64,000 bases of DNA from positions 1-64,000 of the forward strand of contig VFKA01000072.1 in the NCBI GenBank assembly GCA_009885795.1, given 5' to 3'. The stretch comes from Rhodospirillales bacterium (GTDB lineage Bacteria > Pseudomonadota > Alphaproteobacteria > Dongiales > Dongiaceae). Below, piece by piece: positions 1 through 64,000 of the stretch; within the stretch, counting starts at the first letter, position 1; each line of letters starts with the position of its first letter. The notes below the pieces were generated by a model. That model saw only the letters and a program-made list of their open reading frames with translations, did no database searches and was not told the DNA's origin. The position numbers were made by a program, and so were the translations under genes.

Positions 1-2433
1 CACGGAACCGCTCTCGGCAATCTGCTGAAGGGCACCAAGAACAACGACAACATCTACGGCCATGAGGGCGCCGACACCATCGACGGCGGCAAGGGCCACG
101 ATCTCATCTTGGGCGGCGATGACAACGACGTGCTGCTCGGCAACGCCGGCAACGACGACATTTATGGCGAGGATGGCGACGACTTCATCGACGGCGGCAA
201 GGGCAATGACAACCTCCACGGTGGCGAGGACGACGACACCATCCTGGGCGGCGACGGCAGCGATTACCTGGAAGGCGACGAGGGCGACGATTTCCTCGAT
301 GGCGGCAAGGGCAATGACGGCCTCTTCGGCGGCAACGGCGACGACACGCTCGACGGCGGCAAGGGCGACGACACCATCGACGGCGGCGACGACGAGCCCG
401 GCGACACCTGGGCCTGGTACAATGGCGGCAATCTCTATGTCAGCCTCTATGGCGGGTTCACGACCGGGGCGGCGGGGAGCGACTACCTCGTGTATGATGG
501 TGAGGATGGGAGCAATAGCATCGAGAACATCCGCGCCGGCGGCGGGCGCGACTCGCTCTATGGCGACGAAGACGACAATTTGATCGCCGGCGGCGGCGGT
601 AACGACGATATCCACGGGTACTATGGCGAAGACACGCTGGTGGGCGACTTCGCGCCCTATCACGGCAACGCGGTGGGCCAGAAGCGCGACTCCATCTCTG
701 GCGGTGGCGATAACGACTTCATCGTCGGCGACGCGCTCGCCCTCGGCTCGTCGGCCACCGGCACCAACAACGACACGCTGCGCGGCAACACTGGCAACGA
801 CGACATCTTCGGCGACGCCTATTCTTACGCCGGGCCGGCCACGGGCAGCGGCAAGGACCACATCTATGGCGGTTACGACGACGACTTCCTGGTCGGCGAC
901 GCCGGGTCGGAGGACGCTCTCGCCATCGGCAAGGGCAACGACATCATGTATGGCGGCTATGACGAATCCGACTACGGCTACGACACCATGGTGGGCGACG
1001 CCTTCAGCGACGACAACGTGGCCAAGGGCTATGGCGACGACCTCATGGACGGCGGCGAGGGCGAAGATTTGATGGTCGGCGACGCCTACGCCGAGGATTA
1101 CGCGTACGGCTCCGGCGACGACACCTTGGACGGCGGCAACGAAGACGACACCGTGGTGGGCGACGCATGGCAGGACGAGGACGCCGAGGGCGGCACGGCG
1201 CGCGGCACCGGCCACGACCTCATGTACGGGAATTTCGGCGAAGACAAGCTGATCGGCGACGCCGCATCGTTCGGCGGCGCGGAAGACATCGAGTCCGGCG
1301 ACACCTTCGGCTTCGGTAACGACACCATGTTCGGCGGCAAGTATTCCTACGAGGACGAGGACTATAGCTTCGATTTCATGGTCGGCGACGCCTATGCCCG
1401 CTACGCCGACGCCCGCGGCTACGGCGACGACGTGATGCACGGCAACGAGGGCTCCGACGACATGGTCGGCGACGCCTGGGTCTACGACCAAGGCGAGTCC
1501 TACGGATTCGGCAACGATTACATGGCCGGAGGCCACGGCGACGACAAGTTGGTCGGCGACACCTACAATTTTGACGAGGACGCCTATGGCTACGGCGACG
1601 ACACCATGTTCGGGGACTACTCGTACTCGTACGACGAAGGCGGTTACGATTTCATGGTCGGCGACGCCGGTTCCAATGGCGAAGACTCCTACGGCTTCGG
1701 CAACGATCTCATGTATGGCGGTGGCGGCAACGACTTCATGGTCGGCGACGCCTACAGCGATGAAGAGGACGCTTACGGCTACGGCCACGACACCATGCAT
1801 GGCGACGGCGGCGCCGACACCATGTTCGGCGACGCCTATGGCGGGGTGAATGTCTACGGCTACGGCAACGACGTGATGTACGGCGGCTCGGGCGACGACC
1901 GCATGTTCGGCGACGACAATACCGAAAATAGCGATGGCGTGGGCGGCGACGATTACATGTACGGCGGGTTCGGCGACGACTTCCTCTACGGCGACGAGGG
2001 TATCGACACGCTGGTCGGCGGCTACGGCCAGGACACGATCGACGCCCATGACGAAACCGACCCCGACGTGATTAAATTCAAGACGGAGTACGATTCCTAT
2101 AGCGAAGACGGGGCGGACGAGACTTACGACATCGTCAATAATTTCGACATCGGATCGCCTACCGAGTATTACGGCGACATCATCGACGTCTCCGACCTCG
2201 ACGCCGACGAAGACGAGAACGGTAACGACGAGTTCACCTTCATCGACGAGGATCTCGGCGGATTCGGAGGGTTGGACCCCGGCGAACTTGGCTTCTTTTA
2301 CGACGTTACCGGTCCGACCGGCGTGGGCACGTGGGTGCTCGGCCAAACCGACGAGGACGCCAACTTCGAGATCGCGATTTGGCTGGAGGGCGTCGGCCCA
2401 GAAGACTTGGTGGCCGAGGACTTCATCTTGTAG
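1..2433 (+). CDS. RTX (calcium-binding repeat) protein, 3' part only
   Basis: The reading frame is open from base 1, so the N-terminus lies outside the window; 810 residues are visible. They are built of glycine-aspartate nonapeptides of the GGxGxDxxx type (e.g. GGKGNDNLHGG, GGNGDDTLDGG), which fold into a calcium-binding parallel beta-roll in secreted RTX proteins. The first 130 visible residues are classical RTX. After that a longer unit dominates: VGDA, 8-15 variable acidic residues, then GYGxDxM, repeated about 15 times. The last 110 residues carry no repeats and end in FIL after an acidic stretch, as in C-terminal type I secretion signals. No secretion genes or enzymatic domain are visible, so its role (adhesin, S-layer-like or exoenzyme) cannot be decided. 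RTX identity is secure; secretion by a type I system is inferred from the family. Confidence 0.93.
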   Translation, partial: HGTALGNLLKGTKNNDNIYGHEGADTIDGGKGHDLILGGDDNDVLLGNAGNDDIYGEDGDDFIDGGKGNDNLHGGEDDDTILGGDGSDYLEGDEGDDFLDGGKGNDGLFGGNGDDTLDGGKGDDTIDGGDDEPGDTWAWYNGGNLYVSLYGGFTTGAAGSDYLVYDGEDGSNSIENIRAGGGRDSLYGDEDDNLIAGGGGNDDIHGYYGEDTLVGDFAPYHGNAVGQKRDSISGGGDNDFIVGDALALGSSATGTNNDTLRGNTGNDDIFGDAYSYAGPATGSGKDHIYGGYDDDFLVGDAGSEDALAIGKGNDIMYGGYDESDYGYDTMVGDAFSDDNVAKGYGDDLMDGGEGEDLMVGDAYAEDYAYGSGDDTLDGGNEDDTVVGDAWQDEDAEGGTARGTGHDLMYGNFGEDKLIGDAASFGGAEDIESGDTFGFGNDTMFGGKYSYEDEDYSFDFMVGDAYARYADARGYGDDVMHGNEGSDDMVGDAWVYDQGESYGFGNDYMAGGHGDDKLVGDTYNFDEDAYGYGDDTMFGDYSYSYDEGGYDFMVGDAGSNGEDSYGFGNDLMYGGGGNDFMVGDAYSDEEDAYGYGHDTMHGDGGADTMFGDAYGGVNVYGYGNDVMYGGSGDDRMFGDDNTENSDGVGGDDYMYGGFGDDFLYGDEGIDTLVGGYGQDTIDAHDETDPDVIKFKTEYDSYSEDGADETYDIVNNFDIGSPTEYYGDIIDVSDLDADEDENGNDEFTFIDEDLGGFGGLDPGELGFFYDVTGPTGVGTWVLGQTDEDANFEIAIWLEGVGPEDLVAEDFIL

Positions 2434-2439
2434 CGCGGC

Positions 2440-2507
2440 CCCTCACCCCGGCCCTCTCCCGCCCCGCGGGAGAGGGTGCCGAGGGCCAGGCCCGAGGCGG
2501 GTGAGGG
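2440..2507. repeat. Palindromic repeat or terminator-like hairpin after the RTX gene
   Basis: CCCTCACCC at 2440-2448 pairs with GGGTGAGGG at 2499-2507, and inside it CCCTCTCCCGC pairs with GCGGGAGAGGG (about 2452-2476). It lies seven bases after the RTX stop and before the convergent yqeY stop. It could end transcription from both sides. The same sequence style is common as a dispersed palindrome in proteobacteria, and a related CCCTCTCCCCC/GGGGGAGAGGG pair occurs near 49807-49852. Confidence 0.6.
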
Positions 2508-2523
2508 TGGTTTCCGGTCGTTC

Positions 2524-2979
2524 TTACCGTAGCTTCTCCTTCACGCGCTCGCCGGCCTTGGCGAAATCCATGCGGCCGGCATGGCGCTCCTTGAGCGCCG
2601 CCATGACGCGGCCCATGTCCTTGAGGCTCTTGGCGTCGAGTTCGGCGAGGACCGCATCGATCGCAGACGCGGCCTCCTCCTCGCCGAGCGGCTTGGGGAG
2701 GAAGCGCTCGATGATGGCGATTTCCTCGGCTTCGGCCCGCGCCAGTTCGGGCCGGTTGCCTTTCTCGTAAAGCTCGATGCTCTCGCGCCGCTGGCGCACC
2801 ATCTTTTGCATCATGTCGACGATCTCGGCTTCCTCGATGCCGTCGGTCACACCCCGCCCGCGCGCCGCGATGTCGCGATCCTTAAGCGCCGCCAGGATGA
2901 GGCGCAGCGTCGAGACCGCGCGCGCGTCCTTGGCTTTCATCGCAAGCTTCAACTCATCGCTGAGACGCGCACGCAACAT
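2524..2979 (-). CDS. yqeY: GatB/YqeY domain protein
   Basis: The 151-residue protein starts MLRARLSDELKLAMKAKD and is helical and charged, like the stand-alone YqeY family, which is related to the tail domain of GatB (tRNA-dependent amidotransferase). Its cellular role is not established. The usual length is about 148-152 residues. I chose the ATG at 2979 because GGAG stands six bases upstream and the protein then aligns with family N-termini; the frame extends to a GTG at 3000 without a good ribosome site. It is divergent from carA with about 195 bases between starts, an arrangement seen in related alphaproteobacteria. Family assignment is firm, function is not. Confidence 0.9.
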   Translation of the reverse strand: MLRARLSDELKLAMKAKDARAVSTLRLILAALKDRDIAARGRGVTDGIEEAEIVDMMQKMVRQRRESIELYEKGNRPELARAEAEEIAIIERFLPKPLGEEEAASAIDAVLAELDAKSLKDMGRVMAALKERHAGRMDFAKAGERVKEKLR

Positions 2980-3173
2980 CGCCGGCTCCATGGAATCCAC
3001 TTGTCGGGAGAGGCAAGCACGTTAGCCCAACAGGCACGCGAAGGCAATCGCCGCCGGCGTCCGTAACGCATTGATTTTCTGGGATAAGAATCGTCAGGCG
3101 GCGCTTGACGTGGGGCGCGTCCGGCGCGTATCAAGCCTCGCCTTCCCTTGTCGCCGATTCGCCAGGAGCCGCC

Positions 3174-4340
3174 ATGCCGGATCAGCGGAGCCCACGCACG
3201 CCCCCGGCTGGAGCGACCGCGGCCATTGTGCTCGCCGATGGCGGCGTCTTCTGGGGGCGCGGCCTCGGCGCCGCGGGGGCTCGCGTGGGCGAGGTGTGCT
3301 TCAACACCTCGATGACCGGGTATCAGGAAATCCTGACCGACCTCTCCTATGCCGGGCAGATCATCGTCTTCACCTTCCCCCATATCGGCAATGTCGGCGC
3401 CAACGAGGAGGATATCGAGGCGGCAACGCCGGCGCTACGCGGCGTCGTCCTCGCCGCCGAGGTGACGGCGCCTTCGAGCTGGCGCGCGCGCCAGCCGCTG
3501 GATTCATGGCTGGCGGAGCGCGGGCTGCCCGGAATTTCGGGCGTCGATACGCGGGCCTTGACGCGCCGCATCCGCGATTCCGGCGCCCCGAACGGCGTCA
3601 TCCATCATGCCCCGGACGGGGTCTTCGATATCGATGCCCTGATCGCCGAGGCCGCGGCCTGGCCGGGCCTTGCCGGCATGGACCTGGCGAAGGACGTGAC
3701 CTGCCGCCAGAGCTATGACTGGGACCAGGCGCCGTGGCGCTTGGGCGAGGGCTACGGCAAAGGCCCTACGCCCAGGTTCAAGGTGGTGGCGGTCGATTAC
3801 GGCGCCAAGCGCAACATCCTGCGCCGGCTGGTTGGCATCGGCGCCGGCGTCACCGTCGTGCCGGCGATCGCAAGCGTCGAGGACATCTTGCGCCACAAAC
3901 CGGACGGCGTGTTCCTATCGAACGGGCCGGGCGACCCGGCGGCAACCGGGGCTTACGCCGTGCCGGTCATCAAGGCGTTGATCGAGACCGGCATCCCGAT
4001 CTTCGGCATCTGCCTCGGGCACCAGATGCTGGCGCTCGCCTTGGGCGGGCGCACCGAGAAGATGCATCACGGGCACCGCGGCGCCAATCACCCGGTGAAG
4101 AACCTCGCCACCGGCAGGGTCGAGATCACCAGCCAGAATCACGGCTTCGTCGTGGTGTCGGACTCGCTGCCGGCCGATGTCGAGGCGACGCACGTCTCGC
4201 TCTTCGACGGTACCAACGAAGGCTTCGCGGTGAAGGACCGGCCGGTGTTCGCGGTCCAGTACCACCCCGAGGCCTCGCCCGGGCCCCATGACAGCCGCTA
4301 CCTCTTCGAACGATTCGCGACGATGATGGAGCGGAAGTGA
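3174..4340 (+). CDS. carA: Carbamoyl-phosphate synthase small (glutaminase) chain
   Basis: This 388-residue subunit hydrolyses glutamine and feeds ammonia to CarB for carbamoyl phosphate, used in arginine and pyrimidine synthesis. The N-terminal CPSase domain has FNTSMTGYQEILTDLSYAGQ. The C-terminal class I glutamine amidotransferase has the oxyanion region LSNGPGDP, the nucleophile elbow GICLGHQ (catalytic Cys) and the QYHPEASPGP His/Glu pair. ATG 3174 is preceded by AGGAG five bases upstream; an upstream in-frame ATG at 3105 would add 23 residues without family support. The stop codon is followed at once by a 35-base repeat, and carB starts 605 bases downstream rather than adjacent, because a repeat-flanked cassette sits between them. 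Confidence 0.97.
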   Translation: MPDQRSPRTPPAGATAAIVLADGGVFWGRGLGAAGARVGEVCFNTSMTGYQEILTDLSYAGQIIVFTFPHIGNVGANEEDIEAATPALRGVVLAAEVTAPSSWRARQPLDSWLAERGLPGISGVDTRALTRRIRDSGAPNGVIHHAPDGVFDIDALIAEAAAWPGLAGMDLAKDVTCRQSYDWDQAPWRLGEGYGKGPTPRFKVVAVDYGAKRNILRRLVGIGAGVTVVPAIASVEDILRHKPDGVFLSNGPGDPAATGAYAVPVIKALIETGIPIFGICLGHQMLALALGGRTEKMHHGHRGANHPVKNLATGRVEITSQNHGFVVVSDSLPADVEATHVSLFDGTNEGFAVKDRPVFAVQYHPEASPGPHDSRYLFERFATMMERK

Positions 4341-4375
4341 ACCACAGAGGCACAGAGGCACAGAGGAGAAGAAAG
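4341..4375. repeat. Repeat copy A (inverted) of the GxxExxY cassette
   Basis: ACCACAGAGGCACAGAGG begins the base after the carA stop and runs on into AGAGGAGAAGAAAG. It is nearly a perfect inverted copy of copies B and C. With copy B (4431-4463) it could form a long stem-loop enclosing about 55 bases at the carA mRNA 3' end. Confidence 0.9.
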
Positions 4376-4430
4376 AGAAAGTGGAATTGAGTCGTGTTCA
4401 GTGGCGGTGTCCATAGAATGACTATAGGTG

Positions 4431-4463
4431 CTTTCTTCTCTGTGCCTCTGTGCCTCTGTGGTT
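4431..4463. repeat. Repeat copy B, upstream flank of the GxxExxY gene
   Basis: This 33-base copy begins CTTTCTTCTCTGTG, contains two CCTCTGTG units and ends GGTT. It is identical to copy C at 4885-4917 and inverted to copy A. The internal octamer CTCTGTGC/CTCTGTGG repeats give it a stuttering structure. Copies B and C frame the GxxExxY gene as direct repeats 454 bases apart. Confidence 0.92.
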
Positions 4464-4503
4464 CAATGGCTAACGAGGCTGCTGGCGAGGGAGGAAAAGG
4501 CAG

Positions 4504-4881
4504 TTGGAGACCGGACGCGATCCGCTGACCGACAAGGCGATTGGCCTCGCCATCGAGGTTCATCGGGCACTGGGGCCAGGGCTGCTGGAATCCGCCTACG
4601 AGGAATGCCTGTGCTTCGAACTCAAGGAGGCCAATATCGCCTATCGGCGGCAGGTGCCGCTTCCGGTGGTTTACAAATCCGTCAAGCTAGATTGCGGCTA
4701 TCGCATGGACATCGTGATCGAGGGACAACTGATCGTCGAACTCAAAACGGTGGAACGGCTGCTACCGATCCATGAGGCGCAATTGCTGACATATCTCAAA
4801 CTGAGCGGAATACGCACCGGTTTGCTGCTGAACTTCAACTGCGACGTGTTGAAAAACGGTATCAAGAGAATGGTCCTATGA
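4504..4881 (+). CDS. GxxExxY family protein
   Basis: The 125-residue protein has the family signature GLLESAY (G-x-x-E-x-x-Y) at about residues 28-34, preceded by the [13 protein letters not shown] stretch. It then has [19 protein letters not shown], where D, E and K match the PD-(D/E)xK nuclease-fold pattern seen in this family. Biological function is unknown. A TTG start is chosen because GAGGAAAAGG lies just upstream and the family begins near this point. It sits alone between carA and carB, with 33-base direct repeats on both sides, so it looks like a transposable or recombined cassette rather than an operon partner. Family call is secure; nuclease activity is only inferred from the fold. 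Confidence 0.9.
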
Positions 4882-4884
4882 GAG

Positions 4885-4917
4885 CTTTCTTCTCTGTGCC
4901 TCTGTGCCTCTGTGGTT
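4885..4917. repeat. Repeat copy C, downstream flank of the GxxExxY gene
   Basis: All 33 bases match copy B in the same orientation. It begins four bases after the GxxExxY stop and ends 27 bases before the carB ATG, so it occupies the carB leader and could influence its translation. Confidence 0.92.
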
Positions 4918-4944
4918 CGACTAACAATGAATCGGCCACGTGGC

Positions 4945-8199
<3,255 letters not shown>

Positions 8200-8217
8200 C
8201 GAGTGGTAAACGCGATG

Positions 8218-8691
8218 ATGTCGAAGATTCCCATGACCGCGGAAGGATTCGGGCGGCTCGATAGCGAGCTGAGGCACCTGAAATCGACCGAACGCCCGGC
8301 CATCATCCGGGCGATCGCCGAGGCGCGCACCAACGGCGATCTGTCCGAGAACGCGGAGTACCACGCGGCGCGGGAGCGCCAGAGCTTCATCGAGGGCCGG
8401 GTGGCCGAGTTGGAGGACAAGCTGGCGCGCGCCGAGGTCATCGACGTGAGCCGGCTTTCGGGCAAGCAGGTGACGTTCGGCGCCACGGTGACGGTGCTGG
8501 ACGAGGATACCGACGAGAAGATGAAATATCAGATCGTCGGCCAGGACGAATCCGACATCCGCGCCGGGCGCCTGTCGGTGTCCTCGCCGCTTGCCCGCGC
8601 GCTCATCGGCAAGAAGGTGCGCGACGTGGTCGAGGTCGCGACGCCCGGCGGGTCCAAGTCCTACGAGATCGTGAAAGTCGCGTTCCATTAG
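8218..8691 (+). CDS. greA: Transcription elongation factor GreA
   Basis: The 157-residue protein starts [14 protein letters not shown] and has the GreA coiled coil with acidic tip ([16 protein letters not shown] at about residues 42-57), followed by the FKBP-like C-terminal domain ending in SYEIVKV. GreA enters the RNA polymerase secondary channel and stimulates cleavage of backtracked transcripts. The ATG at 8218 gives the conserved N-terminus; ATG 8215 and GTG 8203 are in frame upstream. It lies directly behind carB, so co-transcription is likely. Confidence 0.96.
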
Positions 8692-8765
8692 GGCGGAAAT
8701 GCGCCGAACGTCATTGTCGTCGCCGGGCCAAGACCGAAACTCGGGTGCACAAGACTTATGGCCGA

Positions 8766-8870
8766 TCCTTCGAGACGGCCCTACGGGCCTCCTCAGGATG
8801 AGGGTGGCGTTCTATATCGAAATGTTACCTCACCCCGAGGAGGCCGCGCCAGCGGCCGTCTCGAAGGGTC
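8766..8870. repeat. Inverted pair of CTTCGAGACGGCC palindromic repeats
   Basis: Element one (8766-8803) reads TCCTTCGAGACGGCC then GGGCCTCCTCAGGATGAGG. Element two (about 8829-8870) is its inverted relative, ending GGCCGTCTCGAAGG. Together they make a large hairpin in the 263-base greA-trxB gap. No gene is seen in the gap. The same family recurs near 25247-25290. Confidence 0.8.
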
Positions 8871-8954
8871 ATCGCCAGTTGCCGCGCGGCTTGCGAAGCA
8901 GCGGGCGCATCCCTAAGTTCCTTTGCGCCAGGCTCCTACCTCGAAAGGTCGGTC

Positions 8955-9923
8955 ATGCCGTCACGGCAACATAGCAAGGTGGTCATCCTGGGCGCGGGCG
9001 CCGCGGGCTACACGGCGGCGATCTATGCGGCGCGCGCCAGTCTCGCCCCGATCGTCATTCAGGGACTTCAGCCCGGCGGGCAAATGACCGTCACCACCGA
9101 CGTGGAGAACTATCCCGGCTTCGCCGACGTCATCCAGGGGCCATGGCTGATGGAGCAGATGCAAAAGCAGGCCGAGCACGTCGGCGCGCGCATGGTGTTC
9201 GATACCGTGGTCGAGGTGGATTTGACCCGCCGTCCGTTCCGTTGCGTCGGCGACAGCGGCGATGTCTATACCGGCGACGCGCTCATCGTCGCCACCGGGG
9301 CGCAGGCCCGCTGGCTCAACCTGCCGGGCGAATCGAAGTATCGCGGATTTGGGGTGTCGGCTTGCGCAACCTGCGACGGATTCTTTTTCCGCGGCAAGCG
9401 GGTATGCGTGGTGGGTGGCGGCAACACCGCCGTCGAGGAGACGCTCTACCTCACCAACCACGTGACCGAGGTGACCTTGATTCACCGGCGCGACAAGTTG
9501 AGGGCGGAGAAGATCTTGCAGGAACGGCTGTTCCGCCATCCCAAGGTCAAGGTCGTCTGGGACACCGTCGTCGAGGACGTTCTGGGAGTCGAGACGCCGC
9601 CGGGCGTCACTGGCCTTTCGTTGCGCAACCTGAAGACGGGTGCGAAAAGCCGGATCGCGACCGATGGCCTCTTCGTCGCGATCGGACACGATCCGGCGAC
9701 GGAGATATTCCGCGGCAAGCTGCCGCTCGATTCCGACGGCTACCTGAAGTCGGCGCCCGACAGCACGGCAACGGTCATCCCGGGCGTCTTTGCCGCCGGC
9801 GACGTCAAGGACAAGGTCTTTCGCCAGGCCGTGACCGCCGCCGGCATGGGCTGCATGGCGGCGCTGGAAGCCGAAAAATTCCTCGCCGCCGAAGAGGCCG
9901 GGCGGGCCGAGGCGGCCGAGTAG
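8955..9923 (+). CDS. trxB: Thioredoxin-disulfide reductase
   Basis: The 322-residue flavoenzyme reduces thioredoxin with NADPH. The FAD-binding GAGAAGYTAAIYAARA is at residues 12-27, the redox-active CATC at about 136-139, the NADPH-binding GGGNTAVEE just after, and the second FAD motif GVFAAGDV near residue 277. Length and domain order match low-molecular-weight bacterial TrxB. It stands between two repeat-filled gaps. Confidence 0.97.
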   Translation: MPSRQHSKVVILGAGAAGYTAAIYAARASLAPIVIQGLQPGGQMTVTTDVENYPGFADVIQGPWLMEQMQKQAEHVGARMVFDTVVEVDLTRRPFRCVGDSGDVYTGDALIVATGAQARWLNLPGESKYRGFGVSACATCDGFFFRGKRVCVVGGGNTAVEETLYLTNHVTEVTLIHRRDKLRAEKILQERLFRHPKVKVVWDTVVEDVLGVETPPGVTGLSLRNLKTGAKSRIATDGLFVAIGHDPATEIFRGKLPLDSDGYLKSAPDSTATVIPGVFAAGDVKDKVFRQAVTAAGMGCMAALEAEKFLAAEEAGRAEAAE

Positions 9924-9968
9924 GGGGTCGGCAAGCCAGGCTCGTGATAATGGCTCGAAACGCGTCGC

Positions 9969-10056
9969 GCCTCGTCCTTCGACAGGCTCGGGACGAGGCT
10001 GAACCAGTGCCAACGCTCATCCTCACACTGAGCTTGTCGAAGTGGGAGGATGAGCG
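9969..10056. repeat. Two CTTCGACAGGCTC-type palindromic repeats
   Basis: CTCGTCCTTCGACAGGCTC with its mirror GGGACGAGG is followed by CTCATCCTCACACTGAGC and CTTGTCGAAGTGGGAGGATG. These are dispersed palindromes of the same family as those at 22341, 39136 and 49804. Confidence 0.75.
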
Positions 10057-10100
10057 GACCGGTTTATCAACAGCCTGCTAGGGCCCCCGCGAATTCGACC

Positions 10101-10991
10101 ATGGACTGGGACAAGCTCAGGATCTTCCATGCGGTGGCCGAGGCCGGCAGCTTTACGCATGCGGGCCAGGTTCTTGGCCTCAGTCAATCGGCGGTCAGCC
10201 GGCAGGTCGGCGCTCTCGAAAACAGCCTCAACGTCACTTTGTTTCACCGCCACGCACGCGGGCTCATCCTGACCGAGCAGGGCGAGCTTCTGTTCCGCGC
10301 CGCGCGCGAGGTGTTTAGCAAACTGGCCATGACCGAGGCCCAGCTGACCGAGAGCAAGGAGAAGCCCGAGGGTTCGCTGCGCGTCACCGCCAACGTGGCG
10401 CTCGGTACCGCGTGGCTGGCGCCGCGCATGCGGGAATTTCTCGATATCTATCCCGACGTGTCGGTCGAACTCCTCTTGGACGACCGCGAGCTCGATCTCG
10501 GCATGCGCGAGGCCGACGTCGCCATCCGCATGACGCCGCCGCGCCAGCCGGAATTGGTGCAGCGCCATCTGATGACCGTCCGCGTCTTCATCTATGGCGC
10601 CACGTCCTATCTCGAGCGTCACGGCCGGCCGCAAGGCATCGGCGATCTCGACAATCATCGGCTGATCACGGTGAGCGAGGATCCGCGCGTGCTCGAGCCG
10701 ACCAGCCTATGGCTCCTGAAGGTCGGCGCGAGACGCGAACGGCCGCGCCGGGCCGTGCTCTCGGTCAACAACCTGTTCGCGGTGATGCGCGCGGCCCAGG
10801 CCGGCGTTGGCTTGGCGGCGCTGCCCGGTTACATGGTTCAGGGCGTGGGCGAACTCGTTCAAGTCCTGCCGGACGTCGAAGGCCCGCGTGTCGACGCCTA
10901 TTATGTCTATTCGGAGGAACTTCGCGATTCGAAACGCATCCAGGTGTTCCGCGAATTCCTGCTGCGAAAGGTCGCGGAATCGGGTTTCTGA
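10101..10991 (+). CDS. LysR-family transcriptional regulator
   Basis: The 296-residue protein starts MDWDKLRIFHAVAEAGSFTHAG, the LysR winged helix-turn-helix, with the recognition helix LSQSAVSRQVGALE at about residues 31-44. An effector-binding substrate fold follows (LRVTANVALGTAWLAPRMREF onward). ATG 10101 gives the family N-terminus; an upstream in-frame ATG lies in the repeat-derived leader. LysR genes behind trxB are common in this lineage. The regulated gene cannot be named; nothing is divergent from it. Confidence 0.92.
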   Translation: MDWDKLRIFHAVAEAGSFTHAGQVLGLSQSAVSRQVGALENSLNVTLFHRHARGLILTEQGELLFRAAREVFSKLAMTEAQLTESKEKPEGSLRVTANVALGTAWLAPRMREFLDIYPDVSVELLLDDRELDLGMREADVAIRMTPPRQPELVQRHLMTVRVFIYGATSYLERHGRPQGIGDLDNHRLITVSEDPRVLEPTSLWLLKVGARRERPRRAVLSVNNLFAVMRAAQAGVGLAALPGYMVQGVGELVQVLPDVEGPRVDAYYVYSEELRDSKRIQVFREFLLRKVAESGF

Positions 10992-11008
10992 CGACGTGGG
11001 CGGTCTGT

Positions 11009-11968
11009 TCAGCGGTACAGAATTTCGGATTCGAGACCTTTGTAGAGATCGGCGACGAACTCGGCGTAGCCGTTGAAAAGCTGGGTCGGGACCCGCTCGT
11101 CGGAGCCGAGCAGGCGCTCGCTCGCCTGGCTCCAGCGCGGATGGGAGACCTCCGGATTGACGTTCGCCCAGAAGCCGTACTCCTCGGCCTGCAACTCCTG
11201 CCAGAAGCTCACCGGGCGTTCGTCGGTGAAGGTGAACCGAACGATCGACTTGATGGATTTGAAACCGTACTTCCACGGCAGGGCGAGGCGCAGCGGCGCG
11301 CCATTTTGCGCCGGCGCCGGCTTGCCATAGAGGCCGGTGACGAGGAAGGCGAGTTCGTTGGTGGCCTCGGCCATGGTCAGCCCTTCGATATAGGGCCACG
11401 GGTACCAGCTGGCGTTCTGGCCGTCGGCGACGTCCGGGTTGTTGAACGTCTCCATGCGGACATACTTGGCGCTGTCCAACGGCCGGGCGTAATCGACGAA
11501 GGCCTTCATCGGAAAGCCGGACCAGGGAACCGCCATCGCCCAGGCCTCGACGCAGCGATGCCGATAGAGCCGCTCCTCGAGCGGCATCTTGGCGAGCAGA
11601 TCGTCGATGGCGACGGTCATGGGCTGTTCCACCATGCCGTCGATGGCGATGGTCCAGGGACGAACCGGCAGCGCCTGGGCGGCCTCGGCGACGTCCTTGC
11701 TCGATCCGAATTCGTAGTAATTGTTGTAGGTCGTCGCATATTCCTCGGGCGTCAGATCGCGGTCGAGCACGAAGCGCTCGTTGCGCGAGGCGGGGTAGAG
11801 ACCCGCCGAGGGGTCGGTGGCGGCCTCCGCCCGGCGCGGCGCGGACAGGCCCGCGAGGAGGATCGACCCCGCCGCGCCAACCATGAATTGGCGCCGCCCA
11901 TGATAGACCGCCTCGGGCGTCGCCAGGCGTTCCGGCAGCTCCCAACCGCGCTTGCGCTTGATCCGCAT
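11009..11968 (-). CDS. msrP: Protein-methionine-sulfoxide reductase catalytic subunit MsrP
   Basis: This 319-residue molybdoenzyme repairs oxidised methionines in periplasmic proteins. The N-terminus carries a twin-arginine signal (HGRRQFMVGAAGSILLAGLS). The sulfite-oxidase fold follows, with NNYYEF, RHRCVEAWAMAVPW (the Cys ligand to molybdenum) and PWKYGFKSIKSI. ATG 11968 has GGAGGAGCG five bases upstream. Its usual membrane partner, the heme protein MsrQ, is not adjacent: the downstream neighbour is the convergent LysR gene. It follows dps and the TauE-like gene on the same strand, giving an oxidative-stress grouping. Confidence 0.95.
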   Translation of the reverse strand: MRIKRKRGWELPERLATPEAVYHGRRQFMVGAAGSILLAGLSAPRRAEAATDPSAGLYPASRNERFVLDRDLTPEEYATTYNNYYEFGSSKDVAEAAQALPVRPWTIAIDGMVEQPMTVAIDDLLAKMPLEERLYRHRCVEAWAMAVPWSGFPMKAFVDYARPLDSAKYVRMETFNNPDVADGQNASWYPWPYIEGLTMAEATNELAFLVTGLYGKPAPAQNGAPLRLALPWKYGFKSIKSIVRFTFTDERPVSFWQELQAEEYGFWANVNPEVSHPRWSQASERLLGSDERVPTQLFNGYAEFVADLYKGLESEILYR

Positions 11969-12066
11969 CGTTCGCTCCTCCATCCGTTGCGTATCCCAAT
12001 AGGCGAGCGCCGGCCTCGCGCGCAAGTCAACAAAGAGTGAGCGCGGCCCGCGAGTGGGAGAAGCCG

Positions 12067-12804
12067 TTACAATGTCAGCCAGATCGTGCGCGTGCTGATG
12101 GCGATGACCAGCAGGCCGACCGCCACCATGAACGGGCGATGGGGAATGCGGTGGCCGACGAAGCCGGCCAGCGGCGCGGCGATGACGCCCCCGGCAAGCA
12201 GCCCGGCGACGATCTGCCAGTGCGCGAGGCCGATGGTGGATACGAAGGCCGCCGAAATCGCCAGGGTGACGAAGAACTCCGCGGTATTGACGGTGCCGAC
12301 CGCATAACGCGGCGAATTGCCCCGGCCCAGCAGCGTCGACACCACGATCGGGCCCCAGCCGCCCCCGCCGATCGCATCGAGGAAGCCGCCGGCGAGGCCC
12401 AGCGGCACGACCCCGGCCCCCTGGCCGCTCGTGGGCCGGCCGCGCCAGGCTTTGTAGAGGATGACGGCGCCCATGAGCATGAGATAGGCGGCGACGAAGG
12501 GCCGGACACCCTCGCCCGGCAAATACGAAAGCGCGATCGCGCCGGCAACGCCGCCGCATACCCCGGCGATCGCGAGGCGGCGGAACAACGGCCAATCGAT
12601 GTTGCGGAAATAGGCGTGCGACAGGCCGGAGACGCCGGTGGTAAAGACCTCGGCTGCATGGACGGCGGCACTGGCCGCCGCCGGCGGAATCCCGGTGCCG
12701 AGGAGAACGGAGGTCGAGATCACGCCATAAGCCATGCCCAACGCGCCATCGACGAGCTGTGCGCCGAAGCCGACGAGCATGAACAGCAGGAATTCCCAGA
12801 TCAT
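12067..12804 (-). CDS. TauE/SafE family sulfite or anion exporter
   Basis: The 245-residue integral membrane protein has about eight hydrophobic segments and the family's two-repeat pattern (FGAQLVDGALGMAYGVIST near the N-terminus, GGFLDAIGGGGWGPI in the second half). TauE/SafE proteins export sulfite, sulfoacetate or related anions. Substrate cannot be told from sequence. It starts 13 bases after dps and is 98 bases ahead of msrP, so the three may share a transcript. Confidence 0.9.
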   Translation of the reverse strand: MIWEFLLFMLVGFGAQLVDGALGMAYGVISTSVLLGTGIPPAAASAAVHAAEVFTTGVSGLSHAYFRNIDWPLFRRLAIAGVCGGVAGAIALSYLPGEGVRPFVAAYLMLMGAVILYKAWRGRPTSGQGAGVVPLGLAGGFLDAIGGGGWGPIVVSTLLGRGNSPRYAVGTVNTAEFFVTLAISAAFVSTIGLAHWQIVAGLLAGGVIAAPLAGFVGHRIPHRPFMVAVGLLVIAISTRTIWLTL

Positions 12805-12817
12805 GGGAGCGGCGAGA

Positions 12818-13285
12818 TCAGTCCAGCAGGCTGCGCAGCATCCAGGCGTTCTTTTCGTGCAATTGCATGCGCTGAGTGAGGAGGTCGGCGCTTGCCTCGT
12901 CGTCGGCCTTTTCCACCGCTGGGAATACCTGTCGAGCGGTCCGCGCCACTGCCTCGTTGCCCTCGACGAGCTGGCGGATCATCTCCTTCGCGGAGGGAAC
13001 GCCCTTCGCTTCCTTAATCGAGGTCAGCGCGGCATAGGCGGCGTAGCTGCCCGGCGCGGGGTGGCCCAACGCGCGGATGCGCTCCGCCACCAGGTCAACG
13101 GCGAGCGCGAGTTCGGTGTATTGCTGCTCGAACATGAGGTGCAACGTGTTGAACATCGGCCCCGTGACATTCCAATGAAAGTTGTGGGTCTTGAGATAGA
13201 GCGTGTAGCTGTCGGCAAGCAGCCGCGACAGGCCCTCGGCGATCGCCTTGCGGTCTTTCTCGTTGATCCCAATGTCGATTTTCAT
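12818..13285 (-). CDS. dps: Dps/ferritin-like DNA-protection protein
   Basis: The 155-residue protein fits the Dps family: a four-helix bundle with the inter-subunit ferroxidase residues in [13 protein letters not shown] and the downstream D and E of [17 protein letters not shown]. Dps dodecamers oxidise and store iron with peroxide, protecting DNA. It is a short-tailed form without a lysine-rich N-terminal extension, so DNA binding is not assured. It is probably the first gene of a dps-TauE(-msrP) group. Confidence 0.93.
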
Positions 13286-13379
13286 GGCTCGCTCCTTACC
13301 GTATGAATTTAGAATCGCTCCAACATTTGGCGGGGCGTCAGCATGAATGCAAGGCAGAATCCTTGTGGCGTCGCGCGGA

Positions 13380-15419
13380 TCAGCCGGCCGCGAGGGCGGC
13401 TTGGCGCTGTTCCACGACCTTGTCGGCGAGCCGGCCGATCAATTCCTGAAGATGGTCGAAGCGCCAGGCGAACGTGCCGACGCCCAGCGTCAGCGAGCGC
13501 AATTCGATGATGAGGTCGTGCAGCTCGGATTGCGGGATATGGGCGCTCACCTCATCCCAGCCGGGCCAGCCGGCCTTGGCGTCGAATCCGAGGATCTGGC
13601 CGCGCCGCCCGCTGATGAGGCCGTGGGCGCGGGCGGTGAACTCGTTGGGGATCGAGATCTGAACGTGAAAGATCGGTTCGAGCAGGACGGGACCGCATTT
13701 GGGCATGCCCTCGCTCATGGCCATGCGGCCCGCGGTCTTGAACGCCATGTCCGAGCTATCGACCGCGTGATACTGCCCGTCGAAGAGCGCCACGGCGACG
13801 TCGACGACGGGGAACCCAAGCGGCCCGCGGACCAGGTACTCGCGCACGCCTTCCTCGACCGAGGGGATGAAGTTGCGCGGAATGGAGCCGCCGACGACTT
13901 CGTTCTGGAACTCGAACCCGAGCCCTCGCGGCTGCGGTTTGATGTCCACATGGACGTCGCCGAACTGTCCGTGGCCGCCGGACTGGCGTTTGTGGCGGGC
14001 ATGTTGGCGCACGCCATGGCGAATCGTCTCCTTGTAGCCGACGGTCGGGCGGTGCGACTTGACCGGAAGGCTGTACTTCAATCTCAGCCGATCGATGGTG
14101 ATCTGGAGGTGAATCTCGCCCTGGCCCCACAGCACCAGCTCGTGCGTTTCTTGATTGTGCTCGATGGACAGCGACGGGTCCTCCTCGACCAGCTTGGTCA
14201 GGGCCGCCGAAAGCTTCACCTCGTCGCTGCGATTGATGGCGGTGATGGCGAGCGAGAAAACCGCCGGCAGCTTTTCCGGCATATCGACCGTTCCCGCCGG
14301 CTTGCCCGAGGCGGTCAACAATTGTCCGGTCGCCGTCTGCTCCATCCGGCCGAGCGCCACGACGTCGCCCAGCCCGGCGGAGCCCAGCTTGGCGAGTTCA
14401 TGACCCGTCATGCGATTGACGCTGCCGACGCGGTGTCCGCCCAGCGACATGCCATCCTGCAGCGTCCCGGCCCAGACGCGCGCCAGCGACAGCTTGCCGG
14501 TGTGCGGCTGGTGATAGGTCTTGATGATCGTCGCCACGGTATCGCCGGCCGCCGGCGCGATGCCGAGACGCTTGGCGGTGGCCGCCGGGCCCGGCACCTC
14601 GTGGCGGAGCGCCTTCAGCAGGCGGCGAACGCCGTGGTCACGCTCGGCGGCGCCGAGGAAGACCGGCACGATGAGATCGCCGGCCAGATCCTTGGTGAGC
14701 TGGGCATAGACCTCCTGCGGCGTCGGGATCGTGTCTTCCAGCAATTGTTCCAACAGAGTGTCGTCGAAGTCGGCCAGCGCCTCCAGCATCCCGGTGCGCG
14801 CCTCTTTTTCGCGTTCGGCGGCATCGTCCGGCATCTTGATGAGGTCGGAGGGCTGGCCCGGCTTGTAGCGATAGGCGCGCTCGCTCACCAGATCGACATA
14901 GCCCGATACCGCGTCGCCCTCGCGGATCGGCACTTGGCGCAAGACCAGCGGCCGGCTGGATACCGCTTGCAGGGCTTCGAGCACCTCGCGCACGCGGTAG
15001 CTCGAATTGTCCATCTTGTTGACGAACAGCATGTGGGGAATCTTGCGGTCGTCGAGGAATTTGAGCAAAGGCGCCAGCGTCAGCGCGCGGGATATCTCGG
15101 GTTCGCAGACCACCACGGCGACATCGGCCGCGACCAGCGCGTTCTGCGCCTCTTGCGCCAGCTCGACCGAGCCAGGGCAATCCAGGAACGTCCAGCGCTC
15201 GCCAAGATACTCGCTCGAGGCGCAGTTCAATTCGACGCCCATCTGGCGGGCGCGCGCCTCGGCGCTGCTGTCGCCCACCATATTGCCTTCCTTGGCCGTC
15301 CCCTTGCGATTGGTGGCGCCGGTGGCAAACAGCAGGCTTTCGAGCAGCGTCGTCTTGCCGCTGAGATAGGGGCCCACAAGTGCCGCGCAACGCGGTGCCT
15401 CGGCGGCTTTTGCGACCAT
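13380..15419 (-). CDS. EF-G-like translational GTPase (EF-G paralogue)
   Basis: The 679-residue protein has EF-G architecture: GTPase domain, domain II, then domains III-V ([28 protein letters not shown]). Its GTPase motifs are divergent: the P-loop is [10 protein letters not shown] rather than the AHVDHGKTT form, G3 is DCPGS instead of DTPGH, so the catalytic His is replaced, while G4 NKMD is intact. This marks the EF-G-like subfamily carried beside canonical fusA in alphaproteobacteria, with unclear function. The ATG at 15419 has GGGAGAAG upstream; a further in-frame ATG at 15485 precedes non-homologous residues. Confidence 0.9.
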
Positions 15420-15606
15420 GATCCGTCTTCTCCCTCTATGCCGGGATCGGCTCCGGCGGCATTCGCCCGCCGGCCGTCGATCCACGAGTTTGGCTTATGA
15501 TTTCCGTGCCCGAGGCGGGGATGCAAGAGAAAAGCGAAAAAAGAGGGGCCTTCCTTCATCGGCCTCCCTCATCCATAGTGGCGCGGCGCACCGTAGGGAG
15601 GCAAGG

Positions 15607-16311
15607 TTGAATCAACCGCCGCGCGGCTGGCCCGGCTTGGAGGACCAGCCGGAGGATGAGGCCGGTCCTTCGCCTGCCGCCGCCGGTCAGCCCAATGGCC
15701 GCCGGGCGACGGCGTCCGAAATCTTCATAGCGCTCGCCAAGGATGCATCGAGCGCCACCATAACCGTGGGCCAGATCATCGACGCCCTGGGCCAGCGCGG
15801 CTATGGCTTGCTCATCCTGCTGTTCAGCCTGCCCAATATGCTGCCGATTCCGGTGCCCGGATGGGGCGCCATCCTGGCCGTGCCGATCGGCGCGTTTGGG
15901 TTGCAGCTTGCCATCGGCTGGCCCCGGCCATGGCTGCCGCGCCGCCTGGTCGAGCGAACAATCTCTCGACAGAGCCTCGCGGCCCTGGTGACGCGGGCCG
16001 CCCCGTTCCTGGTTCGTCTCGAAAAAGCGGCGAAACCCCGCCTCTTCGACCTCACGACCTGGACGGCGGAGCGGGTGCTCGGCGCCGTGATCGTCTGCCT
16101 GTCGCTGCTGTTGTCGCTGCCGGTGCCCTTCACCAACGGGCTCGTGGCATTGCCGCTCGTGTTCCTGTCGCTCGGACTTCTGGAACGAGACGGCGTTCTC
16201 ATCCTCGTCGGCTATATCCTGACGGGTTCGATCGGCGGCTTGGTCGTCACCTTGGGCTGGATCGTGCTCAAGGTCGCGACGCTGTTCGTGTTGCGCGAAC
16301 TCGGAATCTAG
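15607..16311 (+). CDS. ExoD-like exopolysaccharide synthesis membrane protein
   Basis: The 234-residue protein has a proline-rich 50-residue N-terminus, then ExoD-family sequence: LGQRGYGLLILLFSLPNMLPIPVPG at about residues 63-87, a mid region RPWLPRRLVER, and three or more hydrophobic helices to the C-terminus (LSLPVPFTNGL). ExoD was linked to exopolysaccharide production in rhizobia; the molecular role is unknown. The TTG start is preferred because GGGAGG lies five bases upstream; no ATG fits. It is divergent from the EF-G-like gene. Confidence 0.85.
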   Translation: MNQPPRGWPGLEDQPEDEAGPSPAAAGQPNGRRATASEIFIALAKDASSATITVGQIIDALGQRGYGLLILLFSLPNMLPIPVPGWGAILAVPIGAFGLQLAIGWPRPWLPRRLVERTISRQSLAALVTRAAPFLVRLEKAAKPRLFDLTTWTAERVLGAVIVCLSLLLSLPVPFTNGLVALPLVFLSLGLLERDGVLILVGYILTGSIGGLVVTLGWIVLKVATLFVLRELGI

Positions 16312-16314
16312 CCT

Positions 16315-17643
<1,329 letters not shown>

Positions 17644-17682
17644 TCAACCGCCAGCCTTCACCGAAACAAAGGAGCCTAACCC

Positions 17683-18135
17683 ATGACAGTCCGAAATGCC
17701 TTGGCCGGTTTGGCCGTCCTGATTGCCCTGGGTGCCGCGCCCTTGGGCGCGCATGAGAGCGCGGGCCAGCCTGCCTACGAGGACATGCATCGGGCGATGG
17801 ACCGCATGGAGCGGCAGCTTGACCGTATGCAGGACCGCATGGAGGAAATGCGCGAACACATGACCGAGATGCATCGAGGCGGGCATGGAATGGGAATGAT
17901 GGGCCAAGATTCGATGGGGCAAGGGATGATGGGGCAAGGCGTGACGGGCGACGCGGATCGCGATTTCGTCGCCAGCATGATCCCGCATCATCAGGACGCC
18001 ATCGACATGGCCAAGATCGTACTGGAACGCGGTAAGGACGAAGAGGTGCGCAAGCTCGCCGAGGCGGTCATCGCGGCGCAAGGAACCGAGATCGCCCAGA
18101 TGAAGGCCTGGCTCGAGAAACACCCGGCGCAATAG
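17683..18135 (+). CDS. DUF305 exported protein, Met/His-rich
   Basis: The 150-residue protein has a cleavable signal peptide (to about GAHES), a charged helical stretch rich in MDRMERQ repeats, a Met/Gly/His-rich linker (HGMGMMGQDSMGQGMMGQG) and a C-terminal DUF305 ferritin-like helix pair with MIPHHQDAIDMAK, whose His pair is the family signature. DUF305 proteins often sit in copper-resistance loci. Metal binding by the linker is plausible but not shown. No copper genes adjoin it. Confidence 0.9.
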   Translation: MTVRNALAGLAVLIALGAAPLGAHESAGQPAYEDMHRAMDRMERQLDRMQDRMEEMREHMTEMHRGGHGMGMMGQDSMGQGMMGQGVTGDADRDFVASMIPHHQDAIDMAKIVLERGKDEEVRKLAEAVIAAQGTEIAQMKAWLEKHPAQ

Positions 18136-18239
18136 ACTATTTCGGGCGGTCGGTTGAATAAGTCGGTCGGTTGCGTTGATCTCACCCGCCGACGGGCTTG
18201 AGGCGTGAGGCCGAGCGGATCGGCTTTTCCGTAGCCTGG

Positions 18240-19493
18240 CTACACCGCTCGCACCAGGGCGTGGCGCTTCTTGCCGGCCGACAGCTTGATGAGGCCATCG
18301 GGTGACAGGTCGGCCAGCGTCACCAGCCGGATCTCGACCTCCACAACCTTGCCGTTCAGGCGTCCGCCGCCGCCCTTGATCAGGCGGCGCGCCTCGGCGC
18401 CGCTGGCGGCGAGGCCGGCGCGGCGCAAGATTTCGAAGAGCGGGATGCCGGCGGCTAGCTCGGCCCTGGGGATGTCGATCGTCGGCAGCGCCTCGCCGAT
18501 GTCGCCCTCGACGAAAGTCTGGTGCGCGGTCGCGGCCGCCGCCTCCGCCGCTTTCACCCCATGCGCCAATTCCGTCGCCGCGTTCGCGAGTACGATCTTG
18601 CCCTCGTTGACATCGGCCCCGGTCAGGCGCTCCAACTCGGCGATCCGCTCGAGGGGGAGGTCGGTAAAGAGGCGCAGGAACCGCCCGACATCGGCGTCCT
18701 CGGTGTTGCGCCAGTATTGCCAGTACTCGTAGGGACTGACGCGCTCGGGCGACAGCCACACCGCGCCTGCCGCGGTCTTGCCCATCTTGGCGCCCGACGA
18801 TGTCGTGATCAGCGGCGTGGTCAGGCCGTAAAGTTGGGCCTCGTCGATGCGCCGGCCGAGATCGACGCCATTGACGATGTTGCCCCACTGATCCGATCCG
18901 CCCATCTGCAGGACGCAACCATGGCGCCGATGCAGTTCGAGAAAGTCGTAGGCTTGAAGGATCATGTAGTTGAATTCGAGGAACGAGAGCGGCTGCTCGC
19001 GCTCGAGCCGGAGCTTGACGCTGTCGAAACTCAACATGCGATTGACCGAAAAATGCCGGCCGACATCGCGAAGGAACGGGATGTAGGCGAGGCGATCGAG
19101 CCATAGGGCGTTGTCGACCAGGATGGCGTCGGACGGGCCGTCGCCGAAGGCGAGGAAGCGCCTGAAGATGCGCTCGATGCCGACGATGTTGGCTGCGATC
19201 TCCGCGTCGCCGAGAAGCTGGCGCACTTCGTCCCGCCCCGAGGGATCGCCGACCTTGGTGGTGCCGCCGCCCATCAGGACGATCGGCCTGTGACCGGCTT
19301 TCTGAAAATGACGCAGCAGCATGATCGACACCAGCGACCCCACATGCAGCGAGTCGGCGGTGGCGTCGAAACCGATATAGGCGACGATGCGCCCGCCCGC
19401 GGCGAGCGCGTCGAGGCCGTCCAGGTCGGTGCACTGGTGCAGAAACCCGCGCGCCACGATTTCGTGAAGAAACTTGGATTTCGGCATGTTCAT
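18240..19493 (-). CDS. tyrS: Tyrosyl-tRNA synthetase
   Basis: The 417-residue class I synthetase charges tRNA-Tyr. The HIGH motif appears as HVGS (about residues 50-53) after [11 protein letters not shown], the KMSKS loop as GAKMGKT, and an S4 RNA-binding domain ends the protein ([11 protein letters not shown]). Length fits the bacterial TyrS of about 420 residues. It is divergent from anmK with about 53 bases between starts, an arrangement frequent in alphaproteobacteria. Confidence 0.96.
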
Positions 19494-19546
19494 GAATGTC
19501 GCTGGGGCTTGGCCATCGCCGCGCGCTGCTGTAACACAATCGCCTC

Positions 19547-20677
19547 ATGTCGACAATCGCACGAAATCCCGGTGCATGGAATTCCGGCGGCGCCGGCGTT
19601 GTCGCGATCGGGCTCATGAGCGGCACCTCGCGCGATGGCATCGACGCCGCCCTGATCGCGACCGATGGGCGCGAAGTCTTCGCCGCCGGTCCGGCCATGA
19701 GCATTCCCTACGATGCGGCGTTCCGCGCGCGCCTCGCCTCGGTCATGGGCGGCAAGGGGCCGGTCGCCGCGGTCGAGCGCGAGGTCACGCTCCGGCACGC
19801 CGAGGCCGTGCAAAGACTCATGGCCAAGGCCGGCATTGCCGCGTCGTCGGTGCGGATCGTCGGATTTCACGGCCAGACGATACTTCATGAGCCGGCGCGC
19901 CGGCGAACCTGGCAGATCGGCGACGGCGCGTTGCTGGCGCGTCTCATCGGCATCGATGTGGTCAACGATTTTCGCGGCCGCGACGTGGCCGAGGGCGGCC
20001 AGGGCGCGCCGCTGGTTCCTTTGTTCCACGCGCTGCTCGCCCAGGGCCTCGATCAGCCGCTGGCGGTACTCAATCTGGGCGGGGTGGCCAACGTCACCTG
20101 GATCGGCGCCGGCGCCGGCGCGATCGAAGACCGGCTGCTCGCCTTCGACATGGGGCCGGGCAATGCGCTGCTCGACGATTGGGCGATGCGCCATACCGGC
20201 CACCCGGTCGATCGGGACGGCGATCTCGCCCGGCGCGGGCGCCTCGACAAGGGCGTCTTGGAGCGGCTGCTCGCCGACCCGTTCTTTTCGGCCACGCCGC
20301 CGAAGTCGCTCGACCGCGATGCCTTCGACCCGTCGCCGCTGGCATCTCTCGGACCGGCCGACGGCGCCGCGACCCTGGTCGCCTTCACCGCCGCGGCGGT
20401 CGCCCGCGGAGCGGCGCACTTTCCGGCGCCGCCGAAACGTTGGCTGGTGGCCGGCGGCGGGCGGCGGAACCCGACCTTGATGAAAGCGCTCGGCGAGCGC
20501 TTGGCGCAACCCGTGCAGGCGGTCGAGGCCGTCGGGTGGGACGGCGACAATCTGGAGGCGCAGGCCTTCGCCTATCTGGCCGTGCGCTCGCGGGCCGGCC
20601 TGCCGCTCACCTTGCCGCGCACGACGGGCGTGTCCCGGCCCATGACCGGAGGCACGCTCCACAAATACGAGAGTTAG
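19547..20677 (+). CDS. anmK: Anhydro-N-acetylmuramic acid kinase
   Basis: The 376-residue kinase phosphorylates and opens anhydro-MurNAc during cell-wall recycling. Signature IGLMSGTSRDGIDAALI is near residues 23-39, followed by VGFHGQT, NDFRGRDVAEGGQGAPLVP, LGGVANVTWIG and the C-terminal VAGGGRRNPTLM. Length and motifs are typical. The last four bases overlap the end of the convergent hydrolase gene. Confidence 0.96.
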   Translation: MSTIARNPGAWNSGGAGVVAIGLMSGTSRDGIDAALIATDGREVFAAGPAMSIPYDAAFRARLASVMGGKGPVAAVEREVTLRHAEAVQRLMAKAGIAASSVRIVGFHGQTILHEPARRRTWQIGDGALLARLIGIDVVNDFRGRDVAEGGQGAPLVPLFHALLAQGLDQPLAVLNLGGVANVTWIGAGAGAIEDRLLAFDMGPGNALLDDWAMRHTGHPVDRDGDLARRGRLDKGVLERLLADPFFSATPPKSLDRDAFDPSPLASLGPADGAATLVAFTAAAVARGAAHFPAPPKRWLVAGGGRRNPTLMKALGERLAQPVQAVEAVGWDGDNLEAQAFAYLAVRSRAGLPLTLPRTTGVSRPMTGGTLHKYES

Positions 20678-21363
20678 CGCGCGGCGACGCGGGTGGTGAC
20701 GCGGGCGGAGCGGACTCTTGGCGGCGCCACGCTGCTGCGCTTGACGTAATCGTCGGCGGCGCTGGCGAGTTGCGGCAGATGCTCGTAGAAGAAATGGCTG
20801 GCACCCTTGACGACGCGATAGTCGATCGCGATGTCGCGCTGATGCGACAGCTTCTGGACGAGCTTCTCGACGGACTCGCGCGGCACCACCTCGTCGGCAT
20901 CGCCGTGCAGCACCAATCCCGAGGACGGGCAGGGCGCCAGGAAGGCGAAATCGTACACGTTCGCTGGTGGAGACACGGCAATGAACCGCCCGACCTCCGG
21001 CCTTCGCATCAGCAACTGCATGCCGATCCAGGCGCCGAAAGAAAAGCCGGCCACCCAGCACCCCGAGGTATTGGGATTGACGGCCTGCAGCCAGTCAAGC
21101 GCGGCAGCCGCGTCGCTCAACTCGCCGTCGCCCCGGTTGAAGCGGCCTTGCGAGCGGCCGACACCGCGAAAATTGAAACGCAACGTCGCATAGCCCTTTT
21201 GCGCGAAGACCTGGAACAAGGTGTAGACGACCTTGTTGTTCATGGTCCCGCCATGCTGGGGATGCGGGTGAAGCGTGAGAGCCATCGGCGAGGTCGGAGT
21301 CCGGCCGGGGCTATAGCGCCCCTCCAGCCGCCCGGCGGGGCCGTTGATCGTTACTTCAGGCAT
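20674..21363 (-). CDS. Alpha/beta hydrolase (dienelactone hydrolase-like)
   Basis: The 229-residue cytosolic protein has the oxyanion-region LHPHPQHGGTMNNKVV, the strand FNFRGVGRSQG, the nucleophile elbow GFSFGAW (Ser about residue 110), the acid-loop HGDADEVVP and catalytic GASHFFYEHL. It belongs to a family conserved in alphaproteobacteria next to cysteine and Fe-S genes. The substrate is unknown. It is divergent from cysE, sharing the operator region at 21471-21500. Confidence 0.88.
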   Translation of the reverse strand: MPEVTINGPAGRLEGRYSPGRTPTSPMALTLHPHPQHGGTMNNKVVYTLFQVFAQKGYATLRFNFRGVGRSQGRFNRGDGELSDAAAALDWLQAVNPNTSGCWVAGFSFGAWIGMQLLMRRPEVGRFIAVSPPANVYDFAFLAPCPSSGLVLHGDADEVVPRESVEKLVQKLSHQRDIAIDYRVVKGASHFFYEHLPQLASAADDYVKRSSVAPPRVRSARVTTRVAAR

Positions 21364-21470
21364 GTGTACTCAACCGTTCCGACCTATTTCATTTGTCCGT
21401 TGCGCGTAGCGGGCCGGGCCGAATTCATCCCTTTGCGGGACCATGGACACCTGTCCCCGATGCCCCGCCG

Positions 21471-21500
21471 ATACTTGACCAAATTGGTCAGGCATACTAG
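21471..21500 (+). promoter_or_regulatory. IscR/Rrf2-like operator over the cysE-desulfurase promoter
   Basis: TGACCAAATTGGTCA at 21476-21490 is a perfect 7-base inverted repeat around one base, inside the longer ATACTTGACC...GGTCAGGCAT. TTGACC (21475-21480) can act as -35 with a weak TAGCTAT-like -10 about 18 bases later. The pattern resembles Rrf2-family (IscR) sites upstream of Fe-S assembly operons in alphaproteobacteria, and it precedes cysE, two desulfurases and a ferredoxin. No iscR gene is visible in the window. Confidence 0.6.
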
Positions 21501-21566
21501 CTATCAGGGTACCAGGGGCGGAACGGCCCTTCTTGAATTGCCACGCCAATCGACCCTTAGTGTAGC

Positions 21567-22322
21567 ATGACCGTTGTGATGAAGTTCAAGAACTTCCTTC
21601 AAGATATTGATTCCATAATCGCTCGTGACCCGGCGGCGCGGTCACGTATGGAAGTGTTGCTGACCTATCCGGGGGTTCATGCCATCGGTTTTCACCGCGT
21701 GGCCCACTGGCTCTGGCAGGTTGGCGCGAAGCTCACCGCGCGCCTGGTATCCCATTTCGGACGGTTCGTAACGGGTATCGACATCCATCCCGGCGCCAGC
21801 ATCGGGCGCCGGCTGTTCATCGATCACGGCTCTGGCGTGGTCATCGGCGAGACCGCCATCATAGCCGACGACGTGACGATCTATCAGGATGTGACGCTCG
21901 GCGGCGTGGCGCCATCGGTCGATGCCGCGGCGCAGGTGAACCGCAAGCGCCACCCGACTCTGGCCAACAATGTGATCGTCGGGGCGGGCGCCCAGGTCCT
22001 TGGTCCGATCACGGTGGAGGAGGGGGCGCGCGTCGGCGCCAATGCCGTCGTGGTCAGGGACGTGCCTGCCGGCGCCTCGGTCGTGGGTATCCCGGCCCGA
22101 GTGGTGGCGCCGCGCGGCAACAAGGATTTCGTGGCCTACGGCACGCATCAGGATATGCCCGACCCGGTAGCCCGGGCGCTGGAGGGCCTGCTGGACCAGG
22201 TCTCGCGGCTCCAGGCCCGGGTCGACGAACTCGAACGGCAGTCGGCCGGCGCCAAGCGCGGCGGCGGCGCGATCGACGAAGGCGATGTCGCCGCGCCGGA
22301 AGCGGCGGATCATCGCTGCTGA
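21567..22322 (+). CDS. cysE: Serine O-acetyltransferase
   Basis: The 251-residue enzyme makes O-acetylserine for cysteine synthesis. It is the short form: about 60 residues of helical N-terminus, then the left-handed beta-helix hexapeptide region with [23 protein letters not shown] and the active-site DVTLGG. The last 60 residues form a charged, partly helical tail of its own ([18 protein letters not shown], likely coiled coil). The ATG start lies about 75 bases after the inverted repeat. It leads a sulfur operon whose products use its cysteine. Confidence 0.94.
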
Positions 22323-22340
22323 AGGGCGGCCAAGCCCAAC

Positions 22341-22395
22341 CCTCATGCTTCGACAGGCTCAGCATGAGGGCCTCATCCTGAGCCTGTCGAAGGAT
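22341..22395. repeat. Palindromic repeat pair between cysE and the first desulfurase
   Basis: CTCATGCTTCGACAGGCTC/AGCATGAG is followed by CTCATCCTGAGCCTGTCG with AAGGAT, two inverted elements of the CTTCGACAGGCTCA family. They lie between genes otherwise expected to be one operon. Confidence 0.8.
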
Positions 22396-22436
22396 AGAGG
22401 CCCGACTCACGTTTCAACGATCTTGGGTGCTAGGAA

Positions 22437-23576
22437 ATGTCGCGGGCTTACCTCGACTATAACGCGACGGTGCCGATGCGCGCCGCGGTCGCCGAGGCGG
22501 TCGCTTCGGCGCTTCCGAGCATCGGCAACCCATCCTCGGTTCATGGGTTCGGGCGCGAGGCCCGCGGCCTGGTGGAAAACGCGCGCGAAACGGTCGCGGC
22601 TCTCGTCGGCGCGGCGCCTGGCCGAGTCATTTTCACCAGCGGCGGCACCGAAGCCAACAACCTGGCCCTGCGCGGCTGCGGGCGGCGTGTCGTCGTTTCG
22701 GCGATCGAGCATGTTTCGGTCTTGGAAGCGGCGGCGGATGCGACCCTTGTCGCGGTGACGGCGGACGGTCTTCTCGATCTCGATGCTCTCGAACGCGCGC
22801 TCGCGGCCGATGGGCGGCCGGCGGTGGTGTCGGTGATGCTGGCGAACAACGAGACCGGTGTCATTCAGCCGGTCGCCGAGGCCGGTCGGCTCGCCCGCGC
22901 GCATGGCGCCATCCTCCATTGCGACGCGGTGCAGGGTTGCGGCCGGATCGAGGTCGATGTCGAAGACCTCGGCATCGATCTGCTGACGATCTCCGCGCAC
23001 AAGCTCGGTGGCCCGCAAGGCGCCGGCGCGCTCATCCTGCGCGACGGTTTGGCGCTTGCGCCGCAGGCCCGGGGCGGCGGTCAGGAGCAGGGCCGGCGCG
23101 CGGGGACCGAGAACGTGGCCGCCATCGTCGGGTTCGGCGTCGCGGCCGGCCTGGCGCGCGCCGCCATCGGCGAGCAGGCCCCCATCGCCTACTTGCGGGA
23201 CGAACTGGAGACGCGCGCGCGGACGATCATGCCCGACATCGGGATCGTGGGCGAGGATGCGCCGCGGCTTGCCAACACCACCTGCCTGGTGACGCCGGGC
23301 CTCGATGCGGCGACCCAGGTCATGGCGCTCGATCTCGCCGGCGTGGCCGTGAGCGCCGGCGCCGCCTGTTCCTCGGGACGGGTCAAGTCCTCGCACGTCC
23401 TCAAGGCCATGGGGTTGGGCAATAATGCCGACCATGCCATTCGCATCAGCCTCGGCTGGGGCAGCGTCATGGCGGACGTCGATCGGTTCATCGAGGCATG
23501 GCAGCGCTTGCTCGTCCGCCGGGGCTGCCTTGCATCGGATGCCGGGCGCGTCGGCGCCGCGCCGAGCCTGCCATGA
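22437..23576 (+). CDS. Cysteine desulfurase (NifS/IscS type), first copy
   Basis: The 379-residue PLP enzyme releases sulfur from cysteine. Motifs are YLDYNATVPM, FTSGGTEANN, the cofactor-binding HCDAVQG, the Schiff-base Lys in ISAHKLGGP, the substrate-binding RAGTENV and the persulfide Cys in SAGAACSSG. It differs clearly from its neighbour in N-terminal and C-terminal sequence, so the pair is an old duplication. Its stop overlaps the next start as ATGA. Confidence 0.93.
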   Translation: MSRAYLDYNATVPMRAAVAEAVASALPSIGNPSSVHGFGREARGLVENARETVAALVGAAPGRVIFTSGGTEANNLALRGCGRRVVVSAIEHVSVLEAAADATLVAVTADGLLDLDALERALAADGRPAVVSVMLANNETGVIQPVAEAGRLARAHGAILHCDAVQGCGRIEVDVEDLGIDLLTISAHKLGGPQGAGALILRDGLALAPQARGGGQEQGRRAGTENVAAIVGFGVAAGLARAAIGEQAPIAYLRDELETRARTIMPDIGIVGEDAPRLANTTCLVTPGLDAATQVMALDLAGVAVSAGAACSSGRVKSSHVLKAMGLGNNADHAIRISLGWGSVMADVDRFIEAWQRLLVRRGCLASDAGRVGAAPSLP

Positions 23577-24754
23577 GCAATCGCCCGGCACTGCCGATCT
23601 ATCTCGACTATCAGGCGACCACGCCCACCGATCCGCGCGTCGTGGCGGCGATGCTGCCTTACTTCACCACGATCTTCGGCAACCCGCATTCCGAGCATCA
23701 CGCTCACGGCCGGGAGGCGCGCGAAGCCGTGGAAAAAGCGCGGCGGCAGCTCGCGGGTCTCATCGGCGCCGACGAGAAGGAGATCGTCTTCACCTCGGGC
23801 GCCACCGAATCGAACAACATGGCTATCGCCGGTGTCGCGCGCTTTGGGCGGGAGGGCCGCAATCATGTCGTCACCTGCGCCACCGAGCACAAATGCGTGC
23901 TGGAGACGGTCAAGGCCTTGGCGGAGGAGGGGTTCGAAACGACGATCGCTCCGGTCGATCGCCACGGCCTCGTCGATCTCGGCCGCCTGGCCGATGCGGT
24001 ATCCGATCGCACTGCCATCGTCAGTATCATGGCGGCGAACAACGAGATCGGCGTGGTGCAGCCGCTGGCCGAGATCGCGGCAATCGTGCATGCCAAGGGC
24101 GCCTATCTTCACACCGACGCGGCCCAGGCGGTCGGCAAGATCGCGCTCGATGTCGATTCCATGGGTATCGATCTCTTGAGCGTATCGGGTCATAAATTCT
24201 ACGGCCCCAAGGGCGTGGGCGCGCTCTACGTTCGGCGCCATCCGCGCGTGCGGCTCGTGCCGCTGTTGCACGGTGGGGGCCAGGAGCGCGGCCTGCGGTC
24301 GGGCACGCTGGCGACGCCTTTGTGCGTCGGCCTCGGCGAGGCGGCCGCGATCGCGGGGCGCGAGATGCAGGCCGAAGGCGAGCTTCTGGCTTCGCTGGGG
24401 CTACGGTTGCAGTCCGGACTTCGGCGGCTTGTGCCGGATTTCTGGCTGAACGGCGACCCGGCGCGGCGCGTTCCAGGCAACCTGAATCTCGGATTTCCCG
24501 GCATTGACGCGGACCGGCTGATGGCCGAGGCGCCGGAAATGTCGCTTGCGTCGGGGGCGGCCTGCGCGTCGTCGTCGCTGGAGCCTTCCTATGTCCTCAG
24601 GGCCTTGGGCCTGGACGAGGCCGCGGCGCGCGCGAGCTTGCGGATCGGGATCGGCCGTTTCACCACCGAGGCCGAGGTGGATTTCGCGGTCGAGTGTCTC
24701 GCGGCGGCCGTCTTGCGGCAGCGCTCGGTTGCGCCCGCCCGCGCCCGAGGCTAA
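23573..24754 (+). CDS. Cysteine desulfurase (IscS type), second copy
   Basis: The 393-residue protein is closer to canonical Isc[36 protein letters not shown], the Lys in [14 protein letters not shown], and the active Cys in [21 protein letters not shown]. It probably supplies sulfur for Fe-S clusters and, with mnmA downstream, for tRNA thiolation. It begins at the ATGA overlap with copy one and ends about 38 bases before the ferredoxin start. Which paralogue serves which acceptor cannot be told. Confidence 0.94.
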
Positions 24755-24792
24755 ACGAAGGGCTGTTTGGCGGGGCGGAAGGGAACGGCTCG

Positions 24793-25125
24793 ATGCCGAA
24801 GATGACGTTTATCAAGACGGATGGAACTCGGGTCGACGTCGACGCGCCGCTCGGTCTGTCGGTGCTCGAAATCGCGCACCGCAACAACATCGACATCGAG
24901 GGCGCCTGCGAAGGTTCGCTGGCCTGCTCGACCTGCCATGTCGTCATCGACCCGGAATGGTACGAGATCCTCAAGGAGGCGAGCGAGGACGAGGAGGACA
25001 TGCTGGATCTCGCCTTCGGCTTGACGCCAACCTCGCGCCTGGGATGCCAGATCATCATGACCGAGGAATTGGACGGCCTCACGGTTTCGCTTCCAGCCGG
25101 CACGCGAAACATGATGGCGGGTTGA
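24793..25125 (+). CDS. fdx: 2Fe-2S ferredoxin, adrenodoxin/Isc type
   Basis: The 110-residue ferredoxin starts [16 protein letters not shown]. Cluster ligands are Cys in [10 protein letters not shown] (C-x5-C-x2-C) and a fourth Cys in RLGCQI near residue 82, the vertebrate/Isc-type spacing. It likely donates electrons during Fe-S cluster assembly or to a dedicated oxygenase. It ends the cysE-desulfurase operon. No iscU, hscA, hscB or sufBCD is present in the window. Confidence 0.95.
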
Positions 25126-25186
25126 CCGTTGGCCGGCGCGACTCCGCGCCTAGTACCCAGTATCGCAAATGCACGCTACGCAAAAC

Positions 25187-25290
25187 GCCCTTCGAGACGC
25201 TCGCTTCGCTCGCTCCTCAGGGCGAGGATTTCTTTTTCTAAACAACGACCTCATCCTGAGGAGGCCCGTAGGGCCGTCTCGAAGGATGAT
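25187..25290. repeat. Pair of CTTCGAGACG palindromic repeats
   Basis: CCTTCGAGACGCTCGCTTCG with CTCCTCAGGGCGAGG is followed at 25247-25290 by CTCATCCTGAGGAGGCCC and GGGCCGTCTCGAAGGATG, the inverted relative of the element at 8766. They fill the gap between ferredoxin and the hydrolase gene. Confidence 0.8.
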
Positions 25291-25371
25291 GTCATGCAGC
25301 GAGTCACCCAATCCTGAAACCGGGTACTAGTTCTGCCCTGGTACAATCCGCCGCCGTCGGTTCTGCGTTGG

Positions 25372-26703
25372 GTGCTGGGCTCGCCCATCGCCCAGGCGGT
25401 GCGCCACCCGGTCTTCGATCGCGCCATTCTGTGGGCCTTGGCGGCGGCATTCCTTCCGTTGTCGCGGGCTTGGGCCGCGGCAAGCGTCGCGGAAGGGTCG
25501 CTCGACCGATTCTTCGCCGAGCTGCCGCTGGAGCGGCCGCCGGCCGTCATCCCGCGCGGGCTGTCGCGGGCACTCTTGCGAACCTCGGCGCTGGCCGCCG
25601 CCTCGGCCGAAGCCGAACGGCGCTGGCGCGAGCTGTTTTTCGCGGTTCGGCCGCCTTCGCCGGCAAGCCTCGTCGCCGCCGAGATCGAGCGGCGGCGGGC
25701 GAGCCACGCCTTCATGCTCGCGCGTCTGTCGTTCATGGGATTGCGACTGCGAACAGCCTTGCCGGCGGTTCGAATGGCCGTTCCGTCGCCCCGCGAGCTG
25801 GACGACGAGTTCGGCCCGCTCATGGCCCGGCCCGATGACGCCTATGCGGTAACGCCCGATCCGGCGGCGGTGAAACGCTCGCACAAGATCGCCGGGCCGT
25901 TCGGCATCGAATATTGGCTTCGCTTTCCCTCGCCTTCCGGGGACACCGCCTGGGCCCATGTCTTCGAGCCCGAGGGCGTCCCGAACCCGCCGACCGTCAT
26001 CTATTGCCACGGCATCTGCATGGAAATGGAATCGGTCGAGGGGATGGAGATCGAGCCGGCCATTCTCAACCCTCTCGGCGTGCGCCTGGTGCGGCTCGAG
26101 GCGCCTTGGCACAACCGGCGCCGGTTGCCCGGCACCTATGGCGGCGAACCGTTCCTGGCGACGCTCCCGGCCGGGCCGCTGCGCTTCTTTCCGGCCGCGG
26201 TGCGCGAGATCGCCACGGCCGTCGCCTGGGCCCGCGCGGCGGGCAGCGGGCCGGTGACGGTTCTGGGCGTAAGCCTGGGGGCGCTGACCGCGCAGCTGGC
26301 GCTCTGCCATGCGCGGAATTGGCCGGCGGCCGCGCGCCCGGATCGCGGCCTGCTCATCACCACCACGGGCGATGTCGCCAGCCTCGGTTTCGATAGTTCG
26401 CTCACGATCCGGCTCGGGCTCGCGCGGGAACTGGCGCGAGCGGGATGGGCGCGCGGCGATGTCGAGCGCATGCGCCCGCTGCTCGATCCCGGGCCGCCGG
26501 CCATCGATCCTGGCCAAGTTTTCGTCGTGCTGGGCGACGGCGATACGGTGACGCCCTATGACGGCGGCCGGCGCCTGGTGGCGGCGTGGCGGATCCCCGA
26601 GCCGAATTGCATCGTGACGCACCGCGGCCATTTCACCGCGGCGCTGGGGGCGATGGGCGGCCGGCCGCGGTTCGACTGGTTGCGCCGGGTTCTGGTGCCC
26701 TGA
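25372..26703 (+). CDS. Alpha/beta hydrolase fold protein
   Basis: The 443-residue protein has an alanine/arginine-rich, mostly helical first 190 residues and then a hydrolase fold: [13 protein letters not shown] as first core strand, [10 protein letters not shown], and the nucleophile elbow GVSLGAL (Ser near residue 301), with GDGDTVTP and the final HRGHF as likely Asp and His. Substrate unknown. The GTG at 25372 is a provisional start: the frame stays open back to 25318 with protein-like sequence (LPWYNPPP) but no ATG, so the N-terminus is unsettled. Confidence 0.8.
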
Positions 26704-26746
26704 GTGCGCTGGCGCGGTGCGGCACTCCGCGCCTATAGTGCGCGCC

Positions 26747-27892
26747 ATGACTGATTTACCCGCATTGTCCCTCGGTCTCGGCAAGCCGCCGGCGGAGACC
26801 CGCGTGGTCGTCGCCATGTCGGGCGGCGTCGACTCTTCGGTCGCGGCCGGGCTGCTGCGCCATGCCGGCTATGACGTCGTCGGAATCACGCTGCAGCTCT
26901 ACGACCACGGCGCCGCCATCGGCCGCAAGGGTGCCTGCTGCGCCGGAGCCGACATTCACGACGCCCGCCGGGTCGCCGAGCGTTTGGGCATCCCCCATTA
27001 CGTGCTCGACTACGAGGAGCGGTTCCGCAAGGCGGTCATGGAGGACTTCGCGCAAGAGTACGCTTCCGGCCGGACGCCCATTCCATGCGTGCGCTGCAAC
27101 GAACGGGTGAAGTTCCGCGACCTGATGGCGACCGCGCGCGAGATCGGCGGCGACGCGCTCGCCACCGGCCATTACGTCCGCCGCGTCGAGGGGCCGAATG
27201 GCCCGGAATTGCACCGCGCCGCCGACGCCGATCGCGACCAGAGCTATTTTCTCTTTGCGACCACGCGCGACCAGCTCGATTACCTGCGCTTTCCGCTGGG
27301 GCATCTCGACAAGGCCGAGACCCGAAGGATCGCGGCATCATTGGATTTGCCGGTGGCCGACAAGCCCGACAGCCAGGACATCTGCTTCGTGCCGACAGGC
27401 GGCTATGCGGCGGTGGTGGAGCGCCTTGCCCCCGGCGCGGCGGAGCCCGGCGACATCGTGCACCGCGATGGACGCATACTCGGCCGGCACCGCGGCATCA
27501 TCAACTTCACCGTGGGCCAGCGCCGCGGCCTGGAACTGGTCGATCCGGCGGCGCCCGGCGAACCGCTCTATGTCGTGCGGCTCGATGCGCCCGCGCGCCG
27601 GGTCGTGGTCGGACCGCGGGGCGCGCTCGCGGTCGCCAGCATGACGTTGAGCGACGTAAACTGGCTGGATGAGACGCCGGCAAGGGCAAGCGCGCGGCCG
27701 GTTTCGGTTAAGCTGCGCTCGGCCATGGCGCCGGCGCCGGCCACGGTCAGGCTCGATGCCGGGTCGGGGACGGTGCAGCTGCACCGCCCGGCGCTGGGCG
27801 TGGCGCCGGGGCAGGCCTGCGTGTTCTATGACGAAGACCGGGTGCTGGGCGGCGGCTGGATCGCCGCGACGCTAGCCGCGGCGGCGGCCTGA
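26747..27892 (+). CDS. mnmA: tRNA-specific 2-thiouridylase MnmA
   Basis: The 381-residue enzyme thiolates U34 of tRNA-Lys, -Glu and -Gln, taking sulfur from the IscS relay. The PP-loop is [13 protein letters not shown] (residues 24-36), the catalytic Cys is in PCVRCN and the second in DSQDICFV, and the C-terminal beta-barrel ends [17 protein letters not shown] 26747 gives the family N-terminus. It lies in the same direction as the desulfurases that supply its sulfur. Confidence 0.96.
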
Positions 27893-27904
27893 AAGGGAGG
27901 ATCG

Positions 27905-28207
27905 ATGGCGACGCTCCAGGGGTTGACCGAGGCGATCGCCAAGCGCGCGGCCCAGAACCCGCGCCTTGGCTACAAGGTGAAGTTCCAGTTGGATGATGGG
28001 GTCATCGTCTGGGACGGAACCGCGACGCCGGCGGTCGTCGGCAACGAAGATGGTCCGGTCGACACGACGATGAAGATCGCGTCCGCCAATCTGGAGAAGA
28101 TGCTGGCCGGGTCGCTCGATCCGACGCTCGCCTACATGACCGGCAAGCTCAAGGTCGAAGGCAACCTGGGCGTCGCCATGAAGCTCTCCGGCTTGTTGGG
28201 CGATTGA
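27905..28207 (+). CDS. SCP2 sterol-carrier-like domain protein
   Basis: The 100-residue protein is a single SCP2 domain: a beta sheet with LGYKVKFQLDDGVIVWDG, the MKIASANLEKMLAGSLDPTLAYMTGKLKVEG core and an amphipathic last helix. SCP2 domains bind lipids or acyl-CoA; in small bacterial members the ligand is unknown. It follows mnmA by 12 bases with AGGGAGGA as ribosome site, so co-transcription is likely. Confidence 0.92.
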   Translation: MATLQGLTEAIAKRAAQNPRLGYKVKFQLDDGVIVWDGTATPAVVGNEDGPVDTTMKIASANLEKMLAGSLDPTLAYMTGKLKVEGNLGVAMKLSGLLGD

Positions 28208-28256
28208 CAGGCCGGGGCTCGACACCACATATAACGCCCAGCCTCACGCGCCCCTT

Positions 28257-28333
28257 GGCGGAGTAGCTCAGCTGGTTAGAGCAGCGGAATCATAATCCGC
28301 GTGTCGGGGGTTCGACTCCCTCCTCCGCTACCA
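28257..28333 (+). tRNA. tRNA-Met (CAT), elongator type
   Basis: The 77-base cloverleaf has acceptor GGCGGAG pairing with CTCCGCT (one G-U), D-loop AGCTCAGCTGGTTAGAGC, anticodon stem GCGGA/TCCGC with loop ATCATAA (anticodon CAT), T-arm GGGGGTTCGACTCCC and encoded ACCA. It lacks the initiator's C1-A72 mismatch and GGG/CCC anticodon stem. A CAT anticodon could also mean tRNA-Ile2 with lysidine, but the body matches alphaproteobacterial elongator Met. Confidence 0.95.
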
Positions 28334-28354
28334 AGTCATTGTAGGAGCTAAATT

Positions 28355-28591
28355 GTGACATCGGAGTACCGCTTCACCGTAGTCCTGGAACCCGAAGACG
28401 ATACTGGTTTTACCGTGCGTGTGCCGGCGCTACCGGAGGTCGTTACTTGCGGGGACACCGAGGAAGAGGCGTTGAGAATGGTCGAGGAGGCGATCCGGCT
28501 GGCGATCGAGCACCGCCGCGCCAACGATGAACCGGTTCCCGTGGCGGCAGGCGTTCAGCTTCGTGACGTGAGGGTCGTGCTGCCTGCATGA
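28355..28591 (+). CDS. HicB-type antitoxin
   Basis: The 78-residue protein is a HicB antitoxin of the partial RNase H-fold type: YRFTVVLEPEDDTGFTVRVPALPEV is the family's N-terminal strand pair, then GDTEEEALRMVEEAIRL. It starts at GTG with AGGAG eight bases upstream, and its stop overlaps the hicA start as ATGA. No helix-turn-helix tail is present; this short form may repress its promoter weakly or not at all. Antitoxin-first order is common for this subtype. Confidence 0.9.
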   Translation: MTSEYRFTVVLEPEDDTGFTVRVPALPEVVTCGDTEEEALRMVEEAIRLAIEHRRANDEPVPVAAGVQLRDVRVVLPA

Positions 28592-28818
28592 CCCGCCTAC
28601 CCGGGCTTACTGCCCAGCAGGTCGCTCGCGCGCTTCACCGAGCTGGTTTCATACTGAAGCGCACGTCCGGCAGCCACCAGCTATTCGAGCACCCAGCTGA
28701 CCGACGGCGGCGTACGACGGTGCCCTATCATCGTGGCGAATCCCTTCCTCGCGGCACACTTCGCGCCATCATCCAGCAGGCCGGATTCACGGTCGAAGAA
28801 TTCCTCGGACTGCTGTAA
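28588..28818 (+). CDS. HicA-type mRNA interferase toxin
   Basis: The 76-residue toxin has the double-stranded RNA-binding-like HicA fold with LHRAGFILKRTSGSHQLFEH, where the His of GSH is the catalytic residue, and the C-terminal TLRAIIQQAGFTVEEFL. Its activity is ribosome-independent mRNA cleavage in the family. It is coupled to hicB and ends two bases before an IS3-type transposase fragment begins. Confidence 0.91.
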   Translation: MTRLPGLTAQQVARALHRAGFILKRTSGSHQLFEHPADRRRRTTVPYHRGESLPRGTLRAIIQQAGFTVEEFLGLL

Positions 28819-28820
28819 AG

Positions 28821-29120
28821 CTGCATCACTCCGATCGCGGCAGCCAATACACCAGCGAACAGTTCCAACGGCCGATGGCCGATCACGGCGTCACTTGCAG
28901 CATGAGCCGGGCAGGCAATGTGTGGGACAACGCGGCGATGGAGAGCTTCTTCTCTTCCCTGAAAACAGAAAGAACGGCGCGCAAGACGTACCGGACGCGG
29001 GACTAGGCCAAGGCCGACGTGTTCGATTACATCGAGCGCTTCTACAACCCCAAGCGCCGGCATTCGACGCTTGGATACGTGAGCCCGATGGAGTTCGAAA
29101 AGCAGGTCCGATTAGCTTAA
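28821..29120 (+). pseudogene. IS3-type transposase C-terminal remnant
   Basis: Translation in this frame gives HHSDRGSQYTS, then a run with NVWDNAAMESFFSSLKTE and, after an in-frame TAG at 29004-29006, VFDYIERFYNPKRRHSTLGY ending RLA. This is the last third of the rve/DDE integrase core of an IS3-family OrfB; the catalytic Glu is the E of AMESFF. The first two thirds are missing, the fragment begins at the hicA stop, and the nonsense codon confirms decay. Confidence 0.88.
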
Positions 29121-29127
29121 GGCCGGA

Positions 29128-32100
29128 TCAGGTCGCGGCGCGGAGATATTTATCGAGGATATGGATCATCCGGCGGACGGCGATGGGCTTGGTGACGTAT
29201 TCATCGAAGCCCTCCTTCCGGTATCGCTCGACGTCCGCGACGATGGCGTTGGCGCTGACCGCGATGCCGCGCGTGGCGTCGTCGTCCTTCAAGTGCCGCA
29301 ACGCCGTGACGCCGTCTATGCCGGGAAGCTGAATGTCCATGAGGATGAGATCGGGCCGCATCGAGCGGGCAAGTTCGATCCCGAGCTCGGCGGTATGGAC
29401 CGTGGTCAGCCTGGCGTGATTCAGCCGATCGACGATGCCCTCCATGAGCCGGATGTCGGCGGGGTTGTCCTCGACATAGAGGATATGGCGCGAATCGGCT
29501 TCCGCCTCGGGTTGGGACGGAGCGCCGACCGGCGTGGCCACGCCCGTGTTATCCATCGTGTCAACTTGCGGGCCGATACCCGCCTTCGGGAAGTCGACCC
29601 AGAACATGCTTCCCGCCTCGGCGGTGGAGGCGAAGCCGATGCGTCCAGCCATCGCTTCGGTCAGGCGTTTGGTGATGGCCAGACCGATGCCGGTGCCTTC
29701 GATGCCGAGACGATCGGCGCCCAGGCGGCTGAATGGCTTGAACATCTCCGACTGCCGCTCCTCCGGAATCCCTAGCCCGGTATCGGTGATGCTGACGCGC
29801 AGATAGCCGCCGGTCTCCGGTCCGTAGGCGACCGTCACCGAGCCGTTCGGCTTGTTGTACTTGATGGCGTTGCTGAGCAGATTGAGCAAGATCTGCCGCG
29901 CGCGCACCGCGTCGACGCGGATCGCGCAATCTTGCGAGCGCCTGGCTTCGATACGGATGGCGATGCCCCGGTCTTCGGCGATACCTCGAACCAGCCGAAC
30001 CGCGCTCTCCACCAGTTGCGGGACCGGCACTTCTTCCAGCGTAAGCCCGATCTGTCCCGCGTCGATCTTGGCGAGATCGAGAATGTCGTTGATGAGCGTG
30101 AGAAGGTGCTGGCCGCCCAACCCGATATGCTTGACATAGTCGGCCTGCCCCGGCGCCAGCGGATGGCGCCGATCCATTTCGAGGAGTTGGGCAAAGCCGA
30201 GAATGGCATTGAGCGGCGTTCGCAATTCGTGGCTCATGTTGGACAGGAACTCGGACTTGGCTCGGTTCGCCATCTCGGCGTCTTCCTTGGCGCGCTGAAG
30301 TTTCCGCTCGGTCCGTTTCCGCTCGCTGACGTCGCGCACGATGGCCACGAACCGCGATTGGCCGTCGGCGAACGTCGCCAGTTGCAGCACGATCTCCACC
30401 GGTATGTCGCGGCCGTCCTTGTGTCTGTGGACCGTCTCGAATCGAATCGCGGCCTCCTGTCCCTCCAGGAGCGGCCGGATCATGGCGCGATAGCGCGGTT
30501 CGTCGAACTCCGGTTTTATGTCGATCGGGGTCATGGTCAGCAGCTCGGCCTCGCTATAGCCCACCTGCTCGCAAGCCCCGCGATTCACGTAGACAAAGCC
30601 CAGGGTCCGCGCATCGGACATGAACACGCTGTCCAAGGTCTGGTCGAGCGTCTGTTTGAACTGCTTCAAGGCGATCTCGGCCATCATGCGCTCGGTGACG
30701 TCCTGGGCCGTGCCGACGGAGCGCAGTGGCCGTCCGTCCGGCGCGAAATCGCTCCGGCAGTGTTCGGCCAAGAACTTGATCCGACCATCAGGCATCCTCA
30801 GCCGATGCGTGATCTGATAGGCCGTCTTGCTGGCGAGGGAATCGGCATAGGCCTTGTTCACCGCGTCGTGGTCCTCGGGGTGGACGAGGTCGAGAAACGC
30901 CTCGTAAGAGGCTCCGAACCTGTCCTTGTCGATCTCGAACAGGCGGTAGATCTCGTCCGACCAGGTCAGGGTGCCGCCGACCAGATCGAGCTCCCATGAT
31001 CCCACCTGGGCGATGCGCTGGGCCTCGCGCAACCGGGCCTCGCTGGCGCGCAGCTCTTCTTGCGCCCGCTTTTGGTCCGTGATGTCGACCATGGTGCCGA
31101 AGAAGCGCGGCAGCCCGTCTCCGTCGGGGACGCTTATCTCGGCGACCGAGTGCACGGTCACCTGCGTCCCGTTGGGCCGCACGATCCTGTATTCGATGTC
31201 GAAACCCCGGTTCTCCCGCGCGGCATTTTCCACCTCGGCCATCACCCAGCCCAAGTCGTTCGGATGAAATCTCGGGACGAATACCGAGAAGGGCAGGCTG
31301 GAGTTCGGGTCGAAGCCCCAAATCTCGTTCAACGCCGCCGAACAGGTGAAGTTTCCGCCGTCCGCGTCGTATGCGTAGTGGCCGATGCGCGCCAGGGATT
31401 CCGCGCGCCGCAGCCCTGCCTCGCTTTCGCGAATAATTTCCTCCGCCCGTTTGCGCTCGGTGACGTCGAGCCCGACCGACAGCGTCGAAACGATTCCGCC
31501 GGCACCGTCGCGGATGGCCGCGTCGGACCATATGATCTCTCGCTCTTCACCGCCGCGCGTCACGATCGGATTGACATCGTCGCGTGTCGCCCCGCCTTGG
31601 GCGACATTCGCGAGCAGAGCCTGGATGCGCGCGCGCGCGCGCTCAGGCACAAAGTTGGAGACCCAGTCCTTGCCGCGGATTTCGTCCAGACGGTAACCCG
31701 TCAGATCTTCGAAGTACGGGTTGACGCGTTGGATTTCGCCCTGCGGCGACAAGAGCAGCACGACGACCGGCGCGGTCTCGACCAGGGTATCGGCGAACGC
31801 GCGCGCGCTGGAGAGCGCCCGCGCCGTACGTTTGCTCTCCGAAATGTCCTCGACGATGCCCATGAAATAGCGGGGCTCGCCCGCGTCGTTCCGGGCGAGC
31901 GATACGTTCATGCGGGCCCAGACGTGGCCTCCATCCTTGCGCAGGTATCTTTTTTCCAGGGTATAGGCGTGACGCTTGCCATCAAGCAGTTCCCGCGCCA
32001 GTTCCCGGCCGGCCGCCCGGTCGTCGGGATGGGTGATGTCCTCGAACGTTCGGCCTATCAATTCGCTCCGGTCATAACCCAACAGTCGACAGAAGATATG

Positions 32101-32239
32101 GATTGACGTCGACGATACGGTCGTCGAGATCGGCATAGCCGATACCTACCGCGCCTTGCGCGAACATAGCCTGGAACAGCCAGGGCTCCGCTGTCTCGGC
32201 GGCGCCCGCCTTCCGCCGTTGATGCCTCGTGTCGGTCAT
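29128..32239 (-). pseudogene. Multi-PAS hybrid sensor histidine kinase, frameshifted in first PAS
   Basis: From ATG 32239 (GGGGAAGG upstream) the frame reads into a first PAS domain, GYADLDDRIVDVNPY, then runs off frame at about 32095 and hits a stop. The matching continuation FCRLLGYDRSELIGRTFED is one base away in the frame that stays open to 29128. Removing one C near 32095 restores one protein of about 1036 residues. Further domains: four more PAS/PAC units (about 31820-30310), HisKA with MSHELRTPLNAILGF, HATPase with NAIKYN, DTGLGIPEE and GTGIGLAIT, and a receiver domain with LILMDIQLPG as phospho-acceptor. No transmembrane segment is seen, so sensing is cytoplasmic. If the shift is a sequence error the gene is intact; an ATG at 32136 would otherwise give a truncated product. 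Confidence 0.85.
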
Positions 32240-32302
32240 GACCTTCCCCGCCGTTCGTTTCTTGCCGTCGGCCCGGCGCGCCATTCGGCGCCGCGAGGCC
32301 AC

Positions 32303-32540
32303 GGCGGACCTTAGCGGCGCATCGTTAAAATCCCATTATCGTTGATGTACTTAATCTTAAGAATCTGTATTTCATTAGAAATAGCAAAGGGTTGACGGAC
32401 GAAGAAATCGCCGCGAACCGACGGGTCGGGCGTTGGTTGGCGTTGGCGATCACTGGGCCCGCCGACTTCATGCGCGAAAGGCTTGTTGCCTCGCCGCTCG
32501 CGCCGAAGACCATCGGCATTGGCGTTGCGTCATCAACCGA
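32303..32540. other. AT-richer gap between the histidine kinase and IS1380 element
   Basis: The 240 bases hold no convincing gene. A short stretch (32341-32390) is AT-rich for this genome and contains the inverted repeat ATTTCATTAGAAAT (32369-32382). It may include the kinase promoter, but no clear -35/-10 pair can be named. Confidence 0.4.
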
Positions 32541-34182
32541 CATTCCCCAGATGAACCCCAGTTCCGAGCGTCAGAGTAGCCATTTGGGCTCCCTGCGGCA
32601 ATCTGGAATACGATAGGAGCGCCGATGTTGCCTCGCCCGTCAAACATGGCCTTGCCCGGCCGCTGAGGGCTCTATTTTCCGTTAACAAGGCGCGCCTCTC
32701 CCTTCGTTTCTCTCCGACCGCACGGCGGTCAAACGCCTCACGCTGGCGCCGCAAGAGGCGGCGGCCTCAATTCCGCGATGAGCCGCAGGATTTCTCCAAA
32801 CAGACCCCTTGGTACCGCAACCTCCGCCATCTGGAAGATGACGTAGCGCGCATGCGTGACGATCTTGGCGCCGATCTTGACGAGCTTCTCCCGCAGGCTG
32901 GTCAACGACCGGTGCGCGACAGCCTCGGGCAATGCCAGCGTCCGCATGAAGTTGGCGAGATTGTAGGCCAGCGCATGAAGCTGAAGCCGGACGGCGTTGG
33001 CGGCGAACGAGCAGCATGACAGCCGAGTCCACTTCATCGCGTTCTTGCCTTCCTTGATCCACTGCTCCGCCGTGCCGCGCTGATTGTAAAAACCAACGAT
33101 GCGCTCGGCGGGGCGTGACAGGTTGGTGACGATGAAGCCGACGCGGGGATAAAGCTCGCCGGGGTGCCATTCGACCTTCGCCACCACCCGGCGCGCTGTC
33201 TTCCAGCTCTGCGCCTGATAGCTGAAGCTGGCGTAGTATCGCCGCACCTCGATGGGAGGGCGGCCAACGGGGCGCTTGAGCAAATAGCCGATGCTCTCCT
33301 GCAACACGTTGTTGGCCGGCAGCCGGATCGCGTACTTGTAGCCCTCGGCTTCGAGAAACTCGTAGACCTCAGGGTTCGCAAAGGCGGCATCGGCGCGGAA
33401 GTAGCGGCGCTTGAACTTGCCCCGATAGCGAGCCACGACCGGCTCCAACACCTCCCGCCAGCCGTCGGCCGAGTGGACGTTGCCGGAACGCAGGGCGCAC
33501 CGTTCGAGGTCGCCGAACTGGTTGAACACGAACAGCGGATGGTAGCAGGTACAGGCGAAATGGCCGTTGTAGGCGGTGCCTTCTTGCTCCCCGAAGGTTG
33601 GGCTGACGCTGCTGTCCATGTCGAGCACGATGCCGTTCGGCGGACGGCGGTCATGGACACGCTCGATCCATTGCCCGGACAGTTCGACCAGCGCCGCGTG
33701 GTTCTCGTCGGTGGCCAGGAACTCAGTCTCGAAGCGCCCCATCTGGCTGGTGGAAGCGGCCTGCTTCGCAACAGCGCGCCCGCCGACGATCCAACGCATC
33801 GCCGGATCACGCCCAAGCCGGTCGGCGTCGTTCACGTCCTCGTAGCCGCCGAGGCGGGCGAAGACGGACTGGCGAAACAAGCCCGTCATCGCGTGCTGGC
33901 CGTTCTTGCCCGTACGCGGATCGACGAGTTGATCGCCGACCATGCCGGTCAACCCGAGGGCGTCATCGAGTTCGCGGTAGGCTAGTAGTCCAGCGTCGGA
34001 CGTGACCTTGGAGCCGTGGAAATCCAGCTTGAGCCGATGGTCGAAATCTAGCCTCAAAGGCTCGTTCAAGGATTCACCCGTCGGGTTCGTCATCAGCGTC
34101 GTCTCCAGCCGAGCCAAAACATTGATTCTTATATCAGAATCATGGCCGCATCGCAAACGACGAACCGATCTGGGAAATGCGG
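32541..34182 (-). mobile_element. IS1380-family insertion sequence (boundaries provisional)
   Basis: A single transposase gene fills a 1.64-kb interval. CATTCCCCAGAT at 32541-32552 faces ATCTGGGAAATG at 34169-34180, matching at 11 of 12 positions as inverted ends; that length suits IS1380-type elements. A short target duplication was not recognised, so the limits are tentative. Confidence 0.45.
32738..34093 (-). CDS. IS1380-family DDE transposase
   Basis: The 451-residue transposase starts MTNPTGESLNEPLRLDFDHRL. It shows the DDE-fold landmarks of IS1380: GIVLDMDSSVSPTFGEQEG with first Asp, FRADAAFANPEVYEFLE with second Asp, and the late RGTAEQWIKEGKNAMKWTRLSC with the Glu. The frame is complete, so the copy may be active. 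ATG 34093 is chosen over an upstream start at 34156, which adds non-homologous residues. Confidence 0.93.
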   Translation of the reverse strand: MTNPTGESLNEPLRLDFDHRLKLDFHGSKVTSDAGLLAYRELDDALGLTGMVGDQLVDPRTGKNGQHAMTGLFRQSVFARLGGYEDVNDADRLGRDPAMRWIVGGRAVAKQAASTSQMGRFETEFLATDENHAALVELSGQWIERVHDRRPPNGIVLDMDSSVSPTFGEQEGTAYNGHFACTCYHPLFVFNQFGDLERCALRSGNVHSADGWREVLEPVVARYRGKFKRRYFRADAAFANPEVYEFLEAEGYKYAIRLPANNVLQESIGYLLKRPVGRPPIEVRRYYASFSYQAQSWKTARRVVAKVEWHPGELYPRVGFIVTNLSRPAERIVGFYNQRGTAEQWIKEGKNAMKWTRLSCCSFAANAVRLQLHALAYNLANFMRTLALPEAVAHRSLTSLREKLVKIGAKIVTHARYVIFQMAEVAVPRGLFGEILRLIAELRPPPLAAPA

Positions 34183-34207
34183 GGTAAATCGATTGCGGCC
34201 GGCCAAC

Positions 34208-35638
34208 TCACGCGATCAAACCGCCAAAGCCATGGCGCAGAAGTAGATCGCGCTTCAAATCGTTGTAACGGTTGGCGTCCTTCTTCATCCGGTTCGTCAC
34301 CGCCCATAGCAACGACCGGTCGGTGAATTGGCGGTCGGACATTCTCGCCTCGGGAAGATAGGCGAAACGCGTCCCGCCCGAAGCCCGGTCGTGAACGGCA
34401 TGGAGCGCCACCTGGTCCAGAAACCAGCGCGCCGTACCTTTCCGGAAGTTGTCGGCGATGAAGAGGGCGACGCGCCGCAGAAAATCGGCGCCAGCGGTCC
34501 CCGGAACCGCGTACACCACGCGGCCGACGATACGCGCCCAGGGCGGCTGCGCATCGATGCGGCACAGGCCGATATCGGCGGTCGCGTGCAGGGCGGCCAG
34601 CATGGCGCTCGGGTCGGCGCGCCAGAGCGAGTCGGCGTCGACCATGAGTGTCGGAACGTTTGTCGCCCGAACGAACTGGAACAGCCGGCAGAATCGCGCC
34701 GAGGAATAGTAGGTATTCTTGGCGTAATAGCGGGCGGTGTCGACGGTCTCGCGCGAGATCGTCAGCGGGCGCGGCGCCAGCTTCGCCCGCACGGCGTCGA
34801 TAAGCGGCATGGTATCGGCTGCCGGATTATAAAGATGCACATGCACGCCCGCGCCGATGCCGGCCTCGATCATGGAGAGCAGCAGCGGCACGAGATGCGG
34901 GCGCACGTAACCGGAATCGGCGGCGACGAACAGGCACCAATTCTTGTGCGCGGGTTGGCGCATCTCCCCTTCGTCGATCGGCGGCAGATGCTCAAGCGCC
35001 GGCCCGATCGCCGCCGCGCCGTCGAGGCCGATAGAGCCGAAATCGAAGGCTCCCTCGACCGGCCTGCCCTGTTCGAAGGTGGCCGCCATCAGGCAAAGAT
35101 CGACCAGCCCGGCGCCAAGTTGGCCTTTTCGAGCCGTTGCCGCTCTCGCCTCTCCTTCCGCCTCGGGCCAATGTCGGGCGAGCGTGTGGATGAGCGCCAT
35201 CGCCGCGTGGGCATAGCCGTCGTCCGGCTCCAGGCGCACGGCTTAGCCGAAGGCGGCAATCGATTCCTCGAACTGTCCGGCCTTGACCAAGGCGGTGCCG
35301 AGGTTCCGCCGATAGGCGGCGATGTCCGGACCGGCCGCGATGCCGGCGTGAAAATGCCGGATGGCGTCGTCTATTCTCGCCGCGCGTATCGCCGCCAGCC
35401 CCGCCAGGTGCTCGGCAAAGCCGTGGTCCGGTACGCCTTGAGCGGCTGCCTCGGCGGCTGCCGCTTGGGCGGCGCCGGCATCGCCGCGAGAGAGCGCCGC
35501 CACGCCGTCGGCAACGATTCGTCGATACGCCGCCGGCAGCCCGAGGATCGGCGCATCGGGAACCGCGAAATCGTTTATCGTCGAAAGCCAGTAGGGATCG
35601 GCCTGGCCGCACAACAGATATGAGTCGCCGGCGGTCAT
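34208..35638 (-). pseudogene. TPR/glycosyltransferase-like protein broken by an in-frame TAA
   Basis: ATG 35638 overlaps the DUF1491 stop as ATGA. The first 131 residues are TPR-like (LAGLAAIRAARIDDAIRHF, YRRNLGTALVKAGQFEESI) and end at TAA 35245-35243 after IAAFG. The same frame goes on at once with AVRLEPDDGYAHAAMAL, the rest of that TPR, to 34208. The second part resembles a GT-A nucleotide-sugar transferase: WCLFVAADSGYVRPHL, YYSSARFCRLFQF and VPTLMVDADSLWR with a DxD-like motif. Full length would be 476 residues. A GTG four bases past the TAA could restart translation, so two proteins are possible; a nonsense mutation is simpler. Confidence 0.75.
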
Positions 35639-35967
35639 AGCGTCCGTCCATCGAGCGGGTGGCGGCCGGCGCGGTCCTCGACCTCGACCACCCACAGATC
35701 GGGATCGCGCTTCAAGGCGCGCGCCACATAGGCTTCGGCCGTGTCCTCGGTCGAAATATCGGGCGCCGGCAGCCATCCGAGCTCGCCATCGAGGTCGCGG
35801 GCCTGGCTGACGACGCGCCAGCCGCGTTCGAACCCGTTGATCTTGAGCAAGACCGTGCCGCGCACGGCGTCGCCCCGGCGAGAAAGCACGACCGGATCGC
35901 CGATGCCATCGGCGCGTCGGATATAGGCGGAGACCCACATTTCAGTGGCCAGGCGATGCTCGGTCAT
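35635..35967 (-). CDS. DUF1491 family protein
   Basis: The 110-residue protein starts MTEHRLATEMWVSAYIRRAD and contains GTVLLKINGFERGWRVVSQ and DPDLWVVEVEDRAGRHPLDG, the conserved stretches of DUF1491, a small family of alphaproteobacteria without known function. It overlaps the next gene by ATGA and starts 91 bases from the divergent OGT-like gene. Confidence 0.87.
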   Translation of the reverse strand: MTEHRLATEMWVSAYIRRADGIGDPVVLSRRGDAVRGTVLLKINGFERGWRVVSQARDLDGELGWLPAPDISTEDTAEAYVARALKRDPDLWVVEVEDRAGRHPLDGRTL

Positions 35968-36058
35968 GGAAGGCCAGTCTATCAGCAGCGCGCTAAATCA
36001 TGACAGGGGGCGCGGGGTCGCCTATAACCCCGCTACCCCCCGAGTGGCGTGGACTTTC

Positions 36059-38287
36059 ATGCAAGACTTGCGTCCCCAAACCCAGCTGAGCCGCGCCGCG
36101 GCGGCCCTTGCCCAGGGCCGCGCGCGCGAGGCGCTGAGTATCTGCGACCGGATGCTGAAGACGAAGACCGCGTCGCCCGACGTTCTGCACGTCAAGGGCC
36201 TGGCCCTTCACACGCTGGGCGATAACGGGAAGGCCATCGAAGCGATCGAAGCCGCGATCAAAATGTCGCCCGATCGCGCCGACTTCCAGGGGAATCTCGG
36301 GCGCGCGTTGGCGGCGGGGCTTGACTACCGGCGGGCGATCCAGTCGTTCGAAAAGGCGCTCCAGCTGGAGCCGAAATCGCCCCGCGACCTGTCGGACCTC
36401 GGCACGGCGCTGTGCTGTTTGGAGCGGGTGGAGGAAGGAGCGGGCGCCTATGCGCGGGCGCTGGAGTTGGCGCCGAATGACGGCGCCACCGCGCTGCGCC
36501 TTGCCCGCGCCGAGGCAATTTTAGGCCGGCACGAGGCGGCGCTGGCCCGCGCGATCCGCGTCATGGCAGCGGTCCCCGAATTGCGGGGCCGCGCCGAAGC
36601 CGTGATCGGCCTCGTCCATCTCGAGCGGCGGCAGTGGCCGCAAGCGGTCGAGGCGTTTACCCGGAGCCTCGAAGCCAGTCCGGCCCAGATCGAGGCGCTG
36701 CTTGGCCGCGCCAAGGCGCGGATGCGCCTTCGCGAGGCTGCGGGAGCACGGGCCGACGCGGCCGAGGCGGCGCGCCGGATGCCGGCCGACCCGGAGGCGC
36801 AACTGCTGCGGGGTCAAGTCGAGAAGGAGTTCGGCGAGGTGGCCGCCGCCGCCGCCGCCTTCGAGCGCGCCATGGCGTCGCGCCCGCTCGACCTCCGCCC
36901 GCGCTGGGAGCGCGCCAACCTGCTTCCCGTCGCCTACGATTCGCAAGAGGACATCGCGCGCTACCGCAACGATTGGCGCAAGCGCATGATGGGCATCGCC
37001 GAGACCCTCGTCCTGGATACGCCCGAGCGGATCAACGCCGCCGTTTGGGCGATCAAGAGCGCCAACAACTTCCGCCTCGCCTATCAGGGCATGGACGACC
37101 GAAAGCTGCAGGAAATTTATGGCGGCGTCCTCGCCCGCATCGCCGCCGCGCGGTATCCGGAACACGCCCAGCGGCCGGCCGCGCCGCGGCGCCAACGCCC
37201 CAGGGTCGGGTTCGTGTCCGAATTCCTGCGCCGGCATTCGATCTGGAAGACGCATGGCGCGTGGATCACCCGAAGCGGCAAGCAGATCGAAAAATACGTC
37301 TATTACACCGGCGCCGATTTCGACGACGGCTACACCGGCGCCATACGCGAGGCCGCGGACGTTTTCGTGCACGAAACTTCGGTCGCGAACCTCATCCCGC
37401 TCATCGCCGGCCACAACCTCGACGTTCTCGTCTATCTCGATCACGGCATGAGCGTCGATTTGCAGATCGCCGCCGCCTTGTGGCTGGCGCCGGTGCAAGT
37501 GAACGGCCTCGGCCATCCGGTGACCTCCGGTCTTCCGACGATGACGCATGCGTTCACCAGCGCGCTCATGGAACCCGAGGACGGCGACCTGCATTACAGC
37601 GAACGGCTGGTCCGGCTCGCCAACACCGGCGCTTGCTACGGACTGGCGCGCATCGAGGACGATCTCGCCCTCGTGCCGCGCCCGGAGCGCGATGGAGGGC
37701 GGGCCGAGTATCTCTGCGCCCAGAATCTCCAGAAATACCTGCCTCGACATGACTGGACCTTCGCGGCGATCGCGGCCGAGCTGCCCTCGGCGCGGTTCCA
37801 TTTCATCGCCCGCGAGGGCGAGGGACGCGAGGTCTTCGTCCGCCGCCTGGCCCGCGCCTTCGCCGCCAAGCGGCTCGATCACGAGGCGCATTGCCGGTTC
37901 CACCCGGGCCTCGATCCGCACGGTTATCTGGCGCTCAACCTTGCCTGCGATGTGTTCCTCGACGGCATATCCTGGTCCGGCAACAACACGGCGCACGAGG
38001 CGCTGGCCTGCGGCTTGCCCATCGTCACCTGGCCCGGTCCGTTCATGCGCGCGCGGCACTGCCTGGCGATCCTGGAGCGGCTGGGCCTGACCGAGACCGT
38101 CGTCTCGAGCGCCGAGGCGTTCGTGACGGAGGCGGTTCGGCTCGGCCGCGACCGCGAATGGCGCCGGCATTTGAGCGCCGAGGGCGGGCGGCGCCTGTCC
38201 CGCCTGTTCGACGATCCGGCGCCGGTGCGGAGCCTCGAAAAAAGCCTAGCCGCGCTCGCTGGCGGGATTGGCGAAAATGACCTATAG
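36059..38287 (+). CDS. TPR-containing OGT/SPINDLY-like glycosyltransferase (GT41 type)
   Basis: The 742-residue protein has about eight TPR units over residues 1-310 (e.g. ADFQGNLGRALAAGLDYRRAIQSFEKAL) and a C-terminal GT-B catalytic region from about residue 375: RPRVGFVSEFLRRHSIWKTH, GHPVTSGLPTMTHAFTS and the UDP-site DGISWSGNNTAHEALACG followed by LPIVTWPG. This is the O-GlcNAc transferase/SPINDLY family, which glycosylates protein Ser/Thr; bacterial targets include flagellin and adhesins. The GxPxTxG motif is slightly changed. Target unknown. ATG 36059 fits the TPR start. Confidence 0.88.
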   Translation: MQDLRPQTQLSRAAAALAQGRAREALSICDRMLKTKTASPDVLHVKGLALHTLGDNGKAIEAIEAAIKMSPDRADFQGNLGRALAAGLDYRRAIQSFEKALQLEPKSPRDLSDLGTALCCLERVEEGAGAYARALELAPNDGATALRLARAEAILGRHEAALARAIRVMAAVPELRGRAEAVIGLVHLERRQWPQAVEAFTRSLEASPAQIEALLGRAKARMRLREAAGARADAAEAARRMPADPEAQLLRGQVEKEFGEVAAAAAAFERAMASRPLDLRPRWERANLLPVAYDSQEDIARYRNDWRKRMMGIAETLVLDTPERINAAVWAIKSANNFRLAYQGMDDRKLQEIYGGVLARIAAARYPEHAQRPAAPRRQRPRVGFVSEFLRRHSIWKTHGAWITRSGKQIEKYVYYTGADFDDGYTGAIREAADVFVHETSVANLIPLIAGHNLDVLVYLDHGMSVDLQIAAALWLAPVQVNGLGHPVTSGLPTMTHAFTSALMEPEDGDLHYSERLVRLANTGACYGLARIEDDLALVPRPERDGGRAEYLCAQNLQKYLPRHDWTFAAIAAELPSARFHFIAREGEGREVFVRRLARAFAAKRLDHEAHCRFHPGLDPHGYLALNLACDVFLDGISWSGNNTAHEALACGLPIVTWPGPFMRARHCLAILERLGLTETVVSSAEAFVTEAVRLGRDREWRRHLSAEGGRRLSRLFDDPAPVRSLEKSLAALAGGIGENDL

Positions 38288-38330
38288 ACAGCCGGCGTTT
38301 CTCCGGAACACTCAACGACGGGAGCCTATC

Positions 38331-39107
38331 ATGTCGAAATTGTTTGCCGCGGCGCTCGCATTGGTCGCGGCGTTGCTCATTGCCGGCCAGTCTTCATCGG
38401 CCGCCGATTGGAAGAAGATCAGGATCGGAACCGAGGGAACGTATGAGCCCTTCACCTTCATGGACGCCTCGGGGCAGTTGCAGGGCTTCGAGATCGACCT
38501 CATGAAGGCGCTCTGCGTCAAGATGGAGGCGGAATGCGAATTCGTGACGATGGAATTCGACGGCATCGTCCCGGCGCTGATCGAAGGTAAGATCGACGCC
38601 ATCTCCACGTCGATGACCATCACCGAGAAACGCAAGGAGATCGTGGACTTCAGCGACAAGTACTACACGCCGCGCCGGCAGTTCGTTTCGTGCCTGGGCG
38701 AGACGATCGCCGACACCAGCCCCGAGGCGCTGAAGGGCCGGGTCATCGGCTCCCAAACCGGAACAGCGGCCTCCGATTTCCTGGCGGAGGTGTACCCGTC
38801 GTCGGAGCTCAAGCTGTACAAGTCGATGGACGACGCCTATCCGGATCTGATCGCGGGGCGGATCGACCTCATCATGGCCAGCGTTCCCAAGGCCTACACA
38901 TTCCTGAATTCGGATGCCGGCAAGCCGTGCAGGAATGCCGGCGAATCCTTCTATAACGAGAAATTCTTCGGCCAAGGCGTGGGCGTCGCGTTGCGCAAGG
39001 AGGACGGCGATCTCAAGGCGAAGTTCGACCAGGCGATCAAGGACGTGCTTGCCGACGGCACCCACGACGCGATCACCAAGAATTACTTCCCGTTTTCCAT
39101 CTATTGA
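38331..39107 (+). CDS. Periplasmic polar amino-acid ABC substrate-binding protein
   Basis: The 258-residue protein has a signal peptide (cleavage near SSSAADW) and the SBP family 3 fold: IRIGTEGTYEPFTFMDASG, GFEIDLMKALC, DFSDKYYTP, GSQTGTAASDFL. Homologues bind lysine, arginine, ornithine or opines. ATG 38331 is preceded by GGGAG. A repeat-filled gap follows, then two permease genes. Confidence 0.93.
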   Translation: MSKLFAAALALVAALLIAGQSSSAADWKKIRIGTEGTYEPFTFMDASGQLQGFEIDLMKALCVKMEAECEFVTMEFDGIVPALIEGKIDAISTSMTITEKRKEIVDFSDKYYTPRRQFVSCLGETIADTSPEALKGRVIGSQTGTAASDFLAEVYPSSELKLYKSMDDAYPDLIAGRIDLIMASVPKAYTFLNSDAGKPCRNAGESFYNEKFFGQGVGVALRKEDGDLKAKFDQAIKDVLADGTHDAITKNYFPFSIY

Positions 39108-39135
39108 GCTGGCGGGGTACTGAATAACCGCGGCG

Positions 39136-39225
39136 CTCACCCTCCCACTTCGACAGGCTCAGTGTGAGGGTGAGCGAACTCAAGGACTTGACCTCACTCT
39201 GAGCTTGTCGAAGGGTGAGCGCAAT
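39136..39225. repeat. Two CTTCGACAGGCTCA palindromic repeats
   Basis: CTCCCACTTCGACAGGCTCA with TGAGGGTGAG, then CTCACTCTGAGCTTGTCG with AAGGGTGAG, form an inverted pair between the binding protein and first permease of one transporter. Confidence 0.8.
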
Positions 39226-39269
39226 GCAGTCGTTCGGTATTCGGCCGCAATACGCGCTAGCCATCCCCG

Positions 39270-39983
39270 ATGCATGAACTCTTGCCACTGTTGTCGCTCG
39301 GGCCCCTGGGCTGGGGCGACGAGCTCCTCGTCGGCGCGTGGCATACGGCCTTGCTGGCGCTGGCCACGGCGCCTTTCGGGATCGTCCTCGGCTTGGTCCT
39401 GGCGCTGGCGAAGGATTCCGGTGAAGTCACGCTGCGCTTCCTCGGCCATGCGCTCACCACGATCGGTCGCGGGCTGCCCGAACTCGTAACGCTTTTCATC
39501 GTCTACTATGGCGGTCAGGCCGTCATCCGCCGGATCGGCGAGGCGCTTGGCCTGGAGACCGCCGTGGAGCTGAGCCCGTTCCTGGCCGGAATCATCGCCC
39601 TGGGCGTGGTGTTCGCGGCTTATGCCAGCGAGGTCTTCCTCGGCGCCCTCAAGGCGCTCGCCCGCGGCCCGGTCGAGGCGGCGCGCGCGCTCGGGCTCGG
39701 CCCCTGGCACAGCTTCCGCTTCATCGTCGCGCCGGAGCTTTTCCGGCTCTCGTTGCCCGGGCTTTCCAACCTTTGGCTCGGATTACTGAAGCAGACGGCG
39801 TTGGTTTCCGTCATCGCCTATGACGAATTGCTGCGCGCATCGTACTTCGCCAGCGCCAGCACTCACCGGCCGCTCTTTTTCTATGGCGCTGCCTGCCTCT
39901 TCTATCTGGGTCTTACCGCGCTGTCGGCGGGCGTGCTTGAACGGATGCGGACCGCGCTCGGCCGCGGCATCGGCGCGGTATGA
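39270..39983 (+). CDS. Polar amino-acid ABC transporter permease (HisQ type)
   Basis: The 237-residue membrane protein has about five hydrophobic helices. The coupling-helix loop is ALKALARGPVEAARALGLGPWHSFRFIVAPE (shown here in parts: PVEAARALGLGPW), typical of HisQ/GlnP permeases. Its stop overlaps the next permease start as ATGA. Confidence 0.92.
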   Translation: MHELLPLLSLGPLGWGDELLVGAWHTALLALATAPFGIVLGLVLALAKDSGEVTLRFLGHALTTIGRGLPELVTLFIVYYGGQAVIRRIGEALGLETAVELSPFLAGIIALGVVFAAYASEVFLGALKALARGPVEAARALGLGPWHSFRFIVAPELFRLSLPGLSNLWLGLLKQTALVSVIAYDELLRASYFASASTHRPLFFYGAACLFYLGLTALSAGVLERMRTALGRGIGAV

Positions 39984-40801
39984 TCGGATTGGCTCAGGGC
40001 CTGCGCCGCCAGTTCCAGGCGAAGCGCGTACTGGGCGTTGCTCTATCGCTGCTGTTGGCATGGGGTGTCGCCTGGGTGCTGTGGCGGGCCGGATACAGCC
40101 TCTACGCGGAAGGCCTTGGGCATCATCTGTCGTTTCTCGTCTCCGGTCTCGGCATGACGATGTTGATCTTGGTCCTATCCGAGGCGGGCGGGTTGATCGT
40201 CGCGGTCGCGCTGGTGACCCTGCGGATGTCGCGGAACAGGGTCCTCGGTGCCGCCGCGACCGGATATTGCTACTTCTTCCGTGGAACGCCGCTGCTGGCC
40301 CAGCTCTATCTGGTTTATTACGGCGCGGCCGAATTGCGAACCGAACTCGACGCGGTGGGTCTCTGGGGGATCTTTCGCGATGCGCTCCCTTGCGTTCTCT
40401 TCGCTTTCATCCTCAACACGGCCGCCTATAAGGCCGAGGTGCTGCTCGGCGCCATCCGGTCCGTGCCGGCCGGGCAAGTGGAGGCGGCAAGGGCGCTTGG
40501 CCTGAAACCGCTCGCGCTCTATTGGAAGGTCGTGTTGCCGCAGGCCGTCATCGTGGCGCTACGCCCGCTCGCCAATGAAACGGCCAAGATGGTGAAGGCC
40601 TCCGCGCTCGCCAGCATCGTCACCGTACTCGACCTTCTGGGAGTGACGAAAGTAATCTATGCGGATACCTTCGATTTCGACATCTATTACGTCGCGGCGG
40701 TCGTCTATCTCGTCTTCATCGAGGGCTTGAGGGCGACAGTCGGGATCATCGAGAGCCGCCTCATCCGCCATCTGCAAGTGCCGGCGCTGGCCGGGCGCTA
40801 A
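39980..40801 (+). CDS. Polar amino-acid ABC transporter permease (HisM type)
   Basis: The 273-residue membrane protein carries YFFRGTPLLAQLYLVYYG, the family's second-helix motif, and the ATPase-docking QVEAARALGLKPLALYWKVV. It pairs with the preceding HisQ-type permease. The expected third gene, a HisP-type ATPase, is absent: the next gene is a convergent ATP-grasp gene seven bases away. The importer must borrow an ATPase or have one elsewhere. Confidence 0.92.
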   Translation: MIGLAQGLRRQFQAKRVLGVALSLLLAWGVAWVLWRAGYSLYAEGLGHHLSFLVSGLGMTMLILVLSEAGGLIVAVALVTLRMSRNRVLGAAATGYCYFFRGTPLLAQLYLVYYGAAELRTELDAVGLWGIFRDALPCVLFAFILNTAAYKAEVLLGAIRSVPAGQVEAARALGLKPLALYWKVVLPQAVIVALRPLANETAKMVKASALASIVTVLDLLGVTKVIYADTFDFDIYYVAAVVYLVFIEGLRATVGIIESRLIRHLQVPALAGR

Positions 40802-40808
40802 GCGGCGG

Positions 40809-41792
40809 TCAGGTAGCGAGCGTCCGCGTCTTCTCGATCAACACCTTGGCCGCGACATCCCAGGCGCCGAACTGGGCCAGATACGCGGCCTTGCCGCCCA
40901 TGGCTTCACGGACCTTCTTGGCGATCTGGGAGGAGAAGGCCCAGGTATTTCCCGCGGCGTTGATCTCGATGATGTAGAGCTTGCCGTCGCGCCGATCGCG
41001 CAGGATATCGCAGGCCTGCAAGGGAATCCCCGGGCAGGCGGCATAGACCTTTCGGGCGAAGTCGAGGATGGCCGTATCCCTGGTGACTGTCAGCCTGTCG
41101 GACATAGCGAACGACAGAAGCGACGGGTGCTTGGGTTCGACGACCCCGTTCGCGAGCGTTTGATCGTCGGCGTCGAGGTCCGGCCGCTCTATCGGAGACC
41201 GGTTGGTCATCGCGTAAACGACCTCGCCAAGAAGCGTCAGCACCCGGTGATAGGTCGCGTGCTTGCCGGTGTCGATGAACTGCTGGACCAGCGCGGGGCC
41301 GCGATTCAGGAAATGATCGGGCGTCATGCCAGCGGGCGACAGCTCTTGCAGCCGGCGCGTTCGAACAAGCAGGCAGTTTCCGCCTTTCGACGTCAATGCC
41401 TGCGGCAGTGGCTTCAGAATGACGAGATCGCTCCAGATCGCCGGGTCGTAGGTCTTGCCGAACTCGAAGCGCTCCGTCATCGGCGTGTCGATGCCGGCAT
41501 CGCGGAAGCGGGCGTACTCTTCGAGCTTGCTCATCTTCCGATTGTGAATGATGGGACCGCGCCGCGGATTGAAATTGCCGAGGTGTCCCAGCCCGACGGT
41601 CAGCGTGGGCCGGTCCCATGGGATTTTCGGCATCGCCTCGGGCGGGTCGCGGGGAAGGACGACAAAGACGCCGATGTCGCCGGCGCGCCGCGCAATGACC
41701 TGCCCGATCTCCCTGAGGTCGTTCGGATCGGACCAATAGTCTTGCGCGACGATCACGAGATTCTTCTTGGCCGGGGGATTGGCAAGGAACAT
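40809..41792 (-). CDS. ATP-grasp-like paralogue A of a tandem triplet
   Basis: The 327-residue protein begins MFLANPPAKKNLVIVAQDYW. An N-terminal pre-grasp part reaches GNFNPRRGPIIHNRKMSKLEE, then GIDTPMTERF as in RimK-type enzymes. The ATP-grasp shows LVILKPLPQALTSKGGNC (Lys and glycine loop), ALVQQFIDTGKHATYHRVL and the metal-binding end CDILRDRRDG then YIIEINAAGNTW. ATP-grasp enzymes join a carboxylate to an amine or thiol via acyl phosphate; substrates here are unknown. The N-half is nearly identical in style to copy B, while the middle (RSPIERPDLDADDQT) matches copy C, suggesting gene conversion. It is the last gene of the operon, nine bases after B. Confidence 0.72.
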   Translation of the reverse strand: MFLANPPAKKNLVIVAQDYWSDPNDLREIGQVIARRAGDIGVFVVLPRDPPEAMPKIPWDRPTLTVGLGHLGNFNPRRGPIIHNRKMSKLEEYARFRDAGIDTPMTERFEFGKTYDPAIWSDLVILKPLPQALTSKGGNCLLVRTRRLQELSPAGMTPDHFLNRGPALVQQFIDTGKHATYHRVLTLLGEVVYAMTNRSPIERPDLDADDQTLANGVVEPKHPSLLSFAMSDRLTVTRDTAILDFARKVYAACPGIPLQACDILRDRRDGKLYIIEINAAGNTWAFSSQIAKKVREAMGGKAAYLAQFGAWDVAAKVLIEKTRTLAT

Positions 41793-41801
41793 GGCCCCTC
41801 G

Positions 41802-42788
41802 TCAATCCGCCAGCGCCCGAGTCTTCTCGATCAAGGCCTTTGCCGCAACCTCCCAAGCGTCTAGTTGCCCGACAAACGCGCCCTTGCCGCCCAGGGCTTC
41901 ACGCTGCACGCCGTAGCTGTAGGACGAAAAGTGCCAGGTGTTCCCCGCGGCGTTGATTTCCAGGGCGAACAATTTTCCATCGCCGTTCCGACGCAGGATG
42001 TCGCAGGCCTGCAAGGGGATCGCCGGAAAGGCGTCATGGATGCGGCGGGCAAAGGCGAAAATTTCATCGTCGAGCCGGAAGAACCTGCGGTCCTTGTAGG
42101 CGACGGCCTGCCCTATTTTGGGATGTCTGGGTTCGACGATGGCGCTTTCGATCGCGGGGTCGTCGGCGTCGAAATCGGGCCGTTCGAAAGGGACGATCGA
42201 CGCGATGGCGTAAAGGACTTCTCCGAACAGCGTCAGCACGCGCCAGCTTGTCGGGTGCTTGCCTGTATCGACGAATTGCTGGACGATCGCCGGTCCCTTG
42301 GCGAGGAAATGGTCGGGTGCCAGGCCCTCGGGAGACAACGCCCGCAACCTTCGCGTTCGAATGAGTTGGCAGGTTCCGCCCTTCGAGGTCATCGCCTGGG
42401 GCAGCGGCTTCAGCACGACGAAATCGCTCCAGATTGCCGGATCGTAGGTCTTGCCATACTCGAAGCGCTCCGTCATCGGTGTGTCGATGCCGGCATGACG
42501 GAAGTGGGCGTGTTCGTCGAGCTTGTTGATCGCCCGATTGTGAATGACCGGGCCCCGCCGCGGGTTGAAATTGCCGAGGTGTCCCAGCCCGACGGTCAGC
42601 GTGGGCCGGTCCCAGGGGATTTGCGGCATCGCCTCGGGCGGGTCGCGGGGAAGGACGACAAAGACACCGATGTCGCCGGCGCGCCGCGCGATGACCTGGC
42701 CGATTTCCTTGAGGTCGTTCGCGTCGGACCAGTAGTCTTGCGCGACGAGTACGAGGTTCTTCTTGGCCGGGGGATTGGCAAGGAACAT
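41802..42788 (-). CDS. ATP-grasp-like paralogue B of a tandem triplet
   Basis: The 328-residue protein shares the first 15 residues of copy A almost exactly (MFLANPPAKKNLVLVAQDYW) and the same landmarks: GPVIHNRAINKLDEH, VVLKPLPQAMTSKGGTC, AIVQQFVDTGKHPTSWRVL and FALEINAAGNTWHFSS. It differs from A and C around VPFERPDFDADDPAI. Nine bases separate it from copy C upstream and from copy A downstream. The final ENA(G)NTW-type motif replaces the usual E-x-N-x-x-pg of RimK enzymes. Fold inference is fair; substrate unknown. Confidence 0.72.
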   Translation of the reverse strand: MFLANPPAKKNLVLVAQDYWSDANDLKEIGQVIARRAGDIGVFVVLPRDPPEAMPQIPWDRPTLTVGLGHLGNFNPRRGPVIHNRAINKLDEHAHFRHAGIDTPMTERFEYGKTYDPAIWSDFVVLKPLPQAMTSKGGTCQLIRTRRLRALSPEGLAPDHFLAKGPAIVQQFVDTGKHPTSWRVLTLFGEVLYAIASIVPFERPDFDADDPAIESAIVEPRHPKIGQAVAYKDRRFFRLDDEIFAFARRIHDAFPAIPLQACDILRRNGDGKLFALEINAAGNTWHFSSYSYGVQREALGGKGAFVGQLDAWEVAAKALIEKTRALAD

Positions 42789-42797
42789 GACGGCCCG

Positions 42798-43787
42798 CTA
42801 ATCCGCGAACGCCCGGGTCTTCTCGATCAACACCTTCGCCGCTACCTTCCAGGCGCCGAGCTGTCCGACAAAGGCGTCGCGGCCGCCCAGGGCGTCGCGG
42901 ATCTTCTTGAAGATTTCGGACGAGAAATGCCAGGTGTTTCCGCCGGCATTGATCTCGATGAGATAGAGCTTGCCGTCACGCTGGTCGCGCAAGATGTCGC
43001 AACCCTGCAAGGGAATGCTTGGAAAGGCGGCATAGACCGACCGCGCGAAATCGAACATCGCCGCGTCCTGAAAGAACGTGATCCGGTCCTTGGTCGCGAA
43101 CCGCTCCTTGATCAGCGGGTGCTTCGGCTCGATGATGGCGTTCTCGATCGTCTGGTCGTCGGCGTCGAGGTCCGGCCGCTCGATCGGAGACCTGTTCATG
43201 GTCGCGTAGAGGGCCTCGCCGAAAAGGGTCAGGACGCGCCAATGCGTGGGATTCTTGCCGGTGTCGACGAATTGCTGAACGAGCGCCGGGCCCTGGGCGA
43301 GGGGATGATCGGCGGGGATTTTCGAGTGCGACAGCGCGTTGAGGCGCGCGGTCCGTATCAGTTGGGCGGAATCGCCTTTCGACGACATCTTGAGCGAGAG
43401 AGGCTTGAAGATAACGAATTCGCCCCAGAGCGCTTCGTCGTAAGCAGCGCCGGCCTTGAAACGCTCCGTGCGCGGCATGGCGATGCCGGCCGCGAGGCTC
43501 CTTGAATATTGGTCGAGCTTGGAAATGGCCTTGTTACGAAAGACACGCCCACGCCGAGGATTGAATTGCCCGAGCATGCCGAAACTGACGGTCAATGTCG
43601 GGCGGTCCCAGGACAGTCCGGGAACCGTATTGTCCCGGTCGTTCCGCGAAACCAGGACGGTGTCGATGTCGTCGGCGTTGCGCTCGATCTCCTCGGCGAT
43701 CGCCAGGAGATCGCGCGGATCGAACCATTGGTCGCGGGCCACCAGGATGAGGTTCTTCTTCTGGCTGTCTTGCGGCGCCGTCATCAT
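42798..43787 (-). CDS. ATP-grasp-like paralogue C, first of a tandem triplet
   Basis: The 329-residue protein is the most divergent copy at its N-terminus (MMTAPQDSQKKNLILVARDQW, FDPRDLLAIAEEI) but keeps SWDRPTLTVSFGMLGQFNPR, VIFKPLSLKMSSKGDSAQL, ALVQQFVDTGKNPTHWRVL and YLIEINAGGNTWHFSS. Its ATG overlaps the sulfotransferase stop as ATGA, so translation is coupled. The three copies keep the same length and the same catalytic landmarks, which argues they are all functional and not decaying duplicates. Confidence 0.73.
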   Translation of the reverse strand: MMTAPQDSQKKNLILVARDQWFDPRDLLAIAEEIERNADDIDTVLVSRNDRDNTVPGLSWDRPTLTVSFGMLGQFNPRRGRVFRNKAISKLDQYSRSLAAGIAMPRTERFKAGAAYDEALWGEFVIFKPLSLKMSSKGDSAQLIRTARLNALSHSKIPADHPLAQGPALVQQFVDTGKNPTHWRVLTLFGEALYATMNRSPIERPDLDADDQTIENAIIEPKHPLIKERFATKDRITFFQDAAMFDFARSVYAAFPSIPLQGCDILRDQRDGKLYLIEINAGGNTWHFSSEIFKKIRDALGGRDAFVGQLGAWKVAAKVLIEKTRAFAD

Positions 43788-44629
43788 GGCCTCTGTTTCG
43801 ATGCGATCGGCGCATAGCGCCGCCGTAAGGAGTCTTCATCCACGTCCGTCGTATCATAGCCGAGGCGGGTGGCGATCTCGATGACGTGGGGATGCCGGCC
43901 GATGAGAGTCGGATCCAACTCGGCCCGCGCCGTGCGCCGGTAGCCGTCGGTTGGCTGGTTGCGGGCGGCGTAGATGGACCGCCGGCGCGGCAGGTCGAGG
44001 AAGTCGAGAATCCGGTCGAGCGCGTCGCCGCGGAACAGATCCTCGTAGCGCAGCCGCAGCCACGGCACTCCCAGAGTGCTTTCGAGGTTGAGCGCGAAAC
44101 CGTGCAGCTCGGCCCAGAAATACAGGCACTTCTCGAACGCCGTCATCGCTGCCCAGCGCTCGCGGTAGTCGGGGAAGAGCACCGCCTCGTCCCACGGCGT
44201 CGGCAGGGCGCGGTCGGTGACGTGATGGCCGCTGGCGGCCGAGTAGTAGCCATGCGTCAGCATGGAGGACGCCGACGCCAGGGGATGGCGCGTCAGGTGC
44301 ACGATCCGCAAGCGCCCGGCGAAACGGCGGGCGAAATAGGGAATCGCCGCATGGCACGGCCAGCCGCATTCGATGTACCGGCTCCAGCGCAACAGGGCGT
44401 CGATGCGGTCGGCATGGGCGATGACGGCGCGCGTATCGCCGGCGGGGTCGGGATCGCCCAGCGCCCGCAACTGACGCGGAAAATAATCCATGTAGAGGGG
44501 TTCATGCGTCACCTCCGCCACGTCCGGATAGGCGTCGCCCAGATGCTGGGCCAGCCATTGGGTGCCGGAACGCCCGCTCGACAGCACGAAGGCCGCGTAT
44601 TCGCTCATCCGCTCGGTCGTCCGTGACAT
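43784..44629 (-). CDS. Sulfotransferase family protein
   Basis: The 281-residue protein has the PAPS 5'-phosphosulfate loop AFVLSSGRSGTQWLAQHL at about residues 13-30 and the 3'-phosphate motif RIVHLTRHPLASASS at about 109-123. Such enzymes move sulfate from PAPS to a hydroxyl or amine on sugars, lipids or peptides. The start is either ATG 44629 or ATG 44608 (MSEYAAFVL); neither has a strong ribosome site. It opens a four-gene operon with the ATP-grasp triplet and is divergent from the MFS gene by 86 bases. Confidence 0.85.
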   Translation of the reverse strand: MSRTTERMSEYAAFVLSSGRSGTQWLAQHLGDAYPDVAEVTHEPLYMDYFPRQLRALGDPDPAGDTRAVIAHADRIDALLRWSRYIECGWPCHAAIPYFARRFAGRLRIVHLTRHPLASASSMLTHGYYSAASGHHVTDRALPTPWDEAVLFPDYRERWAAMTAFEKCLYFWAELHGFALNLESTLGVPWLRLRYEDLFRGDALDRILDFLDLPRRRSIYAARNQPTDGYRRTARAELDPTLIGRHPHVIEIATRLGYDTTDVDEDSLRRRYAPIASKQRP

Positions 44630-44715
44630 TCGGGAAGGCGGGCATCATAGCGTCGGCCGGCGGTGTATGATAGCTTCCGGTAGCGGCCCAGGGTGCAACC
44701 GACGGTACTCCGCGC

Positions 44716-45963
44716 ATGTCCTCCATTCTCGCCCGGCTGACCGCCAGCGGCTGGCTGGTTGTCCTGGTCAGCTTTCTCGTGCTGTCCGTGTCCTTCTCCG
44801 CCCGCTCCGTCCTCGGGTTGGCGATGCCGTATTTCGAAGGCGATCTCGGCTGGTCGCGAAGCCTCGTCTCGACGGGAGGGGCGGTGGCGTTGGTGGTGAT
44901 GGCGGCGGTCGCCCCCGTTGCCGGCAACATGCTCGACCGGTTCGGGCCGCGCGCGCTGCTCGCGGCCGGCCTCGGCGCCGTGGGGCTCGGCATGATCTTG
45001 AGCGCGGCCATGGTCGTGCCCTGGCAATTCTTCGTGGGCTTCAGTCTCTTCGCCGGGGTCGGGTTCGGGCTCGCGGCCAACCATGTCGTCTCGACCGTCG
45101 TCAGTCACCGCTTCGAGGAGAACCGCGGGCTCGCGGTTGGCACCGCCACCTCGGGCTCCACGGCCGGCCAGCTGCTTCTGGTGCCGCTGCTCGCCAGCGT
45201 GCTTACGGTCGCGGATTGGCGCTGGAGCTATCTCACGCTGGGCCTTGTCAGCCTCGCCCTCATCCCTATCGTGTGGATCCTCATCGGCCCCTTGACGCGG
45301 ATGAAGGCGGACCACCGCGGCCGGGCAAGGGATGCGCTGGCTCCGATCGGCGAGCGGCTGGGGCTGCTTGGCCGCAGCTTTACCTTTCACATGTTGTTCT
45401 GGAGCTTCGTCATCTGCGGCTTCACGACCACGGGCGTGATCGAGACACACCTGCTTCCCTATGCCAAGGCATGCGGTTTCCCGCCCTTGGAAAGCGCCAC
45501 GGCCTACGGTGTGCTATCGGCCTTCAATCTCATCGGCATGATCGGGGCCGGGTATCTCGCCGATCGGGTGAACCGGCCGATTCTGCTGGGCGCGATCTAC
45601 GTCCTGCGCGGATTGTCGTTCGTCATCCTCCTGTTCGTGGCCGGCGATCTGAAGCTGCTGTTCGTCTTCGCGGTCATGTTCGGGCTGTTCGATTACGCGA
45701 CCTTCACGGTAACCGCCCATATCGTGGCCAGTCACATGGGACTCAAGATCATGGGGCTCGGCATGGGCATATTGTCCGCCGGCCATTCGCTGGGCGCGGC
45801 GGCCGGCGCCTTCATGGGCGGAATCCTCTTCGACCTGTTCGCGCGTTATCAGTTGGTTTGGGTCGCCTCGATCGTGCTTGCGCTTGCCGCCGGCGTTATG
45901 GCTTTTTCGATCCGCGAGAACCGAGTCCGGCCCGCGCCGGCTCGGGCGCTGGCGGCGGCGTAG
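44716..45963 (+). CDS. MFS transporter
   Basis: The 415-residue protein has about twelve membrane helices and MFS loop motifs (GNMLDRFGPRALLAAG between helices 2 and 3; GYLADRVNRPILLG in the second half). It resembles monocarboxylate/oxalate-type carriers of proteobacteria; the substrate is not readable. Its 3' end overlaps the convergent amidase gene by 68 bases. Confidence 0.9.
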   Translation: MSSILARLTASGWLVVLVSFLVLSVSFSARSVLGLAMPYFEGDLGWSRSLVSTGGAVALVVMAAVAPVAGNMLDRFGPRALLAAGLGAVGLGMILSAAMVVPWQFFVGFSLFAGVGFGLAANHVVSTVVSHRFEENRGLAVGTATSGSTAGQLLLVPLLASVLTVADWRWSYLTLGLVSLALIPIVWILIGPLTRMKADHRGRARDALAPIGERLGLLGRSFTFHMLFWSFVICGFTTTGVIETHLLPYAKACGFPPLESATAYGVLSAFNLIGMIGAGYLADRVNRPILLGAIYVLRGLSFVILLFVAGDLKLLFVFAVMFGLFDYATFTVTAHIVASHMGLKIMGLGMGILSAGHSLGAAAGAFMGGILFDLFARYQLVWVASIVLALAAGVMAFSIRENRVRPAPARALAAA

Positions 45964-47404
45964 CGGCGCTTTCGCCCAGCATGGCGGGCCGCCGGTTGCG
46001 CCAGGGCCTTGCCGCCTCCAATTGCGCGGCAAGCCGGAACAAAAGCGCCTCGTTGCCGAAATCGGCCCCGAACTGGACGCCAATGGGCAGCCCGTCCGCG
46101 GTCCAATAGAGCGGCAAGCTCATGGCCGGTCCGCCGCTCGCGTTGAACTGGGGCGTGAAGGGGATGAAGCGGAACAGCTTCCCCCAGAATGCGGTCGCTT
46201 CCTCGCTCATCATGTTGATGGTACGCAGCGGTGGCGGCGGCCCTGCGACCGTCGGCGTCAGCAGGGCGTCGTATTTCCGGAAGAACGCCCCGAACCGCCG
46301 CCCGACGATATGGATGGCCTGGACCGAGCGTACGTAGTCGGTCGCGGAGGCGCGCCGGCCGAACTCGGCCCAATGCAGGGACGCGCGCTCGACGAGGCCA
46401 TCGATCGAGCCACGCTTGAGGGCGCGCATCCTCAAGGCGATGACGTGGCTCAAATTCGCTCCGACGATGACCCGAAAGGCGTCGACCAGGCCGCGGGCCT
46501 CGAATTCGGGCGCGGCTTCCTCGACCTCATGGCCGAGATCCTGGCAAAGCCGCGCCACGTCTTGGACGGCGGCTTGGCAGCTTTCGTGAACCGAGATGTC
46601 GAGAGGGGCCTTGGTGCTGAAGGCGATGCGCAGCTTTTCGGGCTTGGCGCCGACTTCGTCCTGAAACGGTCGCCGAGGCGCCGGCGCGCAATAGGGATCC
46701 CCCGGGGCCGGTCCATGGGTGGCGTCAAGAAGCGCCGCGCTGTCGCGCACGCTGAGGCTGACGGCATGGCCGGTCGACATGCCGCTCCAGCCTTCACCGA
46801 GCGCGGGTCCGACCGGATTGCGCCCCCGTGTAGGCTTCAGGCCGAAGACGCCGCAGCAGGAGGCCGGAATCCGGATGGAGCCGCCGCCATCGCTCGCATG
46901 CGCCGCGGGAACCATGCGGGCGGCGACGGCCGCGGCGGCTCCCCCGGAGGAGCCGCCGGAGCCGAGATCGAGGTTCCAGGGGTTGCGCGTCGAACCGAAC
47001 GCGACCGGTTCGGTCGCCGCGTTCAACCCGAATTCCGGGGTATTGGTCTTGCCGAGCAGCAGCAGGCCGGCCGCGCGCAGCCGTTCGGTCAGCGTGCTGT
47101 CGTGGTCGGCGACGAACCCCTCGAACAGGTTGCTGCCGTTGAGGGTCGGATGGCCCTTGCACAGAATCGTGAGATCCTTGAGAAGATAGGGGACCCCGGC
47201 GAGCGGACCGTTCGGGAGGCCGCCCCGCATCTGTTCGCGCGCCGCGTCGTACATCTTATGAATGACGGCGTTGATCTTGGGGTTATGCGTCTCGATGCGT
47301 TCGATGGCCGCCTCGAGGACCTCTTCGACCTTGACCTTCCTGGCGGCGATAAGCTCGCCCAGGCCGAGCGCGTCGTAGCGCTCGTAGTCCTTGAAGTCGG
47401 CCAT
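45896..47404 (-). CDS. Amidase signature family enzyme
   Basis: The 502-residue hydrolase has the amidase core [20 protein letters not shown] followed by [15 protein letters not shown], giving the Ser-cisSer-Lys triad with the Lys in VPYLLKDLT near residue 78. It cleaves carboxylic amides; family members include acylamidase, aryl amidase and 6-aminohexanoate hydrolases. No substrate can be assigned. Position between MFS and phosphonate-transport genes may be coincidence. Confidence 0.9.
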
Positions 47405-47549
47405 GGCGGAGCTCCGTGGGCGTTAGGTCGGGAAAGGTAACAGCTTGCGGTCGGCCAGTCATCCTGGCTTGATTGACGGATAGCGGGCGCGTTTCTACAG
47501 TGGACGATTGCTTTGGCGGGGCCGGACATCCTATCGGGAGACGAGGCTT

Positions 47550-48596
47550 ATGAGACATCAAGATTCGAGGCTGGCGCGCCGGTGGCCGGTGGCCGCGCTT
47601 CGGCGGTTACTGGCGTTGGTCGCTGCCTGCGGGGCGTTGACCGCGGGCGTGGCCGCGGCCGAGACGCGGCTCGTCGTCTATACGAATTTCTCGGAAGGCC
47701 AGCGGGAACGGTACGAGGAGATGGTCGAGGACGAGCTCGACGATGTCTCGATCGAGTGGGTCGTCGATACCGGGGCCAAGATCGTCAATCGCCTCGAGGC
47801 CGAAAAAGATGCCCCGAGAGCCGACCTGGTATGGGGCATCTCTAGTACCCGCAGCGCGGCCCTTGCCGGTAAGGGGCTTCTGCATCCATATGCGCCGGTC
47901 GGCGTGCGGCACATCAAACCGGTCTTCCTCGACAAGGCCAATCCGCCCGCATGGGTCGGCATCGGCGCCTGGACGGTTGGCATCTGCTTCAATACGGCGT
48001 TGGCAAAGCCGCTCGGGCTGCGCGCCCCGACAACCTGGACGGAACTGGGAAATCCGATCTATCGGCAGCACGTCCTTATGCCCGACCCCAATCGCTCCAG
48101 CACGGGGTTCATGATCGTGGCCGGGCTGCTGCAAAAAATTGGCTATCGCAAGGGTTGGACCTATCTCGACCGCCTGCACCACAATATTCAGCGTTTCGAG
48201 CCTTCCGGGACCGCGCCCTGTAGCCGCGTCGCGGACGGGAAGGCGTTGATCGGGCTCGGCAGCACCTATGCGGCCGTGAAGGAAATGCGCGCCGGCGCCC
48301 CGATCGAAGTGATCCTGCCCGCCGACGGCACGTCGTGGGAGATGGAAACCATCGCGATCGTCAATGGCACGCGCAACCTGGACGCGGCCAAAGGCTTGGT
48401 CGATTTCTCGGTCAGCGAGGATGCGATGGACGTGTATTTCGAGGACTACTCGCTGACGCCGCGCGACGACGTGTCGATTTCGTTCCACGGCCTTCCCCAC
48501 GCCGAAGGCGGGCACATGAGCGAAAGCGATCCGAACTGGGTGGCCGAAAACCGCGATCGGATCATCGATTTGTGGAACAAGCGGTACGGTGGTTAG
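47550..48596 (+). CDS. Phosphonate-type ABC substrate-binding protein, first copy
   Basis: The 348-residue exported protein has a long basic N-region and signal peptide (cleavage near AAAETRL), then an SBP type 2 fold of the iron/2-aminoethylphosphonate group: VVYTNFSEGQRERYEEM, ADLVWGISSTRSAALAGKG, DPNRSSTGFMIVAGLLQKIG. It is related to the next gene, and two binding proteins with one ATPase suggest two ligands. Ligand identity follows from the locus rather than the sequence itself. Confidence 0.85.
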   Translation: MRHQDSRLARRWPVAALRRLLALVAACGALTAGVAAAETRLVVYTNFSEGQRERYEEMVEDELDDVSIEWVVDTGAKIVNRLEAEKDAPRADLVWGISSTRSAALAGKGLLHPYAPVGVRHIKPVFLDKANPPAWVGIGAWTVGICFNTALAKPLGLRAPTTWTELGNPIYRQHVLMPDPNRSSTGFMIVAGLLQKIGYRKGWTYLDRLHHNIQRFEPSGTAPCSRVADGKALIGLGSTYAAVKEMRAGAPIEVILPADGTSWEMETIAIVNGTRNLDAAKGLVDFSVSEDAMDVYFEDYSLTPRDDVSISFHGLPHAEGGHMSESDPNWVAENRDRIIDLWNKRYGG

Positions 48597-48641
48597 CGGG
48601 CAGCAAACTGTTGATCGCCGGTCATGAAATGACTACGCTTT

Positions 48642-48670
48642 CTGTAACGCGAAATTCATGGGGCTGTCAC
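48642..48670 (+). promoter_or_regulatory. Candidate Pho-box-like repeats before the second binding protein
   Basis: CTGTAAC (48642), AATTCAT (48653) and CTGTCAC (48664) lie exactly 11 bases apart, the spacing of PhoB half-sites (consensus CTGTCAT). The match is partial in the first two. They lie 75 bases before the ATG at 48745, and the downstream genes look like phosphonate uptake. A motif scan of the genome would be needed to support it. Confidence 0.35.
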
Positions 48671-48744
48671 GGAAACGGCCCGAATACGGCGGCAATCGTT
48701 TAGGCGCGTCTAGGACGCGAACCTTTAATCAGCAGGGGGGAATC

Positions 48745-49788
48745 ATGCAGTCACGCATTGCGGCAAGTTCGCGGTATGTAGCGGCGGCGTTGCTGGCCCT
48801 GTCGGCGGCAATCGGCCTGTCGATGGGCGCCCAGGCGCAATCCAAGCTCGTGGTCTACACCGCGCTCGAGGACGATCAGTTGAAGGCTTACGCCGAGGCT
48901 TTCGCGGGCGTGCGCCCGGATATCGAGATCAATTGGGTGCGCGATTCGACCGGCCCGATCACGGCGCGGCTTCTGGCCGAGAAGGACAACCGCCAAGCCG
49001 ACGTCGTGTGGGGCTTGGCGGCGACCAGCCTGTTGCTGCTCGACCAGCAGGGCATGGTGGAACCCTACGCGCCCGCCGGTCTGGATGCGATCAAGCCGAG
49101 CTTCCGCGATGCCAAGGATCCGCCGGCCTGGGTCGGCATGGACGCCTGGGCCTCGGCCATTTGCTTCAACGAGGCCCTCGCCGGGCCGCTCGGCCTTCCG
49201 AGGCCCTCGAGTTGGGCGGACCTCTTGAAGCCGGTCTATCGCGGCCACATCGTCATGCCGAACCCGAATTCGTCGGGCACCGGGTATCTGACCGTTTCGG
49301 CCTGGCTTCAGTTGATGGGCGAGGAAAAGGCCTGGGCCTTCATGGACGGGCTGCACAAGAACATCAACACCTACCTCCACTCCGGCTCCAAGCCCTGCGT
49401 TCAAGCGGCCAAGGGCGAATTCGCCATGGGCATTTCCTTCGCCTATCGCGGCGTGCAGGAGAAGAACAAGGGCGCGCCCATCGATATCATCCTGCCTTCG
49501 GAAGGCATCGGCTGGGACATGGAAGCGACCGCCATCATGAAAGGTACGCCGAACATGGACGCGGCGAAGGTGCTGGCCGATTTTGCCGCCAGCCCGACCG
49601 CCAACGAGCTCTATAACAAGAGCTACTCGGTGGTGGCGATTCCCGGAATCTCGCGGACGATCAAGAACTATCCGGCTAATGAGGAAGCGTTGTTGATCAA
49701 GAACGACTTCGCTTGGGCGGCGGGCAATCGCGAGCGGATTCTCGCCGAGTGGCAGTCGCGCTACGGCTCCAAGGACGCGCCGAAGTAA
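48745..49788 (+). CDS. 2-Aminoethylphosphonate-type ABC substrate-binding protein, second copy
   Basis: The 347-residue protein has a signal peptide (cleavage near GAQAQSK) and the same fold as its neighbour: LVVYTALEDDQLKAYAEAF, ADVVWGLAATSLLLLDQQG, MPNPNSSGTGYLTVSAWLQL. It matches the PhnS-like group. GCAGGGGGG precedes the ATG. The ATPase gene follows after a palindromic repeat. Confidence 0.88.
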   Translation: MQSRIAASSRYVAAALLALSAAIGLSMGAQAQSKLVVYTALEDDQLKAYAEAFAGVRPDIEINWVRDSTGPITARLLAEKDNRQADVVWGLAATSLLLLDQQGMVEPYAPAGLDAIKPSFRDAKDPPAWVGMDAWASAICFNEALAGPLGLPRPSSWADLLKPVYRGHIVMPNPNSSGTGYLTVSAWLQLMGEEKAWAFMDGLHKNINTYLHSGSKPCVQAAKGEFAMGISFAYRGVQEKNKGAPIDIILPSEGIGWDMEATAIMKGTPNMDAAKVLADFAASPTANELYNKSYSVVAIPGISRTIKNYPANEEALLIKNDFAWAAGNRERILAEWQSRYGSKDAPK

Positions 49789-49803
49789 GCAGTCCGCCTC
49801 ACT

Positions 49804-49852
49804 CTGCCCTCTCCCCCTCATCCTGAGCCTGTCGAAGGATCGGGGGAGAGGG
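49804..49852. repeat. Nested palindromic repeat
   Basis: CCCTCTCCCCCTCATCC with mirrored GGGGGAGAGGG encloses CTCATCCTGAGCCTGTCG, combining the 2440-2507 and CTTCGACAGG families in one element ahead of the ATPase start. Confidence 0.75.
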
Positions 49853-49866
49853 TTGTGCCCTCGCCC

Positions 49867-50934
49867 ATGGCCGCGCCCTATCTGCGGATCGAACATGTCG
49901 GCAAGCTGTTCGGCGGCTTCCGCGCGCTGAACGACGTTAGCTTGAACATCAACGAAGGCGAGCTTGTCTGCTTTCTTGGGCCCTCGGGGTGCGGCAAGAC
50001 GACGCTGCTGCGCGCCATCGCCGGCCTCGACGTGCAGACCACGGGCGCCATCCACCAGGCCGGCCGCGATATCTCCGCCCTGCCGCCATCGGAGCGGGAT
50101 TTCGGCATCGTCTTCCAGTCCTATGCCCTCTTCCCCAACATCACGGTCGCGCGCAACGTCGGCTACGGCCTCGCCAGCACCGGGGCCGATCGAGCCAAGG
50201 CTTCGGCGCGGGTGGCCGAGCTCCTCGCCCTCGTCGGCCTCACCGACCAAAGCGACAAGTATCCGGCCCAGCTTTCCGGCGGCCAGCAGCAGCGCGTCGC
50301 CTTGGCGCGCGCGCTGGCGCTGTCGCCCGGACTGCTGTTGCTCGACGAGCCGCTGTCGGCGCTCGATGCCCGCGTGCGGGCGCACTTACGCCACGAGATC
50401 CTGGCGCTCCAGCGCAAGCTCAAGGTGACCACGATTTTGGTGACGCACGACCAAGAGGAAGCGCTCACCATGGCCGATCGCATCGTGGTCATGAACCACG
50501 GCGTCATCGAGCAGGTCGGCACGCCCGAGGACATCTACCGCCGGCCGGCGACGGCCTTCGTCGCCGACTTCGTCGGGCGGATGAATTTCCTGCCGGCCGA
50601 GATGGCCGGTCCGAAGCGGCTGGCGTTGGCGGGAGTCTTTCTCGATTGCGCGGAGGCGATCGATCTGCCGGCCGGCAGTCCGGTGAACGCCTGCCTGCGC
50701 CCCGAGGACGTCATGGTGCGCGATCTGGGGCTGGGCCACGCCAACGCGCTCGACGTCGGCGTGGCGGCGATGGAGTTCCTCGGCTCGTTCTACCGGGCGC
50801 GCCTCACGACCGCGGCGGCGGTCGAGATCACCGCCGATTTCTCGGCGAACGCCGTGCGCGATCTTGGAATCGAGGTCGGCGCCACCATCAAGGTGGTGCT
50901 GCCGCCCGACCGCCTCCGGGTGTATCCGCGATGA
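49867..50934 (+). CDS. 2-Aminoethylphosphonate-type ABC transporter ATP-binding protein
   Basis: The ATPase has Walker A GPSGCGKTTLLRAIAG, Q-loop IVFQSYALFPN, signature LSGGQQQRVALARALA, Walker B LLLLDEPLSALD and H-loop THDQEEAL, then a TOBE-like tail of 120 residues. It energises the fused permease that follows and starts by ATGA overlap. ATG 49867 gives 355 residues; GTG 49855 is in frame just upstream. AEP specificity is inferred from gene order with phnW and phnX nearby. Confidence 0.92.
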   Translation: MAAPYLRIEHVGKLFGGFRALNDVSLNINEGELVCFLGPSGCGKTTLLRAIAGLDVQTTGAIHQAGRDISALPPSERDFGIVFQSYALFPNITVARNVGYGLASTGADRAKASARVAELLALVGLTDQSDKYPAQLSGGQQQRVALARALALSPGLLLLDEPLSALDARVRAHLRHEILALQRKLKVTTILVTHDQEEALTMADRIVVMNHGVIEQVGTPEDIYRRPATAFVADFVGRMNFLPAEMAGPKRLALAGVFLDCAEAIDLPAGSPVNACLRPEDVMVRDLGLGHANALDVGVAAMEFLGSFYRARLTTAAAVEITADFSANAVRDLGIEVGATIKVVLPPDRLRVYPR

Positions 50935-52640
50935 CCTTGGCGGCGCTGCCCGTGCCCGCGGCAAGCCGGCCGGTTCGGGCGCGGCTCGGGCGCGACGGTA
51001 TGATCTCGCTTTCGATGCTGGCGCTGGTCGCGGCCTATCTCGCCCTCACCGTGGTCATCCCGCTCTACGCCTTGCTGCGCAAGAGCGTGCAAGACAAGGA
51101 CGGCGCCTTCATCGGCATCGCCAATTTCGAGCGCTACTTCGCCGATCCGGCGTTGGCGGAATCGATCGGCAACACCTTCACCGTGTCGATCATCGGCACG
51201 GTCATCACGATCGCGCTGGCCTTCATCTACGCCTACGCGCTCCAGCGCAGTTGCATGCCGGGACGGGGCCTGTTCAAGGCCATCGCGCTGGTGCCGCTGC
51301 TGGCGCCCTCTCTGCTGCCGGCGCTCTCGCTCATCTATCTCTTCGGCAATCAGGGCATGCTCAAATCCTGGCTGTTCGGCTACAGCATCTACGGCCCCAT
51401 CGGCATCATCATGGGGGAAGTGTTCTACGCTTTTCCGCATGCGGTGCTGATAATCTTCACGTCGCTCGCCATGGCCGATCAGCGTCTCTACGAGGCGGCG
51501 ACGGCGTTACGCGCCGGCCCGGCGCGGATGTTTTTCACAGTCACGCTGCCGGGCTGCCGCTATGGCGTGGTCAGCGCCTGCTTCGTCGTCTTCACGCTGA
51601 TCTTTACCGATTTCGGCGTGCCGAAGGTGGTCGGCGGCCAATACGACGTGCTCGCGACCGACGTCTACAAGCAGGTCATCGGCCAGTTCAATTTCCAGAT
51701 GGGCGCCGTCGTCGGGATGTTGCTGCTGATTCCGGCCGTGCTGTCGTTCGCGGTGGATCGCCTGGTGCAGCGCCGCCAGGTCGCCTTGCTATCGGCTCGC
51801 GCCGTGCCCTTCGAGGCCAAGCCCCATGCGCTCCGCGATGCGGTGTGCCTAGCCTTCTGCGTGGCCGTGAGCGCGATCCTGCTCGGCATGTTGGCGGTCG
51901 CCGGCATGGGATCGGTCATCCGCTACTGGCCTTACGACATGGGCCTGACGCTCGCCAACTACGACTTCAACAACATCGACACCAATGGCTGGGGCGCCTA
52001 TTGGAACAGCATCGTCATGGCGTGCGCCACCGCGGTGATTGGAACGGCAATCGTCTTCGCCGGGGCCTACCTGGTGGAGAAAACCCGCGGCCTCGGGCGG
52101 ATGCGGGCGGCGATCCACTTCGCGGCCATGGTGCCGCTGGCGGTGCCGGGGCTGGTACTCGGGCTCTCCTACATCTTCTTCTTCAACGCCAGGGCGAACC
52201 CGTTGAATTTTCTCTATCTGACGATGGCGATCCTGGTGATCAACACCATCGCGCATTTCTACACCGTGTGCCATTTGACGGCGCTGACGGCCTTGAAACA
52301 GCTCGACGCCGAATTCGAGGCGGTGTCGGCGTCGCTGAAGGTGCCGTTCTACAAGACGTTCTGGCGGGTGAGCGTGCCGGTGTGCCTGCCCGCGATCATC
52401 GACATCGCGATCTATTACTTCGTCAACGCGATGACGACGGTCTCGGCGGTGGTGTTTCTCTACTCGTCGGACACCAAGCTCGCGTCGATCTCGGTGCTCA
52501 ACATGGACGATTCCGGCAACACCGCCAATGCCGCCGCCATGGGGATGACCATCGTGGCGACCTCGGCCGCGGTGCGGCTGTTGCAGGCGCTGCTGCTGCG
52601 CGGGCTCAACGCGCGTACACAGGCGTGGCGGCGGCGGTGA
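50931..52640 (+). CDS. 2-Aminoethylphosphonate-type ABC transporter permease (fused two-unit)
   Basis: The 569-residue membrane protein consists of two permease units fused: the first coupling motif is YEAATALRAGPARMFFTVTLP, the second EAVSASLKVPFYKTFWRVSVP. About twelve hydrophobic helices are visible. Fused permeases are typical of the AEP/iron(III) group next to a PhnT-type ATPase. ATG at the ATGA overlap with the ATPase stop. Confidence 0.92.
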   Translation: MTLAALPVPAASRPVRARLGRDGMISLSMLALVAAYLALTVVIPLYALLRKSVQDKDGAFIGIANFERYFADPALAESIGNTFTVSIIGTVITIALAFIYAYALQRSCMPGRGLFKAIALVPLLAPSLLPALSLIYLFGNQGMLKSWLFGYSIYGPIGIIMGEVFYAFPHAVLIIFTSLAMADQRLYEAATALRAGPARMFFTVTLPGCRYGVVSACFVVFTLIFTDFGVPKVVGGQYDVLATDVYKQVIGQFNFQMGAVVGMLLLIPAVLSFAVDRLVQRRQVALLSARAVPFEAKPHALRDAVCLAFCVAVSAILLGMLAVAGMGSVIRYWPYDMGLTLANYDFNNIDTNGWGAYWNSIVMACATAVIGTAIVFAGAYLVEKTRGLGRMRAAIHFAAMVPLAVPGLVLGLSYIFFFNARANPLNFLYLTMAILVINTIAHFYTVCHLTALTALKQLDAEFEAVSASLKVPFYKTFWRVSVPVCLPAIIDIAIYYFVNAMTTVSAVVFLYSSDTKLASISVLNMDDSGNTANAAAMGMTIVATSAAVRLLQALLLRGLNARTQAWRRR

Positions 52641-53293
52641 CGCCAAGCGGGGAGGGTGGGGAATAGTGTTTTTTCGACGATCGACCCCATGCAAAGCGGG
52701 AATCGTCGCTGGGCGGGGGTCGGAGGACAGGAGACAGAAGTTAGATGACAGATATCGGTCGTCAGCCGCCGGTTTCGGCCGGGCAGGGAATACCCTCAGG
52801 TAAAAATCGGAGGTTTAATTCGGTGGGGTAGGGGATATCCCGGGGTAAAAATCGGAGGTTCAATTATGGTGCGCGCCCAGTGGTAAGCCTGTCCGAAATC
52901 GGCACAAATCGTCCCTCTGCTCTTTCTCGCGAGGCGCGAAAGAGTCTTCTGGCAGTCCTATTCACGATGTCAAAGAACTACGCCGGTCCCGCCGAAACGA
53001 GACTGGCGAACATTATAGGAACATGACCGAGAAAGTCAACGTTTATTGGTGGTTTCGTGGCCCTTCATGCCATTGGCGCGAACCGGCCGAACCTGATTGC
53101 CGAAGACGATTCCTGGGATTAGCGTTCGGATCGGACAATCCGTGGAGTACCGATAACCAGGCGGGCTGGCATGGGCGGCGGGAACAACGTTGCCCACTGC
53201 TCAACGGCCCTGAAAACATCCATGGACCAAACTTAGAATACTATACCCATCGGTCGGAGCGTTAGGAGGCACCTTCGGTCATCTTCAATGAAG
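52641..53293. other. 650-base junction region at the edge of the lower-GC block
   Basis: No recognisable gene. It holds the near-tandem repeat at 52791-52865 and then sequence with fewer G and C than the flanks. One short open frame (53023-53265, 80 residues, ATG with AGGAAC) resembles no family I know. This is where the phosphonate transport operon ends and the accessory block begins. Confidence 0.6.
52791..52865. repeat. Near-tandem 30-base direct repeat
   Basis: GGTAAAAATCGGAGGTT followed by T/C and AATT occurs at 52799-52820 and again 45 bases on at 52844-52865, each preceded by a TACCC- or TATCCC-like stretch. Such spaced repeats occur near the ends of some insertion sequences, but no transposase is present. 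Confidence 0.7.
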
Positions 53294-54065
53294 TCATGAA
53301 TTATTTCCTGTGATGAATTTTGTTGGGTCGATTCTTAGACCGAACCGCTCGTTTATCATTGCCATCACGTAGTTGGCCGTTGACATAAGAAACCAAATAT
53401 CGTCGTCACCGCGAGGTAGTGGATTCGCTAGCGTCAGCTTGTGGACTACGGCATGACGGTTTGTGTCCAGCGCAGCAAGGCGATCTCGGTTAAACTCATA
53501 GTCACGGAGCGGAGAAAATTTGTCAGGTGGTTTGCAGACTTCAAACAACCGATCTACCTTCGTCAACAGCGGGCTCCTGTCTAACACCTGAAAATACTCG
53601 TCGATCTTAGCCTTCAATAGTGCTTCGTATGCCTGATTGCGGAACTCCTGAAGCTTAATCGGCTTCTGGTCGACAAATCGCTCCCACGATAGAGGGGATA
53701 CCAGCGCAGTAACCCTGCAATAGTCGAAAGCTACGGCATCAAGCACAGAGTGAGCAAATATGAGTGATCCAGCATCCACGGATTTCTGGAATTTGCTCAT
53801 CTGCGTTTCGGCCATCATTCTCGCCAATCCATCTAGTCCACCGATAGGGTCCAATGCCCATACTGCACTTTACCTTATCCCGAAAAAGCTTGCCATGCTT
53901 CGGGTCATAGTACAGGTCATACGCAAACCGCGCTGATTCAAGATAGACTTCTTGGGCTGCGGTCGATGCTCCGAGGACACATACTCGTCTGAAGGCAAGT
54001 ATGTCAGAAAACCTGCCCCAGCTCGTCCGCACGGTGCGTGTGAACAGGTCTTCTGCCTCGCTCAT
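53294..54065 (-). pseudogene. HEPN-like hypothetical gene with apparent frameshift
   Basis: An N-terminal frame from ATG 54065 (MSEAEDLFTRTVRTSWGRF) runs through KHGKLFRDKVKCSMG and then turns to nonsense, while a second frame picks up LDPIGGLDGLARMMAETQ and continues to 53294. Joining them by a one-base shift near 53857 gives about 256 residues. The C-terminal part has helices and NRHAVVHKLT, an R-x4-H motif like those of HEPN RNase domains in defence genes. No homologue is recognised by name. Alternatively they are two overlapping genes, the second starting at TTG. Confidence 0.5.
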
Positions 54066-54158
54066 ACCAAGTGACCCTCTCAGAAATCGAAGACAGACCT
54101 CTATCAGCGCCGTTTGTGGCTACTGAGCGGTCGCCGAATCGAGCCGATCGGGCGCGCG

Positions 54159-54467
54159 TCAGGCGTCCACCATGTCGATCCGCAGCCGTTTGCCCACCGC
54201 GCGTGCCGCGCGGGCGACGGTGTCGAGCTGTACCGTCGCATTCTCCGGATCGAGCAACCGGTCGAGCTGCGCGCGGCTGGTGCCCAGGCGCGCTGCCATC
54301 GCCGTCTTGGTGATTCCGCCGGCCTTCATGATCCCTTTCAACTGCCAAGCGATCACGCGCTTTACCGCAACGGCCTCGACCTCGGCGAGGATGCCGTCCT
54401 CCTCCAGCAGGCTGTCCAACGTCGATCCGCTAAGATCGGCGCGTTTCTTTCCAGCCTTCGACATCAC
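54159..54467 (-). CDS. HigA-like helix-turn-helix antitoxin
   Basis: The 102-residue protein has a helix-turn-helix in ITKTAMAARLGTSRAQLDRLL (about residues 52-72), of the XRE type, after an acidic N-terminal helix. It follows the toxin with an ATGA-type four-base overlap and is its likely antitoxin and autorepressor. Toxin-first order is typical of higBA. Confidence 0.85.
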   Translation of the reverse strand: MMSKAGKKRADLSGSTLDSLLEEDGILAEVEAVAVKRVIAWQLKGIMKAGGITKTAMAARLGTSRAQLDRLLDPENATVQLDTVARAARAVGKRLRIDMVDA

Positions 54468-54814
54468 TCCATGCTCCTCTCATGCTTGCGCCTGTTGGCG
54501 CGGGCCAATGCCAAGTCGTCCGGCGGCGTCTTCCGCGTCTTCTTGACGATGCCGTGCAACACCACGAGCCGATGGCGCACGTCGATGTAGAAAAAGATAC
54601 GTGCCGTCCGGCCTCCAACAAGATTGGTACGCACCTCATAAAGTCCCGCGCTCATCGACCTGCATGTCGGCATTCCTACCGGCCAACCGAACTCAACGGT
54701 CTTGAGGTCCTCACCGATGCGCCGCCGATCCTCGGCAGTCATCGCCCTCAGCCATTCGCGGACTGGTTCGTTGCCCGCTTCGGTTCGAAAGAAAATCGCT
54801 GGTACGCGTTTCAC
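54464..54814 (-). CDS. HigB/Gp49-like RelE-superfamily toxin
   Basis: The 116-residue protein fits the Gp49/HigB group: FFRTEAGNEPVREWLRAM, RRIGEDLKTVEFGWPVG, LYEVRTNLVGGRTARIFF and LHGIVKKTRKTPPDDL. Such toxins cleave mRNA on the ribosome. A long N-terminal form with the GxxxW/R pattern separates it from classical RelE. Confidence 0.87.
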   Translation of the reverse strand: MKRVPAIFFRTEAGNEPVREWLRAMTAEDRRRIGEDLKTVEFGWPVGMPTCRSMSAGLYEVRTNLVGGRTARIFFYIDVRHRLVVLHGIVKKTRKTPPDDLALARANRRKHERSME

Positions 54815-54845
54815 CGGCGCTTCCTACGGTTCGATGAAATGTACC

Positions 54846-55313
54846 TCATAAGGTACGCGTTGGCAAGTGGTTCGCGATACCGCCGTCCGCGCGAACGCCC
54901 CGCGTCGCAAGATCGCCTTGAAGCTCATCCGCGCGACGTTACGCCTCCGAGATTGTCGTAGCCCGTTCGACGGGCTCCAATTGGCCGGACTCATCGACCG
55001 CCAGACCGGCGAAGGCCAGCGCAGCATTTAGATTAGCACGCATCGGTTCGAATCGACCCGGCGTGCGTATGAATCGCTCCGGCTTCATCGCTTTTCGCAC
55101 GAAAGCGAGTACGCGCGTCCGATCACCGTGCTTGTCTTGGCAGGCTGCGAACGCATTGCAGAGACGATGCCTCTTGGTCAACGCCGGAGACACGTCTTGC
55201 AATCGGCATGTTGTGAGAAGATGTGCCATTTCCGATCCCGTCAGGCCGCCCTCTGTATCTCCGAGAGCCCCTGCAATCGCCTCCAACTGGCTTTGCGTAA
55301 AAGACGCGCCCAT
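54846..55313 (-). pseudogene. TIGR02391-type protein, truncated
   Basis: ATG 55313 lies two bases after the endonuclease stop. It encodes FTQSQLEAIAGALGDTEGG, then LTGSEMAHLLTTC and AFVRKAMKPERF, the conserved N-terminal half of TIGR02391 proteins, to TAA 54941-54939 after ATTISEA. In the same frame it continues RRADELQGDLATRGVRADG, close to the family's next segment, then ends at TGA 54848 in unrelated sequence. So it carries a nonsense change and has lost its C-terminal domain. TIGR02391 genes recur in restriction and defence loci; function unknown. Confidence 0.72.
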
Positions 55314-55315
55314 CG

Positions 55316-56119
55316 CTACCTCGCGCGATAGGCGCGGATGGTGTCCTTGTCGAGGTCGTCCGCCGGCACGAGCTTGTAGTGCCGCTCTTCCACAACCTTC
55401 ACTTCGTCGCTTTCGATGGTCAATTCGAACAAGGCGATAATGCCGCCAGCCATAAACTGCACGGAGATCGCCCGGCACTTCACGCCGGGAAACTTCTCTT
55501 CGCACGTCATGATGTCTTGTTCGGTCTGAACGATGGATATTTGGTCGTTTCCGCCCTTCGCCTGAACGGGGATCACATAGTGGCAACCGTGCGTGTCGAT
55601 GCCGACATAGAGCTCGTCGATTTCGATCTGGCCGAAACCTTTTACGGTCGTCCGCAGGTGATTTTGCAGGGAGTAGGTCGTCAGCCCGAGAAAAATGTCG
55701 ATCAATCTGTTGTACCGGACGATGGCGAGCAACGCTTGCTCGTCGTCGAGCGCGTAGGAGCCGATGAGTTCCGGCGTCGCATCGGGAACCTTGATCGTGA
55801 CCAACTCGGGACGCGGCACAATCCGATTTTCCTTGGCAAGCTTAAAGCGATAGCGGCTTCTGCCGGCGAGGCGGATATGCCATTGCATCCCCTTCGCCTC
55901 GGTGGCGCGGATCGAATTCGGCAATGGCCTGCGCATACGGAAGCTGTAAATCACGTCCCCTACATTGTCCGGCACGTCGATCTTCAACTTATCGGCCCAC
56001 TCCTCGATCTCCGAGCGGCCGAACTCGAATTCGCCCATACCCTTTTTCCAGTGGGCGAAGAAAATTTTTTCGATGATCGCAACGTAACGATTTTCCGCTC
56101 TAGGCCGCGCGGCGTTCAT
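55316..56119 (-). CDS. Putative type II restriction endonuclease
   Basis: The 268-residue protein overlaps the methyltransferase end by 20 bases. Its central part has QIEIDELYVGIDTHGCHYVI followed by PVQAKGGNDQISIVQTEQD; D/E...QAK fits a PD-(D/E)xK catalytic core with Gln in place of the usual Glu. ATG 56119 starts MNAARPRAENRYVAII. It lies directly after a 5-methylcytosine methyltransferase and near vsr, which makes a restriction role likely. Specificity is not readable. Confidence 0.75.
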   Translation of the reverse strand: MNAARPRAENRYVAIIEKIFFAHWKKGMGEFEFGRSEIEEWADKLKIDVPDNVGDVIYSFRMRRPLPNSIRATEAKGMQWHIRLAGRSRYRFKLAKENRIVPRPELVTIKVPDATPELIGSYALDDEQALLAIVRYNRLIDIFLGLTTYSLQNHLRTTVKGFGQIEIDELYVGIDTHGCHYVIPVQAKGGNDQISIVQTEQDIMTCEEKFPGVKCRAISVQFMAGGIIALFELTIESDEVKVVEERHYKLVPADDLDKDTIRAYRAR

Positions 56120-57353
56120 CCGCTCTCTCTTTCGCGTAGTTGCGGTTGCGCTTGCCGATGACGGTAGTAGGCACGCCGTAGTATTCGGCCGCTTGGGCAA
56201 GCGTCATTTGCAAGAGTTTCGTATCGCCCAATTCGACGATCTCCGTGGGCGCACTCGGCCGTAGCCGCATCGCCTCGACAATGACCCCCGCCACGGCGCG
56301 CGCCAGTGCCGGAGGAACGGAATTGCCGATCTGGCGGCAGCCGTGCCACTTGGTAACATGGAAGCGGAACCAATCGGGATAAGAGTGCAAGCGCGCGGCT
56401 TCGCGGACGGTAATGCAACGGTCGTAGAGATAGTGGATCGGGCGCGGCGAGGTAAAAGCGCCTCTGTCGGTATTCGTGCCGGCCCGAAGCGTATTGCATA
56501 CGCCATCCGGATCGAGCTTGTGGAACCGGCTGATCGGTTCGGTTTGCCCGTGTTCGGTAGCTGCAAAACGTCGTCTCGATTCTTTCGTATGATCCGAGCG
56601 CATACTCGACGTGAGAATATCGGGGTCGTAATTTCGCCGATATCCGAAGTGAACCGGAGCGTTGGCGATTTCGCGAAGCCCGCGTGCGTAGGCGGACGCC
56701 TTCCCGAATTCGGCGGGCACGCTATCGCCTTCCACCAGCGCAGGGAACCGCTCCGCATCGGGTATATCGGCGAGGGCGTCGGCCACCGTCACCCGTCCGA
56801 TGGTGCCGGGATAGGCGGGTAGTTCGAGACCCTTTCGCGCGCCCATGAGGAACAGACGCTTGCGATCCTGCGGAACGCCGTAGTCCGCTGCGTTTAGCAC
56901 GCGGTACGGCAGCAGTACGTCGTAATCCTGCGACAACGTTGTCACGATCTCGTCGAGGAACTGCCGATGACGGCCGAGCGTCAGCCCTTTGACGTTTTCA
57001 AAGACAAAGTATTTGGGAGCGATGTCGCGGATAATCCGGACGTAATGCTGCACAAGGCTATTGCGGGGGTCGTCGAGTGCCCGCTTACCGATCATGGAAA
57101 ATCCCTGGCACGGCGCGCCGCCAAATACGACATCGATGTCCCGCTTGCCGACGCCGGCGGCTGCACGGATTTCTTCCGCCGAAAGCCCCGTCGCATCGCG
57201 ACACAGGGTCATGCAATTCGGGAAGTTGTACTCGTGCGTCGCACAATGGATCGGATCGATTTCCGCCGCCGCGACGATCTCGAAACCGGCTTGCTCGAAG
57301 CCCAGCGTCAGACCCCCAGCTCCCGCAAAAAGATCGATACCAATCGGTCGCAT
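56100..57353 (-). CDS. DNA (cytosine-5) methyltransferase
   Basis: The 417-residue enzyme has the ordered C5 motifs: I DLFAGAGGLTLGFEQAG, IV GGAPCQGFSM with catalytic Cys, VI FVFENVKGL, VIII QDRKRLFLMG, the target-recognition stretch in between, IX REAARLHSYPDWF and X GNSVPPALA. The extra C-terminal tail LAQAAEYYGVPTTVIG looks like a small helix-turn-helix. It protects host DNA from the adjacent endonuclease. A run of ten G precedes the ATG by six bases, an unusual leader. Confidence 0.95.
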   Translation of the reverse strand: MRPIGIDLFAGAGGLTLGFEQAGFEIVAAAEIDPIHCATHEYNFPNCMTLCRDATGLSAEEIRAAAGVGKRDIDVVFGGAPCQGFSMIGKRALDDPRNSLVQHYVRIIRDIAPKYFVFENVKGLTLGRHRQFLDEIVTTLSQDYDVLLPYRVLNAADYGVPQDRKRLFLMGARKGLELPAYPGTIGRVTVADALADIPDAERFPALVEGDSVPAEFGKASAYARGLREIANAPVHFGYRRNYDPDILTSSMRSDHTKESRRRFAATEHGQTEPISRFHKLDPDGVCNTLRAGTNTDRGAFTSPRPIHYLYDRCITVREAARLHSYPDWFRFHVTKWHGCRQIGNSVPPALARAVAGVIVEAMRLRPSAPTEIVELGDTKLLQMTLAQAAEYYGVPTTVIGKRNRNYAKERADERRAA

Positions 57354-57359
57354 CGGTCA

Positions 57360-57369
57360 CCCCCCCCCC
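57360..57369 (-). repeat. Homopolymer of ten G before the methyltransferase start
   Basis: On the minus strand ten consecutive G stand six bases before ATG 57353, the place of a Shine-Dalgarno site. Tracts of this length change size by slipped-strand mispairing, so expression of the methyltransferase could vary between cells. Confidence 0.8.
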
Positions 57370-57411
57370 GTCACTAGAACAAAAGAAGAACTTTCCGGGA
57401 TAATCGATCGG

Positions 57412-57813
57412 CTACCCTAAAAAGTCAATGCCTCGATTGCGGACCGCCTCAAGATTTTTCAGGTCACATTGCCATATGGTCAATACGCTCCACCCAAGCC
57501 GTTCGAGCGCTGCCACATGACGCGCATCCCGCGTCCGATTCGCCTTGATCTTCGAACGCCAGAACGCTTCATTGGATTTCGGGAGTCGGCCTTTGCGGCA
57601 CCTGTGCCCGTGCCAAAAGCATCCGTGAACGAAAATGATTTTCTTGCGCCGCACAAACACAAGATCGGGTTTGCCGGGTAGATTCTTTCGATGAAGGCGG
57701 TAGCGGTAGCCCGCAGCATGAATCATACTTCGAACTACACGCTCCGGCATTGTGTCGCGGGCCTTAACGCGCGACATAAGCCAAGAACGGCGACTCGATG
57801 ACAGTCGATCCAT
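57412..57813 (-). CDS. vsr: Very-short-patch mismatch endonuclease
   Basis: The 133-residue protein has the Vsr core YRLHRKNLPGKPDLVFV with the catalytic Asp and VHGCFWHGHRC with the zinc and active-site residues. Vsr nicks T:G mismatches left by deamination of 5-methylcytosine. It partners the methyltransferase downstream, starting the restriction-modification operon. Confidence 0.95.
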   Translation of the reverse strand: MDRLSSSRRSWLMSRVKARDTMPERVVRSMIHAAGYRYRLHRKNLPGKPDLVFVRRKKIIFVHGCFWHGHRCRKGRLPKSNEAFWRSKIKANRTRDARHVAALERLGWSVLTIWQCDLKNLEAVRNRGIDFLG

Positions 57814-57930
57814 AGTCTGCCACTACCATACGTCTACCGGAAACTAAATCGCACAATCTCCAGTCCTCGCCAACCGCACGCCTAGAACAGCTCAAAGTCC
57901 TTCCGTAGCTTTCGCCGTAGCCGCCCCCGT

Positions 57931-58803
57931 TCAGGCCCCGGCGGTCTTGATAATATCGAGAAACGCCCGCACCAGCCTCAGATCCTGCCGCTCGGCGAGG
58001 CAGACGACGTACTCGTTGGAACCGAGGTCCTTGGCGTCGATGGGGATGGAGACGAGCCGCGGATCGGCGCCCACCTCCATCTCGGAGACGACGCCGACGC
58101 CCAGCCCCGCCGCCACCGCTTCGGCCACCGCTTCGCGGCTGGCGATCTCCAGCGTGTCGCCGAGCGCGACGCCGGCATGGCCGAGCGCGGCCTCGAACAC
58201 GCGCCGCGTGGTCGAACCCTCTTCGCGCAGGATCACGCGCTCACGCGCGAAGTCCTGGAGGCGCACGCTCTTCCGCCTTGCCCAGGGATGGTTGCGCCGG
58301 GCGAACGCCACCAGCCGGTCCTTGCGGAAGCGCCGCGCCAGGAAGCGCGGATCGGTTTCCGCGTTGGCGACGACGGCGATATCGACCTGGTGCTCCACCA
58401 GCCGATGCAGCAGCGTCTCGCTATTGCCGGCGGCGATCGAGAGGCGGATGCCCGGATAGCGCCGCCCGAACTCGGCGATCAACGGCATGACCGAATAGGG
58501 CGCGTCGGCGCCGATGCGCAAGTGACCGCGGCGTAAGGCCCGCGCCGCCGCCAGTATCTCATCGGCCTCGGCTTCGAGGCCGAACAGCCGGCGGGTGATC
58601 GCGAGCAAGGCGCGGCCGAGCTCGGTCGGCTCGACCCGGCGCCCGCGCCGGTCGAAGAGATGCACGCCATAGGATTCTTCGAGCGCCTTCACCTGGCCCG
58701 ACAGGGTCGGCTGGCTGACATGGAGCGCCGCCGCGCCCTTGGTGAACCCGCCTTCGCTGGCGACCGCGTGGAAGGCGCGAAGCTGGGCGTGATTGATAGG
58801 CAT
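57931..58803 (-). CDS. LysR-family regulator of the phnWX genes
   Basis: The 290-residue protein starts MPINHAQLRAFHAVASEGGF with the helix-turn-helix up to HVSQPTLSGQVKALEESYG, and a substrate-type effector domain. It is divergent from phnW with 88 bases between starts, the usual layout of LysR activators and their target. An AEP or phosphonoacetaldehyde effector is inferred from position. Confidence 0.9.
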   Translation of the reverse strand: MPINHAQLRAFHAVASEGGFTKGAAALHVSQPTLSGQVKALEESYGVHLFDRRGRRVEPTELGRALLAITRRLFGLEAEADEILAAARALRRGHLRIGADAPYSVMPLIAEFGRRYPGIRLSIAAGNSETLLHRLVEHQVDIAVVANAETDPRFLARRFRKDRLVAFARRNHPWARRKSVRLQDFARERVILREEGSTTRRVFEAALGHAGVALGDTLEIASREAVAEAVAAGLGVGVVSEMEVGADPRLVSIPIDAKDLGSNEYVVCLAERQDLRLVRAFLDIIKTAGA

Positions 58804-58805
58804 TA

Positions 58806-58822
58806 TCTATGCCATATATAGA
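58806..58822. promoter_or_regulatory. LysR-type operator between the regulator and phnW
   Basis: TCTATGCCATATATAGA is a perfect 5-base inverted repeat around seven bases, containing T-N11-A as LysR sites do. The region is AT-rich compared with the flanks and carries the promoters of both divergent genes. Confidence 0.5.
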
Positions 58823-58891
58823 AACTATCGATTTGATTTATGGTAGGGAGTGGCGCTTCATCCGGCAAGCGGAATCACCCGAGAAGCCCCC

Positions 58892-60052
58892 ATGGACACC
58901 CTATCGACGAACAAGACCGCCGGCGACCCCTGGCTGCTGACTCCCGGCCCCTTGACCACCTCGGCCACGGTGAAAGCGGCGATGCTGCACGATTGGGGCT
59001 CGCGCGACTGCGCCTTCATCGAGGCCACGGCGCGGGTGCGGGCGCGTCTCGTCGAAATGGCCGGCGGCGGCGACGCCTATACGTGCGTGCCCATGCAGGG
59101 CAGCGGCACGTTCGCGGTCGAAGCCATGATCGGCACGCTGGTGCCGCCCGCGGGCAAGCTGCTCATTCTCGTGAACGGCGCCTATGGCGAGCGGATCGCC
59201 CGCATCAGCCGTTACTATAGCCGCGCCCACGCGACGCTGACCGCGCCGGAGGACCGCGCCATCGATCCGGCGGAGGTGGCGGCGGCGCTGGCGAAGGACC
59301 CCGCGATCACCCACGTCGCCGTCGTGCATTGCGAGACGACATCGGGCGTGCTGAACCCAATCGCCGAGATCGCCGCGATCGTGGCGCGCGCGGGCCGGCT
59401 TCTGCTCATCGACGCCATGAGTGCCTTCGGCGCCATCGAGCTCGATGCCGCGGCCGTGCCGTTCGCGGCCGTCGCCGCCTCGGCCAACAAATGCCTCGAA
59501 GGCGTGCCCGGTCTCGGCTTCGTCATCGTGCGCAAGGACGCGATCGCGGCGTCGGCGGGGAATGCGCCCTCGCTCAGCCTCGACCTCCACGACCAATGGC
59601 AGGCGATGGAGAAGAACGGCCAATGGCGCTTCACGCCGCCCACCCATGTGCTTTTCGCCTTCGATCGCGCGCTCGATGAACATGCGGCCGAGGGCGGCGT
59701 CGCGGGAAGGGGCGCCCGCTATCGCGCGAACTGCCGGCTCCTCATCGATGGCATGACGGCGCTGGGCTTCGTGCCGCTGCTGCCGGCCGGTCTCCAGGCG
59801 CCGATCATCGTCACGTTCCGGATGCCGGCCGACCCGCGTTTCGATTTCCAGCTTTTCTATGACGGTCTCGTGGCGCGGGGCTACGTCATCTATCCGGGCA
59901 AGCTCACCGTCGCCGACAGCTTCCGCATCGGCTGCATCGGCAGGCTGGGCGAGCCCGAGATGAAGGGCGCGCTCGGCGCCATTCGCGCCACGCTCGCCGA
60001 CATGGGTGTCCGCGATGGAAGCCCGGAACCGGCGCGCCGCGCCGCCGGCTAA
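58892..60052 (+). CDS. phnW: 2-Aminoethylphosphonate:pyruvate aminotransferase
   Basis: The 386-residue class V aminotransferase turns 2-aminoethylphosphonate and pyruvate into phosphonoacetaldehyde and alanine. Landmarks are LLTPGPLTTS, MHDWGSRD (here LHDWGSRDCAF), MQGSGTFAVEA, VHCETTSGVLNP, DAMSAFGAIELD and the Schiff-base Lys in ASANKCLEGVPGLGF. ATG 58892 is family-typical. It starts the phnWX pair behind the LysR promoter. Confidence 0.95.
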   Translation: MDTLSTNKTAGDPWLLTPGPLTTSATVKAAMLHDWGSRDCAFIEATARVRARLVEMAGGGDAYTCVPMQGSGTFAVEAMIGTLVPPAGKLLILVNGAYGERIARISRYYSRAHATLTAPEDRAIDPAEVAAALAKDPAITHVAVVHCETTSGVLNPIAEIAAIVARAGRLLLIDAMSAFGAIELDAAAVPFAAVAASANKCLEGVPGLGFVIVRKDAIAASAGNAPSLSLDLHDQWQAMEKNGQWRFTPPTHVLFAFDRALDEHAAEGGVAGRGARYRANCRLLIDGMTALGFVPLLPAGLQAPIIVTFRMPADPRFDFQLFYDGLVARGYVIYPGKLTVADSFRIGCIGRLGEPEMKGALGAIRATLADMGVRDGSPEPARRAAG

Positions 60053-60088
60053 TACAACCCTTCGACACCAAACCAAGGAAACATCATC

Positions 60089-60919
60089 ATGGACTTTCGT
60101 TACGCCCGCACCTATCGCGGCAAGATCCGGGCCGTGCTCCTCGACTGGGCCGGCACCACCATGGACCACGGCTGCATGGCGCCGGCCGTCGTCTTCGTCG
60201 ACGTGTTCAAGCGCCAGGGCGTGCCGATCACGGTGGAAGAGGCGCGGGCCCCCATGGGCGCCGCCAAGAAGACGCACATCCAGCGCATCACCGAGTTGCC
60301 AACGGTCGGCCGGCGCTGGCGCGAGAAGCACGGCCGCGACCCGAACGAGAAGGACATCGCGGCCATGTTCGCGGCCTTCGTGCCGCTGCAAGTGAAGGTA
60401 CTGTCGGACTATTCGCAGCTCATCCCCGGCGCCCTCAAGATCGTCGCCGCGTTGCGCGAGCGCGGCTACAAGATCGGCTCGACCACCGGCTATAGCACCG
60501 AGATGATGGCCGTCAATCTGCGCGACGCCAAGCGCCAGGGCTACGAGCCCGATTCGACGGTCTGTGCCTCCGACGTACCGGAGGGCCGGCCGTTCCCTTT
60601 CATGTGTCTCGCGAATGTCATCAAGCTCGGCGTGTCGCCGGTCGAATCTTGCGTCAAGATCGACGACACCAGGCCCGGCATCGAGGAGGGCCTCAACGCC
60701 GGCATGTGGACCATCGGCCTCGCCATGAGCGGCAACGAGATCGGCCTCGCGCTGAAGGATTTGAAGGCGCTCTCCAAGGCCGAGCGCGAATCCCGGCGCC
60801 TGGGCGCTTACACGCGAATGTACCAGACCGGCGCCCACTACGTGGTGGACAGCATCGCCGATATCCTGCCCTGTCTCGACGACATCGAAAAGCGCCTCGC
60901 GGCCGGCGAAAAGCCGTAG
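60089..60919 (+). CDS. phnX: Phosphonoacetaldehyde hydrolase (phosphonatase)
   Basis: The 276-residue HAD-superfamily enzyme splits phosphonoacetaldehyde to acetaldehyde and phosphate. The nucleophile is in AVLLDWAGTTMDHG, the Schiff-base Lys of the cap in GAAKKTHIQRI, and the HAD acid motif in CVKIDDTRPGIEEG. It follows phnW by 36 bases and completes the phosphonatase pathway. Confidence 0.95.
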   Translation: MDFRYARTYRGKIRAVLLDWAGTTMDHGCMAPAVVFVDVFKRQGVPITVEEARAPMGAAKKTHIQRITELPTVGRRWREKHGRDPNEKDIAAMFAAFVPLQVKVLSDYSQLIPGALKIVAALRERGYKIGSTTGYSTEMMAVNLRDAKRQGYEPDSTVCASDVPEGRPFPFMCLANVIKLGVSPVESCVKIDDTRPGIEEGLNAGMWTIGLAMSGNEIGLALKDLKALSKAERESRRLGAYTRMYQTGAHYVVDSIADILPCLDDIEKRLAAGEKP

Positions 60920-61026
60920 AGCCAGGTCAGGTCGACCGCGGTCCCTGTTCCGGCTTTCCCCCTTACCGCTGTCATACCGTCGAACGCCGGTATCCGTTTC
61001 GACCGTTCGCGACGATGGCGATATGG

Positions 61027-61046
61027 GTCCCGGCTTTCGCCGGGAC
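61027..61046. terminator. Strong hairpin after phnX
   Basis: GTCCCGGC and GCCGGGAC form an eight-pair stem with a TTTC loop. No T-run follows, so it may be a dispersed palindrome rather than a true terminator. The 204-base gap to the next gene holds nothing else notable. Confidence 0.4.
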
Positions 61047-61123
61047 GACATTGGATAAAGGCGATCTGGCTATCGCATCGGCGAGCGGGTTATTATGGCG
61101 AAGCTGAAAAGGGGGACGCTTCC

Positions 61124-62311
61124 TTGAGCCTCGCCGCCGCCGACAAAATGCCGGAAACCGCCGCGCCACGCCCTCCGGCCGCCATTCGCCGTGTCACGGT
61201 CGTTTCGGGGCGGCTGGTCGTCGAATGGGACGACGGCGCGGATAGCCTGTTGCCGTTCACCTGGCTTCGCGCGAACTGTCAGTGCGCGACATGCCGCGAT
61301 CCCAAGAGCGGGCAGCGTCTCGCCGAAATCGTCGATGTGCCTTTGAATGCCGCGCCAAGACGGATCAATGCCGTTACGCCGGAGGCTTTCACCATCGAAT
61401 GGACCCCGGACGGCCACCGGAGTCCCTACCGCGCCGAATGGCTGAAGGAGCATGACCTGTCGCCGGCCGCGATCGCGCGGCGTCGCCCGCGACCGCTTTT
61501 CTGGGGCGCCGAATTCGCCGACGAGGCGCCGAGCTTCGCATGGCTAGAGATCGTGAACGATCCCAGGGCCGAACATCGCGCGCTAACCGTGCTGTTCGAA
61601 CGGGGCTTCGTTCTTCTCACCGAAGTCGCCGTGACCAATGGCATGGTGGCCGAAATCGGCGACCGGTTCGGTCATGTGCGCGTCACCAATTATGGCCGCA
61701 TTTTCGACGTGGTCTCGATGCCCGACCCCAACAATCTCGCCTACACCGACCGGGCGCTTGGCGTTCACACCGACAATCCCTATCGCGACCCGCCGCCCGG
61801 CATTCAGCTCCTCCACTGTCTCCTGGCCGAGGCGCCGGGCGGCGAGAATATCCTGGTCGACGGCATTCGCGCCGCCGAGTCCTTGCGCCGCATCGACGGC
61901 GCCGCGTTCGAAATGCTGACGCGAATGCCCCAACACTTTCGGTTCGCCGATGCCGATACCGATCTGCGGGCGCGCCAGCACGTCATCGCGCTCGACTTCG
62001 AAGGCAACGTCGCCGGCGTGCATTTCAACGAACGATCCGCCGCGCCGCTCGATCTGCCGCTCGAGGCCGTCGACAGCTGGTATGCGGCCTATCGCCGGTT
62101 CGCCGAACTGTTGCGCGATCCGCAAGGCGAGGTGACGGTGCGCCTCGATCCCGGCGAACTCCTGGTCATGGTGAACGACCGGGTGCTGCACGGCCGCGCG
62201 GCCTTCGATGCCGGCGCCGGCCGGCGCCATCTGCAAGGCTGCTACATCGACAAGGACGGGGTGGAGAGCCGCTGGCGCATGCTTGCAAGTGCGTTGCCGC
62301 CGGCGCCATGA
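61124..62311 (+). CDS. TmpA-like phosphonate 2-oxoglutarate dioxygenase
   Basis: The 395-residue protein has the gamma-butyrobetaine hydroxylase architecture: an N-terminal zinc-binding DUF971-like domain (RANCQCATCRDPKSG) and a TauD-type catalytic domain with iron ligands in GVHTDNPY and RVLHGRAAF and a 2-oxoglutarate Arg near GRRHLQG. Its ATGA overlap with an HD-oxygenase gene beside phnWX points to TmpA, which hydroxylates 2-(trimethylammonio)ethylphosphonate, rather than to carnitine synthesis. TTG 61124 has GGGGGACG upstream; ATG 61148 is the alternative. Confidence 0.82.
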   Translation: MSLAAADKMPETAAPRPPAAIRRVTVVSGRLVVEWDDGADSLLPFTWLRANCQCATCRDPKSGQRLAEIVDVPLNAAPRRINAVTPEAFTIEWTPDGHRSPYRAEWLKEHDLSPAAIARRRPRPLFWGAEFADEAPSFAWLEIVNDPRAEHRALTVLFERGFVLLTEVAVTNGMVAEIGDRFGHVRVTNYGRIFDVVSMPDPNNLAYTDRALGVHTDNPYRDPPPGIQLLHCLLAEAPGGENILVDGIRAAESLRRIDGAAFEMLTRMPQHFRFADADTDLRARQHVIALDFEGNVAGVHFNERSAAPLDLPLEAVDSWYAAYRRFAELLRDPQGEVTVRLDPGELLVMVNDRVLHGRAAFDAGAGRRHLQGCYIDKDGVESRWRMLASALPPAP

Positions 62312-62862
62312 CGAAGACCGAAATCGTCGAAACGATCTTCGAGTTGTTTCGACGCCGCGGCGGGCGGCTCTACGGCGAGGGGGTCACTCTCCTGCAACAT
62401 TCATTGCAGACGGCGACCGAGGCGAAGGCCGCCCATGCCGCGCCCGAGTACGTCGCCGCCGCGCTGCTTCATGACATCGGCTATCTGGTGGCGGATTTTC
62501 CCGACGACGTGGTCGAGGCGGGAATCGAGACCGAGCATGAGAAGCTGGGTTCGGCCTGGCTGTCGCGCCACTTCGGGCCGGAGATCACCGACCCCGTGCG
62601 CCTGCACGTCGCCGCCAAGCGCCATCTGGTCCGGGCCGATCCGGGTTACGGGGAGCGCCTGTCGGCGGCCTCGCGCCGCACGCTGGAGACGCAAGGGGGG
62701 CCCATGAGCGCGGCCGAGGCGGCCCGGTTCCTCGCCGATGCCGGCGCCCCGGCGGCTCTTGCGCTCAGGGCCTGGGACGACGCCGCCAAGGTCCCCGGCC
62801 GCGAGACCGAGGATCTGGAGTATTTCCGCCCCTACCTCGAAGCCGCCATCGTCAGGATTTGA
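62308..62862 (+). CDS. TmpB/PhnZ-like HD-domain phosphonate oxygenase
   Basis: The 184-residue HD protein has GRLYGEGVTLLQHSLQTA, AAALLHDIGYL, HVAAKRHL and RAWDDAAKV, in the order of the mixed-valence diiron PhnZ/TmpB enzymes, with the Tyr and Glu of YGE that gate the iron. These cleave the C-P bond of 1-hydroxylated phosphonates to phosphate and an acid. It is coupled to the dioxygenase, so both steps sit in one transcript. Its end overlaps znuB by 11 bases. Confidence 0.85.
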   Translation: MTKTEIVETIFELFRRRGGRLYGEGVTLLQHSLQTATEAKAAHAAPEYVAAALLHDIGYLVADFPDDVVEAGIETEHEKLGSAWLSRHFGPEITDPVRLHVAAKRHLVRADPGYGERLSAASRRTLETQGGPMSAAEAARFLADAGAPAALALRAWDDAAKVPGRETEDLEYFRPYLEAAIVRI

Positions 62863-63646
62863 GCCGGTCGGGCAGCGACGAGCCGGCGGCGAAGAGGACC
62901 AGCGCCGCCAACACGATCGAAGGCCCCGCCGGGATATCGAAGGCCACGGCACCGGCCAGCCCGAGGATGACGGAGAGCACGCCGGCAAGGCTGGCGAACC
63001 CCGCCATCTCTTCGGGCGAGCGGGCGAAACGGCGGGCGGCGGCGGCGGGGAGAATCAGCATCGCCGTGGTGAGGAGCACGCCCACCGCCTTCATCGCCAC
63101 GGCGACGAAGGCGGCCATCGCCAGCATGAGCAGCAGATTGGCGCGATCGACCTTCAACCCTTCGGCAATCGCCAATTCCTCGTGCACGGTGCCGGCCACG
63201 AGTGGGCGCCAGGCTAGGCCGAGCGCGCCCAGCGCCAGCGCGCCGGCGCCGAGGATCCAGTAGAGATCGGCGCGGCCGACCGCGAGGATGTCGCCGAAGA
63301 GATAGGCCAGCAGATCGGCGTTGAAAGCGGCCATCAGGCTGGCGCCGACCAGGCCGGCGGCGAGCGCGCCATGTGATAATATACCCAACAAGGTGTCGCT
63401 TGCCAGGCGGCGCCGGCGCCGCGCCAGGATCAGCAGCAGCGCCATGGCGAGCGCCAGCGCGCCCGTCCCCAGCTGGGGGTCGATCCCGGCGGCCAGCCCG
63501 AGCACGACGCCCAGCAACGCGCCATGGGCGAGCGCGTCGCCGAAATAGGCCATGCGCCGCCAGACGATGAGACAGCCCAAGGGCCCGCCGGCCATGGCGA
63601 CGGCAAATCCGGCCAGGCCGGCGCGCAGGAGGAAGTCGTCGATCAT
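62852..63646 (-). CDS. znuB: Zinc/manganese ABC transporter permease
   Basis: The 264-residue membrane protein has about eight helices and the ABC-3 family pattern: [20 protein letters not shown] and [18 protein letters not shown]. It overlaps the ATPase by ATGA. Zinc is inferred from the His-rich partner. Confidence 0.9.
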
Positions 63647-64000
63647 GGGGCGCCCGGTTCCGAATCGTGCCGGTGGAAAGGAGAGTGGCCGACCACGTCG
63701 CCGGTCAGGTCGTGGCGGTGGTCGTGGCGGTGCCGATAGATGGCGAGCGCCGGCGCGGCGGCCGCGCCGAAGAGGGCCAGGAATTCGGGATGCGCGCTCA
63801 CCGTCTCGGGCCGGCCGGCGCAGCAGATGTGGCGGTTGAGGCAGATCACCCGGTCGGTGGCCGCCATGACGAGATGAAGATCGTGCGAGACCATCAGCAC
63901 GCCCACGCCGCGCTCGCGCCGCAGGCGCTGGACGAGATCGTGGAGTTCGATCTGGCCGTTCACGTCGATGCCCTGGGTCGGCTCGTCGAGCACCAGCAAT
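63643..64000 (-). CDS. znuC: Zinc ABC transporter ATP-binding protein, C-terminal part
   Basis: The 119 visible residues begin at Walker B ([18 protein letters not shown]) and include the H-loop VSHDLHLVM. The last 30 residues are rich in His (RHRHDHRHD), a feature of ZnuC. The 5' end lies beyond the window. Confidence 0.9.

Follow-up and report, generated by a model that had tools for sequence, protein, structure and literature searches.

Three tandem ATP-grasp-type paralogues beside a sulfotransferase-like gene in a Rhodospirillales bacterium

Gene content of the locus

Four minus-strand genes lie in close succession in the window, i.e., the whole 64,000-nucleotide stretch of DNA that was analyzed. 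The first encodes a sulfotransferase-like protein, and the three that follow are homologous to one another and are referred to as copies C, B, and A (Table 1). The tight coupling described in the initial annotation was confirmed in its coordinates, its ATGA overlap, and its nine-base spacers, which were read from the DNA at 42797-42789 (C/B) and 41801-41793 (B/A). The protein lengths given there and the motifs VQQF.DTGK and EINA(A/G)GNTW, common to A, B, and C, were likewise recovered. The overlap and the short spacers make co-transcription and coupled translation of the four genes likely. A promoter and terminator scan gave signals scarcely above those of shuffled sequence. GC3 is 0.79-0.84 across the four genes and comparable to that of neighboring genes. 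Pairwise protein identity is 71% (A-B), 57% (A-C), and 58% (B-C), and dN is lower than dS for every pair (dN/dS values of 0.20/0.68, 0.33/0.86, and 0.36/1.21). Chance cannot account for three consecutive homologous open reading frames, and with dN far lower than dS, the three copies are genuine genes evolving under purifying selection.

Table 1. Features of the operon and of the rest of the window
Feature	Position	Strand	Remark
Sulfotransferase-like gene	44629-43784	minus	281 aa ORF; first operon gene
Copy C, ATP-grasp-like	43787-42798	minus	329 aa; ATGA overlap with sulfotransferase-like gene
Copy B, ATP-grasp-like	42788-41802	minus	328 aa; 9 bp 3' of C
Copy A, ATP-grasp-like	41792-40809	minus	327 aa; 9 bp 3' of B
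Mosaic segment, 5' part of A (~161 codons)	41308-41792	minus	unusually close to B 42304-42788 (minus)
Amino-acid-type ABC importer (SBP_bac_3 and two BPD_transp_1 genes)	38325-40801	plus	ends 7 bp from end of A
MFS transporter gene	44716-45963	plus	divergent; 86 bp from sulfotransferase-like gene
Best-scoring control protein	4912-8199		HHalign 29.2
phnS2-type binding proteins, two	47508, 48658		47508 below model cut-off
PhnT2	49855-50934		
PhnU2	within 49989-52640		
DNA cytosine-5 methyltransferase	56100-57353	minus	in low-GC stretch
Vsr endonuclease	57412-57813	minus	in low-GC stretch
phn-type LysR	57931-58803	minus	
PhnW	58850-60052		
PhnX	60089-60919		

The first operon gene, whose true start is probably the second ATG at 44608, probably encodes a PAPS-type sulfotransferase-like protein. 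Its match to PF13469 (Sulfotransfer_3; 22.6 bits, E = 1.4e-4) is below the gathering cut-off of 27, which sets it apart from clear members of that family. It resembles them in SSGRSGT, near the N-terminus, and RHPLASASS, which look like the 5'- and 3'-phosphate loops of PAPS sulfotransferases, and in having a relative that is a clear member. Relatives of the protein are sparse: a search of 289 genomes of the class yielded no more than two, both weak, the better of which (locus L066) is 30-33% identical and passes PF13469 at 59.6 bits. The surroundings of L066 include NeuB, methyltransferases, transketolase, and an ATP-grasp protein of the LAL_C2 (L-amino-acid-ligase) type, and this cluster is a single, distant parallel to the operon.

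TPR/glycosyltransferase genes and an amino-acid importer had been noted next door. The importer lies on the opposite strand; considered as an operon member, it was rejected as convergent to the operon. The MFS gene is also outside the operon, given its divergent orientation. Adjoining the importer, the plus-strand gene at 35945-38287 encodes a TPR protein whose C-terminal part matches GT41 (O-GlcNAc-transferase-like), and the start of this longest frame may be too early. Within 32738-35239, a DDE transposase gene (PF13701, 472 aa, minus) abuts another ORF on the minus strand (34208-35239), which lacks a Pfam match and may be a fragment. Genes for 2-aminoethylphosphonate uptake and breakdown are located at 47508-60919. 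Between the transporter and the catabolic genes, the stretch 52641-57930 is lower in GC (0.56-0.60) and looks inserted, and a small two-gene pair in it (54159-54814) may be a toxin-antitoxin system.

Relationship of A, B, and C to ATP-grasp enzymes

A, B, and C matched no Pfam or NCBIfam model at its cut-off, including any ATP-grasp model. With the RimK model (PF08443), copy A scored 12.2 bits against a gathering cut-off of 21, and B and C gave no match. HHalign was used to compare a family alignment of ten sequences, i.e., the three copies and seven single-copy homologs (singletons) of another genus, with ATP-grasp proteins that PF08443 retrieved from related genomes. Against three RimK-type proteins, the family reached a probability of 96.1 and a score of 69.2 over 170 columns; as E-values and probabilities of such single-pair comparisons are uncalibrated to a database, shuffled alignments and unrelated proteins served as controls. 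The match is in register at the ATP-binding Lys, the LVQ.F hinge, Arg, Asp, and E.N.

Sixty column shuffles scored 14.4 on average and 22.3 at most, the reversed alignment scored 13.1, and seven alignments of unrelated neighbors had at most 2.0% probability. Among 55 other proteins of the window, the maximum score was 29.2 (4.8%), obtained by a protein starting with MPKRTDI.SILI.GAGPIV that is presumably the large chain of carbamoyl-phosphate synthase, itself an ATP-grasp enzyme. Overall, control probabilities were 0.1-5% compared with 96% for the family, and the positive control, RimK against GshB, scored 120.6. The seven singletons alone matched RimK at 95.3% (score 63.5), and with the three window copies alone the probability was down to 38.5%. 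The match of the family to the GshB set was weak (1.5%), although LVQ.F, Arg, Asp, and E.N lined up in it.

Furthermore, K127, S135, G137, Q170, D174-T175-G176, R183, D263, E277, N279, and G282-N283-T284-W285 are invariant in all ten members. K127 aligns with the RimK Lys and corresponds to the Lys of the second RAGNYA strand, whereas in the kinase-like part D263 and E277-x-N279 align with RimK at the acidic residue of strand 4 and the ExN of strand 5. The Lys, Asp, and ExN are features of the ATP-grasp template (Burroughs and co-workers, PMC4431377). R183 aligns with the RimK Arg, and a conserved Arg is typical of most peptide- or amide-forming ATP-grasp ligases (PMC4431377). Given a RimK profile match far above controls and the invariant Lys, Arg, Asp, and Glu-x-Asn, the family is very probably ATP-grasp, and the ATP-grasp likeness initially claimed is well borne out. 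Amide ligation, also claimed, is a reasonable reading rather than a demonstrated one, and we hold it with moderate confidence, mainly because of the single conserved R183. AlphaFold2, run on the three window sequences only and in two orderings, gave pLDDT values of 36 and 37 and no usable model.

Like RimK-type ligases, the proteins are about 320 aa long with an N-terminal domain ahead of the grasp. They differ in the family's own signature, E.N..GNTW..SS, and DTG past the hinge, and the window genes differ in being three tandem copies accompanied by a sulfotransferase. The R2K clade, which includes CDC123 (PMC4431377; PF14243), is likewise divergent ATP-grasp, and two of the ten members have weak PF14243 matches (best E = 0.076). 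In contrast to that clade, the family has the standard ExN motif, and the two-lysine RAGNYA pattern of R2K was not found: with the borders of the region inferred, K127 is the sole invariant Lys in 100-160, and position 136 varies among K, N, and R.

Distribution of the family and the A/B mosaic

Exactly three family members are present in the assembly of the window, and searches of the 16 remaining genomes of the order found none. Sampling 385 genomes of the class revealed the family in one further genome. A closer search detected a single copy in 7 of the 27 genomes of that genus, 34-40% identical to A/B/C, and none in 13 further genomes of the genus's family. Neither a 398-genome sample of the phylum nor a second search of the class added credible members, and one weak match (G696; 18.5 bits over 59 residues, with one stop) was discarded as chance level. 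Only subsets of genomes were sampled, and no more than five candidates per genome were scored in the large runs; the family may therefore be more widespread. No relatives were detected in genome contigs or viral contigs (degenerate scans) or in plasmids and phages (tblastn), by scans that reach close relatives only. PHROGs gave no match to A, B, or C, and sequence searches of the PDB with the family gave chance-level matches only. In a tree, A, B, and C are monophyletic with respect to the seven singletons (100% support), and the three ligases probably arose through tandem duplication within this lineage.

In all seven genomes of the other genus (L013-L019), the single gene is located between nrdJ (class II ribonucleotide reductase) and a fasciclin gene. 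This shared position points to a single inherited site, the gene having been lost from, or never present in, the remaining 20 genomes of the genus. In two of the seven, the gene adjoins a PAS hybrid histidine kinase. Conserved linkage of the sulfotransferase and ATP-grasp families, whose absence the initial annotation had named as a ground for refutation, did not hold: within ~9 kb of the singleton, tblastn found no sulfotransferase relative in any of the seven genomes. The pairing is not conserved and was found in one genome, the sole representative of its genus in the analysis. An empty site was sought in relatives and not found, the relatives of the adjacent importer gene being only ~40% identical within the family.

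The similarity of A and B changes abruptly along the gene. Their DNA identity is 92-97% over codons 1-75, 80-92% up to codon 125, and 43-77% past codon 150, and their protein identity drops from 85% to 58% at about residue 161. Across the same point, protein identity rises from 47 to 68% for A-C and from 50 to 66% for B-C. The maximum chi2 is 127 at alignment codon 161, compared with no more than 24 in 5000 permutations. Before codon 161, 155 of 199 informative DNA sites favor A+B; after it, 38 of 187 do. Half-gene trees conflict accordingly, the first half grouping A+B (100%) and the second B+C (88%, with a long B branch). The simplest cause of this mosaic is recombination or conversion among the tandem copies. 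An unequal rate of change between the gene halves could also be considered, but third codon positions show the same switch (A+B favored at 57 of 80 before the break and 23 of 92 after).

A proposed pathway and its alternatives

The explanation we tentatively favor, at slightly less than an even chance, is a lineage-specific operon in which three active ATP-grasp ligases and a sulfotransferase make a sulfated amide conjugate. A, B, and C would be catalytically intact enzymes of a new small ATP-grasp family. They would most likely act as carboxylate-amine ligases, in which ATP converts a carboxylate to an acyl phosphate for coupling to an amine. The sulfotransferase would most likely transfer sulfate from PAPS either to the product of the ligases or to the acceptor of that product. 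The operon would then be a short biosynthetic or tailoring pathway, in which the ligases build or extend an amide-linked compound and the sulfotransferase sulfates it. The first half of each ligase, comprising the pre-ATP-grasp domain and the start of the grasp domain, has remained similar between A and B, probably through recombination between copies. The second half, where a large part of the catalytic site lies, has diverged; this would fit the addition of a different unit by each ligase, or it may be drift. Several ATP-grasp ligases in one pathway have a precedent in the phosphonoalamides, where PnaB and PnaC each perform their own ligation step (PMC11867202). Compared by description, that gene set shares with the operon the presence of more than one ATP-grasp ligase; the operon differs in its three close paralogues, its sulfotransferase, and the lack of a known head-group gene.

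The ATP-grasp family may instead have a job of its own, joined by a sulfotransferase without any common product. The position of the singletons between nrdJ and the fasciclin gene, without a related sulfotransferase nearby, and a sulfotransferase linkage found only once both agree with such a chance neighborhood. Against it, genes joined by an ATGA overlap and 9-bp spacers are likely to share a transcript and to be translationally coupled, and the copies are tripled only in the genome with an adjoining sulfotransferase. We regard it as unlikely, at roughly one chance in four.

Somewhat less probable still is ATP-grasp chemistry other than amide formation, with A, B, and C acting as small-molecule kinases like inositol-tetrakisphosphate kinase or as ligases forming other bonds. 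An ATP-grasp fold is compatible with more than one chemistry, and one member weakly matched the Pfam inositol 1,3,4-trisphosphate 5/6-kinase model (E = 0.13), as did the family the ITPK1 chains of the PDB (E = 0.43-0.48). However, those matches are at chance level while the RimK-type match is far above controls, and R183, which marks most ATP-grasp families that form amides, is conserved in all ten members.

Tailoring of a cell-surface glycan, by addition of amino acids and sulfate to capsule, LPS, or a protein glycan, overlaps our preferred explanation and differs by naming the acceptor; we consider it improbable to a similar degree. The company of the sulfotransferase's nearest outside relative, with its NeuB and LAL_C2 ligase, and the TPR/GT41-type gene 2.5 kb from the operon are consistent with it. 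Yet L066 is one distant relative in a large superfamily and its ATP-grasp protein is of a different family, the TPR/GT41 gene is on the opposite strand behind the importer, and no surface-polysaccharide genes were seen beside the operon.

Microviridin clusters carry two graspetide-type ligases, and cross-linking of a ribosomal precursor peptide by the three ligases would suit their size and RimK-like fold, but such a system is very improbable, as the match of copy C to TIGR04187 (11.8 bits, E = 0.1) is far below the cut-off of 350 bits, and the 9-bp spacers and flanking gaps of 7 bp and 86 bp leave no room for a precursor peptide gene inside or beside the operon.

Returning to the sulfated amide conjugate, its product could possibly be a sulfated peptide or amino-acid conjugate, as was initially suggested. 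A literature search found no paper describing a sulfotransferase with three ATP-grasp-like genes. A bolder version, which we consider doubtful, is a new pathway in which three ligases with exchanging and specialized halves produce a short amide-linked conjugate that is sulfated by a dedicated sulfotransferase.

The operon is a compact set of four genes in which to look for a new product, its importance being limited by the single genome with this arrangement. An ATP-grasp family outside all Pfam and NCBIfam models now has its signature residues and ten members named. Furthermore, the mosaic of the copies would be a natural means of testing whether specificity in an ATP-grasp ligase is set by its first or its second half.

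Follow-up and report, generated by a model that had tools for sequence, protein, structure and literature searches.

The closest described systems are cases of gene conversion between tandem bacterial paralogues, or concerted evolution, in which a bounded tract of high identity occupies two adjoining copies and is visible at silent sites, and in which the copy number is kept. Gene conversion in Mycobacterium tuberculosis provides a precedent (PMC12046097). The locus presented here, a tandem array of three genes (A, B and C) in a window of 64,000 nucleotides from a Rhodospirillales bacterium, resembles these systems in the tract, in its visibility at silent sites and in the retained copy number. 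It differs from them in that there is one tract only, that the tract has partly decayed (~10% divergence), and that it is known from one genome. The A/B event would be nothing out of the ordinary for the evolution of a tandem array, here in a gene family that is poorly described, and would serve as a small and fairly clear case of conversion between tandem genes in a bacterium.

The three genes are tandem paralogues, all on the minus strand and spaced by 9-base gaps (Table 1), and the open reading frames lie where the sequence-only reading of the window had placed them. The genome (3.46 Mb, 103 contigs, 99.89% complete) contains just these three copies at E-values up to 0.001. The gene upstream of C, which probably belongs to the same operon as the array, matched Sulfotransfer_3 in Pfam with an E-value of 1.4e-4; the score of 22.6 bits is below the curated cut-off of 27. 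Elsewhere in the window, a DDE transposase (DDE_Tnp_1_4, E 5.3e-131) was present at 32738-34156, ~6.7 kb from the array. A TPR protein encoded at 35945-38287 matched Glyco_transf_41 towards the C-terminus (E 2.3e-11), and its gene adjoins genes resembling parts of an amino-acid ABC transporter.

Table 1. Features of the array and its upstream neighbour, in window coordinates.
Feature	Position	Strand	Description	Basis
Gene A	40809..41792	minus	Third and last copy in transcription order, 327 aa	ORF list, alignment
Gene B	41802..42788	minus	Second copy, 328 aa	ORF list, alignment
Gene C	42798..43787	minus	First copy, 329 aa	ORF list, alignment
A/B-common tract in A	41412..41792	minus	From the ATG to about alignment column 128; outer estimate column 142 (41370)	Segmentation, MaxChi
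Matching tract in B	42408..42788	minus	Extends to 42366 at the outer estimate	MaxChi, segmentation
RSPIERPDLDADDQT block of A	41157..41201	minus	Protein identical to C; holds the 26-nt exact A-C run	Alignment
Upstream gene, weak Sulfotransfer_3 match	43784..44629	minus	4-base overlap with the start of C	Pfam, coordinates

No Pfam model matched A, B or C at E-values up to 0.1. Below the respective cut-offs, RimK (PF08443) matched A with an E-value of 0.14 and 12.2 bits (cut-off 21 bits), and the NCBIfam STM4014 family (NF038074), which we take to be linked to ATP-grasp, matched C with an E-value of 0.0073 and 15.7 bits (cut-off 175 bits). At E-values up to 0.1, weak matches were obtained to ATP-grasp_3 (PF02655) in three of the ten family members (best E 0.013) and to R2K_3 (PF14243) in two (best E 0.076). 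A block of the form E-x-N-x-x-G-N-T-W is invariant in the family and resembles, in our assessment, the metal-binding end of the ATP-grasp fold. The PDB profile search returned inositol-tetrakisphosphate 1-kinase, presumably an ATP-grasp enzyme, with E-values of 0.43-0.48; this match adds little, as it ranked behind the unrelated chains of an ephrin receptor (E 0.2) and ribosomal protein L29 (E 0.37). Searching the PDB with B alone returned one uncharacterised protein (E 0.45), and an AlphaFold model built from the three window proteins was too poor to judge the fold (mean pLDDT 35.9). On these sequence resemblances, A, B and C are likely, though unproven, ATP-grasp-type enzymes (putative ligases). 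The family had no confident match in these Pfam, NCBIfam and PDB sequence searches, a finding that, with its patchy distribution, is mildly useful for annotation.

The gene family is patchily distributed in the sampled genomes. Single-copy relatives were present in 7 of the 40 genomes of one other family of the class, all belonging to one genus, and of 385 genomes sampled from the class two had the gene, namely the genome studied here and that of one of the seven single-copy relatives. Among 61 relatives, among 17 genomes from the order and in a sample of 398 from the phylum, the gene was found in the genome studied here only, and none of the relative, order, class, phylum and family samples yielded an orthologous array for comparison. 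No relatives were confirmed by tblastn among genome contigs or among viral contigs, and there was no match in plasmids (query B) or phages (query C). Near one single-copy relative (L015) lie, among others, genes for a class II ribonucleotide reductase and for a class II tRNA synthetase, which give no hint at a pathway.

Over the full length of the three-way alignment, amino acid identity was 71% for A-B, 57% for A-C and 58% for B-C. The A-B distance was not uniform along the gene. The first ~140 columns of A closely matched B, as the sequence-only reading had noted, and the identity in 40-residue windows was 92-97% for windows starting at columns 1-41, 78-88% for those starting at 51-101, and 36-70% for those starting at 131 or later. 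DNA identity between A and B was 0.898 up to column 142 and 0.648 beyond it (MaxChi 81.1), and none of the 2000 codon shuffles reached this value. Two segments were preferred by the BIC. The change fell at columns 128/129 both for the full set of codons and for synonymous sites, and for residues at columns 139/140. Within the 5′ tract, A and B were identical at 378 bases and differed at 45 of 423. Collapse of the assembly was considered as a source of the A-B similarity, and this number of differences is not expected from collapse. In the 5′/3′ comparisons below, the ~20 columns between the two parts (142/143 to 161) and one column with a gap in A were omitted.

Recombination was also assessed with our own permutation walk in place of 3SEQ (here termed 3SEQ-like), and with rooted topology tests in place of GARD. 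When A was set as the child and B and C as the parents, the 3SEQ-like walk gave a maximum descent of 50 across columns 162-296, which was reached in 0 of 20,000 shuffles. The walk was, however, also significant when B was the child (descent 25; 0/5000), and not significant when C was (descent 9; 1969/5000). The test by itself therefore does not pick out A as the mosaic gene, as the sequence-only reading would have it, and is more a marker of the A-B step than a means of identifying A.

The same step was seen at silent sites. Where A and B carry the same residue, the codons were identical at 94 of 117 sites (80%) in the 5′ part, compared with 51 of 95 (54%) in the 3′ part (Fisher p 5e-5). The codon identity expected by chance, calculated from the codon usage of ten window genes, is ~0.49, so that the A-B silent sites are nearly saturated in the 3′ part. 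The 5′ fractions of identical codons were nearer to chance for A-C (36/62) and B-C (36/64), which shows that silent sites in this part of the gene are not conserved in general.

To control for the rate along the gene, the seven single-copy relatives (L007-L013), which share 34-40% identity with A, B and C, were used as outgroups. Among the 45 pairs that can be formed from the ten genes, the ratio of 5′ to 3′ distance was 0.23 for A-B and ranged from 1.17 to 2.14 for the other 44. Relative to the outgroup rate, the ratio for A-B was 0.14 (bootstrap 0.07-0.24). The difference in synonymous identity between the parts (5′ minus 3′) was +0.272 for A-B, compared with a mean of -0.078 (range -0.182 to 0.097) for the 21 outgroup pairs. 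Selection at the protein level was rejected as the cause of the A-B step, because the step is present at silent sites too and the outgroup pairs lack a step of that size. The outgroup comparisons are the strongest evidence for an A/B exchange; as A-B is the sole outlier among the 45 pairs, the 5′ part was probably exchanged between A and B after they had diverged.

The trees for the 5′ part supported the grouping of A with B, with an AU value of 0.987 for amino acids. For DNA the AU values were 0.936 for A+B, 0.041 for A+C and 0.099 for B+C, the last of which was not rejected. In the rooted trees of the 3′ part, no topology was rejected; the AU values for AB, AC and BC were 0.32, 0.36 and 0.71 for residues, and 0.53, 0.14 and 0.58 for DNA. 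Nor was any topology rejected when the 3′ part was divided into two sub-parts (lowest AU 0.080). The best tree for the entire 3′ part joined B with C, and the branch of B was the longest (0.42-0.52), followed by those of A (0.15-0.19) and C (0.10-0.14). As the 3′ part also admits ((A,B),C), there is no conflict of topology, and the case rests on divergence and not on the trees.

In our judgement, the pattern is probably the result of a single gene conversion of the 5′ part between A and B, with the 3′ part of A not exchanged. According to this explanation, A, B and C would have started as old tandem copies of one gene and diverged to about 60-70% identity. Homologous recombination without a crossover would then have transferred a copy of the first ~130-142 codons from one of A and B to the other, more likely in the direction from B to A, and the converted tracts would later have drifted ~10% apart. 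The 3′ part of A would have kept residues inherited by A and C alike, with B differing there through the fastest evolution of the three. An exchange within the array by either gene conversion or unequal crossing-over had been suggested in the sequence-only reading, and between the two, conversion appears the more economical. One B/A crossover that left a hybrid of the 5′ part of B and the 3′ part of A would delete B, yet B is present; the crossover route would need a prior duplication of B in order to retain it. The direction from B to A is weakly favoured. If A had received the 5′ part of B, the A-C distance in the 5′ part would be expected to be inflated relative to the 3′ part, and the A-C ratio (2.14) was indeed the highest of the 45, although it was above the B-C ratio in 79% of bootstraps only.

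The same step in divergence would also be accounted for if A were a recent duplicate of B with a 3′ part derived from a C-like paralogue that was lost or not sampled, or if the 3′ part of B had been replaced by such a sequence, and the long 3′ branch of B would fit. As this requires an extra unseen gene, and the nearly complete genome has just the three copies at E-values up to 0.001, we regard it as unlikely.

The sequence-only reading had further described the middle of A as almost C, and read as a double mosaic this would mean that A began as a copy of B and that its middle or 3′ part was later overwritten by C. The description holds for a 16-residue block of A: both A and C read NRSPIERPDLDADDQT, and B has SIVPFERPDFDADDPA at this place in the three-way alignment. 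It does not extend to the 3′ part as a whole (columns 162-329), where the amino acid identity was just 68% for A-C and 66% for B-C, and the DNA identity 74% (369/501) and 68% (345/504), respectively. As B-C is close to A-C in this part, the likeness to C is not special to A. At informative residues of the 3′ part, A agreed with C at 26, B with C at 23 and A with B at 10 (A=C versus B=C, p 0.78).

Some of the nucleotide data do lean towards A-C, and together with the block and the 3SEQ-like walk they are what an overwriting by C would have in its favour. The informative nucleotide sites of the 3′ part numbered 87 for A=C, 62 for B=C and 40 for A=B (sign test of A=C versus B=C, p 0.049). The 26-nt exact run between A and C within the block had a p-value of 0.034 over the whole gene and 0.080 within the 3′ part. 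MaxChi for A-C was reached in 1 of 2000 shuffles, and a step at column 165/166 that is absent in B-C was slightly preferred for A-C by the BIC, for codons (433.0 versus 434.6) and residues (446.4 versus 451.7). The identical codons in the 3′ part numbered 73 of 111 for A-C and 57 of 107 for B-C (p 0.073). We ascribe the signals favouring A-C to the long branch of B, to a generally slower 3′ part, and to the B-derived 5′ sequence in A.

The synonymous sites argue against an overwriting by C. One segment was preferred for the synonymous A-C differences (BIC 246.8, versus 253.3 for two), and a single segment was likewise preferred for B-C. Silent identity between A and C was not significantly higher in the block (12/16) than in the remaining 3′ part (61/95; p 0.57). 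Across the 3′ part as a whole, A-C silent identity was lower than that of A-B in the 5′ part (Fisher p 0.016), so that the supposedly later event looks older, and C is unlikely to have been a donor to a recent copy of B. C was therefore rejected as the donor of the 3′ part of A, there being no synonymous C-like tract and no rejected topology, and A-C being too divergent to post-date the A-B copy. We consider the two-step history very unlikely, and of the exchanges proposed for the array only the one between A and B stands. The motif common to A and C is best read as old sequence that was presumably kept in both and altered in the fast-evolving B, with a very short conversion from C within the block being conceivable. 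A general caution follows from this: in an array with a slow copy and a fast copy, the middle copy may look like a mosaic of both, even though only one exchange is supported. The proposal that there was no recombination, with A and B as recent duplicates and relaxed or diversifying selection behind a rapid divergence of the 3′ part, agrees with the acceptance of ((A,B),C) in both parts, but is hardly credible given that the A-B silent sites are near chance in the 3′ part (51/95 against ~0.49) and not in the 5′ part (94/117), and that 0 of the 21 outgroup pairs have a step of A-B size.

Under the single conversion of the 5′ part, the exchange may also have moved a whole functional module, with the N-terminal ~130 residues of B placed on a putative C-terminal catalytic part of A. 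We think this quite unlikely; if true, A would be a domain-swapped enzyme of natural origin in an ATP-grasp-like family that is as yet undescribed, and the array would make related products with mixed specificities.

At the 3′ end of the genes, the B-C identity rose to 0.81 (0.806) over approximately the last 30 codons, from column 299 on (41805-41894 and 42801-42890), a rise that was reached in 98 of 2000 shuffles. This may hint at a conversion tract running through the gene junction. The 9-base spacers, which bear on whether a tract crosses the junction, agree at 5 of 9 positions only, as compared by eye.
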